Below are positions 1 to 64,000 of a stretch of 64,000 nucleotides of DNA, piece after piece. The notes beneath the pieces are model-generated. The model saw only the letters and a list, made by a program, of their open reading frames with translations, had not been told where the DNA came from and did not search any database. The position numbers and the translations under genes are program-made. The stretch's first letter is position 1. Each line of letters begins with the position of its first letter. Source of the stretch: Gonatopus flavifemur. Its lineage: Eukaryota > Arthropoda > Insecta > Hymenoptera > Dryinidae. The stretch covers positions 62,001-126,000 of the forward strand of contig JAFFJZ010000014.1 of the NCBI GenBank assembly GCA_018340375.1, given 5' to 3'.

Positions 1-53
1 GTTCGCGTGAGTCTCGACTCTGAGACTGCCTCAGCGTCTCTCCGTGCTTTTTC

Positions 54-872
54 TCATACGTAGTCTTTTTCTGTTTTGTAATTTTTTGTTGGGATTTTGA
101 GTTGTTTCCTATGCTGCTCTTGTCTCCCTATTTCTTCTGTTATCATTCTTGACCTATGTTCTAAACTATGATCGCTCTTTCCTACAATATGTATGCAATT
201 GATTGTTCCCATATGCGTCACATTCCTTCCTTGTATCTCAATCAACTCTAATTCCGCATGTGTTTTAATCTCATCTACTTCTTCCAACTCTGCTATCGGT
301 GCATTTACATTCACTTCGAAATCGTTCATATTGTACGCGTGAACAAAAGCTCTATTATCCGTGTTCGTTACGAGTGCTCTTTTGATAAAAACATTCTCTT
401 CTAATTCAATGTCGTTTAGTATACGCTCTTCTATTTCGTCAGAGTTTATCGATTTCATGGGTATTATCTTTTCCGAACCCGCTGGGATTTCGATTTTCTG
501 TGACTCGAATGGAATTTCTATGTTCTGTCTGAACTCAACCGGATTTGATTGGGATGGGAGGGTGACGTTTCTCTCTCTCAAAAATTGAATCCCTATAATA
601 CCGGTCCGTTCGATCGGAAAATTCTTTGGAACCGTATGAAAAATATGTCTACTATTGTTTATTTTCATTTCGATTCCTGCAAAGGTATGGATTATTTGGG
701 GCGTGATGCCTTTGATTCCTATGATTTTTTTCGGATCGCAAGGCGTGGAGGCAGGAATTACTTCTTCTTCGATTATATTGACTTTCGCACCCGTATCTAC
801 TAAGAATATCTGTTTTCCTTTCTCAAGAGAGGTTGATTTCAACGTTATCTCTACATTTTTCTCTTCGCTCAC
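54..872 (-). CDS. Retroviral-type aspartic protease region of the gypsy-like element
   Basis: The reading frame holds the protease signature FLVDTGAKVNII near residue 24, with the catalytic Asp in DTG, and a second hallmark, GIIGIQFL, about 70 residues later, equivalent to the ILG strand of retropepsins. The protein would cut the gag-pol polyprotein. About 160 residues follow the protease core and lead to where reverse transcriptase should begin outside the window. The frame opens upstream of the first Met and overlaps the end of the gag frame, which suggests a frameshift or fused expression as in many gypsy elements. No stop is seen inside the 272 residues. Confidence 0.7.
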   Translation of the reverse strand: MSEEKNVEITLKSTSLEKGKQIFLVDTGAKVNIIEEEVIPASTPCDPKKIIGIKGITPQIIHTFAGIEMKINNSRHIFHTVPKNFPIERTGIIGIQFLRERNVTLPSQSNPVEFRQNIEIPFESQKIEIPAGSEKIIPMKSINSDEIEERILNDIELEENVFIKRALVTNTDNRAFVHAYNMNDFEVNVNAPIAELEEVDEIKTHAELELIEIQGRNVTHMGTINCIHIVGKSDHSLEHRSRMITEEIGRQEQHRKQLKIPTKNYKTEKDYV

Positions 873-940
873 GTTGTTTACGGGGAGAATGGGTACTGCG
901 GTTCTCCGATCAGATTCTAAGGTGTACCCTCTCCCAGAAT

Positions 941-1895
941 CTAGTTGGAGTTCGAATGCTCTACATTCTCTTCACTGTCCATTACATTGATATTTTTCCT
1001 CCTACATTCCTCATCCGTGTGCCCTGTCATGCGACAATTTTCACAGAATTTCCTCGACCTGATATGTGCCCGACATTCATCTGAAGTATGACCTATTATA
1101 TTGCAGGACGAGCATAATTCTTTCGATTTCCCATGATTTCTGCATTCCTGTATCATGTGCCCCGTTCACTCACAATGAATACAATATTTTTCATTATTCT
1201 GATTGAAGCCTTGAGGATTTTGGAATCTTAGTTCTGCTCTTATACTTGAGTATTGTTGAGGTCGGTTTGGATAGGTTTGTATTCTTGTTGGGTGATGTTG
1301 TGTGAAAATTTGTCCTGGTTGGTGATGTGTGTTCTGCATGAAAGTTGCATTTTGCCTATAGTCTTCGTACTGTTCCGCATTCGTGGTGTGTGTTGTGTCC
1401 CGTTCGCTGTGAGATTTCGGGGTTGTGTGGTTCCCCACGGTTACGTGATTTGTTGTTTTTGATTGTCTGGTAGGGCAATTATGGTGTGTATGCCCTAGGG
1501 TTCCACAGTATTGACAATCTTCGGCTTCAAAATCGTAAAATTTATTCGTCCCTAATCGTTTCGCTCTGTTCTTCAAATATTCCCACGCCGCGATGGCGTT
1601 ATCTATCGCCTGTGTTGAATGTTCGGGTCACTATTCCTTACCTTGTTGTCTAATTCATCGTCCCATAATCCTGTTATGAAACTCGTGACTGCTATTTGCT
1701 CTGAATTTGCAATTATTTCCGTAGCTATCTCAGCCCTATTGTGTTCCTTTATTGTTTCTTCCGCGTTACATCGAGTATTTTGGATTCCACGACGAAATTC
1801 GAGAGGTGTTTCCCATATTTCTTGTTTCGTGGTTGCCAATTCTATCTGCCATTTGGATTGTGATTGTTTTGGAATGTAGATGTTTTTCATTCCTC
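941..1895 (-). pseudogene. gag C-terminal half with four CCHC zinc knuckles
   Basis: The part at 1895-1603 is a gag capsid-like region (motif MKNIYIPKQSQ, then a helical stretch). The nucleocapsid at 1576-941 has four CX2CX4HX4C knuckles: CQYCGTLGHTHHNC, one split by a stop (CIHCE then TGHMIQEC), CSSCNIIGHTSDEC and CENCRMTGHTDEEC. A frameshift lies near 1577-1602 (the two frames differ by 26 nt), and an in-frame stop at 1166-1168 breaks the second knuckle. Four knuckles is more than the usual one or two. Its N-terminal half is at 7569-7891. Confidence 0.7.
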
Positions 1896-3077
1896 TGTAA
1901 CGTACTTTTTCGCGTTGATGACTTTTCTATATTTCTGATATATCGAGAACAATTCTTCGACGTTCAAGATTGTTGCGAGGAGTTGTTCCTTCCTATAATA
2001 GACCACACTCACCACGTCCCTGGAAGATTGGTGAGAAACACAACTCGAATGAAAAGTCGAGAGGATTTATATCTAATTATCGAGAGGGATCGTGGTGTTT
2101 AGTCAGAATATAATTGAAATGAGCATTCGTATTTGGGTTGGAGGGAAAATTATATTGGGAATCTGATATACTACAAGTTCTTTCAAAATTCTCCCTCCTT
2201 CGTCGTTTGCGCTTTGTTCGTTAACGCCTGAAACACGTAATCAAAGAAAATATGTTTTTTATCAAAAGTTTCCAACGCGACATTTAATTACGCGGGAGTT
2301 GACTTATAAAATGTAATTGCGGAACCTGAAACACATCTCTTGTCTCACGTAGACCTCCCGAGACACAACTTGCAATAAGCGTGGTGTGGGTTGATCTAGG
2401 TGAGGATATGTATTGACTGAAAAATTCGTGAGGTATTCTATACGTCGATGTCGCGATGACAACGAGTCAAGAGCATTCTCTGAAAGTGTAAACTGTGAGG
2501 GTTTCACTTCCTTTGATTGATTCTTTGATCAGGTCGAAGTGGAAAGTGAACACAAATGAATAAATTCGAGATGTAATTCAGTTCGCTTTTTTGTCGCATT
2601 TGATCCCTCATTATAATGTTGGAAGTTTATTATGAATCATGTGCGAATCGAGCACCTGTCGGATTTGTGGATAAGTTTTTGTATCGAATGATTTAATCGA
2701 ACAGATCACCCGCATAAATTAATCGAAAACACCATGTGTTATCATTGGCTCCGTGCCTCTCGATATCTCAGCTCGAATCTGAATCAATCTATGTGTTGTG
2801 GAAACGACAGCTTCGAACGCGGGCTACAACTGAAATTTGAGAAGTATAGCTTGCCTACATGTATTTCTCCGCGCGAATAGTTCGAGTGTATGAGTGCGTC
2901 TATGTATGATGCGTGCGATCGACTAAGGTTCGAAAATCACCGAAGTTAGTCGTTGCGAAGCGTTTCACTAGTGATATGAAATTAAGAGTGTGCTGAATCT
3001 TGCCCTCCCTTGTTGCTACGTGCAAATTTTGTATCGCTTCTTTCAAGCTCAGATGGCTATTGTTCATTGATCATTAA

Positions 3078-3298
3078 CCCTAGAAGTCAGGACTGGGTAT
3101 CAAATGTACCCCAGCTTGTCTTGAAAGTTATGTAGCTTTTGAACGGGTGATGTTATGGACCTCTAACTTGATGCATAATTCAATTTGAACTTTTAAGAGT
3201 GGAAAGCAACACCTAAACCTGCCTGTTTGTGATGAACAGCGTTGTTGTGCAATCGTGAATGTGCTGTGGGGTGCATTTGATACTCAGTCCTGACTTTC
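3078..3298. repeat. piggyBac left terminal and subterminal repeats
   Basis: The terminal repeat plus adjacent bases (3084-3112) is mirrored by an inverted copy at 3268-3298 that contains GATACTCAGTCCTGAC, so the left end can form a hairpin with a loop of about 155 nt. Such subterminal repeats are transposase-binding sites in other piggyBac elements. Confidence 0.75.
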
Positions 3299-3749
3299 CG
3301 TTTGGTTTTTAGGGGAGTGAGCAATTTTTTTCTCTGAATTGTACGTATAATTCGAGATGTATAGTGGCGTAATGAAAAGAATTCTCATTGTTGAATTTTG
3401 GTTTGTATTGTTTCTTCCTTTCCTCGCGTGGAATGTAAATATTTTTGAATTTTCGTTTATATCATGGCATTACATTGCGATTTCAATTTGAAGTACTGTT
3501 GTCACATGCAAACGTACTATGTGTACCACGTTTTGTTTATATACGGAGTGTTCCACTGTGATTCAGTTTTGAAGAAGCGATTGTAAATAGTGTACAGAAG
3601 GATAACGAGAGGAAAGTATTTGTATACCGACCAGTGATGCCAGCATTTGGTCGATCGCGGCGATTTGCCCCCTCCGTCACACTCCACACAATCAAATTTT
3701 GTTTGTCGGCTGTTTCAATGTGTATGTGAGATTTCTATACAAATAAGTG

Positions 3750-3899
3750 TGATGGAGGGGGTAAATCGCCGCGGCCGGCCAAATGCGGGCATCACTGATA
3801 CCGACAGACCAAGAAAATTGAACGAACGAAGAAGATGATCGTGCTTCAGAGCTGGATTTGAGTGATGTGGCTGTAAAATCTGAATCTGATGTAAGTAAA
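3750..3899 (+). repeat. Degenerate second copy of the acidic exon
   Basis: This stretch ends GAATCTGATGTAAGTAAAAT and resembles the end of exon 1 (4081-4175), including the GAAGAAGATGAT run and the GTAAGT splice donor. It looks like a tandem duplication of the acidic exon, now out of frame. Confidence 0.5.
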
Positions 3900-3985
3900 A
3901 TATTATAATATACACAATCAATCATGTTACTAAATAAAAAAAAATATAGGGGATTTTATTGTGATTCAATTTCATAGAATACAAT

Positions 3986-6267
3986 ATGGCACGAAAATAT
4001 AATTTACGGCCTCTGGCAGAAATAGTAAATGGTATGCAAGAAAAGGAACCAGAGGAAAGTATTGATATACTAACAGACGAAGAAAATTTAACGGAAGAAG
4101 AAGATGATACTGCATCAGAGCAGGATGTGAGTGACATGGAGGCAGAATCTGAGTATGATGTAAGTAGAATATAATTTGAATAATGCATATGTCTTCTTTC
4201 AATATAAGTGAATATGAGAATTAAATGAAATAACATAATATCATGTTTTCAATTTAGAATCCATATCATGAACATTAGTAGCACAAATGTAAAATTTGTG
4301 TAAAGTCCATGCAAAATGTACCCAACTCACTAGTTTTGCACGAATTTCGATTCCTGCAGCGGCAACAGATTTACATGAATTTGTTTGATTGACAGATTCA
4401 CAAAAATTTGCAAAAAATATTGTCATAAGAATGATTCTTCTTGCACTAAAAAATAACATATATCAGTGCCACCTGGCATTATTTCCCCTCAGCTTCCTCG
4501 ATCATTAGGTGGAATGAGCTCAATGTTGATACCTTTAAAAATATTGTAATGAGTGGAGTAAGATGATACCAAGAACAAAGTTTGTGAAAAAGTGAACATG
4601 GTACCCTTCACCTCCGATCTACACATACACATGAACATCCTCACTCTTGCCAACATTATTCATAATTCAGATGACTTTCAGGATGATGGTGCACCACCGA
4701 GTAAGCGAGGGAGACCTTCAGCTGTCACCCCTTCTTCTGTCAAACGAGGATGAAGGCCCAGTACTGTTCGTGGCTTGAACAATCGCGTTTGGTATACAAC
4801 TGCCCGACAAAGATTGATGAACAGACATGTGAGGACTACGAGTTATTTGCCAGGTCCTGTTGGTGCTGCCAGAATAGTGAGAACTCCTTATGGAGCTTGG
4901 TGTTTATTATTTACTGATGCTATGGTACAAAAAATCATGAAGCACACGAATGAAGAAGCAGAACGTTATCGTCAAGCAAAAGAATTTGACGTCCAAAATG
5001 ATGATTCTGAAGACATCCAGGAAGTGGTACTGAGAGCATATTTTGGTTTATTGTATTTCTCAGGATATCAGAAACCGGCAGTACAAGCCTGCGTGATCTT
5101 TGGGATCCAGTTTACGGATCTCATATGTACCGTGCCACGATACCCTTGCCAAGGTTCTTCTTTATATCAAAATGCTTGCGATTTGATGACAAAAACACCA
5201 GAAATGAACGGCGACAGGTTGACAAATTCGCTCCAATTCGTGAATTATGGAATGAGTTCATTTCTCATTGTAAAGAATTCTACAGTCCAGCGTCATACTG
5301 TACCACAGATGAACAACTTTTATCTTTTCGAGGACGATGTCCATTCAAAGTTCATAATGGTCAAAAACCTGATAAATATGGGATGAAAATTTTGATGAAG
5401 AATGATTCGAGAACTTATTATATGATCAATGCCGAGCCGTATGTTGGTAAAGTCATAACGGAAAACAATCAGTCAGTACCGTCGTACTATGTTGAAAAAT
5501 TATTAGAGCCAGTGCACGGTACCAACAGGAACATAACTTGCGATAATTGGTTCTCGTCTGTAGAAATTTTCGATAAAATGCTACAGGAACATTCGATAAC
5601 CATGGTCGGTACTGTACGCAAAAATAAACGGGATATCCCGCCCACCTTTAAGTTAGCTGGAACAGTTACATCGTCCAAATTCGCATTTGATGCAACCAAA
5701 ACTCTTGTTTCGTATACGCCGAAGAAAAACAAAGTCGTCCTTGCGCTATCAACTTTCCACCGGACCGCCGAAATCAATCAAGGAACGGGCAAACCTGAAA
5801 TTATTATGTTTTATAATTCGACCAAGGGTGGTACTGACACTTTTGACCATATGTGCCACGAGTATACGACCGCTAGAAAAACTCTTAGGTGGCCAATGAG
5901 GATTTCCTTTGGGATGTTGGATCAGAGTGGGATTAATGCACTAGTACTGTATAATTTTTGTGGTGACGATGGAAACATGAGAAGGCGTGAATCTTTGAAA
6001 TCATCAATTAATGATTTAACAAGGCCATGGCTTCAAAAACGGCTTGAAATCACCACATTGCGGCGTTCGGTACGAACGGCTATTGGTATAGTTTTAAACA
6101 AGTAAGAACAGCCCAGATGGCGCCCACAGCTCGGAAAACTGAGCAGATGTGTAGTATGTCCTAGAAAATTAGATACGAAAAGCAGAATTTGTTGTGAGGC
6201 TTGCGGCATTACAGTTTGCAGGGAGCATCGGAAGGTGTTATGCGAAAAATGTGTACTAGAGGACTGA
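3986..6267 (+). pseudogene. piggyBac transposase, two exons, inactivated
   Basis: Exon 1 is 3986-4159 (acidic N-terminus starting MARKYNLRPL) and ends at a GTAAGT donor; exon 2 begins at 4682 after CTTTCAG, in phase 0. The DDE core is recognisable: Asp in TTDEQL, Asp in CDNWFSS and Asp in STKGGTDTFD. A cysteine-rich C-terminal domain (CVVC, CCEAC, CREH, CEKC) ends at 6267, typical of the family. Defects are a stop at 4751-4753, a frameshift near 5090 just before the DLWDPVYG motif, and a stop at 6103-6105 that would remove the Cys-rich domain. The protein would catalyse seamless cut-and-paste at TTAA. Confidence 0.9.
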
Positions 6268-6723
6268 GTACATTCGGAAGATTTGTATCAAAGTCAATAT
6301 TTGAACCGAATACACTATGTTTCATTCATAAAAGATGAGAGTGCCATGTTTTTCCTACTGATTTCATCCTCTTGCACATCTCCCAATTCTCTCATGTTCA
6401 TATGTCAAAATAAATATACTTTTTGCAGAATCGGCTAAAATGGTCATAAGTATCTTGAAGATCAATCTTTTCCACGCAAAATTCACATATAGACAATCCA
6501 AATTGATTGGTTCTTAACAAAGTTATTCAACAATGAACGAAAAATTCATTTTTTGACGTTTTCGTGTGCTTTTTTCCAATAAAGTCAATTTTTCATGACA
6601 ATACGTTCATGAAAACGGAATTTGAATCATTTATTCGTATTCCTCATTGGAAAACGAAGAAATTTCACTGTTATACAATGCTTTTTCATGCAAAAATGAG
6701 TGTGAAATCATCACTTGAAAAAT

Positions 6724-6786
6724 GGGGTACAATTGATACCCAGTCCTGACTGTGTAGTGACAAAAATATAGTCCTGACTTCTAGGG
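6724..6786. repeat. piggyBac right terminal and subterminal repeats
   Basis: GGGGTACAATTGATACC with CAGTCCTGACT, then a 25-base AT-rich spacer, then AGTCCTGACTTCTAGGG to the end. The right end therefore carries the AGTCCTGACT box twice, where the left terminus has it once plus the inverted internal copy. Confidence 0.75.
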
Positions 6787-7318
6787 TTAATGCTCTGAAC
6801 TTTTGAGTATCTCCTTGCATGTGTGATTTCGTTTGCTTAGTGTACTCATTAAATTTGAACGTGCGAAGAAACGTGGAACAACGATTCATTCCTTTTTATT
6901 ATTTCTCTTACAAATTCAACGGTTGTGTGAGGAAAGAATCGACGCTTTGCGTTTCAATTAAATTGTATTCAAATTACGATTTCATAATTATTATTCATTT
7001 TATCATCCGAATCATTTATAATCATTCCTCGGGTTGAGCTCCGGCAATTATGTTTGGGAAAGAACCATTTAATTCAGTAATAAATTATTCCATTAGAGGA
7101 ACTTGTACTTCTGAAAATTAATCGAACCTCTTTTTTCATCCTTGTTCATTTCCATTTCACAATGATTTGATTCCCATTTCACTGCGAGAAGGTTTAATGA
7201 TATCTATATTGGCTCTTCAAACTTTCTTCGCTTGTAAATGATTATTTTGACGCGTTCTTTCCTTTTCTCCAAAATCCGTCTATTGCATTCATACATGATT
7301 CATTCTTTTCCCCGTAGT

Positions 7319-7443
7319 TCCGTCGATCAAACTCTCTTATGTCATCACCGCATACATTCGATGAGTGTCTGCGTGGTTCAACACACGCGATGTCCGTGAT
7401 ACTGTATGTTGACATTTTTTCTACATAGGTTTGATCGACGGAA
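7319..7443. repeat. Short palindrome with 15-bp arms
   Basis: TTCCGTCGATCAAAC at 7319-7333 is perfectly inverted at 7429-7443. The 95-bp loop shows no coding. It lies in the candidate solo LTR. It may be a small MITE or a structural element of the LTR; no clear target duplication is seen. Confidence 0.5.
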
Positions 7444-7568
7444 TTTTGTACCGACTTTCGCTTTCGATACTTTGATTTTAACCAAGAGAATTCAACCTTA
7501 CGTGTACTAATTGACTATCGCGTGGCGTTGTGACCGTACGAATATTTTATCATATTCAGACCGTTACA

Positions 7569-7891
7569 CCTTTCATCAAATCGTCTACTTTCGAGAATTC
7601 GAAATTTCCCAAATTCAAATCCGCGTCCCCTCTAATTCTCGTTCCCACTAGATTCGCGAATAATTCCTCATTCCCGGGTACTGCGAACTCTTCTGCGATT
7701 CCACATGGACGAATAAATGAGTTTGGAGGAATATTATGCCCGTCGAAAATTTGTACGCATTTTGTCGCGTCTTTCAACGGAAGAGTGCTTCTGTTATTCG
7801 AGGTACTAGCGGAAACTGTTGTCATGGTATTTGTGGATGTCGTGGTACTCGTATTCGTCGTGTTTGTGGATTGAGTCGTGTTGTCTGGCAT
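7569..7891 (-). pseudogene. gag N-terminal half
   Basis: The first 40 residues are rich in Thr, Asn and Ser (low complexity), followed by a capsid-like segment beginning VQIFDGHNIPPNSFIRPC. Translation is open to the edge of the insert at 7568. Deleting 1896-7568 and one copy of the flanking 4-bp repeat puts this frame in phase with the frame starting at 1891, so both are halves of one gag. The ATG at 7889-7891 is the first in the frame and follows the leader. Confidence 0.65.
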
Positions 7892-9188
7892 TTTGTTTTT
7901 CCTTTGTTTCTCTTTTCATTTCAAAATGTTTGAAAGATAGGGAGGAAGGGGAGGAAAGTCTGTATTATTTCATAGGAATGATTTCAACTTGAGCATCTGA
8001 TTGTGAGGAAAAAGACAAAAATCACATGAGAAATTATGCTTCATTTGATATTTCCAAAATGTGGTATTTCGAAGCTTCAACCAGAATTTTGTTCGTTATT
8101 ACTATGTGTGCTGTGTACATATACATTCAGATATTTGATTTCAATTCCTCTCGCTTTCGTGTTCCTTTACTGAAAGATGTGTTTTTTCTTTTGCATGTAT
8201 TCTTTCTTCCCTTTTCTATTATCATTGATATCGTTCCTAGTTGGTCTATTTGCTCTCTGTTAGTCAATTCGGATATGAAAGGGATTGAAGTTATTCCCCT
8301 GAAGGCGAGAGAAAGGAAAATACATAAAAATTTGTGCATGTATGGATGAAAGTGTGTTTGTTCGCTCACAAGACCCAGGATGTTGATCATTTTGCTGTCC
8401 TTGGGGTTGATGGTGTCTTGGTCCGTTGGGGTCCTGTTCTCGTTGTTGCTGTCCAGGTCTAGTCTTTCCGCTGTTATTTTCGGTCACTTCAGATCTCCAC
8501 CATCATTTGTTGTTGGTGATTATATGTATTGTCTCTCTTTCTGTCTGATTGAATTGTTAATCGGTTTTTTTTCACTGTTACTCCACAGGTTTTTGTCTTT
8601 CAATATTGTGAATTGTTCCTTCTTCGGGATGGGGGCCAAATCAACGGAAAACCAAATCAACGAAACCGTTAGTTGGGAAGAATAAGACATCATACATTAT
8701 ACATCTCTTCCTTTTCAACCAATGGTTTCGTTGATTTGTCCCTTCGTTGATTCGGCCCCCATCCCTTTTTCGTGTTATTTTCACTCTTCTCTAACAAACC
8801 GTTAGTTAATCTCTTTCACTTCTTGGTATTTTTTTTCTGTCATTTCCTCGTTGTACCAGTTCGTCAGTTCATATCTTCTTGCACCACAAGTTTTCTTCAC
8901 TTCCACGTTGTGATTGGATTATTGTCTAATTTTCTTTTTTTTCCTTTTGAATCAATTGTTGATTGATTTATTCCACTTCACTATGTTATTTCACCTCCAT
9001 GTTGTTTATTTGATTACTTTTGCTCGTGCAACAGGGTTTCCGAGTTCTCGAATTAGTTTATATCCATGTTATCCTCCAGGGGGATGGTTGAAGAATTTAT
9101 TTTCTTATCTCTTTTGTTTATTCATTTTTTAATTTCTGTGTTATTCTCCTCTTTGGTGCGCTCTGAGGCGAACACTGCTGCCACCATA
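7892..9188 (-). other. Untranslated leader of the gypsy-like element
   Basis: About 1.3 kb, T-rich on the plus strand, between the candidate 5' LTR and gag. Open frames here are short and low in complexity. Directly after the LTR the minus strand reads ATGGTGGCAGCAGTG, where a primer-binding site is expected, but I cannot match it to a specific tRNA. A MITE at 8626-8765 interrupts the leader. Confidence 0.4.
8626..8765. mobile_element. 140-bp MITE, GGGATGGGGGCC ends
   Basis: The ends GGGATGGGGGCC and GGCCCCCATCCC are inverted, and the repeats continue inward through two AATCAACG boxes, so nearly the whole element can fold. The repeated AATCAACG boxes also occur in the terminal repeats of the larger element at 20144-23999, so the two belong to one family. 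No coding capacity. Confidence 0.75.
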
Positions 9189-9593
9189 TGTTATGTTGGG
9201 AGGATGGAAGGAATTTTATCCGAAATGAACGATATTGTTTTGGATTGAGGGAACTTTAATATCGCGGTTTGAAAGATACATCCGCTTCATCAGCGGTCAA
9301 AAATCGGGAAGAGCTTGTTCAGCGCCGGTTGAGGGGAAAACGCTTGAGGAAGGGGAGCGTCTCCTTTCGGGTTTTTCCCTCAACGGCACTACAATTTGTG
9401 TCTCGCAGTCAGGAAAAGTGTATCTGTATGTGTGTGTCGGTGTACTGGTGAGGCAGTGCCATAACACAGTTCTCGGTGGCGCCCAATGACTCGCTAGATA
9501 TTCTGCTGATGGCACTGTCATATCGCAATGGAATGAGCTCAAATTATTATCTCAATTATCTAAGAATAAAGAAGAATGTTTGACAGCGCAACA
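9189..9593 (-). repeat. Candidate 5' LTR of the gypsy-like element
   Basis: The 405-bp segment reads on the minus strand from TGTTGCGCTGTC to CCCAACATAACA, giving TGTT..AACA ends. Its position upstream of the leader and gag is right. The partner LTR lies outside the window, so the limits are inferred from the terminal dinucleotides only. Confidence 0.45.
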
Positions 9594-9852
9594 TTTATAG
9601 GGCATAATGCCATGTCCAGCGTTCGAATTATTCTAAGTATTTCCACACTTCAATTCGAAATTGCTAACGAATTGAAATGAATTGTTCCAAAGTAACAATG
9701 TTGAGATTTTCAAGCTATCAGACGATATCTTTCTCTTGTATGTGAGCATTTCACAACAGATTGTTGTTCCACCACAATCAGAAAAAATAAAAATGAGAAT
9801 TTAGTTAGTTTGGAGTTTCAAAATTATCTGATGCACATATCATCAATTTCAT

Positions 9853-10371
9853 TTGGGTATGATTTTGACCTCACAAAATGATTTACCAGATATTCGCGCG
9901 CGATGCGAACACTTTTCAGTTAAATCGAGCGCTGAAATTCAAGAAAGACTCCCCGAAAACATTGCAATATCAAAATCAATCACTCTCTCAATACCTCCCA
10001 ATGCGAGATCCCGAAGGAAACCTGATATATCTGAAATACTAGAGCAGTTTAGCAGGAAATTGCTAACAATACCTATTTCAAATGCGACTGTTGGAAGGGC
10101 ATTTTCCATATATGCTGTAATGAAGAATAAATTGGGAAATAAGTTAGCATTAGAAACAATGCAGAGTATAATTATAGTGGAATTTTCATTGCTAAGAGAC
10201 TACGATAGGTGTACTTCGTTTGCACCTACCCAAGAGATGCTGAACAGATTTACAGTTAACATGCATGATTTTGACAAGAAAGATGATGAAGGAAATGATC
10301 TGAACTTTGATGAACTACTTGACCTGACGAATTCAATAAAGGCCGTTTTTATATATGATGGAATTATGTGA
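9853..10371 (+). pseudogene. hAT transposase C-terminal fragment
   Basis: The sequence LLTIPISNATVGRAFSIYAV followed by MKNKLGNKLALETMQSI is the conserved C-terminal dimerisation (hATC) region of hAT transposases. About 170 residues are open. The catalytic part and both termini are missing; the candidate gypsy LTR ends 260 bp upstream and a mariner starts 60 bp downstream. It may represent an element broken by those insertions. Confidence 0.75.
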
Positions 10372-10431
10372 AAATAAGTATGCGTCAGAAACTTTTTTGA
10401 TTCTTCATTAAAATTATGTAACTAGTATATA

Positions 10432-11703
10432 TTAGGTGTGTAACTTAGCTTCCGTCGTTTTTTCCGAAATTCTAGGCTTCATTGTAGAAAACTGGTTATA
10501 CATTCATGATTTGTTGTCCATCACTGGCTACTGCTTTCTCCCATCTTTCGGGCAGCATACGAATCCCGCGTTGAAAACTTGGTCATCTTTTGAAGCGATC
10601 CACGAATCGATCCAATTTTCTACTTCTTCATAAGACCGGAAGTGCTGGTCAGCTAGGCCATGTGCCATTGATCGAAACAAATGATAGTCTGAGGAAGCAA
10701 CGTCTGGAGAATACGGCAGGTGGGGTAGGACTTCCCATTTCAAAGTATGTCTTGACCACTTTCGCAGCATGGGGTCGAGCATTGTCATGCTGTAGAATCA
10801 CTTGATCATGTCTCTCGTTGTATTGCGGCCGTTTGTCTTCCGATGCTCAGCTCAAACGCATCAATTGCGTTTGATAACGATCGCCTGTGAGTGTTTCAGT
10901 CGGTTTTAACAATTCATAATGCACGACGCCGAACTGGTCCCACCAAATACTGAGCATAACCTTGGAACCATGAATATTCGGTTAGGCCGTCGACGTGGAG
11001 GCATGGCCGGGATATCCCCATGATTTCCTGAGCTCGGGATTATTGTAATGAACCCATTTTCCGTTCCCAGTCACAATGCGATGCAGAAATCCCTTCCGTC
11101 TTTGCCTTGCAAGCAGCTGTTCACAAACACACAAACGCCATTCAACATCTGTCGGCTTCAACTCGTACGACACCCAATTTCCTTGTCCCTGAATCATTTC
11201 CATGACTTTCAGGCGTTTTGGAATGGCTGGTTGCGTCACTCCCAATGATCCTGCCGATTCTTGTTGCGTTTGACACGAGTCTTGATCATGTAATGCCTCC
11301 AATTCTGCATCTTCGGAAACCTTCTGTCCTCCACCGCCATGCTGGTCTTCGACGTTGAAATCAACGTTCTTGAAGCGTTGAAACCACTCTCGCCACGTTC
11401 TTCGGCTAATAGCGGCCTCACCATGGGTATTTGAGAGCATTCGATGAGCCTCAGCCGCAGATTTCTTCATGTTGAAGCAGAAAATTAAAACCTCCCGCAA
11501 ATGACGAGAATTCGGTTCGTGAGCTGACATGTTTGATCGAGAATAACTTGATGATGCAGACACAAATCGACTAATATTTCGATGGCGTTATGTTGACAAA
11601 TACCTGAGCTTATCGTATGACATCTATGATCTATTTGTTTCAACTACCATTCACCGCTACAGCCAATTATTGCAAAACGGCGGGAGCAAAGTTATACTCC
11701 TAA
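10432..11703 (-). mobile_element. mariner element, 1272 bp, full length
   Basis: The terminal inverted repeats TTAGGTGTGTAACTTAGCTT (left) and TTAGGAGTATAACTTTGCTC (right, read inward) are bordered by TA on both sides (10430-10431 and 11704-11705). The 1.27-kb length is that of classical mariner. A transposase gene fills it on the minus strand. Confidence 0.93.
10528..11530 (-). pseudogene. mariner transposase (D34D type), inactivated
   Basis: The N-terminal helix-turn-helix region (LIFCFNMKKSAAEAHRML) and the WVHYNNPELRKSWGYPGH block are typical of mariner. The first catalytic Asp is lost: the usual TGDEKW reads TGNGKW. The second Asp is kept in LQHDNARPH and the third in SSDYHLF, 34 residues apart apart from a frameshift between them. 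There is a stop at 10982-10984 after HASTSTA, another after MRLS, and a frameshift near 10745. The ATG at 11528-11530 fits the family start better than the one 33 bases upstream. Confidence 0.88.
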
Positions 11704-11781
11704 TATAATATATGGGACCTGATAAATAAAAACTAATCTATATATGGAGTCAATGGATGATTCATAATATATGTATGTATA

Positions 11782-13633
11782 CAGGGTGATTCAAAATTCC
11801 CGCACTCTTTTTTGGGAGTAGATTCCTGATGGAATTCTAAAACGATTTGTCCTTTTGCACAATGCTCTCCGACGCATAATTTCCGAGATATAATTAATTA
11901 AAGTTGACTAATTATGAGGTGGATCCATCGGTCATTCAGGAGCGTCATAACAGAACAAGAGAGGAAGGTGCTTGCAGAGGGCGCTCATACGATCAGCTGA
12001 TCGGTATAATCGATACGATTTACCAGCATACAAATTGGTAAATTCTCTATGTAGAACGATTGAATTCGTCGACACTGTGGAAAAATTGATCATTGTCATG
12101 AATTCTTATCACGATATGCTGTAGGTGAAAGTTGTAATTTCAGTAATGATTTTTATTACGCAGACAAATGTGAAATAGTGTTATTTCGTAGGGATAGGGA
12201 TTCAAGTGAGATAAAAGAGTATAACTACTCGTTTTCAATCAGAATTTTCATGTAAAGAAGAAAACATGAGAATTTTCATTCACCCGATACCCAATTTGAA
12301 CGGTTTGATTAGTAAGTTTAACACAAGAGATTGGATTCCGAATCCTGTATTCTGATTGGTCGAGAATCAATGTATGTTAGATCAATCTTCGGCCGTTTCA
12401 AATGATTCTTCTGAAGAATGTGTTTTCGACTTATCCTAACCACAACATTGAACAATGATGAATTTATTCGAATTCACCCTTTTTACATCATTCGATGATT
12501 ATAAAGGGTTTATCGAACGTTGATAACTTACTTAAGATCACTCAAGATCATCCATGTTTGAATCAAAATCTAATTCAAATGTGTGCAAGTTCGAGCGCGT
12601 TTCTACGTTTAGAAAATGTATTCGTCCTGAAAAGGACGGATTTGGTTAATCTTCAAAGACAATTCTTTTTCCATTTGGAATAACAATATGCCCTTTGAAG
12701 TCATATGTGCTTTAAATGAAACTGTTTCGAGCTGTCACCTGATTGGTTGATTCGTATCACGAATGGTTGATTCAAGCTGAACAAACCGTATGTGATTACA
12801 ATGTCAATCAAGTGCAATGATCGGGTCGTATACGATGTCACACCCTGTATTTTCGTCAAAATTGATGGATTCTGCAAGTTGAAGTAAGTTATTAACGTTC
12901 GATAAACCCTTTATAATCATCGAATGATGTAAGAAGGGTGAATTCGAATAAATTCATCATTGTTCAATGTTGTGGTTGGCATAAGTCGAAAACACATTCT
13001 TCAGGAGAATCATTTGAAACGGCCGAGGATTGATCTAACATACATTCATTCTCGACCAATCAGAATACAGGATTCGGAATCCAATCTCTTGTGTTAAACT
13101 TACTAATCAAACCGTTCAAATTGGGTATCGGGTGAATGAAAATTCTCATGTTTTCTTCTTTACATGAAAATTCTGATTGAAAACGAGTAGGTATACTTTT
13201 TTCTCTCACTTGAATCCCTATCCCTACGAAATAACACTATTTCCCATTTGTCTGCGTAATAAAAATCATTACTGAAATTACAACTTTCACCTACAGCATA
13301 TCGTGATAAGAATTCATGACAATAATCAATTTTTCCACAGTGTCGACGAATTCAATCGTTCTACATAGAAAATTTACCAATTTGTATGCTGGTAAATCGT
13401 ATCGATTATACCGATCAGCTGATCGTATGAGCGCCCTCTGCAAGCACCTCCCTCTCTTGTTCTGTTATGACGCTCCTGAATGACCGATGGACCCACCTCA
13501 TAATTAGTCAACTTCAATTAATTATATCTCAGAAATTATGCGTCGGAGAGCATTGTGCAAAAGGACAAATCGTTTTAGAATTCCATCAGGAATCTACTCC
13601 CAAAAAAGAGTGCGGGAATTTTGAATCACCCTG
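11782..13633. mobile_element. Foldback-type element with about 750-bp inverted arms
   Basis: The ends CAGGGTGATTCAAAATTCCC and its inverse are bordered by TA (11780-11781 and 13634-13635). The arms run inward to about 12535 and 12890 with only scattered differences, leaving about 355 bp of unique centre. No transposase is encoded. The TA target and CAGGGTG ends place it as a nonautonomous Tc1/mariner-superfamily element. Confidence 0.85.
12623..12638 (-). promoter_or_regulatory. Histone-type stem-loop look-alike in the foldback centre
   Basis: The minus strand reads CGTCCTTTTCAGGACG, a 6-bp stem with a TTTC loop. It differs from the histone consensus GGYYYUUHUHARRRCC only in the outermost base pair. 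No coding region precedes it in this element, so its role is unclear. Confidence 0.35.
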
Positions 13634-16072
13634 TATATATGATATGCATATACGCATATATACATATACGACTGACTGAGAATATTTTTTTTCCTAATAA
13701 AATAAATATCATCATTGATACAAATAAATGCTGCGATTTATATTGAAAAACTGGAACTAACTCTCCAACAATTTTGAGTTTAGGTTTTAGGGAATTATGT
13801 TTTGATTTTCGGAGATTTCGTCGAAAGGTTTGCAGCAAAGTTTTCCCCAGAGTTGGTGACACTGATTCTGGTTCCAATGAACAGATTCATATCGGACACA
13901 GGTTGAAGCGGTTCTCGAGGGTGCTGAATCCATATCTGACGTCAGAAAACGAATTCGAGATGACGGATTCGGTATGCGAGAGTGAAGTTAGTGTTTTCTG
14001 CATTTGTTGTCGAATTCATATTGAACATGGGTTCTAGGGGTTTCCGAGGCTGCCGAATTTGAATCCAGAGTCAAAAAACTAATCCCAGATGGCGGAACCA
14101 ACGTGGTGGAGGTGGATTCAATCATCCTTGCATTCCCCTGGTGAAAACGAAAGTGAGGAGGAAGAGTAAACGGAGTGTATGTCAAAGGGTAACCAAAACG
14201 TTGATGAAAAGTATACGGAGCTTGAGTGGGAGGGATACAAAGAGTATGTGAAGTGGCAGTTGAAATGAAGGGAGCGTATACAATTCATGAGACCTAGATA
14301 AAAAAATTGCACCCTATAGTAAGAATCGAACCAGTAACTCTCACCATGGCAGACGAGGGCTCTGTTCACTGAGCCATGAATCGTGGTTGGTATCAACTGC
14401 TCAAAAATATTATTTGGATTCGGGTAAGTACGAATAGTACACGCTTCATAAACTCACTATTACTTCATATGAAGCCCGTGTGGGAGGGGATCGAGAGCTC
14501 ATGTAGCGTATATGGAACGTACGATTTCATCACTTCACAGCGAGCGGGCATCACACGCTTCAGGGAGAGGGAATTGAAACACTTTTCGCTTTGTATGTGC
14601 TTCCTTGGCGCTTCGTGTGAACACTCAATTTTCACCAGGGTCGTGGACAAATCCATTTGAAATATGGGTTCAGTTGGTCTTTAGGGTGGGCTGAATCAAA
14701 ATCTGATAGCTGATATTCAAAAAACATCAGAATTCCGATCTTCCCGTGTAAGCTCCTTTGCATACAGAGACTTCGGAAGCTGGTTAACGTTATGACAACT
14801 ACACACTAGTGAGAATCTAGGAGTGTAGGAAGTAGTTATCGACACAAATGACACGTGAAAATGTTCTAATTCATCCTTCAATCACGCCCAGATGACTTCC
14901 CGTTACGTTGACGGTAGTTCTCCAGCAATATTCAGAATCAAGTTTGGAAAAATATTATTCAGTGGGGGACCAAGGTCAAAGGGATTCAATACCCATATTC
15001 GTTGTATTCGTATTCATGATGAAAAAGCAACCAACTTGATATATAAACAAACAACTTTGTGACTTTTTCATGGTTCTTCTCTTCAAAAATTTCTATTTTC
15101 AATCCTTTCATGACTTTTGAGAGCCCATTTCGTTCCGTGTGAGATTCGAAACACCTCCACCCTGCGCATTTCTTATATCTTATCATCAGGACATTGTCAC
15201 ACACTTATGTTCATGCCAATGTATTTTACTGATCATGAACAAATGCGAGTAATCATTGTGGAAACTACATATATGAGAAATTCCCAAGTTGAAGGGTTTT
15301 CATATCTCACAAGCGATGGAATGAGCCCCCATAAGTCACAAACCGATTGGAAATAAAAATTTTCCAGGAAAAACTCATAAGGAATCTCGTGTGGTTGTTA
15401 TGGAGTTGTTTGTTTATATTTCGAGCTAGTTCTTCTCTCATCATGATTAAGAATATTAGCCCCAACGAATTCCTCCGGCCATGATTCTCTACTTGACAAT
15501 AATTTCTTCCATCTGATCCTAAATATTGCTAGAGAACTACCTCAATGTCTTCGGTACGCTCAAATGACTCTAGTACTATTCCACTACTATGGTGACCCCC
15601 CACGCCATTCCTACTTCTTCCCTCACTGATACGACTGACTAGGACACTTTTATGAATTACTAGGGGGACGGAGTGGGGATGACGTGGAGGGTCGCCAAAG
15701 TGGTGGAAGAACCAATTTATATGCATGGAATCGAAATATGATATTCCGTACGATGATCTATCAATTAACTTCACATTGGGGTATGAAACAACTTGTCAAT
15801 CAAATATATACATATTCCCTCAACCCGATTCATCGAATTCATTGAATTCATATCAAAGTAATGTCAAGAAGATTTCATGGGAGAAAGAGAAAGTTGGACA
15901 CTTCAAAAATTTGTGTATCTTATTTTATTTGATTACAAGTTGATACATTGAAGCACATCACATTGCAATACATTACAAAATATGATTCAGGAATATTGAT
16001 GATTAGAATAATAATAATAATACTGATGATAATAATAATGATGGTAATGAAGCCTCAATGATATATATTTTG

Positions 16073-16102
<30 letters not shown>
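13634..16102. other. No recognised gene
   Basis: Short frames only, none with a motif I recognise. The stretch holds a tRNA-like box at 14309-14388 and ends in simple repeats: AAT/GAT trinucleotides near 15995-16050 and a TA run at about 16070-16102 next to the DD41D element. Confidence 0.5.
14309..14388 (-). repeat. tRNA-Gly-like sequence with A and B boxes, probable SINE head
   Basis: On the minus strand TGGCTCAGTGAACAGAG matches a pol III A box and GGTTCGATTCT a B box. The anticodon arm-like CTCGTCTGCCATGGTGAG resembles tRNA-Gly(GCC). Arms are imperfect and the acceptor stem does not pair well, so this is a tRNA pseudogene or the tRNA-derived head of a SINE rather than a working tRNA. Confidence 0.5.
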
Positions 16103-16103
<1 letters not shown>

Positions 16104-16538
16104 AGGGTGGCTCATTTTAATCTGTCACTTAGAATATCTCGGAAACGAATAGATTCAGAAGAAAATGTTCCGGGAAAAAAATGTGAGAATCTGAGGGGGA
16201 CATCCGATGGTGAACTTGGCTTTGACCTCAGATCTCACTTTCAAGGTCATTCTGAGGTCAACTCATGTTTTTGAAATGGAATCCCCAATGCTTTACTACC
16301 GGTTTAGAATCTCCGCTAAAAACTAAGGAACTTTTGTCTCAAACGTCTTTTCGAAATCCCCATAGATGGCGCTCTAATTGATGAGAAAATGAGAATTCTC
16401 AAACCCTCGGATTGTATTCTGTCTAAGATAATGCTCAGCTCTTGAGTGTTTCTCATCTCCCAGAAATTGCCGCCGGCATCAGCGTTATCCAATGTGCACC
16501 ACGAGGAAGTTGCGCGATCGGACTTTACACATCATTGT

Positions 16539-16554
16539 GGTCCTGAAAAGGGCC
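16539..16554 (-). promoter_or_regulatory. Histone-mRNA-like 3' stem-loop after the copy A transposase
   Basis: The minus strand reads GGCCCTTTTCAGGACC, matching the consensus GGYYYUUHUHARRRCC at every position (one C-A mispair in the stem). It lies 36 nt downstream of the transposase stop, in sense orientation, and is followed by the conserved flank ACAATGATGTGTAAAGTCCG. The position and sequence fit histone-type 3'-end processing; function is inferred. Confidence 0.5.
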
Positions 16555-16590
16555 GATTTTCTGAACTGGAGGTGTATCTTCGGGGACGCA

Positions 16591-17666
16591 TTAGGCATTC
16601 AAAAGATGTTCAAAATGAGCGCCGTTGTGCCTTTGACAAAGCGCAATTATTTCATGAAAGTTTTCTACAGTTGCTTGCAACGTAGCGGGTGTTATCGCTG
16701 TGCATGTTCTTCTCATTCGATCTTCCATGTCATCGCGTGTTGTTGGATGTTCACGGAATACAACATTTTTTATGTAACCCCACAAGGAAAAATCAGGTGA
16801 CGTCAGATCTGGCGACCTAGGTGGCCATCGCACAGGTCCTCCATGGCCAATCCACCTTCTGGGAAACTTCTCGTCCAGAAATTTCCGAACAATTCGCATG
16901 TGATGAGGAGGTGCTCCACCCTGTTGGAACCACATCCTTGATCTCACGTCAAGACTTACGTCTTCCATAAGAGCAGGGAGTTCGATATGCAAAAAACGAA
17001 GATACTCCTCGCCAGTCAGGTTTCCTTCCGAAAAATACGGCCCTATGATCCTGGAATCTACAATTTCGCACGAAACGTTCACACTGCAACGGTGTTGATG
17101 ATTAATTGTACGGACCCAGTAAGGATCCTGAGCACTCCAATAATGGCAATTGTGCCTATTGAGAATTCCAACATTGTGAAATATTGCCTCATCAGAGAAC
17201 ATAACGTGATGAGGCAGAGAGTAGGATCTTCTTCAATTCTCCGTTGGGCCCACGTGCAGAAGTTCAATTTTGTTATGAAATCCTCAGCTGTGAGAGATTG
17301 CACCAAAGTGATATTGTAAGGATGATAATCCAACGATTTCCAGATACGCTGAGCTGTGGATCGAGGAATCCCGGTCATTTCCTCAATATCCCGAAGACTG
17401 ATATGGGGATTAATATGAATTAATACCAGCACAGCCAGCGATCTCACATCAGGATGATTGTCATCCGCATAAACTTTCTTGTTCCCCTGTTCTTTGAGGA
17501 GACCTTGACGAGCACTTTGTTCAAGGAATCGGAGCGTAATGCGATTTGGACACCTCCGATCCGGAAAACGACGTTGAAACGTTCTCATAGCTTCAACATA
17601 ATTTCCCCGCGCTTCACCAAGACACAACAAAACGTCAACAATATCGTTTGGCGCGTAATCAGACAT
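16591..17666 (-). pseudogene. DD41D transposase (copy A), catalytic Asp lost
   Basis: The protein begins MSDYAPNDIVDVLL and has the paired helix-turn-helix region (GIPRSTAQRIWKSL), then the catalytic core. The first Asp is kept (MFSDEAIF). The second is changed: the usual QQDGAPPH reads QQGGAPPH. The third is in LTSPDFSLWG, 41 residues after the second position. A frameshift near 17205 separates the two halves. The C-terminus ends GAHFEHLLNA. It would cut and paste the element at TA, but this copy cannot be active. Confidence 0.85.
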
Positions 17667-18533
17667 GATATTTAGAAATGTGTTTTCTCCAAATGATACC
17701 AGAAAACTGAGCAGTTTGGGAACGCTAAATTTCTGAGGTATTCACACGTGAATCAAAACAATAACAATTACCAAGAACAAAACCAAAACAAAACACAACC
17801 GACGGCAATTTCCGGGAGATGAGAAACACTCAAGAGTTGAGCATTATGTTGGACAGAATACAATCCAAGGGTTTGAGAATTCTCATTTTCTCATCAATTA
17901 GAGCGCCATCTATGGGGATTTCGAAGAAACGTTTGAGACAAAAGTTCCTTGGTTTTTAGCGTAGAATCTAAACCGGTAGTGAAAAATAGGGGATTCCATT
18001 TAAAAAACATGAGTTGACCTCAGAATGACCTTGGAAGTGGGATCTGAGGTCGAAGCCAAGTTCACCATCGGATGTCCCCCTCAGATTCTCAGATTTTTTT
18101 TCCCGGAACATTTTCTCCTGAATCTATTCGTTTTCGAGATATTCTAAGTGACAGATTAAAATGGGGTGTCCCATTTCAATCTGTCACTTAGAATATCTCG
18201 AAAACGAATAGATTCAGGACATCATGTTCCGGGAGAAAAACGTGAGAATTTGAGGGGGACATCCGATGGTGAACTTGACTTTGACCTCAGATCCCACTTT
18301 CAAGGTCATTCTGAGGTCAACTCATGTTTTTCAAATGGAATCCCCAATTCTTCACTACCGATTTAGATTCTCCGCTAAGAACTGAGGAACTTTTGTCTCA
18401 ACCGTTTTTTCGAAATCTCCATAGATGGCGCTGTAATTGATGAGAAAATGAGAATTCTCAAACCCTCGGATTGTATTCTGTCGGACATAATGCTCAACTC
18501 TTGAGTGTTTCTCATCTCCCGGAAATGTGTTCT

Positions 18534-18845
18534 CACATGCGAATTGTTCGGAAATTTCTGGACGAGAAGTTTCCCAGAAGGTGGATTGGCCATGGAGGAC
18601 CTGTGCGATGGCCACCTAGGTCGCCAGATCTGATGTCACCTGATTTTTCCTTGTGGGGTTACATACAAAATGTTGTATTCCGTGGACATCCAACAACACG
18701 CGATGACATGAAAGATCGAATGAGAAGAACATGCACAGCGATAACACCTGCTACGTTGCAAGCAACTGTAGAAAACTTTGATGAAATAATTGCGCTTTGT
18801 CCAAGGCAAAACGGCGCTCATTTTGAACATCTTTTGAATGCCTAA
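18534..18845 (+). pseudogene. DD41D transposase C-terminal third (copy B)
   Basis: The frame carries FPRRWIGHGGPVRWPPRSPD and DFSLWGYIQNVVF and ends at the family terminus GAHFEHLLNA. The N-terminal two thirds, including the first two catalytic residues, are deleted. It is very close in sequence to copy A, so both derive from one subfamily. Confidence 0.85.
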
Positions 18846-18881
18846 TGTGTCCCCGAAGATACACCTCCAGTTCAGACAATC

Positions 18882-18897
18882 GACCCTTTTCGGGGCC
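18882..18897 (+). promoter_or_regulatory. Histone-mRNA-like 3' stem-loop after copy B
   Basis: GACCCTTTTCGGGGCC lies 36 nt after the stop, in sense orientation, at the same distance as in copy A. Two positions deviate from the consensus, in line with decay of a dead copy. The flank ACAATGATGTGTAAAGTCCG follows. Confidence 0.4.
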
Positions 18898-20447
18898 ACA
18901 ATGATGTGTAAAGTCCGATCGCGCAACCTCCTCGTGGTGCACTGAAAAAAGTTTGAGTAAGCTGCTCTCTCGGTGGGAAGTGCTGCTTCACCAAATACAT
19001 CGAGAGTTGCATGCCTTGGTTTTAGAATAGCTGTCCCTTCGGTTTGGGCAGGCAGCTCACCCATAATAGGACAGCAGCGCCACTAACATGTCGGTAATGG
19101 AGTTTGCCTTCACGTGAACAACTTCGTACGCAATCCATGGAAGTTGAGCTTCGTCAACATCTACTATCAGTAAATAAACATTTTCATGACTGTTTGAGTG
19201 AAAATGAGTGCTTCTATTGGAACTAGCAATGATTTTCATCTTCAAAATGATTTTCCAGGTGAGTATTCATGATTAGATTTATGTATCATTGTTTTTTTCT
19301 GTTTAGTTCAATGTTTTCTTTGTCCTAACCTACAAGTATGTTTGTCGTGGAGCATGAAGTTTTTTTACGGCGTTTTCTTCCTTCTCATATTAGTTTCTAT
19401 CTGTGCATGTTCTTCATAATTTTCTTTTGCTGACTTTTCCATAGATTTTTCTTGTACGAATAATGATCTTCATCTTCTGTTGAAAAGTACCACAGCTGGA
19501 AGATTGATTTTGGGGAAATATAAAGCGAAGAATGCAGTCGATCATGGGAGATTGAAAGAGATCATTATCTTGGATGAATCCAAAAATAATAATTTCCAGT
19601 GAGTAATAAATAACAGTATTATTCAATTTTGAATTGTTTCCCGAAGATTTATTCATGTTGAGTACCAAGCACTCTTTCATTTCATTCAATATTTAAATGC
19701 ACGCTCTATTGGCATAAAATTTATATGTGCACAATGGAATGTTTTACACATTAAAATCAAGTGATATTTGAGTTAACAAAATAACACTTGAAATAATTAA
19801 TTTATTCTTACACTTGTTTTCAGCATAAGTTAAGACGAATTTTCGAAAATCAGAAGCGACATTGAAGAATTATTCCCTACTGGAGAGATTGATTATTTTT
19901 ATACACCTTACTACAGAGACCCACAAAACAAAGCCGTGAGTGCAGCTGGCATACTATACAACCACTACAAGTTCTTGAGATGTGAATTTAGAGATGCAAA
20001 TATTTTCTTCCCTGATGGTCATGACGTTGGAAAAAGATTGTTAGAAGAATCAATTGAAGGTGAATGGTTAATTACAAATATTCGTATTTTGAACTTGATA
20101 TATACATTTTTATTGAATTCACAGGATATATTGATTCATAATTGGGGGTCAGTGCCGAATCAACGAAAAACCAAATCAACGAGAAAAAAATTTACTAGCA
20201 GTATGAAGTTGTCATCTTGTTGCAGTATGAAATGAAATTAGTCATAGATCATTGATGAAATCAAACAAAAATTCTTTATGTTAACCTATTCACTGCACCC
20301 GTTTATTACAGTAGACACGTAATTCATCATTCTAATGAAATTATTAATAATCTTCCTAATCGATCGGTACAATCAAACTGTTTCAAACGTCTGTAGAAAA
20401 CGAAAATCGGTTTGTTGTTATCATAAACATAACCGTACCATAATCAT

Positions 20448-23400
20448 CCTCCCCGTGGATGATTGCGGGTCTTCCAGGGGGATATTCATGATACCTGTCC
20501 TTGATATCCTTTTTATCCATCCCTGGTAGTATCTGCTTCCTTTACGTGGTGGGGAGGATAAGTATCTCAGAGTTGGATCTTTTTTTTTGAGTGGAATAAA
20601 CTACTCAAGAGAAAGAATAAAAACTGAGAAAAACGAAATCATCCTAATGCCAGAAACATCGGCAAAATCAAACGGAAGGAAAGCAAGGGGAAACTACCTT
20701 CCTTGACATGTTTCAATACTTCCCGAGGAAATGAAACCTTTTTCCTAACCTGGAATATTATGTAACAAAAACAAACAAACAAATTAATAAATACATGATG
20801 GCGCTCTCTCGAGTAAAATATTCCGGAGGTAAACTAGTCTCCCGTTCGGATCTCCGGGTGGAGGCTGCTCGAGGAAGCTTCATCAGCAAGGAACGAAAAC
20901 CGAAGAATAGGATAGGGAGAAGAAACAACATTCTTCGAGTCGGAGCGTGGAATGTTAGATCACTGAGGCAAGCGGGAAAATTAGAAAATTTGAAATTAGA
21001 AATGAATAGGTTGAATATAGACGTAATGGGGATTAGCGAAATGAGATGGCCACAAGAGGGCGATTTCTGGAGTGGGGATTATAGAATAATTCATACAGGA
21101 TCAAAGAACGGTCAAGCAGGTGTAGGAATTGTAATGCATAGAAGAGTAGGAAATAGAATAGAAAATTATTTGCAACATAATGAACGTGTGATGATGGTTA
21201 GAATCAGAAAAAAACCGGTAGACACAATCATAGTCCAAGTATACATGCCCACATCTGCATATTCGGAGGAAGATATTGAAAAAACGTACGAAGAAATAGA
21301 AGAAGTGATAGAATATGTGAAGGGAGAAGAGAATTTGATAGTGATGGGGGATTGGAATGCGGTAGTAGGACAAGGAAAAGAGGACAACATTATAGGAGAT
21401 TTCGCGTTAGGGAGGAGGAACGATAGAGGACAACGTTTAGTCGAATTTTGTGAAAATCATGAGATGGTTATCACAAACACTTTATTCGAAAATCATCCAA
21501 GAAGAATCTACACTTGGAAAATGCCAGGAGATACAGCAAGATACCAAATTGATTACATATTAGTGAAACAAAGATTCAGAAACCAAGTGAAAAACTGTAA
21601 AACTTATCCAGGTGCAGATATAGATAGTGATCATAATATGTTGATGATGAAATTTTCTCTGAAATTCAAATCTCTGAAGAAGAAAAGGAAAATGCAGAAA
21701 AGATGGAATTTGAAGAACCTCAAGCAAAAACAAACGCATGAGGCATTCGAGAAAATGTTGGATGAAAAATTGGGAGATCAAAAAGAGAAAGACTTGGGAA
21801 TAGAGAGGAGATGGACAAAGATGAAGGGGAATATAAGAGAATGTGCGGATAAGATTCTGAAGAATGATGGAGTAGAAGCTAAAAACCCATGGATAACGGG
21901 AGAAATTTTAGAATTGATAAATGAAAGAAGAAAATACAAGAATAATGATAGCCAAGAAGGCCAGCAACGATACAAATCATTGAGAAATAAAATAATAAGA
22001 GAATCAAGGAAAGCAAAAGAACAGTGGTTAGAAGAGAAATGTCAGGAAATAGAAATAAGATTGCATTTAGGAAAAATAGATGAAGCATATAGGATTATTA
22101 AAAGATTTTTCGGACAAATGAAATCTAGGAGCAATAGGATTAGAAATTCTCTAGGACGACAATTGATAAAAACGGAAGAGAAAATAGAACAGTGGATCAA
22201 TCATTTGGAAGACTTGTATAAAGGAAACGATGATATAGCGCTTTGAGAGAAGGAGGAGGATGTAGATGAGGAAGAATTGGGAGATTCGATATTGAGATCA
22301 GAATTCGACAAGGCTTTGAAAGAATTGAAAAATAATAAAGCGCCAGGCATAGATGGCATAAGTGCGGACCTTATAAAAGCCTCCAGTGAAGGAACTCGCG
22401 ACGCACTGTTTGAATTGATCAGAGATATGTACGAGAAAGGAGAAGTACCAGAAGATTTCCAAAAGAATAAAATTGTCGCTATCCCGAAAAAACAAGGGGC
22501 GGACAAATGCGAGAACTACAGAACGATCAGTTGAACTTCACATGCTTCGGAAATACTGACCAAAATTATATACAGGAGGATGGAAAATAAAATAGAGAGT
22601 AGATTGGCAGGGGATCAGTTTGGTTTTAGAAAAAATAGGGGAACGCGAGAAGCAATCTTAGCACTCAGGGCAGTAATAGAGAAAAGGATAGCGCTGAAGA
22701 AATCTGTGTACATAGGTTTTGTAGATATACAAAAAGCTTTCGATAATGTGGACTAGGAGAAGATGTTTGCGATCCTGAAGAAGGTGGGAATAAATTTTAA
22801 AGATAGAAGAATAATATACGAATTATATAAGAATCAAAGTGCAATAATAGACATAGAGGGTCAGGAAGGGGAAGCACAAATAAGAAGAGGGGTGAGACAA
22901 GGATGCTCATTATCGCCACTGATGTTCAATTTATATATAGAAGAAGCAATGAACGAAGTGAAGGAGGAAATTCAATCGAAATTACAGATTCAGGGAGAAA
23001 ATATAAGTATGTTGAGATTCGCGGATGACTCAGCTATATTGGCCACGAGTAGTACTGAGTTAGAAAATATTCTCAACACCATGAGAACAATATTATTGGA
23101 AAACTATTGTATGAATATAAATAAAGACAAAACAAAATTCATGATGTGTACAGCAGCGAAAACAGCTAGAAGAACGAGAATCAAAATAGATACCGAGACA
23201 ATTTAACAGGTGAAAGAATTCAAATATCTAGGAAGCATAATTACAGAGAACGGCAAAAGCGAAAGAGATATAAGAGCAAGAATAGCACAAGGGAAACAGG
23301 CTTTTTATCAAAAGAGACAGTTATTATGTTCAAAAAATATAAGCTTGGAAGTAAGGAAGAAATTCTTGAAAAGTTACGTTTGGAGCACAGCATTATATGG

Positions 23401-23801
23401 TTGCGAAACTTGGACAATGGGGAAAACTGATCAACGAAGACTTGAAGCTTTTGAAATGTGGTGTTATAGGAGGATGCTCAGGATAAAATGGATAGACAAA
23501 GTCAAAAATGAAGAAGTACTCGAGCAGATAAATGAAGGAAGAAATCTTTCGAAACACATCGTGAAAAGGAGAAGCAATCTTATAGGACACACATTATGGC
23601 ATGAGAGTTTATTGAAAACAATATTGGAAGGGAAAATGAATGGTAAAACTGGTAAAGGTAGACCTAGAGCAAGTTATATGAAGCAAATCGTACAAGACAA
23701 GGGATGTAGTAGATATGTAGAAATTAAACGTTTGGCGGATAATAGACAGGGGTGGAGGGTTTCATCAAACCAGTCGTAAGACTGATTACTTCATGATGAT
23801 G
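20448..23801 (+). mobile_element. Full-length RTE-like LINE, 3354 bp, with 11-bp target duplication
   Basis: The direct repeat ACCATAATCAT borders it at 20437-20447 and 23802-23812. The 3' end is TTACTTCATGATGATG, a short ATG-repeat tail; the second copy at 62661 ends in a longer run of the same triplet. One ORF encodes an apurinic endonuclease and reverse transcriptase with no separate gag-like ORF, an architecture like the RTE group. It is inserted in the 20144-23999 element. Confidence 0.9.
20795..23779 (+). pseudogene. LINE endonuclease-reverse transcriptase polyprotein
   Basis: The endonuclease domain (about residues 45-290) has GAWNVRSL, ISEMRW, GDWNAVVG, RYQIDYILV and DSDHNML. The reverse transcriptase follows with NNKAPGIDGI, GDQFGFRKN, DIQKAFDNVD, RQGCSLSPL and the catalytic FADDSA. 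The C-terminal ALYGCETWT block precedes the 3' tail. The frame is continuous with four nonsense codons (22244, 22532, about 22754, 23204) and no frameshift. Comparison with the second copy shows which residues became stops, for example the Trp of NVDW and the Glu of ETIEQV. It would nick target DNA and prime cDNA synthesis there. Confidence 0.92.
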
Positions 23802-25493
23802 ACCATAATCATGAACATAACAAAGGGAAATCAAGTTCACCGTGGGGTTGTGTTGGCAAATCAATGTTTTTTACTTTTCGTTTGATTTAATCAATGATCT
23901 ATGACTAATTCCATTTCATACTGCAACAAAATGACAACTTCATACTGTTAGTACATTTTTTTTCGTTGATTTGGTTTTTCGTTGATTCGGCACCGACCCA
24001 TAATTGGTAACAGAACCTTCAAAACGCGCCTGCTTGAGAGAGTCTAATGGAAATCACACACCTTCTGACATACTTTCTAATTGGGCAGAATCTTATTCAG
24101 AACGTCAAAATTCTCTCAAAAACAATCGAGGAAAGGCTAGTTTGTCATCCCTCAAACTCTATTTGGACACGTACCAATGTATTAAACCGCCTTTGGGAAT
24201 AAGTTTGGTGCGTCGCATATTTATTTACATTTCCAATGAAAATCCTAAAAAATGTATTATAATAAAGTCTTTATCAGTTCAGTTGGAATGTGATTTCTTG
24301 AAAATTATTGGTGAGATAAAACATATTGAACAGTCTGAAGACTCGTCAATTTGGCTCTCAATTTTTGCAAATTCTTGGCCAGAGTTAGCAGAAAGAATAA
24401 TTGTATGATGTAAAACTTCTAGAATTCAAGAAGTGAAAGATTTCTACAAAGACCATAAAGGGATCATCGATGAAGGTATTGAAGTTCGGAAATTTAGTAG
24501 ATAAGATAGAAATAGAATACGTTCATCTATTAAAGATAATTATGAGTTTTCACTGAATTTTTCATCGGTTTGAAATAAAATAATTTTCCTTCAATTAAAA
24601 TTGCTTTCCTGTATAGAAAATGATTTGATCCCCAATAATTTTTGATCATAGGAAAATATGATAATATTATTGGATTACTTCTCCTGCCCCTCTACGTTAC
24701 TATATCGAAGTATATGAAAATTGCAGAAGCAAAATCAGATCACATATCAAAAGCATTTATATCACGTACATTCATTTTACATGTTAAGGTAATGGAATCA
24801 GTGTTTCTATTGAAAGTCACTCTTCTATTGGAACTGATACAAATGTGAAAGCAACATGTTATGAATAAATTCATTGTTTTAGGACAAGAACGATATTGAA
24901 AAAGAAAAAGAAGCATCAGACGGATGGCTCAGAATATACGACCAGCCCCATTTTCCATATACGATATTTGGAGGACCAATTGAAAATATTCAGGAAATAT
25001 ATGTCGTCGTGAATTCCGAAGAGTACTATTTTCCGGACCCAGTTAGGGTGGTGGACGCCTGTTTTAAATGTTTGACTGCATTAGATAGGTGGCCGTACTC
25101 GTGCGATTATGTTTGGGCCTTGATACAAATTATGATTTACAATATCTAACCCCACAAAACATACCCAAGTTTGAGTAGGTTTGTAACTGCTTTAAAGAAT
25201 ACTTAATGTTCAATTACAGAGTATAATGATAACTGAACTGATCATTACATTTTCAAACAGTTTATAATATGGGTTAAATATAAATCTTGGTATGAATGTT
25301 AATTTTTACAATAAAAAATAGAGCGCCCAGAAGTTTTATAGATAATTGCTTGTCGTGAATGGCCAAAAAAACAATATTGAGTTGAGAAGTAGATGAACAC
25401 ATAAAAAGCAATTATCTTGAAAACAGAATATTAATATAAATCGAACAAGAAATTTATATTAGAACCAACTGTCATAGATTGTTGGAATGATAG

Positions 25494-26448
25494 GTGATTA
25501 TCAGAATTATTATCGGGCATGATCAAAAACGAATATATCAACGAATAAAACGAACTCTGGTCATCACTTGCTCCTTTGATTGGAGAAAAACAACAGAAGA
25601 AATAATTATTCATTCAAATTTCGTTCTTATTTTACATCCTTATGCTTTGGAAATGTATTCTAGGAAGATATTCGACTTTGTTCTCAAATTTATCTTAATG
25701 CTGTACGCGGATCCGAACCTGCCTCGTAAAATCGTTCAAACAATAATAGAATATCTTCATACATTTTTGAGAGAAATTTTCTCCCCATCTTCAGAGAATG
25801 AGATTCTTTATATTTTACGGAGGAATAATGTTTCGAATGACATTCTTCGAGAAATACATGATTGTTTTACTAAACATGGATCAACTTTTGAACAATTTTC
25901 AACAGAAACAAAAAGGTTCACTATCTTGAAAAGTAAAGGATTCATCGACTACAAGTTATATAAAATTGGTGAAAATTTGATAAAAACAAATATCGGGGCT
26001 AAGATACAGATAACAAGTGAATCTGTTCATGGCATACACATTCCATTAAGAAAAACGTTGAAAACGTTCTTAGAAATCAAAAATATCTTTCAACAAATAA
26101 TGGATTATTTGGAATATTTGAAGAAAAAAAAATATTTAGTTTCCAACATTGTTCAAGCAGACATGTGGTCAAATAGTAGGCATAATGGAGGAAGTGTACT
26201 TCCTCTTATATTATTTCATGATGACCTGGAAACAGGTAACGCTCTTGGAAGTCATGCTGGAAGTAATCAGTTCGGTGCTACTTATGCTTCGATTACTTGT
26301 CTCCCACCGCATTTGCAATCAAAACTGAGTGGCATTTTATTCGTTTCTTCAGTGCATTTCGAAAATATTATAAAGTTTGGGAACGAACCCGTTTTTGCAC
26401 CGATTATCAAAGAAATGAACTATTTACAAAATGAAGGAATTTCTGTGA
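25494..26448 (+). CDS. Uncharacterised protein, partial, DDLETGNALGSHAG family
   Basis: An open frame of about 318 residues runs until it meets a foreign terminal repeat at 26449. It includes RKTLKTFLEIKNIFQQIMDY, IVQADMWSN and FHDDLETGNALGSHAG followed by LPPHLQSKLSGILFV. I recall similar proteins of unknown function as multi-copy genes in insect and cnidarian genomes, often near proteins like the six-exon gene upstream; the two may belong to one large element. The C-terminus is missing and the true start is uncertain because earlier exons may be spliced. No stop is present in the partial frame. Confidence 0.45.
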
Positions 26449-26687
26449 GTGACAAAAGTTTCTTAGTTTTTAGCGTAGAATCTGAACCGGTAGTGAAAAG
26501 TAGGGGATTCCATTTAAAGAACATGAGTTGACCTCAGAATGACCTTGGAAGTGGGATCTGAGGGCGAAGCCAAGTTCACCATCGGATGTCCCCCTCAGAT
26601 TCTCAGATTTTTTTTCCCGGAACATTTTCTCCTGAATCTATTCGTTTTCGAGATATTCTGAGTGACAGATTGAAATGGGACACCCTG
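26449..26687. repeat. Solo terminal repeat of the copy A/B DD41D subfamily
   Basis: The 239-bp segment ends TTGAAATGGGACACCCTG followed by TA and matches the outer 240 bp of the copy A right arm. No transposase or second arm is attached. It truncates the upstream reading frame, which reads on into the repeat by chance. Confidence 0.75.
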
Positions 26688-26989
26688 TATATGTATGTGG
26701 GGCATTCTTCGTGAAATCGGCCACCCCCCCCCCCCTGCACATCTCAATTTTGAAGATAGAGATCTCGGAGATCAATCAAAATTCTCGTTGGAGTGTCTAC
26801 TTTTCATTACCGTATGGTGTTTTTTGGACATGGCGGCCATTTTGCCAATATGGCGGCTGAAACGAAGGGAAGACGTGTTGAGAATAATCAAAACCAGTCC
26901 TAGAAATATGATACGTGAGTGTTGGATAGTTCTGCGGACTGGGACATGTAACTCGGGCCTTCTGGATTAATTGCATGCGGTTGGAATAC

Positions 26990-27610
26990 TGAAATTGCAA
27001 ATGGTGGATCCAATATGGCGGCCGGAAATTCGAAATTGCTTCGAATTTTCTGAAACATGGGGAAAAGGGGTTTTTCGGGTCGCTGATGACGAATCCGAAC
27101 TCAGACTTCCGGAATTACTAGTGGCGGATTCAATATGGCGGTCGGAAAAATTATAACTCTCTTGGATTTTTGCGAACATTGTCATACTGAGGTTTTTGGG
27201 GTCGCGGAACAAGAATCCAAACCCAGATTTCCGGAATTGCAAATGACGGAATTGGAAATTGAAATAGCGTTCCGAATTTCCTGAAACATTGGGGAAGGGT
27301 TTTTTTTGGGTCGCTGATGACGAATTCAATCTCAGATTTCCGGAATTACGAATAGCGGATCCAATATGGCGCTCGGAAGAATTATAAATCGCTCAAATTT
27401 GCGGAAACATTGACATACTGAAGTTTTTGGGGTCGCTGATCAAGAATCCGGACTCGAATTCCCGGAATGGCGAATGGCTAATCCAATATGACGGTCGGAA
27501 GAATCATCAATCTCTTGAATTTGTGGAAACAATGTCATACTGAGATTTTTGGAGTCGCTGATAGACATTTGAATCCGGATTCTCGGAATTATGAATGGAA
27601 AATTCGATAT
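26990..27610. repeat. Tandem repeats of about 120 bp in the left arm
   Basis: Five to six units each contain a variant of CCAATATGGCGG followed by CGGAA and later GGTTTTTGGGGTCGC. The motif starts near 27019, 27133, 27361, 27482 and 27603, with a decayed unit near 27250. Confidence 0.75.
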
Positions 27611-27994
27611 GACGGTCTGGATATGAGGAATCATCCGTCCTCCGACGTGAATCTTTGTTCCGAGAAAGTTCTGGTCGTTCATTATGAACTTGAGGTCAGA
27701 TTCCGGAAACTAGAACGAACGCCCCACGTTCAATGATCCGCAAGCACATTTGATATGATGGAAACGAATATTATATCAATTTCAGGAATTATTTGGGGTC
27801 TGGTCACACAAATTCACAAACTTCCAATAGACTCCCTCCCAATGAAACTCCTTGCAAATCTCCCTCGAATCAAACCATGAATACTGCTGGTTCTTGACTT
27901 GCGGATTCGTGTATTCAGGCTCCCAGCTGTCAGCATTAGCATAACCCAATGTGCACCACGAGGAGGTTGCACGACCAGACTTTGCACATCGAGT

Positions 27995-28010
27995 GGCCCT
28001 GAAAAGGGCC
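27995..28010 (-). promoter_or_regulatory. Perfect histone-mRNA-like 3' stem-loop after a transposase gene
   Basis: The minus strand reads GGCCCTTTTCAGGGCC, matching GGYYYUUHUHARRRCC at all 16 positions with a fully paired 6-bp stem and TTTC loop. It sits 54 nt downstream of the transposase stop (28065) in sense orientation. The flank (GATGTGCAAAGTC, then CAACCTCCTCGTGGTGCACA) is shared with the DD41D elements. Confidence 0.55.
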
Positions 28011-28064
28011 GTCGATTGTCACATGTCCCTCAGTCAACAAGTTTGCAACTACGTGTACATTACC

Positions 28065-29975
28065 TCATGGTTGTCCATTTGGCCACCATACTCTGTTTTG
28101 TTCATCGTTAGAGTACCTTTTGAGGAGCACTTCATTATCGGATCCTATCAAAAACCCATGGTTTTTCAGAATCTTAGGTACAGGTTGGGCATTCTCGAAT
28201 CGTTTGTTGAGTTTCCGTCTCATCTTTTCGTGAAATACTTCATCATAGTACATGATGCTTATGGTTTCAAAATGACTCTTTGCCCAGCTGTAGAGTTTTT
28301 GGGGCGTCAATATAGCATTTTGAGGTTTGGCAGTCAGACTCGCTCTGTATGCTCCTCTTTTGGAAGTAGCGCCGATCCCGTCATAAGCACCTTCGCCATG
28401 AGCAGTTGCACTGTGATGCCATTCAGCGTCAACATTGGAATCTCCTTTGTGATGAACTAAATTCGCGATTTGAAATTCATTTTTGAAGTGCTGCTTTGCT
28501 CCGTCACTGGTATGAATAATCTCATTCACTTTTTCCACATTGCATTGAATTTCAGGAATTAACAATGTCTGGATAGCATAAACAGCGGAAGTGTGGTGTT
28601 TTAAACTTTCAGAGAGGAATAAATAACTCTTGTGCTTATTATCGCGCCCTTCCTCATGATAATAAATGGCAGAGAACACAGTGCATTGGTCGTTATTGGA
28701 ATGAAATGCTTGTGAGGCATCCTGGCAAACATATGCGTAGTTCTCAGAAAAATCAAACGTAACCAATACTCCGCCATCGCAAAGATTGTATTTTCGTTCT
28801 CGGATAAAAAGACTCTGTTGCTGAGAGATAGATGGATGAGATTTGAGGATTGTCAGTTTTTCACACAATTCAAGTATGAAATCATCAATTTTCATGACTT
28901 CTGTTTGTAGAGTCGAACGATCCGTTGCTGTCCAAACTGAATATTGAATATCTGTGATGAATGAATTCTCCAGTAGATTATGTAATTTCTCCGAGAACTG
29001 CGAAACTCCTGGACAGTCATTCCATGCGTCTAGATAACAATCAGCACGAGGTCTCTCAGAAACAATTTCATTGAGGCAGTCTTTGTAATTAGTTAGTGGC
29101 TTTTGTGTATTCAACGTCAGCTTTTGAATATCAATTGCATCCAACATCAATTTCGGATTTTGATGTATTGTGCAAACACAAACTGAATGTGTTCCACAAG
29201 CCCCAGGGAGTATGCAATTTTTTGGTCTCAGTTTAGCAAACGCGCTGAAGCAGATAATATGTTCTGGGTGAGACTGTTTGTATACGGTATAACGTTCTTT
29301 CAAACCCATCAGTAAGAGACGTTTCTGTTTCAGCGTTCGCTCTCAATCAATTTTCACAGGAACGACATCTTCCGATGCAGGCATTATCCTGCTATTCATG
29401 TCACTCGTATAAAATCCATGTACTGTTTCTAAAGTTGTTTGAGAGAGTTTTCTCGCCTCCCTTGCAATACTATCGGGTAAAATGCCAGCTTTCATCTTCA
29501 ATTCCTTAGATTTGTTGGCCAAATATCGCGTTGTAACGAATTCTTGGGCGATTTTCCTCGCACTCCGAGATGATGGGGCGATAGTTAAAATTTGTAATTT
29601 CAATGGATTGTTGGGTTCCAAGGTTGAAAATTTCTCCTTGAGCTTATCCAGCACTCCTTCCAGTTCAATTCCTCTGTTCGTGCGTGTATCATTGAAACCT
29701 TCGTGTGTCTCATCCTCCAATTGAACATTCATTCCCATAGAACTCTCAATACTACAAATATTCCCACCGCTATCATTTGATTCATGAACCACATCGTCAT
29801 TTTGTAATTTGTCCGATGAACCCTTCTTTATACATGCAGCACAAATCCTCGAATTCGCGCATAAGTCAGGAAATTGCTGTAACATAACCTCCGATATTTT
29901 TCGTAAATTTCTACCAACGTGCCCGGCAGTTTTGAATGGATTTGCACATCGGTCCGTTCGAAGAATTCGCGGCAT
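28065..29975 (-). pseudogene. DDE-like transposase of the ENY/SDG/DGIG family, one stop codon
   Basis: The N-terminus has a Cys/His-type region (CANPF, CANSRICAACIKKG). A block at FYTSDMNSRIMPA leads to the core. Conserved core motifs are TFDFSENYAYVCQDASQAFH, HTSDGAKQHFKN and HGEGAYDGIGATSKRG, which could supply the acidic catalytic residues of an RNase H fold. The frame is 636 codons long and interrupted only by TGA at 29343-29345. I recognise the protein as a recurring repeat family in arthropods and cnidarians but cannot assign its superfamily name. A histone-like stem-loop follows its stop. Confidence 0.65.
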
Positions 29976-30239
29976 CGTGTATTAGATGATCAGATAAATC
30001 AGATGAAAATATGCGAACTCCTAGTACGATTTCATAAGTTAAAACACAAGAACTTTGAGGTTCAAACGTCGCGAACATTCATCAAGTGACAATGTAAAAC
30101 GATGAATAACAGGAGACGAGGAAAACAACTGACGTTGCAATGAAACCACATGGAATTAGGTGCGGACATTACTGAACAATACACTGTCAGTTGATAAGAA
30201 TCGATTTCACGTATTTATTCGTTCATTTTCAGCTGATTT

Positions 30240-31047
30240 ATTCGACATTCTAATATATGAAGCCGCGAATTCTTCGAAAAAGCCAATGATTTATCCACTC
30301 AAAACAGCCGCACACAATGGCAGAAATTCGCGAAAGATATCGGAGGTTAAGTTACAAGGATTTCCTGACTTATACGCGAATTCCAGAATCTAAGCTGCAT
30401 GTATGGAAGAAGGTTCATCGTACAAATTACGAGATGACAAGGTGGTTGATGAATTGAATGATAGAGGTGCAAATATTGAAAGTATTGAGAGGTCGATTGT
30501 CCAGGAGGTTCGCAGTTCTCGGAGAAATTACATGATCTACTGGAGGATCCATTGATCACGGGTATTCAATATTCAGTTTGGACGGCAACGGATCGTTCAA
30601 CTCTACAAACAGTAATGATGAGAATTGATAATTTTATACAACAATTGTGCAATAGACTGACAATACTCAAACCTCATTCATTTATGTCTGAGCGACAGAA
30701 TCTTTTCATCCAGGAACGGAAACACAATCTTCGCGATGGCGGAGCACCGATTACGTTTGATTTTTTGAGAACTCAGTATATGTTAACCACGATGCCTCAA
30801 AAGCATTTGAATTTCGATACCGAACAATGCACCGTGTTTCCTGCTATTCATTATCACAAGGACGCGATGTTGAGCACAAGAGTTACGTATTCTGATCAGA
30901 AAGTCTAAAACACAACACCTTTGCTGTTTATGCTACCCAGACTTTGTTAATTTCTGAAATCCAACGGAATGTGAGAAGGATGAATAGGATTATCCGTACC
31001 AGAGACGGAGCGAAGCAGCACTTCAAAAATAAATTCCAGGATGAATA
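30240..31047 (+). pseudogene. Deleted, inverted copy of the same transposase
   Basis: The start region (GATTTATTCG, CCGCGAATTCTTCG) and the block NSRKISEVKLQGFPDLYANS match the N-terminus of the minus-strand gene. The sequence then jumps across a deletion of about 290 residues to DCPG and the TGIQYSVWTATDRSTLQT block. It ends in decayed core sequence around 31040. The ATG is lost and several stops and frameshifts are present. The head-to-head arrangement makes the whole element an imperfect palindrome. Confidence 0.75.
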
Positions 31048-31359
31048 TGATCAGGCCCCAAATAATTCTTGAAATCAATATAATATTTGATCCCATCATA
31101 TTAAATGTGCTTGCGGATCATTGAACGTGTTGCGTTCGTTCTGGTTTCCGGAATCTGACCTCAGGTTCATAATGAACGACCAGAAATTCCTCGGAACAAA
31201 GATTCACGTCAGAGGACGGATGATTCCTCATATCCAGACCGTCATATCGAATCTTCCATTCATAATTCCGAGAATCCGGATTCGAATGTCTATCAGCGAC
31301 CCCAAAAATCTCAGTATGACGTTGTTTCCACAAATTCAAGAGATTGATAATTGTTCTGA

Positions 31360-32130
31360 CCACCATATTGGATGACCCATTCGCTCTTCCGGAAATTCGA
31401 GTCCGGATTCTTGATCAGCAACCTCAAAAACTTCAGTATGCCAATGTTCCCGCGAATTTGAGCGATTTATAATTCTTCCGAGCGCCATATCGGATCCGCT
31501 AGTCGTAATTCCGAAAATCTGAGTTTGGATTCGTCATCAGCGACCCAAAAAACCCCCTTCTCGATGTTTCAGAGAATTCGAAGCGATATTTTAATTTCCG
31601 TCCGCCATATTGGATTCGCCATCCGCAATTCTGGAAATCTGGGTTCGGATTCTTGTTCCGCGACCCCAAAAACCTCAGTATGACAATGTTTGCACAAATC
31701 CAAGAGATTTTTAATTTTTCCGACCGCCATATTGGATCCGCTATTCGTAATCCCGAGAATCTGAGTTTGAATTCGTCGTCAGCGACCCAAACAAACCCTT
31801 CCCCAATGTTTCAGAGAATTCGGAACAGTATTTTAATTTCCGGCCGCCATATTGGATTCGCCATTTGCAATCTCAGAAATCTGGGTTTGGATTCTTGTTC
31901 CGTGACCCCAAAAACCTCAGTATGACAATGTTCGCAAAAATCCAAAAGATTTATGATTTCTCCGACCGCCATATTGAATCTGCCATTTGTAATCCCGGAA
32001 ATCTTAGTTCGGATTTGTCATCAGCGACCCGAAAAACCCCCTTTCTCCATGTTCCGAAATATTCGAAGCAATTTTGAATTTCCGGCCGCCATATTGGATC
32101 CGCCATTTGCAATTCCAGTATTTCAACCGC
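31360..32130. repeat. Tandem repeats of about 120 bp in the right arm
   Basis: Seven units read CCGCCATATTGGAT or a variant at about 31365, 31483, 31603, 31724, 31846, 31966 and 32086, a period of 118-122 bp. They are the inverted counterparts of the left-arm repeats, with at least one extra unit on this side. Confidence 0.78.
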
Positions 32131-32415
32131 ATGCAATCAATCCGGAAGACTCGAATTACATGCCTCAATCCCCAGAACTATCCAACACCCACGTATCATA
32201 CTTCTAGGACTGGTTTTGATTATTCTCAACACGTTTCCCCTTCGTTTCAGCCGCCATATTTGCGAAATGGCCGCCATGTCCGGAAAATACCATACGGCAA
32301 TGGAAAGTAGATACTCCAACGAGAATTTTGATTGATCTCCGAGATCTCTATCTCCAAAATTGAGATGTGCAAGGGGGGGGCTGATTTAACAAAAGATGCC
32401 CCATATATATATATA

Positions 32416-34446
32416 CAGGGTGGGGCATTTAAAGTGTCGCGGGCGTTTCTTCCAAAAATAAAGTGAGATACGAGAAAATTTTTCGAACAAAAGTTGTAGG
32501 GTACCGAGGGGGACATCCGATGGTGGCCTTGGCTTTGACCTCAAATCTCATCTTCAAGGGCATTCTGAGAATAACTCTTGTTTTTTAGATGGCATCTCAT
32601 ATTTTTTACTGCAGATTTGAATTCTAGGTCAAAAACCAAGAAACTTTTGTCTGAACCATTTTTCTGAAATCCGCAAAAATGGCGCTCTAATCGATATTGT
32701 TCCATTTTGAATCTGACATTCGAATAACTCGAGAACGAAGGGTCTTGCAAAAAAATGTTTCGTACAAAAGTTGTCAATACACAACACATCTCAATCGTCT
32801 ACATTACCACCATCCAGAGCTCACGCGATGTGAACAAACGACGGGGTTCAGTGAAAATTCACGATTTTGAAAGTCAGTTTGTCAGTTACATTTGATTATT
32901 ACTTGGTTTATGACAAATTGAAAATCATGGATATCCGATACACGGTTTCTGAAAAGATCGATATGATCTACATCTACGGTGAAGTGCATAAGAACCCCAG
33001 ACAAGCATATGACTTGTATGCAGAACGATTCCCTGAAAGAACAACGCCATCCATTAGGTATTTTCAACGCATTACAAAATTATTCTCAGAAACGGGAAGT
33101 GTTACAAGGGAAAAACGACATCGAATGAGAACTGTTAGCGGAGAAAATGCGGAAGTTAATGTACTAGCTGCAGTAGCCAATAATACACACGTGAGCTCTC
33201 GTGAAATTGAACTCCATTCGGGAATTTCTCGAAGAAGTGTTCTTCGAATACTGGAACGTCACAAATTCCATCCGTATCGCATTTGTTTGCATCAAGACCT
33301 TCACGGTGATGATTTCGAAAATCGTGTACAGTTTTGTCGATGGGGTCTAGCGCAAATGCACAATAACAACTTCATCAACATATTATTTTCTGATAAGTCG
33401 ACGTTCACCAATCATGGTCAAGTGAATCGACATAATATGCATTACTGGGCGACAGGAAATCCAAGATGGTTACGTCAAGTAGAGCATCAAAGACAATGGG
33501 CTGTGAATGTTTGGTGTGGTATTTTCCGATCTCAAGTAATTGGACCGTACTTCATTGCGGATACGCTAAATGGAGAGAAGTACAGCGTTTCTTAGATCAA
33601 GTATTTCCAACATTACTTGAAGACATACCTATTCAGGAACGATTGAATATGTGGTATCAACACGATGGTTGTCCATCCCATTATGCAGTCACAGCTCGAG
33701 AAATATTGGACAGAGATTATCCTGGACAATGGATAGGACGTCGTGGACCAGTTCATTGGCCTGCCCGTTCTCCGGATCTTACTTCTCCAGATTTTTTTTT
33801 ATGGGGATACATGAAAGATACAGTTTATCAACAAGCACCGACTACACCTGAGAATATGCGTCAACGAATCATCAATGCATGCGCGAGCATCAATGAAGAT
33901 ATTTTAGCACGAGTTCAGCAATCTTTTGTAAAACGTTTTGAAATGTGTATTGAAGTCGAAGGCCATCATTTTGAGCATCTACTGCATTAAAATTATCCAA
34001 GTGATGTAGACGATTGAAAAGTGTTGTGTTTTGTCTGTTATACCCCATCACCTCCGTTTCAGTTCAAGGGGTCCCCCTTGGAATCAGACAACTTTTGTCC
34101 GAAACATTCTCCTCCAAGACCCTTCGTTTTCGAGTTATTCTAATGTCAGATTCAGTATGGAACAATATCGATTAGAGCGCCATCTTTGCGGATTTCAGGA
34201 AAATGGTTCAGACAAAAGTTTCTTGGTTTTTGACCTAGAATCCAAATCTGCAGTAAAAAATATGAGATGCTATTCAAAAAACAAGAGTTGACCTCAGAAT
34301 GCCCTTGAAGATGAGATTTCAGGTCAAAGCCAAGGCCACCATCGGATGTTCCCCTCGATACCCTACAATTTTTGTCCAAAAAATTTTCTCGTATCTCATT
34401 TTATTTCTGGAAAAAACGCCCGCGACACTTTAAATGCCCCACCCTG
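32416..34446 (+). mobile_element. DD41D element C, 2031 bp
   Basis: The ends CAGGGTGGGGCATTTAAAG and its inverse are bordered by TA (32414-32415 and 34447-34448). The inverted arms are about 380 bp. The arms keep the AGGGCATTCTGAG and TTTGACCTCA region homologous to the other DD41D arms. Transposase is on the plus strand. No histone-like stem-loop is seen after its stop, unlike the other members. Confidence 0.88.
32927..33990 (+). pseudogene. DD41D transposase (element C), one frameshift
   Basis: The start MDIRYTVSEKIDMIYIYGEV is followed by the helix-turn-helix GISRRSVLRILERHKFHPYR. Catalytic positions are FSDKSTF (Asp kept, next residue Lys instead of Glu), YQHDGCPSH and LTSPDFFLWGY, with 41 residues between the last two Asp. 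A single missing base near 33582 shifts the frame between GEKY and QRFLDQVFP; otherwise both halves are open to GHHFEHLLH. Full length is about 354 residues. Confidence 0.9.
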
Positions 34447-34501
34447 TATATATATGTGAAGGAGTGAAGTTGTTCAGTCAAACGGACTTCCTTGGAGTAA
34501 A

Positions 34502-34537
34502 GTTCGACTGAAATTATATGGAAGCCCCGTTCGAGAT
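34502..34537. repeat. 36-bp inverted repeat, left half
   Basis: This segment begins GTTCGACTGAAATTATATGG and is perfectly inverted at 37086-37121. Weaker similarity extends outward for about 30 bp more. The two halves flank element D, so D probably inserted into a palindromic repeat of about 360 bp. Confidence 0.75.
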
Positions 34538-35479
34538 GATGACAGTGTAGTACGTCCCGTTCTACACCAGATGTCACAAGCTTTTAGAGTTTGAGGGAAA
34601 AAGAACACACCCTCCTGGCGTGATCTCGCCACTTTCATGCTACATCCTCGCCAGTTTCTTGCCTCTATGTAATCCTTTCGAGACATGTTGGAATGGCCCA
34701 GATTCGGTGGGCACACCAAGTATATACAGGGTAACCCATTTTAATTTTTATATCGGAATAATTCGAAAACGAGGAGTTTCGGAGGAAAATATTTGGAACA
34801 AAAGTTGTGAGATTCCGAGGGGGACATCTGATGGGGACCTTGACTTTGGCCTCGGATCTCAACTTCAAGGTCACTCAGAGGTCAACTTTTGTTTCTTGGA
34901 TCGAACCCCCTATTCTTGATTGCAGATTCAGATTTGACGTTGAAAAACAAGAAACTTTTGTCCCAATCATTTTCCCGAATTCCGCACAGATAGCGCTCTA
35001 ATCGATAAAAAATGAGTTTTATGAAACACTTGTATTGCTTTCTGTGTGAAACGACATTTACCTCCCCAGTGTTTTTTTTCAGCTTCTGAGGATGACTGTC
35101 GCCATTGGAGTTACCCAATGTGCACCACGAGGAGGTTGAGTGATCGGATCTTGCACATCTTTGTGGCCTGAAAATTTGATGGAAGCCCATAAGTAAAAAT
35201 CCGAAGTGGTAAGATTCGTAGACCTAGCTGGGATTTTCCATCGACCAATATTGACAAGTATGTCTGTTCGTAGTACTGTTACTGTGAATTGTTGCCGAAC
35301 ACAAGTACACAAAACAATACTTGTGTTTATCATGAACAAGGAAGTTCATACAAGAGCATTGTTTGCAAACATAAGTGAAACGGAATGTTTAATATCCTTC
35401 ATTTATTCACAAATTCTTTTCGATATACGATTCGAACTTGAAGAAGATCTTTGATCAGTGTTGTGAAGGTCTCAATACC

Positions 35480-36529
35480 ATGGATTATCCTCGGAGTGAA
35501 ATACTTGATATTCTTCTGATACTAGGAGAATTTCGACGTCATTACGCTGCAGCATCAAGATTGTATGGAGAGAGGTATCCAAATAGACGCCACCCTTCAC
35601 TTCAGACGATACGCTCAATAGGAAGACGAGTCAGAAGAATGAATACCCCACGAGTCAGAGGACGTTATGATGGAAATCGTATGGATACACGCTCAGTAGC
35701 CGTTTCAGGAATGGTGCACCTGAATCCTCACGTTAGTACCAGAGAAATCCAGCACCAATTAGGTATCCCAAGATCAACGGCACACCGCATACTGAGATCT
35801 GGTGAATATCATCCTCACCACATGACATTGGTGCGAGCATTAAGTGAAGATGATCTTAGACGTAGGGTTGAATTCGGTCAATGGGCCTCGGAGCAACCGC
35901 CTGGTTCCTTCGATTACGTGATGTTTAGTGATGAGGCAACATTTCGCAGTAACGGTGTTATGAGAAGACATAATTGTCCCTATTGGTCAATTGGAAATCC
36001 CAGATGGCATCGAAAAGTTGACAATCAACATCGCTGGACTCTGAACGTGTGGTGTGGGATTTTGAATGGCCAGATCATTGGTCCTTATTTCTTCCAACAT
36101 CCTGTTAGGAAGGAAAATGATCTGCAATTGATTCGGGACAAATTACCAAGGATGTTGGAAGATGTTGATCTCCACACACGGAACAGGATGTGGCTTCAAC
36201 ATGATGGGGCACCACCTCATAACGCTGCAATTGTCAGGGATTTCTTGAACACATCTTACCCACACAGATGGATTGGTCGCGGTGGATACATCGCCTGGCC
36301 AGCTAGGTCTCCGGATCTCACCCCTCTGGATTTTTCCTTATGGGGTTTCATCAAAGATGTAGTTTATGAAAGACCACCAACGACCAGAGATGACATGAAA
36401 CGCCGAATACGAACTGTCTGCCGAACAATTCCACGTCATGTGCTTTTGTCGTTAGAACCACATTTTTAGAGACGAATGAGGTTATGCCAACAGGTCAACG
36501 GTGCAAATATCGAACATTTGATACGATGA
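35480..36529 (+). pseudogene. DD41D transposase (element D), single premature stop
   Basis: It starts MDYPRSEILDILLILGEFRR and has the helix-turn-helix LGIPRSTAHRILRSG. The catalytic residues are all present: MFSDEATF, LQHDGAPPH and LTPLDFSLWGF, with 41 residues between the last two. TAG at 36467-36469 removes only the last 20 residues, which continue in frame to GANIEHLIR. Length is about 349 residues. The ATG at 35480 aligns with the starts of the related copies; an in-frame ATG 42 bases upstream is less likely. Confidence 0.92.
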
Positions 36530-36593
36530 ATTTTCATACATATTGCAGAGCGTTTGTCGTGGAAGATTACACACCTCAACAGTCCAGACAATC

Positions 36594-36609
36594 GGCCCTT
36601 TCCAGGGCC
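36594..36609 (+). promoter_or_regulatory. Histone-mRNA-like 3' stem-loop after the element D transposase
   Basis: GGCCCTTTCCAGGGCC has a perfect 6-bp stem and one loop change from the consensus. It lies 64 nt after the original stop, in sense, preceded by CAGACAATC and followed by AGATGTGCAAAATCCG and CAACCTCCTCGTGGCGCAC. Confidence 0.5.
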
Positions 36610-37085
36610 TAAAAGATGTGCAAAATCCGATCGCTCAACCTCCTCGTGGCGCACATTGGGTAACTGTAATGGCGACGGTAATCCTCAGGAGCTGAAAAAA
36701 ACACACTGGAGAGTTAAATGTCGTTTCACACAGAAAGCAATACGAGTGTTTCATAAAACTCATTTCTCATCGATTAGAGCGCCATCTGTGCGGAATTCGG
36801 AAAAATGATTCAGACAAAAGTTCCTTGTTTTTCAACGTCAAATCTGAATCTGCAGTCAAAAATAGGGGATTTTATCTAGGAAACAAAAGTTGACCTCTGA
36901 ATGATCTTGAAGTTGAGATCCGGAGCCAAAGTCGAGGTCACCATCAGATGTCCCCCTCGGAATCTCACAACTTTTGTTCGAAACATTTTCCTCCAAAACC
37001 CCTCGTTTTTGAGTTATTCCGATATAAAAATTAAAATAGGACACCCTGTATATATGTATATATATTCTTGGGATGGGGCGTAACT

Positions 37086-37121
37086 ATCTCGAACGGGGCT
37101 TCCATATAATTTCAGTCGAAC
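37086..37121. repeat. 36-bp inverted repeat, right half
   Basis: The segment ends TTATATTAGT-free and reads ATCTCGAACGGGGCTTCC then ATATAATTTCAGTCGAAC, the exact inverse of 34502-34537. Confidence 0.75.
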
Positions 37122-37476
37122 TTCTTTTCAGGTAAATTCATTTGAGTGAACAATCATATTTCATGCCCCGTTCTTCGAGATTGCATCGTAGTTGTTCAGC
37201 ATGTTTGCAATTTCGACTTTTTTTCTTCAATAATTCGCTTTTATTTCAGAATATTTATACATTCATTTTATCTCATTAGACTTGTCCCTTCTACAGGAAG
37301 TTATAGGACAAAAACATTATTTCTTGAAATAAAGAATAAACAATCACATCCATTCTTGGGTCACAATGTGTTAAAGGACTTACAACTCAGATTTATCCCC
37401 TCAACCTTATATAATTATCATTGGATTCTGAATATTCAAAACAGAAAGAAGTTCAATTTGGCTTTTCCAACACAGT

Positions 37477-38373
37477 CTAAGCAAATATATTCTTCACCTT
37501 CAATACCCGCCTATTATAAAAATTGGCGAAGGTTTTTGAACCGGCTGACCAGCCTGCAAATTTTTCAATTGTGTCTATATCCAAACCCCTAGATGATGCC
37601 GCTGAAGTAGCTGCATGTCGCGTAAAGTTAGCAGGAATAATCTCTAAGTTCATTCCACTCCTCTTCAGAACTGATTTCATCCACCTACTCACAGTTTGTG
37701 AGGTAATCTTCTTAAATGGTCTTTCAGTAGATGACAAAAGCTCGTCTAAATTATCTCTATAGTTTTCAGTCTGTTACATATAGTATTCAATAGTCCCAGT
37801 AACGCATAATTGCGGTTCATTCCTGTAATTTAGCAAACAGAGTATCAGTTAATAACGCCCGGGCTTTGAAGTTTTCATAATGTCTGGGATTCTTATCAGT
37901 GAACCTCCTGGAGTTTCTTCTATATCTCCTATTTTCATGGAAGTTATCGTTCGCATCCTATGTGCTGTACTCAATGCTATTAACGTCACCACTTTTTCCG
38001 ATAATTCCTGTGTCGATAAGTATTCTAAAGTAAATAATGTTCCAAGAAAAACGAGTACTCTATCAATGTCCAACGTGACGTCGTAACATGGCTTTGAAGG
38101 TCTTAGTCTGTATACTCCTTTGAAAAATCTACGAATAATTTCCTCATTTTCTACTGGTTGATCGGAAATTAGAGGAATTGCGGATCTTTGATCATTCAGC
38201 GAGCCATACGATGCACCTCCCTCGAATGCTCGACTTAGAAGAATTAGAATCTCTTTTGGTGTAGCTGTGAACATATTCACTTGTTCCTGATTACAAAAAT
38301 TCTTCCAATGCTTTAGGGCTACACTATATTGTTCCAAGGTCCCCGGCGCCAACGACGTCATGATTACTTCCAT
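37477..38373 (-). pseudogene. Tyrosine recombinase of the DIRS-type element
   Basis: The N-terminal half (38373-37849) contains LAPGTLEQYSVALKHWKNFC and the first catalytic Arg in TAHRMRTITSM. The C-terminal half (37737-37477) has NFTRHAATSAASS, FAGWSAGSKTFANFYNR with the nucleophile Tyr in FYNR. The His normally found three residues before the second Arg (HxxR) reads Asn here. A break lies at 37738-37848. The enzyme would integrate the circular cDNA without making target duplications. Confidence 0.85.
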
Positions 38374-38425
38374 TGAGTCGTCTGGGATGTTTTTTCTCGA
38401 GAAGGCATTCCTGATAACATCCCTG

Positions 38426-40378
38426 CTAACAACCGCATCTTGTCCCCTCTGGGATGGAGATGAGACCTGCAGGGTGATTACAATAAGTGAATAGACAGTT
38501 CCAGGGATGAAGGCACTTTGTTAGTAGTGACATGAAAAGGGGGTACCATGACTGTGTTGGCCAGTGAGGTACTATCATAATACTTGAAGCCTGGTCCTGC
38601 TTTACTTTGTGCAAGGCTCTTAGTATCATCGAAAACGGCGGAAACGCATAGGGAAAAATATTGGACCATTTGATAGTAAATGCATTCACAGCAGTCGCCA
38701 TTGGTCCAGGAAACCAAGAAACAAACTGTGGACACTTCACGTTTCTTCATGTTGCAAACAAGTCTATGTTGGGTGTACCGAATATTCTCCTCATCCTCTG
38801 AAAAGCCGAGTCTGCTAATTCCCATTCAGTTTCATCAGACTCAAGTCTGAATGACCTGTCAGCTTAAATATTGTTCTTTGAAGCTATGTATGACGCGGAT
38901 AACCAGATTTTCCTTCTTTCCACCCATTGCCAAATTTTCCTTGCCAATTGATCATATTTCTGTTATCTTATACCCTTCATTTCATTCACATAGGAAATCG
39001 CAGTTGTATCATCTACTCTAAATGATATTCCACAACTATTGAAATCTGATGCTGAAGCCTCAAGCGCTAAGTACACCGACAACAGCTCTAGATAATTGAT
39101 GTGCCTTTGCTCATCCTGATTCCAGAAACCGTAAACTTTCTTATCACCATGGACTGCTCCCCAGCTTGTCTTTGACGCATCCGTGTGGATCACATATTTG
39201 GAATCGCCATTTCTGATTGAACCCACCGGATTTGGTATTCCCTTTTTCCACCACAAAAGGTCTTCGTGTACTTCCTTACAAATATACAACTCACTTTCGT
39301 TATTTTCGTCGTTAATAATTGGCGCGATATATTTTTGCCTTTCAAAATTTCTTAAGTATACCCATCCATATGGAACTCCTGGTCATGCAGCAACTAGTAC
39401 ACTTATTAATATTGCGAATTCTCTAAAAGTACAGGCGGTTTTTAATATGAACGAGTTGATCAAGTCTACTATTGACTTCTTCTTTTCTATTGGAAGTTCT
39501 AACCTCAATTCTTCTGAATTAATAATGAATCCCAAGAATTTGCATTCTGTAGTCGGTTGCAACTGACTTTTCCCTCTATTTATAATAAAACCTAAATAAT
39601 CTGATATTTCTAAACATGTTTTTACAGTAGTTTGACATTCCTCGAAGGTCTTTGCCATACAAGTAATGCCATCTAGATATACTACACACAAAATACATTT
39701 TTCCCTCATATACCGTATCACTGGCTTCATTACCTTCGTAAAAACATATGGACTAGTGCACAAACCAAACGGAAGCCAATTAAATTCATATAATTGTTCG
39801 CCAACTCTGAATCTAAGATATTTTCCACTCGTTGTATGCATACTGATTAGGAAATATGCATCCTCCAGGTCTATAGTAGACATAAAATAATCTTGGTGGA
39901 ACCATTCTATAAAACAATGTTCCGTTTCAATAAATTCATTTGAACGTTCTGAATTCAGAATAAACCGATTCGAACCATTTGGCTTCTGAACTAAGAAATA
40001 TGACGATGAAAACTGAATTTTCTTGTCCTTACATTTGATTATGGCCCCTTCCGACTCCAACTCTTCAATACTATCCTGTAAATCAGTCTTTTCTTCTTCT
40101 GATGATACTGGGTCTTTGGGCCGAGCATACTGTTCCACTTTGGTGGAGAAAACTATTTTTCATCCCAAAGTACAATCTAAAACAAACTTATCTTGTGTAA
40201 GTTGCCTCCAATTTCCAATATAATTTGATAATCTACCTGCCGTTCTACCTACTTCTATCTCCTCGAGTGGTAGTCGTTGCCTCCCTGGTTTGAAGTCTTC
40301 GGATGATGATGACTGCGTCTGGTCTTGAAGGCAACCTGTCTGCGATTGTATGCTGGTTGCATCTGCCCCGCTTGCCAA
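38426..40378 (-). pseudogene. DIRS-type reverse transcriptase and RNase H
   Basis: AGRLSNYIGNWRQLTQDKFV opens the RT, followed by QKPNGSNRFILNSERSNEFI, STIDLEDAYFLI and PFGLCTSPYVFTKV. The catalytic box reads VVYLDGI, so the second Asp of YLDD is lost. RNase H at 39289-38963 has VIHTDASKTSWGAV, INYLELLSVYLAL and a later Asp (RVDDTTAISYVN). A C-terminal connection with SWFPGPMATAVNAF lies at 38740-38426. Frameshifts occur near 40140, 39380, 38960 and 38750. Confidence 0.85.
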
Positions 40379-41186
40379 GATGACTGCTTCGTCACAAGCG
40401 GGTTGCGGGAGTTCAAATTACTATTTCTCGATGTTGAAAGGAGGTTAGTTTTCGTAAGTGGAGTTGCTTCAATATCCTTGCCCATTCTTTGCATCGTCTT
40501 GACTTCTTTGATTTTTTCCACCAAGTTATTCTCAAACAGGAGCGAGTCAGTTTTTGTCGTTTTCAATACAACCTTGATGTGCTTCTCCAAGCCTGGTGAT
40601 ACAAAAGCTTTTCTAGCGACAGTTTGTTGAAAGGAAAGATTCGCGAGTGATTTTCCCGAATCAACTCATCTTTCTAGGAGCATCAGTTCGTCGACTCCTT
40701 CATCTTCTTTCAATGAACTTTTAATACCATTTCCTGAAACGGCCAACGATTCTCCAATCATATTCTGAGAGTCTGTAAAATGCTAGTCTCTTCTTATTGA
40801 TGATGCATTCAAGGTAACCTTAATTCCCGCATCCATTACAGATGCTTGAATTACTTCTGGGACAGAATATTTATTCATGAGAATCTCTTTTTCCTCTGTC
40901 GGTAAACCAGATTGCGACCAAAAACTCCATCGTGTGAGTATTGATGGATTGATCTCTACTTGCATTGCCGTAGACTTGGTTGGGTCTTTGGCCAACACTT
41001 CTAGCAATTCCTCGTCGAGCCATTCCTCAGTCGCATTTTCTCCTCCAAGTATATCTCCAACTGTTTGGTCCTCAATCGCATCATTTTCTGGAGAAGGCCT
41101 GACATTTTCTCCTCCATTATGGTCATGGTTGCTTTCTTCTGGTGAGAAAAGAACATGTCTTCATCAACATATGTGTGTGTATACAT
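40255..41186 (-). pseudogene. Gag-like region of the DIRS-type element
   Basis: A segment with LAKDPTKSTAMQ, then RWSFWSQSGLPTEEKEIL and NKYSVPEVIQA resembles the gag-like ORF preceding RT in DIRS and PAT-like elements. A basic Ser/Arg-rich tail (RRQVAFKTRRSHHH) follows. At least two frame breaks are present. No zinc knuckle is seen, as usual for this group. Confidence 0.55.
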
Positions 41187-42109
41187 TTTGTCAAAAAAGT
41201 ACCGGGAATTCTTGAATCAATCACAAAATATTTTTTATTCTTCCAAACCTATTGTATCGCCTTCAAAGTAGTCCCCTCCCGAAATGATACATTTATGCCA
41301 ACGAACAATCCAATCATCAAAACATCCTTTATACGCTTTTTCCGGAATCGATTTCAGTTCTCGCCGCGAATTCTCTTTAATATCTTCTATCGATTCGAAA
41401 CGGGTGCCTCGAAGGGGTAATTTGAGTTTCGGAAACAGAGAAAAGTTGGCTGGAGCCAGATCAGGTGAATACGGTGGCTGTTCGATTATATTTGTTGAGT
41501 TTTTGGCCAAGAATCGATCCATAATGAAAGCCTTGTGAGATGGTGTGATATCGTGATGCAAAATCCATGAATTTCCTTTCCACAAATCTGGCCCTTTTCG
41601 ATGAATTTGCTCTCTTGAACGCCGCATAACGCTGAGATGATATTCTTCATTCACCGTCTGACCCTCTGGCAAGAATTCCGAATGTACAACACCGCGATTA
41701 TCAAAAAACACAGTCAACATTACCTTCACTTTTGATCGGCTTTGACGTGACTTCTTCGGTTTCGGCTCAGCTGGAAGCCGGCTCTTCGAAGCTTGTTGAC
41801 TGGTTTGCATGTCATAGTCGTTATAATGTCACCTGTTATAATGCATGTTATGAATGTGGGGTCGGAATTGACTCGTTCTAGCATGTCTTAAGCGACCTGT
41901 ATGCGATTCAGTTTTTGGAGAAAATTCAAGTCTTTTGGAACTAATCGAGCGGCAATGCGTTTCATGCCCAAAGAAACATGTGAAATAGTATGAACTGATT
42001 TGTAAGCCACAGAAAGTTCACCGGCTTTCTCTCTCAAACTTAAGTGACGATTTTCAGTCACCATTCCCTTCACTTTATCGATATCAATCATTGTAACAGC
42101 ATCGAGCAC
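41183..42109 (-). pseudogene. mariner-like transposase fragment, 5' end missing
   Basis: The C-terminal core has EPKPKKSRQSRSKVKVMLTV, ILHHDITPSHKAF and NIIEQPPYSPDLAPANFSLF, ending GGDYFEGDTIGLE. The second catalytic Asp is kept (HHD); the third reads Asn in PANF where Asp is expected. The N-terminal part (42109-41888, REKAGELSVAYKSVHTIS) is in another frame, separated by a frameshift around 41811-41887 where the first Asp should lie. The left end near 41183 carries TTTTGTCAAAAAAGTACCGG, likely the 3' terminal repeat; the other terminal repeat is absent. Confidence 0.85.
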
Positions 42110-42196
42110 CCCTCATGTGAGAGGCAAGGGGACTCACAATAATCAAGCACCCCACATGTGAGACGCGAGGTAACTCACAATAATCAAGCACTCCGA
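42106..42196. repeat. Two and a bit copies of a 41-bp tandem repeat
   Basis: GCACCCCTCATGTGAGAGGC begins a 41-bp unit at 42106 that repeats at 42147 (GCACCCCACATGTGAGACGC) and starts again at 42188. Confidence 0.7.
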
Positions 42197-42349
42197 AGGG
42201 AACAGAGAACTGCCAAGTCCACGTCGTTCTTCCTGGGTAGCGCTGAGAGTAGTCCATCAATAACTCCAACGGTCCATACCTTGCACCCCAATGGGCGGAG
42301 AGGGGTCCATGATCAGTGTTTCGTAAAGGGTTTGAGACCAGCTTTCCCA

Positions 42350-42546
42350 TGGCATGATAAAAAATGGGGATCCTATTCAAAAAAACCATCTTGATCCCTA
42401 AATGACCTCCAAAATGACCTCTGAAGGATCTTTCAAGGTCAGCATCATACTTCCCTCTTGGAACCCTGAACTTTTTATCTGGAACATTTTTTTCCATCTC
42501 CACTAGTTTCCGAGATATTCCACTATATCACTTCAAATGGACCCTG
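42350..42546. repeat. Solo terminal repeat of another DD41D-like element
   Basis: The segment ends CTTCAAATGGACCCTG followed by TA and contains AATGACCTCTGAAGG and TTTCAAGGTCAGC, the half-site block shared by the DD41D arms. The inner limit is approximate, and no transposase or partner arm is attached. Confidence 0.6.
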
Positions 42547-42559
42547 TATTGTTCCACAC

Positions 42560-45500
42560 GTTTTCAACGGTTGCATAGAGCATCAACGTTCCAAGTGTGA
42601 TCTGAATCAAAATATCCATAGGTAAGTGAATTTGTATTTGAGGTGTGTAAATTGGTGATGATGGAGGTAATTCGGTGATATTGGTGGGTTAATTTGATGA
42701 TATAGAGGAAACCACTGTTAAGGAAATAATAATTCTCAAAAACGTTGGAACGCATGAATTCGAAGCCACTTATCGATAACTTTGTTATTCTATGTCATCG
42801 GATGTAGCAAAACATCCATAAGAATCAGTATACAAATTGTTTTGTGCATAGATGAAATTTATTGATGAATGTTGAATATATGAAGACTCTCCATTTTCAG
42901 TGCAACACATCTTATACGTACATACATCTTCATTCATTGAAAGAAATGAATTCCATCAAGATAAGAACATTGATAAATCCGTGATCCTTATAGAAGTTTC
43001 AAGATCATCCTGAAAAACCTTAAACTTCTTGCTCTGGTCATAAGAATATACCAACTTATACGTGACTATAAAAATAATTTATCATGATGAAGAATTCGAT
43101 GACGAAGTCTGCCCTCTCGTATCGCATGAAGAGTTTCCTCAATATATGTTTCATTCACTCCTGATAAATCAGAGAATATTAACTCACCAGTCAAAGGTTG
43201 TTTTCAGAAGCACTATTCGATGTACGACACAAATTGTTTCATGCCAACAACCAGAACGATGTTGGTCATTATTGTTTTTAATCAATGAATAGAAATATCA
43301 TTCCACTACCATTTGGTGCATTAATGGCACCATAGCCCTGCGGACGGTATTGTTTGTAATTAAAATCCAAACTATCACCAATATACCTATATCACCAAAT
43401 TTCATTCCTCTACCCTATCACCTTGACAATAGTTTTGCAAATTCTCAAGTGAGACTTTTGAAAATTCAGCCAATGGATCTTGATTCTCAGATACTCCTCG
43501 AGAGAAAGGAGTACCGACCAGTATGAAAACAAAAAATAAACAAAAAATTCAAAATATGCAATCTATTTGTATAGTACTTGGTGAAATACACATGAACGTT
43601 TCTAAACGATGTGCACGTGATTTTTCCGGCTCATCATCAATTACGATCGTTCAAATTTCCGTTATTCCAATGCATACAAGTTTGTATGTGACATCAAGAA
43701 TTGAAATGACACTTTGGATTTCTTCGAACCCTTCAACTGACCATATATGATTCGATACTGTCCTAGTGTCCAGGGGAGTGACTTCAAATTCACGAACAGC
43801 AAGGGAACAAGCAGATTCATCCATGATAAAGTACATCATTCTCACCATTGAACCATCTTTTGATTGTACGAAAGTATCACCAGTCTTTTTGGAACGGGTA
43901 TGTAATACACTTTGATATATTACATCCTGATCAATACACCTACTGTATTTTATATGTCCACTGCTACTGATCAATTCATTTATATGCTCAACGAGAGTTG
44001 CATTTTCACTGGTTCTGTCATAATTTAATGGTTTAGAATAGTTATCAATATGATTGCTGAATGCCCAGCAGCTATGTTAATCCTCGTCTTGTTCCGACAC
44101 AAGTCTCCTAAATGGTAACTATACGGGGGTGCGATAAGCAATTTGATTTCCAACACCCTTTGAGCTGGGAATGTTTTTTTCAAATCTCCGATATATCTTT
44201 CGAACGGGAGAGCTGATGTGGTCTATGATGGACCTTTAGGCCAAATACTCTCAGTTTTGTGTAATGAGGAGTGAATGTTGATCGTCATGAACTGCTCCCC
44301 ATGAAACTGCTTGGAATCTCCCATAAACTGTAACGGATCAATTTCGGACCCAAGTGAATCTTCGGATGAACTTTAATATGGAATTGGTCGACGGATGGTT
44401 TTCACAAGCAAGATATAAGAATTTCATAACATCTTTCGAGTAAGATACCTTGTAGACAAGGAATACTGTGAAGAACCAGCCATGTCCGCCATTTCGCCGC
44501 TCTCCACTTGTTTCCGTCTCCCAATAATCCAAGGAGTCGACGGATTCCATTGGCAGACTTGATTGAAATTCATCGTTTGTCTACAATATTTCGATCATTC
44601 AATTCAATGTATATGGAACTTTCAGGGTTAAACAATCGCCCCCATGATCACTCGGTCACTCCCAAAAGCACACCGTGCCTATGATTCTCCAGAAATCTCC
44701 AAATCACATCGAATGGAGGCAACGTTGTTAGAACAGCGGGCCCTTCAATGTCTCTCACATTTCACGTCAATATTTCACTATTGTAATATTCTCATATTTT
44801 TCCAACTCCAACTGCCTCGCCCTCCAATCTTCTAACTCATTCTTGTGAGTTTGTTCAAGAGAAAAGTTCAATGTCATCTGATATTTCATCGAATAAGAGA
44901 TACACCGACACTCAATGTAGTTCCAGCTGCATCTAAAATACCCGGTCGATCAAATCCTACTTCGCATGATCGGATGGACTGTGGAATCTACAGGGAGACC
45001 AAATACTTCAAGATAGGATACGCGTGTTCCACCATTCATATTCTTGATTTTGATCTCTGTTTTCTGTTGAATCGTCTACACTGGGGGAAAATTGAATTGT
45101 CCTCTCTCCATAAAATATTTGTAGAAATACTTCTTATTTGAATACTCTTTCTGTTGGCAGGAATAATATATTCAATTATATGCATAAACTGATGACTTGC
45201 GGCGGATGAATTATTCATTCAGGAGACCAATTCATTTGAGGGAAGCATCCCAATATTTGATTCGATCAAATATACCACCATTCCTGAGGAATATTGTATG
45301 CAGAGAGGACAAATAAACTATTTATTTTGTTGGAAGAAATTTTTTCAGGTTCATTGTTTTATGGAGAAACTCGAGTATGAATTCATGAAAAGGCACTCTG
45401 GTCCAGTATCACTTCGCCATATTCCAGCCAATGAAATATATCGAAAGCGGGATTTTATTGGAATCACACCGAAACAAATAATTAGTCACCCTTACTCCAA

Positions 45501-46036
45501 ATTAGTTCCAGCAACTAGATACGATTGTTGATATTTGGATAACTGAAACGGGCGTTGGCTCAACTCAATTCACATTCAATCCTCCTGACTTCAGTTGCTG
45601 ATACTGATTTGAAGTTGCCTTCACTACAGCTTTTATTACCGGCTTTGATTCTTCCATTACTCGGAACTGATTTTGACAACTAACTTCAGTTCATTCGGTC
45701 AAATAAATTATTTTTTGCGGTGCAGTACTGCCAGATTCGATACATACACCGCTCCCCCTCCCTCCATCGAGCCACTCTCCTTTCCCCCACCATGTGAAAG
45801 TAACTCATTTCCTCTCTCGCTCGCCCGAATTGAACTGCATGGTCTGTGGGGGGGGGGGGAGAGGAGTGGCTTGAGGGAGAGGGGGAGAGAACAGTGTATG
45901 CTTAGAATCTGACAGAACTGATTGGAATCTAATTTATGAAGCATTGTAGAGGCCACGTGCTATTCTGACCACTGTCGAAAGTTGGAGCCCATCAGTACAA
46001 CAATATTATATTCTTCATATCTAGAGCCATTGGATA
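42560..46036. other. No clearly recognised gene
   Basis: Several open frames of 60-107 codons occur but none has a motif I can name with confidence. The minus-strand frame 43974-43651 has the pattern GDTFVQSKDGSMVRMMYF and HIWSVEGFEEIQ, which resembles C-terminal domains of some uncharacterised TE proteins, but this is weak. A palindromic repeat lies at 45723-45920. Confidence 0.4.
45723..45920. mobile_element. hAT-like MITE, CAGTACTGCCAGATTC ends
   Basis: The left end CAGTACTGCCAGATTCGATA and the right end, read inward, CAGTTCTGTCAGATTCTAAG are inverted copies. The repeats continue through CTCCCCCTCCCTC-like runs and GAGCCACTC. The 198-bp element has no coding region. No 8-bp target duplication is visible, so the exact ends are uncertain. 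Confidence 0.55.
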
Positions 46037-46391
46037 TACAAGGTGGCCCAAATGAGAATATAAATGCGAATATCTCGTAAAGGAGTGGTGGGAGCCAAAA
46101 ATGGTCACGGTAAAAGTTATGAGGTTCGGGAGGGGCTTCATGGTGACATCAGTTTTGACCTTGAAGTGAGATTTCAAGGTCATTTGGGGGATAACAAAAT
46201 TTTTCCAAATGGAAACCGCTAGTTTTGGTTACAGATTCATTCTCCTCGTGAAAAAACACGAAATTTCATGTGACGCATTTTTGCGTCAGAATCGTACTTG
46301 CGAAGATATACCAGTGAACCACTAAGTGAACCCTTCCAGCGGGACGTGGAAACATGTGCATGTGTATGTATGTGTGGCGTGTACATGTACG

Positions 46392-46538
46392 CAGCGTTGC
46401 CAGTATTCCCTAGAAAAATCTTCAGCATCTGATGATTGGTTATTTCTTGTATAACCGGCCAATCATATTCTCAATTTAGAGAGAAATGACCAATGCCAAA
46501 AAATCGCAAGATTTTTCTAGGGAATACTGGCATCACTG
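46392..46538. mobile_element. 147-bp hAT MITE with 8-bp target duplication
   Basis: CATGTACG occurs on both sides (46384-46391 and 46539-46546). The ends CAGCGTTGCCAGTATTCCC and, read inward, CAGTGATGCCAGTATTCCC are inverted, with a 25-bp perfect core (TGCCAGTATTCC to TCTT). The opposite arm of the host element (around 50990-51010) shows the empty site with one copy of the target. Confidence 0.92.
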
Positions 46539-47057
46539 CATGTACGTGGACTCCTTACATCCGAGCGCCGATGAATCAGTGTTGAAAATGCGCAGATGGT
46601 AGTGCCGATTCTTTTTATACAGACTATGTCGAATTTTCATCGATTATTTATACAAATCTATAGAAATTGAATACTTTCTCCACATAAGAGGATCCATTCT
46701 GTTGAAGAATTGACATCACCATGCGCAGATACTACAGTGAAGATGGGAAATCTCCGAGTATTTCTTTTATTGGATACAACATAGATGAAAATGATCCCTA
46801 ATTTGACCTGGCGAGAGATGTGAGACTCAATGTTTCAGAAGCCCGAAATGTTTGAAAAAACACATTTCCAGCTTCCAATCAGTTCTCCGCTCGTAACTCC
46901 GCCCCCTCTGAGTTTTCCAGAAAATCTTTTGTGGTACAATCATCTACGTCGCAAGACCTTCGAGATAATTCGTCGTTCATCGGAATCGGTGAAAAACGGG
47001 GGCCCATTTGTGAAAATCCCTGTAACTTCTTTTATTTCTGAGGTACAAACGAGAGAG

Positions 47058-49262
47058 TGACCACAAATTTAGCCTATTTTGACTCCCTCGATATTGAAAC
47101 CAATAATAGTGTGAATTTATAGGTACTGATGAGATATGACTCAGAAAAAATTTTTACATTGAGTTGACATCCGGTTTCCAAGATATGGCCCGTTGAAGTT
47201 TGCATATTCAGTATGCTGGGTGAAACTGATTATCTCGCTTGGAATCGGTGATTAATGTCCCTGATAAACTGATAGAATGCACCAAAAGTCATTCTAAATT
47301 ATGGACAAAATAGTGTGAAGAAAGGTTTTGCATGAAATACTGAATTAGCGATTGAATGTTCAGTTCCACCGGCATAATCTGTTCTGCCCAAGACACATCA
47401 TTGATATAATACGTTTGTAAACTCCAAATAAGAAGGGTGCATGCGTATTCAACAAATGCGATGCGTAATTGTATATGTGTGCGTCTGTGCGTGTGTGTGT
47501 GTGTGTGCGTGTAATTATGTGCTAAGATGTTTTTATCCCGGTGTTTGTGCGTATATGGATATCTGTATGTAAGGTCAAGGGTGTGTGTATATTGCTGTCT
47601 CAGTGTTTAGTAGTGCAGGTTTTAGTATGAGCGTGTGTGTACATGCGTGCGTGGGCGCTCAAGAGGGAGAGAAAGTGTGGGTATATTTGTGTTCAGTATC
47701 AGTGTTATACTCAGTATCAGTGTCAGTATGTGTATGGAAGAGTGTGTGTCAGGGTGTGAGATCATAGATGTAGGTGTGTATAGGTGTATATGTGTGAGTG
47801 CATGTATCGATAGAATAATGCATGTGTAAGAGTGTGTTAACTGATGTGTGTTTGTGTGCACGCACGCGCGCGCTCGTGTGTGCGAGCGCTTGGGTGTGAC
47901 TGTATGTGTGTATATACATGTGTTCAGGTATATTGCTGTATTCGTGTTGATATTAGTGTTACTCCCAGGATGAGTATATGTGTGCGGGCGCCGGAGAGGG
48001 TGGAGGTGTGTGTATTAGTTATAGCACGTGTCAGAGAGATTATGTGTGAGAGTAGAGGCACACGAGTGTGTGCGTATTGGTGTGTGAGTGTGAATGAAAT
48101 GATGCATGTGATTGGATGAGTGTGTTGACGGATGTTTGTGTGTATTTTCTGCATGTGTATCCTCTGTGTGTGTGTGTGTGTGTGTGTATGTGTGCGTGCA
48201 TGTGTACGTGTCCATGGGTATGTATGTGTGTTCACGAACTTGCGTGCGTGGAAATTATCACTTGGAAACATCAAAGAGAGTTATAACGGATATCGTCTGT
48301 AGCCGTCATAATATCAGTCCATAGATCCGTCAATCTTCCACGAAGAGCATTCTATACATCGAATATAAATCCACGCCATCATTCAATATAACTTTGAAGA
48401 TTTTCACTATTCCCGAATATCGTAATCATTTCGATGAACATCATCATCGTCTCCGGTTAATCTGAATCTGTTATCCATTTTTCACAAAATGTGCTGTATT
48501 CTACAATTCCCAGTTACTGTGATTTCGCCACATACTTGTTCTGAACGATGCTCTCATCAATTCACTGCTCAGGTTGTGAGACGCAGAAACGTAGGGAGGA
48601 GAACAATCAAAGCTTGGGATCTCTTTATGAAGTTCCATAACATTCGGGTTTTTGGTGATTCATATTTCTTCAAACCGATTCACAAATATTTCACGAAGAA
48701 TCCTGAGAAGTTCATTGGAATTCATTTTTTTCTGAAGTTCACGTGAGGTTTCTATGAGGTCATTATGGGGATTCTCATTCACCAGTACTGTGATCACCAT
48801 CTTCGATAAGGGAATTCAATGAGTGAGTGTATCCCAATCTGTTCTCAAGCTTACAGCATCCCTCACTTGGACCGTGCTCTTCCATCCAACCAATGCAAAT
48901 ATTATGCGAATACTCTGATTCATTAAATTTTTTATTAATTGTCCGACATGAAACCTATGTTTCAACTGTTTCGTTTCCAATTCAGAATGACTTTCATTGG
49001 ATTTCATCATGTTAACATGAATGGAAATTATAACGTCGATTCATGTCTATGAGTAAACTGGTTCCAAGCGAAATAGTGAATTTCAGCTGACATACTCAAT
49101 TTCCATAACTCCATCAAGCCATATCTTGAAAACTGGAAGTCAACTCAACGTAAAAATTTTTTCTGAGTCATGTCTCATAAGTACCTATGAATTTACACTA
49201 TCATTGGTCTCAATATCGAGAGAGTCAAAATAGGCTCAATATCACCGTCTTTTGCGGTCACC
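47058..49262. repeat. Internal inverted repeat pair of about 200 bp
   Basis: 47058-47252 (GCCTATTTTGACTCCCTCGA, GACTCAGAAAAAATTTTTAC) is the inverse of 49061-49262 with about 85-90% identity by eye. They frame the GT-rich core of the surrounding element. Confidence 0.75.
47461..48240. repeat. GT-rich degenerate simple-repeat region
   Basis: About 780 bp of TGTGTG runs mixed with GTGCG, GTATG and GAGTG words, including pure (TG)n blocks at about 47491-47506 and 48163-48186. The long open frames on both strands here are by-products of the repeat. Confidence 0.85.
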
Positions 49263-51443
49263 CTTTGTTTTGGTACAATCAGGTACTAACGAAGCTTTTT
49301 CGGATGCCATGGAGAAAAAAGTTTTTCCTTGACTTCAGGGAATAACTTCATACAGGTACGAAGTACGAACGATGAACTTCGGTCAGGGCGTAGTCTTGCA
49401 CTCGAACAACATGTTCGATTCCCCAGAATTGTCCCCTGCCTCGATCAATTGTTCCTACAAGTTCCGAAATTTGTGGAATACTACGTTTTCTGGATTCAGA
49501 GTGCTATAACTCTGCAGAATTCGGGCTCCAGATAATGAAACTCAGTAGGATCGTAGTCCTCAGGAAATACCAAGTTCTTCTTCTCTCAGAGTCTCAAAAA
49601 TTTGCAGGAATGGTGGGTACGAACCAGACGGTCCGATAGAATCTCAATTCCAAGCGTGAGCTTACATCCTTCGAGGACCCTCCTACGAGATGACCATCCC
49701 TGAAATTCGCACATCCTATTCCAGACGTTTGGTGACATTCTGGATTCCTATCACTCATGACAAAACGAGGAGAGGCGGAGTTCCTCTTATTCAGCACTCG
49801 GTTGGAATCCCAGTGTGTTTTTGATATTTACTCACCTTCCAACACCCCATTGCCTAATTCACGAATTTTTATGATTCTCATAACAAACTCTCCCCCCCCC
49901 CAATCCCCAGAAAATGAATTCGCTCGATTTTTCAATCCCAACCATCATTTGTGTCCCGAATCCTGCGGAGTTACAGCTCTGTGGAGGGAGGCCATTCAGT
50001 ATCGTTGAGGTTTCGAATTCTTTAGGGAAATTTTATTCATGCTGGGGAAAATTCTGGTGCCTGGAAATTTTGTTTGAACCTGAGACCATAATCCCAGCAT
50101 GTGACCTTATTTGTGGAACATTCCAACAGTATTTACCCGGAGTCAATCGGATTAAACGTCCAGGAGGGAAAGTTTTGCAAAATATCTGACTTATTTATCG
50201 CATTTCGCAAACTTGGAACATTCAATGCATATCCCTCGGAATTGTGTTCACAAAGTCGGTGTGTACATTCTTTTAGAAACTATTATCTGTCATCGACATC
50301 CATTTCGACTCATCAATATTCCACGACCCCCCCCCTCCAGAGGGCTCAGTTACAGGGTTGGTTCGAAAAACCCCACCGAGTTCTCTCATGAGAACCTCAG
50401 TTGAAAATATCTGATCAAAACCGGAAACGACCCGATAAGAAATCAAACTCCAGGTGAGAAAAGTTCTGAAACGATCCATTGGGTAGTCCGGGAAATAATC
50501 AAGTATCATATTCTCCTGAGCAACGTACGACATAACATTCAAAGTGTGAATTAGTGTACCGATTGATCCATCAGGTCTGAAAAATATTCATGCAGAAATT
50601 TCTCAAGGAATTTGATTTGGATTCTTTTTTTGGCAAATTTCCATCTCAGATCGGAAATTTTCAAATCCTCCCGAAAGAATCGAATGTCTTGACGATACTG
50701 TATCTGAAACATTGGATCTCACATCTCGCCAGGTCAGATTAGGAATCGATTTCATCTATGTTGTATCCAATAAAACAAATACTCAAAGATTCCCCATCTT
50801 CACTATAGTTTCTGCGCATAGTGATGTCAATTCTTGGACAGAATGGATTCTCTTCTGCGGAAAAAGTATTCAGTTTCTATAGATTCGTATAAATCATCGA
50901 TGAAAATTCGACACAGTCTGTATAAAAAAGAATCGGCACTACTATCTGCGCATTTCCAACACTAATTCATCGTCGCTCGGATGTGAGAAGTACACGTACA
51001 TGTACACGCCACACATACATACACATATACATGTTCACTCGTCCCGCTGAAAGTGTTCACCAAGTGGTTCACTGGTATATCTCCGCAAGCACGATTCTGA
51101 CCAAAAAATGCGTCGCATGGAATTTTGTGATTTTTCATGTAGGAAATGAATCTGTAACCAAAACTAGTGGTTTCCGTTTTGAGAGATTTTGTTACCTCCC
51201 GAATGACCTTGGAAACTCACTCCAAGGTCAAAACTGATGTCACCATAAACATCCCCCCAACCTAACCACTTTCACCCTGACCGTTTTTGGCTCCCATCAC
51301 TCCTTCACGAGATATTCACATTCATATTCTCATTTGGGTCAACCTGTATATCACTCATGTTGAGAGGAAATAGCTCAAGTGTCTCACGATCATAGTTCTA
51401 GTAGACCTCTTTTGACTGTGAGGAAGGCGAGGGCCCAATCCAC

Positions 51444-52010
51444 ATGCCAGCTATGAAATTGGCTCTCGGGATTAGGAATCCAGTTATAAGATGCCATGTT
51501 GATGACGAGGATAGTCGGGTTATGCCTGGGAGGAGAGATTTCAGCCCAATCAAACAAGTTGATGGATCTCGTAAGCATGGACAAAAGAGAATGCTCTCAT
51601 GCGATCTTCCTGAATCAGACTCCATTTTCAAATATCAACATCTTGAAGTGAAGATTGACTTCTATAAATTGTCTCAGTTGAGACCTCAGGATTGCATTCC
51701 TACTGGAGCAAGTGGAATTCACACCGTTTGCGTCCGTGTCCATCACGAAAATCTTAACCTCATGCTGAATGCCGTGGATATGGAAGAACTTACATGTGGA
51801 ACTGATCTACCCATTTAAATTTATCATGACATTTTTGAAATCATTCCTTGCGTCAATCTTACCCCAAAATGTTATTCGGGAGAATTTACAGATTGTCCTG
51901 GTTTGGATGCGTTCGAAAATTTTTTGAAATCCGTTCTTGAAGAGACGAATATCGGGAGAATTGATTACCAATGATGGCAACAAACTGACCGAAAAATATT
52001 ATGTACTCCG
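51444..52010 (+). pseudogene. Third, divergent copy of the ENY-type transposase (N-terminal half)
   Basis: The motifs DEDSRVMPGRRDFSPIKQVD, KYQHLEVKIDFYKLSQLRPQ and GASGIHTVCVRVHHENLNLM align with the palindromic element's protein (SRIMPASEDVV, AFAKLRPKNC, GACGTHSVCV). After a stop at 51816-51818 the frame continues with FTDCPGLDAFENFL and, after another stop, WQQTDR. It is a different subfamily, as similarity is partial. The C-terminal core is missing. Confidence 0.65.
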
Positions 52011-52286
52011 AGTACTTGGATGTACTACACGGAAAAAAATACTCATGTTAGCCATACGCCAAAAATGATGTAAGAAACTATTTTTTGTTGTGCTGTTGAA
52101 CCAACCATATAATGATGTTGAATTTACAATGTTGCAATATTGGAAATACATCAGAATTGTGATTGATACATAGATCAGCTTTGAACATTAGAACTCATGT
52201 ATTTCAACAGAGGATATCATTGGAATACATTATTCATGCATAATATTCACCAATATACGAATTTTCCAAACTTGAACGAATATGAA

Positions 52287-52679
52287 AATTATACAATAAT
52301 CGTGTCATTATAGAAGCGAAGAAATATTTACATCGATCGAATGAAAACAATCGATGCGTGTGCGTCGCTGATACAGCGAATTTAATGTTTGAATCTTGAA
52401 AGGAGTCCGTATTCTCTCTTTAACGATGAGTTTGTCTTGTGCGTATTGTACAGCTTACTCGTCATAAGAAAGAATAATTATTTGACACGTTCCGAGGTAT
52501 ATAAAGTTCATCTCTTACCATCTAATCTATACTCTGAGTAAGGAGTTGTGATTGTTAGAGACATGGATCCGTTCGTGTGTTTAAATTCGCTGTATCAGCG
52601 ACGCACACGCATCGATTGTTTTCATTCGATCGATGTAAATATTTCTTCGCTTCTATAATGACACGATTATCGTATAATT
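52287..52679. repeat. Inverted repeat with 99-bp arms
   Basis: The arm 52287-52385 (GTGTCATTATAGAAGCGAAG and CAATCGATGCGTGTGCGTCG) is inverted at 52581-52679 almost without change. The 195-bp centre is AT-rich and contains TATATAAAG. No coding. It is probably a MITE or foldback element. Confidence 0.8.
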
Positions 52680-54956
52680 GGATTTATCGATTGAAGCGAA
52701 TTTATCATGTACTCTAGAATATGAAAATATTATAATAATTTGGAAGTTGTTTTGATCTATTTAGATAAATGCGTGCGGATTTTGAGTTCAGGCCGTTACA
52801 TGAGATGAACCAAATTGCGGTTGATTACCAAATTTTACGTTTTGCTCATATAATATCTGTTCATAGCGTCATATGAAAAGTGAAATTCTCATTGTAACAC
52901 AATATAATAATATGAGTGAATAAATGTGAAAAAATGGATGAATATGTAAAATTAATGCTTAAAGAATGGAATTTAGAATGCTTGACAGCAACTTTTGCAG
53001 GTTAGTGAAATTATTTTTTCTTGCTGATAACTATCATTCATTTATTATTCGTCAGGAAATAATATATATTATAGATGTCAGATATTCTGGAAACTTGTAC
53101 TCTATCTTAATATGCTTATTGAACAAATAAGGATTCCATACCCATTATCACGCTTACGTCGTAACAAAAACAAATAATAACAATGTATTATTGAGTATTT
53201 CACAATTATTTGATTTAATACCTTGTTTATTGATAAAAAAACAATCAACTCTTTTTATAGCAACTAGGTTTGCATTGTAAATGTATGAATTCACGACTGA
53301 TTTTGAAGGGGGTATGAATTTATTGTTATAAGAAACATCATTCTGTGTTCATAACTATATTTTGCTTCCACGATAGAGGTTAGCTTTTCCTTGTAAATTG
53401 ATGAATAAAGATAATCATTCCTGAATGGATAATTGCAATTTTTTTGGCCAATCAAGAGTTTCAGCACATAAACATGTCACAATCAATCAGGTATGACATT
53501 ACACATAACCCTATTAAAAATTCCGCCAGAAACGGACAGAAAACGAATACGGAGTATGTGTTTTCTGTCCATTTCTGACGGAGTTTTTGCTAGGGAATAG
53601 TGGCATCCGACAAGTTACTTAGGTAAGTATCATAATAATGTAAAGGTTAGTTTTCAGAAAGTGACAAAGTGATTTATAATAGTAATTATGATTTTAATTA
53701 AGTAGTAATAATGATGATTCCGTTTTTGACGGGTTCCTGCTTTGTCTGATATTTGTGATTCTGATTTATTTTTATTTTGATTTTATACATACAAAAATTT
53801 GAGTTTCTTTCATAAAATCGTTCTGAGACAATTCATACTGATCTCGAAATGAAGACTAAATTCTATAACAGCAATGATGTTAGAATAACAGCATCGCCTG
53901 ACATCAACCTGCATGTTTGAGGAACAGCAGAGGTTTGATGTAAATGCAACAGCAGTTTTATCCACATCAGTTTTGGCATATTCATTACTACAGACCATGT
54001 AAATGGAACATCACTTTTTTTTCCGTGTAGAGTACCCGTACAGCACTGCTCCGTTGAGGCGACGGAGAAGACCGGTGAATCATTCACGTGAGCAACGTGG
54101 AGGCAACGTAGCACGGAGGTGGAAACATTCAGAGACTCACCGTTGAGGCGTTGGAGAAATGACCGCCTCTCAGAACGTCGCTGCGACGTGGATGAACGGT
54201 GGATGGAACGGAGAAGGAACGTAGATTCGTAACCACTCTCAGAAGTATCGACGCTGCATGCGTGGATTCATCCACGTTGCTCCTCCGTCACCCATACGTT
54301 GCAGCCACGGGGATGGAATTCCCGAATTCATAAGATTGCCGCGTTGCTGCAACGTGAAGGAAATTCTTCGATCCACTTTGTTCTTGAGCGAGGTGGAAAT
54401 ATTCTTTACAGGAATTCGTACTCCTCTGTGACCTGTGTAGTAAGACTGGAAGTAGCGTTGAGACTCATTTTCAATGAAGAAGACAATAAAAAAATGGAAC
54501 AAGTAAGTGTGAGACTATATTACTGTATTATATGATAGATATACAAATTTGAAATGCAATACATCGAATATAAAATGAGGAACAGTTTTATCGGTAGATA
54601 TAGGAAATTTCCACACAAGTTTAAACTCTGTACAATTCAATTAACGCATCGAATACGGATTGGAGTACAGGAAATGCACCTCGAGAGGATATCAGCGCCG
54701 TCGCACATACCAAATCCTTTATTCCGGAATAATGGGAAATGGCTTGATAAAATCAATACATTGCTTTGTACAGAAATTTCTCGGACCATGTGAAATTGCT
54801 GTGAGAAACGATATTCTGGTTCAATTGAGGCATTTGTGAATAGTTCGGAATCAGTGATTTGGCTCGCACCACGGTACGAGGACCTCCTCAACGATGGCGG
54901 ATTCGTATCGAATGGTACTCAAAATGTGAACAATCTTATATGAACATATATATGTA
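52680..54956. other. No recognised gene
   Basis: AT-rich intergenic sequence apart from the 87-bp hairpin. At 54030-54300 there is a GC-richer patch with repeated CCGTTGAGGCG and AACGTGGA words; its origin is unclear. Confidence 0.45.
53509..53595. repeat. 87-bp hairpin element
   Basis: Arms of 36 bp start CCCTATTAAAAATTCCGCC and, read inward on the other side, CCCTAGCAAAAACTCCGTC, around a 15-bp loop. Five mismatches are seen. It is a tiny MITE or a single-stranded-structure element. Confidence 0.75.
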
Positions 54957-55346
54957 CAGGGTGTTTCAGAATTCATCATTCGCATTCCTGTGACCTATTC
55001 TGCAGGCAAAATGCAATCATTCCCATTTTAGACATATTTTTTGGAGGCTCAGTTTTTGAGATATGAGCATTTTTCCATTTTTTCTCGAATTCAAATCACC
55101 CAAAATTGGTTTGTGCTGCATACTCGAACTCAACGTCGTTCGGTGAGCTAGAAAAAAGCGGATGTGTGGAATAAAATCCAACTATCCCATCATTTTTCAA
55201 TCCCTAGTTATAGCAATCCGCAATTTCCCAGCACCCAGCCAATCAGCGTCCAGCAACTCCACATTGTTATAGCTCCGAGACAAACACGATGATAGGATAG
55301 TTGAATCCAAGATAGGATTCAGATAGATGAATTCTGAAACACCCTC
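54957..55346. mobile_element. 390-bp Tc1/mariner-type MITE
   Basis: CAGGGTGTTTCAGAATTCATC at the left and its inverse (GATGAATTCTGAAACACCC) at the right are bordered by TA (54955-54956 and 55347-55348). No coding region. An inner pair (ACTATCC, GGATAGTT) adds to the palindrome. Confidence 0.82.
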
Positions 55347-55621
55347 TAAATATATATATAACTCAGTCTTATCAGTGATTGAGGATCAGATCACATGAAA
55401 TCAAGTGAGTATATTCGATTGGAACTGAATCGGTTCCATAATAATGGAGAAAAATGCATATGGGAATGTTGATTTTGCATATAATCTGACCTCTAATAAT
55501 ATCATTCTGTCGGGTACTTTTCCAAAACTCACTGTATCCGATAGTACAATATGGGAATATTCTCCCCCTTCATGAAGCAAGTTCGTCCTGTATTCAATTA
55601 CCGATGTCCGCATCGGAATTC

Positions 55622-56563
55622 TCATAACCCTCCAACGTCCATTCTTCCAAGGAAACGTAGAATTGAAATCATCCAATCACAAATCTCAACGTCACATATT
55701 TGGATACTCTTACAACGCGGACATTCGACAGAACAGCGATGTTCATCATTGTATCCAGTATTACATGGAACACAGTAATTCCGCGACCCACAAGCTGCTC
55801 TCAAATTCATAATGGGTTCATAGTAACAATTATCTCCATAGTACAAGATGTTTAATTCATGTTTAATGTTCAAACCGGTAGGAATAATCTCATTTGACCC
55901 ATCGTATAGAGGAGGATCACCTTTTCCAAACGATCTTATGTTGTATACAACCAGAGCGAAATCTTCGATCATTGAAAATTGTTGGGATTGACGACTTTCC
56001 TCCATACCACATCCTCCTTCAGGAATTTGAACATAGACACTCGGAACCAACTTGAGAGCTTCCTGTTGTTGCAATTCTTCTTTAATATCTCTGATTCTTC
56101 CCCAAGTACGATGAAGATTGCCACAACGAACTCCTCCCCCCTCAACATAAGCATGAGCAGCGACGATTGATCTTGGAAGATACGAGTTATCTCTATTGGT
56201 GATTTGAAAAATTGATCTGTTTTTCACGTCGTCAAGAGTGAATTCGAGTTTGCTACCTCCTTCTCCAGCAGGAACTTTTGCAGTTGTCACAGTAGCAATG
56301 GAAGAATTCTCAACGTCGAAACCACCGTTACTCTGTGCCACGGAACTAATCAGATTACGTAAATCACTGAAGAAAGAATCACGAACAGGACGAAAAGAAA
56401 TTCCTGCTCCCCCTTTGTTTAATTTTTCTGACTCGGAAGAGAAACCAATATAACAATCGTCACTCACCGTACTCCCTACTTCACTGTGAAGTTCGTGTGT
56501 TACCCCCTCCAACCATATCGTGTGATGCTCTCCCTCAAGTGGTTCTTTGAATTCCAATCTCAA
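55622..56563 (-). pseudogene. Maverick/Polinton-type DNA polymerase B, N-terminal region fragment
   Basis: The open frame of about 310 residues has no ATG; it is open up to a stop near 56613. It shows a block with VQIPEGGCGMEESRQSQQF, a VVYNIRSFGKGDPPLY segment, ELNILYYGDNCYYEPI and then the cysteine pattern CGSRNYCVPC, HRCSVECPRC. This Cys-rich layout precedes the polymerase palm in virus-like Maverick/Polinton elements and relatives, as I recall the family. The polymerase catalytic part is not found in the window, and coding breaks at 55622. It is a relic; other Polinton genes were not identified. Confidence 0.6.
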
Positions 56564-56599
56564 TCCGCCACCACGAATACCGAACCGTTTGAAATATCC

Positions 56600-58860
56600 A
56601 AATGTCTGAAGAGTGAATCATCACTCCCACGGAATGGGATCTCACTCTTCAGACAGCCAGAAGGGAACCTGTATTTCCGTCCGAGTGGAGTTCTCACTTT
56701 TCCGTATTTGGAGAGTGGAGAGAGTTCATTTTGGACACGCTCAGACGGTGGGGGTGGCTTGAATTGTTCCCCCCAATCCCGAATCCTCTATGATTGAGTC
56801 ACACTCCCTGAAATTTTCCCTGACTCCCCAGAAGTGGACATTCTGGGAGGAGGTATGAATAAAATATCGTGCATAATTGGTGGAGAACAGTAAAACTCAT
56901 AGAAATCAAATGGAGACCGATTCTTGTGGTATCGCTGTATCACTATGGAGCCCATTGGGGGGGGGAGAGGGGGGGCAGGGGGGCTCCCCCATTCCCACAC
57001 AGTACAAAAGTATTTGAAGAACTCCCGAGGAACTTCAATCGAATTCCATCCGGAGAGTTCTCGATTCGTTAAATTATATAGTTCCACATTGTGGAAACAG
57101 CGGTGTCAGGAATCACACCGCACGGATCACATAGCAGTCCACCCCGAAGTTCAATGTCTTAGTAACTCCGAATGATGTTTGAATGACACCATATGGTGTC
57201 AAAATAACACTGTGAGGTGTTGAAACAACACTATTGTGGGTGGAGTTTCTTTCAACCCGCCGTCTTCCTCACAGTGTAGGAGAATCCAGGAGGAATTCTT
57301 CTTCCATAATTATTCAGTCCTCTAAGAGAAGTTATCACTGACAAATTTGATGTTCCGAATAATTCATTGCTTTTGATAATAAAATTATGATGAACATATA
57401 GAACAGTACATAGTGAGAGGGAATAATGATACATCGTTGATCCTTTGTCACTCTCTTATGTTGACCAGTTGTTCAAACAATAATTTTTCTCAAAATAATT
57501 CTCTTCCACACCAAAGAATCAATTTCTTGTTAACATAGAAACTCTATTATGCATCAATCCTTTGCATTCGTACTTCATCTTGTTCCCGCTTTATCCTATG
57601 AATTATTGTGATAAATGCATTCTAGTAGTACTCATTTGAATGTACCCTAGTATATACGTACATTTTGGAGTTCAACTTTGGCCACATTGTACGGCCGTGT
57701 TTAGAACGCGCTCTTGGTGATCCTGGTACTCTGAGCCTGCTTCCGACTCCTATAAATCTGTTCATATATCAAATTCCATAGAGATTCCTGAAAAAAGACC
57801 ACTCTGGACGAATTGGAAAATCTCATGCTCAATATACGAAGTGAGGTTGACACTTCCAACCATAAACCAGATGCGTAAGAAGTTACAACGAAGTCGCTGC
57901 ATTGAATTATTCTCAGTGCAGTGACCTGGGAGACTCCAAAAAGGAGTGAAATAAACTGGAAATGGAATGTGAGTACTCCGAAAAGCGAGTAGACAATTTG
58001 AATAATGGAATCAATACACTCACAAACAGGGGAAGAGCAAGAAACATAATATTATAAAATGTAAGTGATGCTCCAGAAACGAATCAAAATCTCATCCCAA
58101 CTGTCCTTGGAGTTCCAACCAAAGGCAACGTGGATATATCTAGAAGAAGCATTGAGAGTGTGTATCGACTCGCTAGGAGTGAAGATTCCCAACCGATTAC
58201 GTTCAGAAAGGCACACGCACATTTGCAAAAATGATTTTCCCTCCACTTACAAAATTTACGTGTCCTGGGTATATCAATCTCGAACTATCCTCTGCGTGAA
58301 CAACGGAATGCTTGGAAGACACTTCGGAAACTGCGGGGAACATCACCATCCCACGTGGAACCTCATTGCTGGAAGGAGACAAACTTCACGTTGATAACAC
58401 TGTACATGATGTCACGTCTGCTCGAGCATCAGTGAAATCTCTGCTAGGTGATGATGATCAAGATCCACGGCACCTGGATGATAGGGATGGTTCCGATAGT
58501 GGGGGATCCGTTGTCTTCACTGGAATTGACAGACATGAGATAACGGCTAATGCCAATACAAATGCAGATCAATCTTCAACACCGTTTTGCTCAAATCATA
58601 ATCCAGGAGTTGATATAATGATCAAAATCTCGGAGAATAGCAACCAATAAGCCACCATTGATCGATATGAGAGATGCATGAATTCCACTCCTCAATAATA
58701 CCCCGGATTAATGAGAAGCCCGGAAATTGTATGGATTTCCGAGATTTGCTGTGGCCTTTAGTTGGAAACGGGATTAAATATTTCCTCTTCCTTCCCTCCA
58801 ATGGATAGGATAAAATATACCTATCTACTACTATCTGATAATATCTGATGAATATACTAT
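56600..58860. other. No clearly recognised gene
   Basis: G- and C-runs occur at 56957-57000. A short frame at 58078-58245 (VPTKGNVDISRRSIESVYRL, PITFRKAHAHLQK) has the flavour of a LINE ORF1 segment but is too short to call. The rest shows no motif. Confidence 0.4.
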
Positions 58861-58863
58861 CTG

Positions 58864-59048
58864 ATGAGATTGCAGGAAGGATACTCGTGCTCACCAACGA
58901 GCGATCGGCCGCTGTGCCTGCTAAACACGGCTGTTGAACACCATGAGGAACTCCTGCGTCCTCGGTTGAAAATGGTGATTAGCAAAAATGGAGGGCTGTC
59001 CCCACGGCAATATGGCTTTTGTGCTGGACAGTCGACTGTGGATGCCAT
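58864..59048 (+). pseudogene. R1/jockey-like LINE reverse transcriptase fragment
   Basis: DRPLCLLNTAVEHHEELLRP then GGLSPRQYGFCAGQSTVDAI is the fingers region of R1/jockey-type reverse transcriptases. It is open for about 60 codons and stops abruptly right after STVDAI, exactly where the candidate BEL LTR begins. Confidence 0.8.
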
Positions 59049-59659
59049 TGTATAATTTCTTTTCCACAAACCGTGAACACTCGGAACTTCAAATGCACGA
59101 AAAGATTAATATGCCGGTGCGAAGGTTCGGGATCGCGGATGAACAATAAAGGTGTAGGTAAATGCATTGAAACTGAATGTAGAAGTATGTTTTAATTCAC
59201 ACGTGTATTTCATTAACCCACAAGACACGAGCTATAATAATTTGTATCAATAATCCAACTATCTAATTCCAAAGGCAATGTTAATTGTAAGCGAACAGTT
59301 CTTAACAAAGGCAAAACTCGATACGATCGACGTGTTACGCGTGTAACAAAAAGCAAAAGTACTCGTACGTGAGGAAAGTCGAGACGATTATACTAGAGGT
59401 AAGCATATATAGTATGTGCGGGAACGGTAACGACAAATGCCTCCTTCCTCCCCGCGCTGATGATCTCTATTGAGAGAAGATGATGATTTCACCGATGCGG
59501 AATGCGAAGGTCGAATTTAGGAGAAGAGGATTAGGGAAACAGACATAAGCGATCACCGCTGTACTTCTCTTATATTTGTAAAGGTGAATATGGTTGAATT
59601 CAAATGATTTTATAACGATGACTGAATATTCGAAATGCTAAATTATAATATTCCGAACA
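59049..59659 (-). repeat. Candidate 3' LTR of the BEL/Pao element
   Basis: On the minus strand the LTR would begin TGTTCGGAATATTATAATTT after the purine-rich tract GAGGCGGGCGGGA and end GAAATTATACA at the junction with the LINE fragment. The TGT..ACA ends and the position 180 bp after pol fit. The second LTR is outside the window. Confidence 0.45.
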
Positions 59660-59835
59660 TCCCGCCCGCCTCGTCGTGGGACGAAATGTTCACCGCCGCC
59701 CGCCATCAGGAGATACATTGGAGCGAAAGTAGGAAAGAAAGAATACATTAAATGAGAAAAAATGAACAGTTTTCCATAAGCAAAGATAAGAAGTTCGCCG
59801 GGTGACCAAATCAGATGTGAATGCAAGTCACGCAC

Positions 59836-62660
59836 TTATAGGAAGCGGACAGATTTCAGCAATATAACGTACTGAGAAGTACGCAAGGAAACGACGCGCA
59901 CGAGCCCATCAGGTCCTGGAAGAGTTCCCACGACCCGTGCGAGATGCCATTTTGTAGGTGGTGAGCTTGCGTCTTTCATCAAGACCCATGACCAGATTGT
60001 TTTTCTCCTCCCTCCATTCAGGGAGTTGCTGTAAAGAATGGAGATACTCGGTTTGCCACCTGCGCCAAAAGCAATCACGCATTTGAGATACAATTTTCCA
60101 CCTTGAATTGCAACAAGGATCATCGGCAGCTACTTCCGCCTCAGGGATCGATATTAATGGTTGACCAACAAGGAAGTAACCCGGAGTAAGAGGGTTGAAG
60201 TCAGATGGATCGGTGCTCAAGTAGGAAAGAGGACGGGGATTGAGGCAAGCTTCTACTTGACGAAGAAAAGTTGTCATTTCCTCGAAAGTTGAAGTTTGAT
60301 CACCGATTACCCTTTTGAGGTGATACTCCACCGATTTCACTCCGGCTTCCCAAAGTCCTCCAAAGTCAGGGGAGTATGGGGGGATATATTCCCAGATGGT
60401 GCCGTCCAAAACCAGTGGTACGTTGACTGATGAAGGTTGGATGCTGCCTTGAACATCAACTTCAGCTCCTCATCCGCTCCTCGAAAGGTTGATGCGTTGT
60501 CACTGAGGAGTTTTGAGCAGTGACCTCGTCTGGAAATGAAGCGTTTATACGCGGCGATGAAAGCTGAGACGGTGAGATCCGACACTACACCCAGATCGAT
60601 AGCCTTCGTGGAACGCCAGATGAATAGACAGATATAGCCTTTATCACTTCGATGACCTCTTCCCTTGGTGGTCCGCATTTGAATAGGGCCGGCGTAGTCT
60701 ACTCCAGCCGTGTTGAAAGGCTTAGCTGGGGCTAGTCGATCTGCTGGAAGTTGACCCATCATTTGCGTTCCGATTCGTCCACTAGATCTAGCGCACTTCA
60801 CGCAATCTCGTAGTATAGACCGGATAAGTGTACGACCCTTGATAATCCAGAATTGTTGTCGTAGCACGTTCCCTGTCAGTTGCGGGCCACCATTTGAAGA
60901 TCTTATGTGAGCATCGCGAATCAGAAGTACCGCCAAAGGACAGTTCCTTGCGACGACCAATGGATGCTTTTCGTTATATGGAAGTGAAGTTTGTTGAATT
61001 CTTCCACCTTCACGTAATAGTCTCTCAGAGTCCAAAAAGGGATTCAGAGCTGTTAATGGGGACGAACGTTTTAAGAATTCTCCTTCGGACAAACGTTGGA
61101 TGTCGTCTGCGGACGAATTATATTGAGATAACCGTATTGCTGTCTTCGTGGATTGGGTTCGCTCTGTTGCTGAGATGAGCCTGGTTATTTTATTGTTCCG
61201 ATACTTGAGGTTGTACTGGAATCTAAAACAGAGCGAGAGTATTTGAATTATTCGTGAGAAGCTTGAATACTTAATTAGTAGCTCATGTGGTACGTATGCT
61301 TGCACCGTGTGATGGCTGCATATAATTCGAAGCTCAGAGTTCTGGACCCCCTCTGGAGCTGGCGGGATCGGCACCATCCACGTTTCCTTGGACTCAGAAA
61401 GCCAGTTCGGCCCATGCCACCATAGTCTGGACTGGGACAACGCAGTTGGAGATATGCTCCTTGTGGCCAGGTCAGCGGGATTAATTTCTGTTCGAACCTA
61501 ATTCCAATGCTGAGATGGGAGTTCCCCTTGAATTGCTGGACCCTATGAGCGACATAAGGCTTCCACTGGGATGCGTGTCCTTTGATCCACGCTAACGCCA
61601 CTGATGAGTCTGTCCACGCGAACATGGCCACTCCCGCGAATGAGAGACCGATTCTCACTTGTACTGAAAGTTTGCCTAATAGCCGGGCTCCGCACAGTTC
61701 CGAACGCGGTGAACTTTGTGTTCTTATTGTCACCAGCATAGTCCGAAAGGCTAACCACTCATCGAGGAGGGTTGAAGGTGGGGTTTGGTTCCAATTGATG
61801 CCTGAAAGACATAAATCTTGGAGGAAGATCTTAGCAAAGATCAACCCTGGAGAGGCCCAACCTAATGGGTCGAAAAGTCTCGCGATTTCGGAGAGGGCGG
61901 AACGCTTTGAATGTTGATTTTGCGTTTCAGGTTCGGCAGACACTCTAAATGAGGAGTGGTCAGTACTGGGACTCCAAATTATTCCCAGAGTACTGATTGT
62001 GTCTGATGATTGAAATTGATGATCCTGGAGATCAAGGTCAGGGCAAAGCTCTTGTGTCTTGCTGGCCCACTCACTAAGCGGGAAGCCTCCAGCTGAAAGC
62101 ATATCAATTAGCTGGGGACGAAGTTTGAGTGCTCGCGGGATAGTGTCCGCACCGCCCAAAATGTCGTCGACATACGTGTCATGTTCTAATACTTGAGCGG
62201 CCAAAGGAAAATGAGCTCTCTCGTCCTGTGCTAGTTGAATCAGCACACGATGTGCAAGGTATGGTGCACAGTTGGTTCCATAGGTCACCGTTGTGAGTTT
62301 GAAATCTTTTACCGATTCTCCATCGGAATTCCTCCAAAGGATGCGTTGAAGGTCTAGATCATCTACATGTGACATCGATTTGCCTGAACATTTTTACGAT
62401 GCCATCAAGGAAACCGACTTTGTTCAATCGCCATCGAGTGAGAACGAACCAAAGGTCTGACTGGAGACGTGGCCCCAGTAAAAGAACGTCGTTCAAAGAA
62501 TAGCCAGTAGAGGACTTGGACGATCCATCAAAGACAACCCACACCCTGCCAGTGGAATCATGATGTTTAATGACCGCATGGTGCGGCGAATAAAGAGATG
62601 GTGAACGGGTAATAGCATCACGTGGAATTGGTACCATGTGATTCAATGAACGGTATTCTA
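59836..62660 (-). pseudogene. BEL/Pao pol: reverse transcriptase, RNase H, integrase
   Basis: RT (62660 to about 61950) has HDSTGRVWVVFDGSSKSS, SLNDVLLLGPRLQSDLW, KMFRQIDV and the catalytic YVDDILGGAD. RNase H follows with FAWTDSSVALAWIKGH. Integrase has CVKC of the zinc region (its second His reads Asn in AHIRSSNGG), then DDE residues in VDYAGP, LSDNASTF and GGLWEAGVKS. The C-terminal domain is split by a frameshift near 60000. Further frame changes lie near 62370, 61400 and 60370. The protease and gag lie upstream of 62660, displaced by the LINE insertion. Confidence 0.92.
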
Positions 62661-64000
62661 GCATCATCATCATCATGAAGTAATCAGTCTTACCACTGGT
62701 TTGATGAAACCCCCCACCCCTGTCTATCATCCACCGAACGTTTAATTTCTACATATCTACTACATCCCTTGTCTTGTACGATTTGCTTCATATAACTTGC
62801 TCTAGGTCTACTTTTACCAGTTTAACCATTCATTTTCCCTTCCAATATTGTTTTCAATGAACTCTAATGCCGTAATGTGTGTCCTATGAGATTGCTTCTT
62901 CTTTTCATGATGTGTTTCAAAAGATTTCTTTCTTCATTCATCTGCTCGAGTACTTCTTCATTTTTGACTTTGTCTATCCATTTTATTCTGAGCATCCTCC
63001 TATAACACCGCATCTCAGAAGCTTCAAGTCTTCATTGATCAGTTTTTCCCATTGTCCAAGTTTCGCAACCATATAATGCTGTGCTCCAAACGTAACTTTT
63101 CAGGAATTTCTTCCTTACTTCCAAGCTTATATTTTTTGAGCATAATAACTGTTCCTTTTGGTAAAGAGCCTGTTTCCCTTGTGCTATTATATCTCTTTCG
63201 CTTCTGCCGTTCTCTGTAATCATGCTCCCTAGATATTTGAATTCTTCCACCTGTTCAATTGTCTCGGTATCTATTTTCATTTTCGTTTTTCTAGCTGTTC
63301 TCGCTGCTGTACACATCATGAATTTGGTTTTGTCTTCATTCATATTCATATAATAGTTTTCCAATAATATTGTTCTCATAGTGTTGAGAATATTCTCTAA
63401 CTCAGTACTACTCGTGGCAAGTATAGCTATGTCATCCACGAATCTCAACATACTTATATTTCCTCCCTGAATCTGTAATTTCGATTGAATTTCCTCCTTC
63501 ACTTCGTTCATTGCTTCTTCTATATATCAATTGAAAATCAGTGGCGATAATGAGCATCCTTGTCTCACCCCTCTTCTTATTTGTGCTTCCCCTTCCTGAC
63601 CCTCTATGTCTATTATTGCACTTCGATTCTTATATAATTCGTATATTATTCTTCTATCTATGGAATTTATTTCCACCTTCTTCAAGATCGCAAACATCTT
63701 CCCCCAGTCCACATTATCGAAAGCCTTTTGGATATCTATAAAACCTATGTACACAGATTTCTTCAGCGCTATTCTTTCCCCCATTGCTGCCCTAAGTGCT
63801 GAAATTGCTTCTCGCGTTCCGCTATTTTTTCTAAAACCGAATTGATCCCCTGCCAATCTAATCTCTATTTTATTTTCCATCCTCCTGTGTATAATTTTGG
63901 TCAGTATCTTCGAAGCATGTGAAGTTAAACTGATCGTTCTGTAGTTCTCACATTTGTCTGCCCCTTGTTTTTCCGGGATAGCGACAATTTTATTCTTTTG
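62661..64000 (-). mobile_element. Second copy of the RTE-like LINE, 3' part, inserted in BEL pol
   Basis: Its 3' end is a run of five ATG triplets (CAT on the plus strand at 62661-62676) directly after the BEL sequence GAACGGTATTCTA. The sequence matches the 3' 1.3 kb of the LINE at 20448-23801 in reverse orientation and runs out of the window. Confidence 0.92.
63032..63880 (-). pseudogene. LINE reverse transcriptase (second copy), inactivated
   Basis: GDQFGFRKNSGTREAISALR, IGFIDIQKAFDNVDWGKMFA and RQGCSLSPLIFN are present; the catalytic box is FVDDIA, with Val where the first copy has Ala. Stops lie at 63527-63529 and 63032-63034 (after GKTDQ). An in-frame deletion of two residues occurs near SERDIIAQGKQ. 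It keeps Trp and Glu at two positions that are stops in the first copy. Confidence 0.9.

Follow-up and report, generated by a model that had tools for sequence, protein, structure and literature searches.

A histone-type hairpin joined to a predicted HDV-like ribozyme as a probable 3'-end cassette of DNA transposons in Gonatopus flavifemur

Introduction

In histone mRNAs, cleavage takes place some 5 nt past a hairpin. The 3' ends of the replication-dependent ones (RF00032; PMC2781718) resemble the transposon gene ends described here in the 16-nt hairpin, which is identical to that of most histone genes of this genome, in its similar distance past the stop codon and in the AC that mostly follows it, but the transposons have no histone-type downstream element at the histone spacing and carry a predicted ribozyme in place of the U7 snRNP target.

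Self-cleaving ribozymes of the HDV-like kind that lack P4 have been described, with the catalytic C standing first in J4/2 (PMC10879173), and P4 may also be absent in the ribozymes of R2 elements (PMC3774820). The drz-agam-1, or minimal P4-less, type (RF01787, RF02682, RF00094) shares with the transposon module a P1 of 7 bp with G1.U, the joining strand AAARU, a P2 placed on P3 (ACC/GGU), the L3 sequence UCCUCGU and a CUAA J4/2. The module differs from this type in scoring below the gathering thresholds, in two single-base bulges in P2 and in its position, which is the 3' end of a gene in a DNA transposon and not the 5' end of a retrotransposon. HDV-like ribozymes are likewise found in the mobile elements R2 and L1Tc/ingi (PMC3774820, PMC4035085), where they are described as releasing the 5' ends of retrotransposon RNA, whereas the present one follows a histone hairpin at a class II element's 3' end; those of the L1Tc/ingi type have also been reported from 3' UTRs in Leishmania (PMC3774820, PMC4035085). 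The theta ribozymes of phages are minimal HDV-like ribozymes as well, and their cut marks the 3' end of the RNA upstream (PMC10879173), as is predicted here, but that RNA is a phage tRNA, whereas the present case concerns an animal genome and an mRNA that carries a histone hairpin.

Some of the carrier elements are of the DD41D (VS) kind of Tc1/mariner transposons; one of them combines the DD41D spacing with a DUF4817 helix-turn-helix. A term search of one paper on this family (PMC8472432) gave no occurrence of 'hairpin', 'stem-loop' or 'ribozyme'. Among the titles and abstract openings listed by searches of the open-licence literature, none mentioned a ribozyme attached to a histone hairpin or a DNA transposon with an HDV-like ribozyme. 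The parts are thus of known kinds, while their combination and placement are new as far as the literature searches reach. In this paper we describe a transposon-borne 3'-end cassette, composed of a histone hairpin and a predicted HDV-like ribozyme, which probably gives the transposase mRNA a histone-type end without poly(A) and without the U7 snRNP.

Materials and methods

The DNA analysed, called the window below, is a stretch of 64,000 nt of Gonatopus flavifemur (assembly GCA_018340375.1, contig JAFFJZ010000014.1, positions 62,001-126,000 of the forward strand). Histone-type hairpins were scanned for with the consensus GGYYYUUHUHARRRCC (6-bp stem, 4-nt loop). The genome search covered 636 Mb, and DNA comparisons were confined to the genome of this one species. 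The sample of copies consists of 99 loci fetched from 100 of the 651 places that carry the exact hairpin GGCCCTTTTCAGGGCC, by which it was selected, with the window's own excluded. String rules sorted the 99 copies into an E1 type (28), an E3 type (24), an 'agt' type (34) and two ENY types (8 and 5).

Results and discussion

Hairpins past the transposase genes

The window contains four histone-type hairpins, all in sense orientation past the stop codons of transposase genes, and the original prediction had placed and oriented each of them correctly. The hairpin of the ENY-type element (27995-28010, minus strand) lies 54 nt past the stop codon of the ORF 28065-29309 and scores 20.9 bits with Rfam Histone3; it was said to match the consensus at all 16 positions, and the scan of the window returned it as a perfect match. 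In element E1 (16539-16554, minus strand) the hairpin stands 36 nt past the stop, with one stem mismatch and a Histone3 score of 15.7 bits. The same distance of 36 nt is found in E2 (18882-18897, plus strand), a decayed copy with two mismatches to the consensus. In E3 (36594-36609, plus strand) the hairpin has a UUCC loop and follows, after 64 nt, the TGA at 36527-36529; the Rfam search of that stretch of the window gave no Histone3 match to it at E of 10 or below. All four distances were as predicted when measured from the ORF coordinates.

Two perfect matches to the consensus were found in the window (at 27995 and 16539, both on the minus strand), whereas 200 shuffles averaged 0.02 and never gave two. 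With at most one mismatch there were five, compared to a shuffle mean of 0.585, and again none of the 200 shuffles reached this number. The excess disappears when two or three mismatches are allowed, the observed numbers being reached by 29 and 176 of the 200 shuffles, respectively. Among the four hairpins the full 6-bp stem folds only at 27995 and 36594 (-9.9 kcal/mol each); stem pairs are broken at 16539 (-2.7 kcal/mol) and 18882 (-4.3 kcal/mol), which sit in decayed elements.

An additional perfect hairpin, CGTCCTTTTCAGGACG, with a UUUC loop, is located at 12623-12638 on the minus strand, shortly past a TAA, in a foldback element (11775-13640) with arms of 759 nt. No ribozyme match was found downstream of it. 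The 10-mer CCTTTTCAGG occurs three times in the window, in this hairpin and in two of the cassettes.

The module behind the hairpin

Directly 3' of each of the four hairpins there is a conserved module, which was not part of the original prediction. It begins 4-5 nt past the hairpin in the window. Judging by sequence, the hairpin appears to make up the first half of a unit of about 90 nt, called the cassette below, and the second half of this unit is predicted to be a minimal (P4-less) HDV-like self-cleaving ribozyme, with the cut expected before the first base of the module, G1.

In the ENY element, a spacer of 4 nt (ACTC; 27991-27994, minus strand) separates the hairpin from the predicted cleavage site, and the candidate ribozyme occupies 27925-27990 on the minus strand (G1 at 27990). 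Its architecture is a nested double pseudoknot of P1, P2 and P3 with P2 directly on P3. P1 (1-7/37-43) has 7 bp with G1.U43 as the closing pair and is followed by the joining strand AAARU; P2 (13-23/56-64) is formed by bases 13-15, 17-19 and 21-23 pairing with 56-64; P3 (24-26/34-36; ACC/GGU) adjoins P2 with zero bases between. L3 (27-33) reads UCCUCGU, with GG available for P1.1, J4/2 is C52-U-A-A55, and P4 is missing.

The candidate ribozyme of E1 (16468-16533, minus strand) starts 5 nt past its hairpin and has CUGA in J4/2, and that of E2 (18903-18942, plus strand) is cut short by a truncation within P1'. The E3 copy (36615-36680, plus strand) reads GUAA in J4/2, the catalytic C having been lost. 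The 5' inverted repeat of E3 contains a second, outward-facing copy (35094-35159, minus strand), with CCAA in J4/2 and only half a hairpin before it. The four window copies, those of ENY and E1 and the two of E3, align without gaps, and P2 has nine of nine pairs in ENY, E1 and the first E3 copy and seven of nine in the second. Covariation among these four sequences by themselves is weak, its score being reached by 43 of 500 shuffles.

The full ribozyme descriptor, which was set after the ENY copy had been seen and was the third version after two others, matched the 64 kb once with a strict J4/2 (27990, minus strand) and twice with a relaxed one (27990 and 16533, both minus). Its chance rate with at least nine P2 pairs was 0.013 (strict) and 0.017 (relaxed) per shuffled window in 300 shuffles. 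When the four window copies were used to build a covariance model, it recovered them and the truncated E2 copy; three further matches in the window, of at most 12.9 bits, are probably due to chance.

Two other foldings were considered. Placing the catalytic C in UAAUGGC was rejected because P2 then fails to reach P3. A simple hairpin (19-22/37-40) competing with P1 in the ENY copy is not conserved; it has 4, 3, 2 and 1 of its four pairs in the four window copies.

Comparison with Rfam

At gathering scores the whole window gave zero Rfam matches. In the permissive search, HDV-F-prausnitzii matched at 27990 (minus strand, 24.6 bits), 16533 (minus, 22.3 bits) and 36615 (plus, 16.9 bits), and HDV_ribozyme at 35161 (minus, 23.4 bits), all below the gathering scores. 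The HDV-like matches lie on the strand of the hairpin and start at G1 or 2 nt earlier.

Twelve loci, chosen by hand from the 99 as being near the majority sequences, were searched with 4227 families. Histone3 and an HDV-like family were found at the module in all 12, the latter again with its start at G1 or 2 nt earlier, with E-values of 0.07-5.5 for the HDV-like families and 0.00012-1.6 for Histone3. The scores stayed below gathering: the best were 29.2 of 44 for RF02682, 27.4 of 50 for RF00094 and 28.9 of 34 for Histone3 (RF00032), and RF01787 gave 12.8 of 37 in the search of the ENY copy. In the same 12-locus search, the inverted-repeat stretches matched microRNA families with better E-values than those of the HDV-like matches; these numerous microRNA matches were dismissed as artefacts.

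Comparison with the histone genes of the host

Thirty histone C-terminal ends were read in 24 loci, some of them overlapping, and 27 have a hairpin 15-36 nt past the stop codon. The three ends without a hairpin (two H3 and one H2A) look like replacement types. The original prediction had suggested a comparison with the histone 3' ends of this species, and in 14 of the 21 distinct ends the hairpin is exactly the GGCCCTTTTCAGGGCC of the transposons. Among the other seven, the last place of the loop is T in five and A in one, and one has GGTCCTTTTCAGGACC. The latter belongs to one host H2A gene (L117, L124) and alters both sides of the histone stem. The histone hairpins are mostly preceded by AAC and followed by ACCAAA, with CAUC before the hairpin in one H2B. 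On the 5' side of the transposon hairpin, most of the ENY copies of the 'actc' type have CAAC, as several histone genes do, and the DD41D types have AAUC.

These flanks bear on the possibility that the ribozyme is active and the hairpin is merely an insulator, shielding against misfolding or 3' exonucleases without any part for SLBP; the RNA may even be destroyed, with the ribozyme acting as a brake on the transposase. A minimal SLBP site has been described as the stem-loop with two adenines on its 5' side and one on its 3' side (PMC10388802), and the AAUC of the DD41D copies, compared to the AAC of most histone genes, favours such an explanation, as does a report that switches based on drz-Agam-2-1, an HDV-like ribozyme, controlled reporter expression from a 3' UTR (PMC4513843). 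We nevertheless regard it as unlikely, since all 16 letters of the hairpin, including the loop, are those of most host histone hairpins, which is more than shielding needs, and since the CAAC of most 'actc' copies is shared with histone genes.

Downstream of the hairpin the two kinds of ends diverge. A motif CG[AT]([AG])GG, which is probably the U7 target, starts 15-18 nt past the hairpin in 16 of the 21 distinct histone ends and was not found in the other five, and none of the 99 transposon copies has it at 8-25 nt past the hairpin. Conversely, CCTCCTCG was absent from the 160 nt past the stop codon in all 30 histone ends. The original proposal that the transposons had captured a histone 3' end holds for the hairpin, identical to that of the host, and is not supported for the 3' end as a whole, in which the core of a predicted HDV-like ribozyme is found instead of the downstream motif.

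The same observations make it very unlikely that a complete histone 3' end was captured, with the module being a diverged U7 target and cleavage being directed by U7 as in histones. Besides the hairpin, the AC with which the 3' flank begins in most types matches the host histone genes, and the module contains CGTGG, which resembles the CG[AT]GG downstream of histone hairpins. This CGTGG, where present (82 of the 99 copies), starts 34-39 nt past the hairpin as opposed to the 15-18 nt of histones, and it is a part of L3 and P3' of the ribozyme, with P1, P2 and P3 pairing around it.

Transposons carrying the cassette

The ENY-type transposase is encoded on the minus strand by a C-terminal ORF (28065-29309), the relatives of which have about 636 aa, and probably by an N-terminal part at 29343-29975, as suggested by the order of the frames and the length of the relatives. 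The nearest named relatives are from ants and a wasp. No Pfam family was found for the window protein, and among 18 members of the family there were two single weak matches. The predicted structure contains a putative RNase H-like core resembling retroviral integrases and Mos1; no Foldseek match was obtained at E 0.001. A long inverted repeat occupies 26727-27806 on the 3' side, with its partner within 31048-32380. Within 28471-31038, parts of the element's own gene recur in inverted and decayed form; this second copy stops short of the hairpin and the ribozyme.

E1 has a DD41D-type transposase in two minus-strand ORFs, C-terminal (16591-17202) and N-terminal (17079-17666), the frame being broken. 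Its terminal inverted repeat (16113-16476 on the 3' side, partner 17799-18163) starts at the end of the ribozyme. In E2 a C-terminal remnant of the transposase is left (18471-18845, plus strand). The DD41D transposase of E3 (35438-36529, plus strand) has a single in-frame premature stop (36467-36469) and the residues D165, D256 and a nearly invariant D298, with the 41 residues between the last two that define DD41D; it matches PF16087 with 23.8 bits at a cut-off of 22.6. The terminal inverted repeat of E3 (36606-37054 on the 3' side, partner 34721-35168) contains the ribozyme.

From the gene to the end of the element, the order in the window is stop codon, hairpin, ribozyme and inverted repeat. 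In ENY and E1 the cassette is present at one end only, in sense and after the gene. E3-type elements carry outward-facing ribozymes in both inverted repeats (35094-35159 and 36615-36680 in the window; 2-70 in locus L048), and at least nine inverted pairs of cores about 1.5-1.7 kb apart were counted by hand among the first 100 of the 996 exact cores in the genome.

Another transposon in the window, with DUF4817 (32407-34455, plus strand), is a negative case, as it has neither hairpin nor ribozyme. An AATAAA is absent after the stop codons of E1, E2, ENY and E3, which is uninformative since it is also missing from this control element and from one of two mariners. Retrotransposon-like frames, with motifs judged by eye, are located at 54-1576, 20795-23779, 59909-62730 and 63032-63511.

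When 1.8 kb of the ENY element was compared with E1, E2 and E3, the sole nucleotide similarity at E 0.01 was a stretch of 71-80 nt covering the hairpin and the ribozyme, with an identity of 82-85% in the main match and 79% for the second E3 copy. The ENY element and the hairpin-less element at 32407-34455 showed no nucleotide similarity at E 0.01. The majority sequences, compared over 516 nt without gaps by position and therefore blurred far from the hairpin, gave 87-96 nt at 86-89% between ENY and DD41D types, a stretch that starts 4-10 nt ahead of the hairpin and runs roughly to the end of P2'. Among the DD41D types the similarity extends further (81% over 340 nt between E1 and E3). By nucleotide similarity, the cassette of about 90 nt is thus all that is common to the DD41D Tc1/mariner elements and the unrelated ENY elements. 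The original prediction had argued that the presence of one module in two families speaks against chance. The two families are indeed unrelated, but they do not represent two independent events, because one cassette is common to both.

Copies across the genome

A genome-wide search for the module, also suggested with the original prediction, found the exact hairpin GGCCCTTTTCAGGGCC 651 times and the exact ribozyme core CCTCCTCGTGGTGCACATT 996 times; the reversed control gave 0 in each case. The counts that follow are from related copies and are not independent. An L3 core with at least 9 of 11 letters lies within 60 nt of the hairpin in 98 of the 99 copies, and in all of the first 60 the module follows in sense 3-5 nt from the hairpin, in some cases damaged. 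The spacer between the hairpin and G1 was 5 nt in 78 copies, 4 nt in 16, 3 nt in one and 2 nt in one, and was unread in three. In copies with a readable C-terminal motif, the hairpin follows the stop codon at a distance of 36 nt in 19 of 20 E1-type copies; for the E3 type this distance was 64 nt in 11 of 13.

Compared with the three transposases, the first 60 copies had their best protein match to E1 (19), E3 (13) or ENY (4), and 24 matched none. Thirteen of these 24 were inspected and found to be non-coding (longest open frame 110 aa) and mostly 91-95% alike to L012, so the cassette persists without a gene too. The abundant non-coding 'agt' type (34 of the 99 copies; L012, L015, L041 and similar) has kept the hairpin and the ribozyme, and the copy L015 seems to retain a remnant of a DD41D C-terminus.

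On contig C1, 18 of 34 exact cores were preceded by an exact hairpin among the matches listed, as counted by hand; the hairpins of the other 16 may be mutated, or these cores may belong to outward-facing ribozymes of the opposite repeat, like those seen in E3 and L048. The ENY copies L046 and L047, which lie some 48 kb apart on the small contig C7, are alike through the cassette and the near flank, possibly as a result of segmental duplication. Searches with patterns, transposase proteins and alignments found no related locus in a collection of viral contigs, and none was found in a further collection of genome contigs.

The majority sequences of all five groups have P1 with 7/7, P2 with 9/9 and P3 with 3/3 pairs and a C at position 52, and their J4/2 is CUAA or, in E1, CUGA. 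C52 is kept in 90 of the 99 copies and lost in nine, and the missing C of the E3 copy in the window is therefore a sign of decay. Over 83 distinct rows, 96.0% of the cells of P1, 94.8% of those of P2 and 93.2% of those of P3 are paired, against at most 68.9, 63.5 and 65.5%, respectively, in six controls with the partner strand slid. P1.1, between L3 and the bases past P1', has 2/2 pairs in four groups and 1/2 in 'agt'; its cells are paired in 83.0% as drawn and in 95.2% with the partner slid by +1, because the 34 'agt' copies must use the next base. Two pairs of P2 changed on both sides with pairing kept in the same 83 rows, namely 14-63 (CG in 62, UA in 13) and 21-58 (GC in 50, UG in 21), and the pair 18-60 changed on one side with pairing kept (CG in 52, UG in 22).

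Changes of this two-sided kind weigh against the idea that the cassette acts as DNA, as a subterminal repeat bound by the transposase and spread by recombination, its RNA features being incidental. The copy in each inverted repeat of E3-type elements and the retention of the cassette by gene-less copies would suit such a repeat. Its single, sense position after the gene in the ENY and E1 elements of the window would not, and one binding site common to two unrelated transposases is unlikely, which leaves the idea with a slender chance. That the cassette is a fossil, active in an ancestor and now passively copied, is barely credible, for although 60 of the 99 copies lack at least one of the features looked for (P1, P2, P3, J4/2 and the CC in L3, with P1.1 excluded) and the E3 copy in the window is without its catalytic C, the other 39 have them all (P1.1 not asked) and the five group majorities are intact.

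Proposed mechanism and its significance

A cassette that probably works in RNA, with the hairpin and the ribozyme acting together, may be used as follows. Pol II would transcribe the transposase gene, the hairpin and the ribozyme together, and the ribozyme would fold and cut the transcript before G1, just past the hairpin. HDV-like cuts leave a cyclic phosphate. The mature mRNA is expected to end with the hairpin and ACAAU, ACAAA, ACAGU or ACUC, which is near the ACCAA following the hairpin in most histone genes. Host SLBP might bind this predicted end and, in place of poly(A), provide for the protection, export and translation of the tail-less RNA; expression that depends on SLBP would probably be best in S phase. 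In ENY and E1 the predicted cut precedes the 3' inverted repeat, and in E3 it falls just within the repeat. With the cut at or ahead of the repeat, the mRNA would lack it, which may limit double-stranded RNA.

In its fullest form, the proposal is that DNA transposons have assembled a histone-type 3' end that is self-sufficient, in which the SLBP hairpin of the host is combined with their own HDV-like ribozyme replacing the U7 snRNP and its nuclease, that the transposase mRNAs are tail-less, tuned to S phase and stripped of the inverted repeat, and that the cassette jumps between unrelated families. Taken as a whole this is put forward tentatively, as a little more doubtful than probable. The idea is directly testable because the genome has hundreds of copies.

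A cut-and-paste element might benefit in two ways: from expression in S phase, when moving from replicating DNA pays, and from ridding the mRNA of inverted repeats, which would otherwise feed RNA silencing. If the proposal is true, the transposase transcripts would form a second class of mRNA with a histone-type end, made by an RNA enzyme within the transcript, and HDV-like ribozymes would gain a role in the formation of mRNA 3' ends in animals and in class II transposons.
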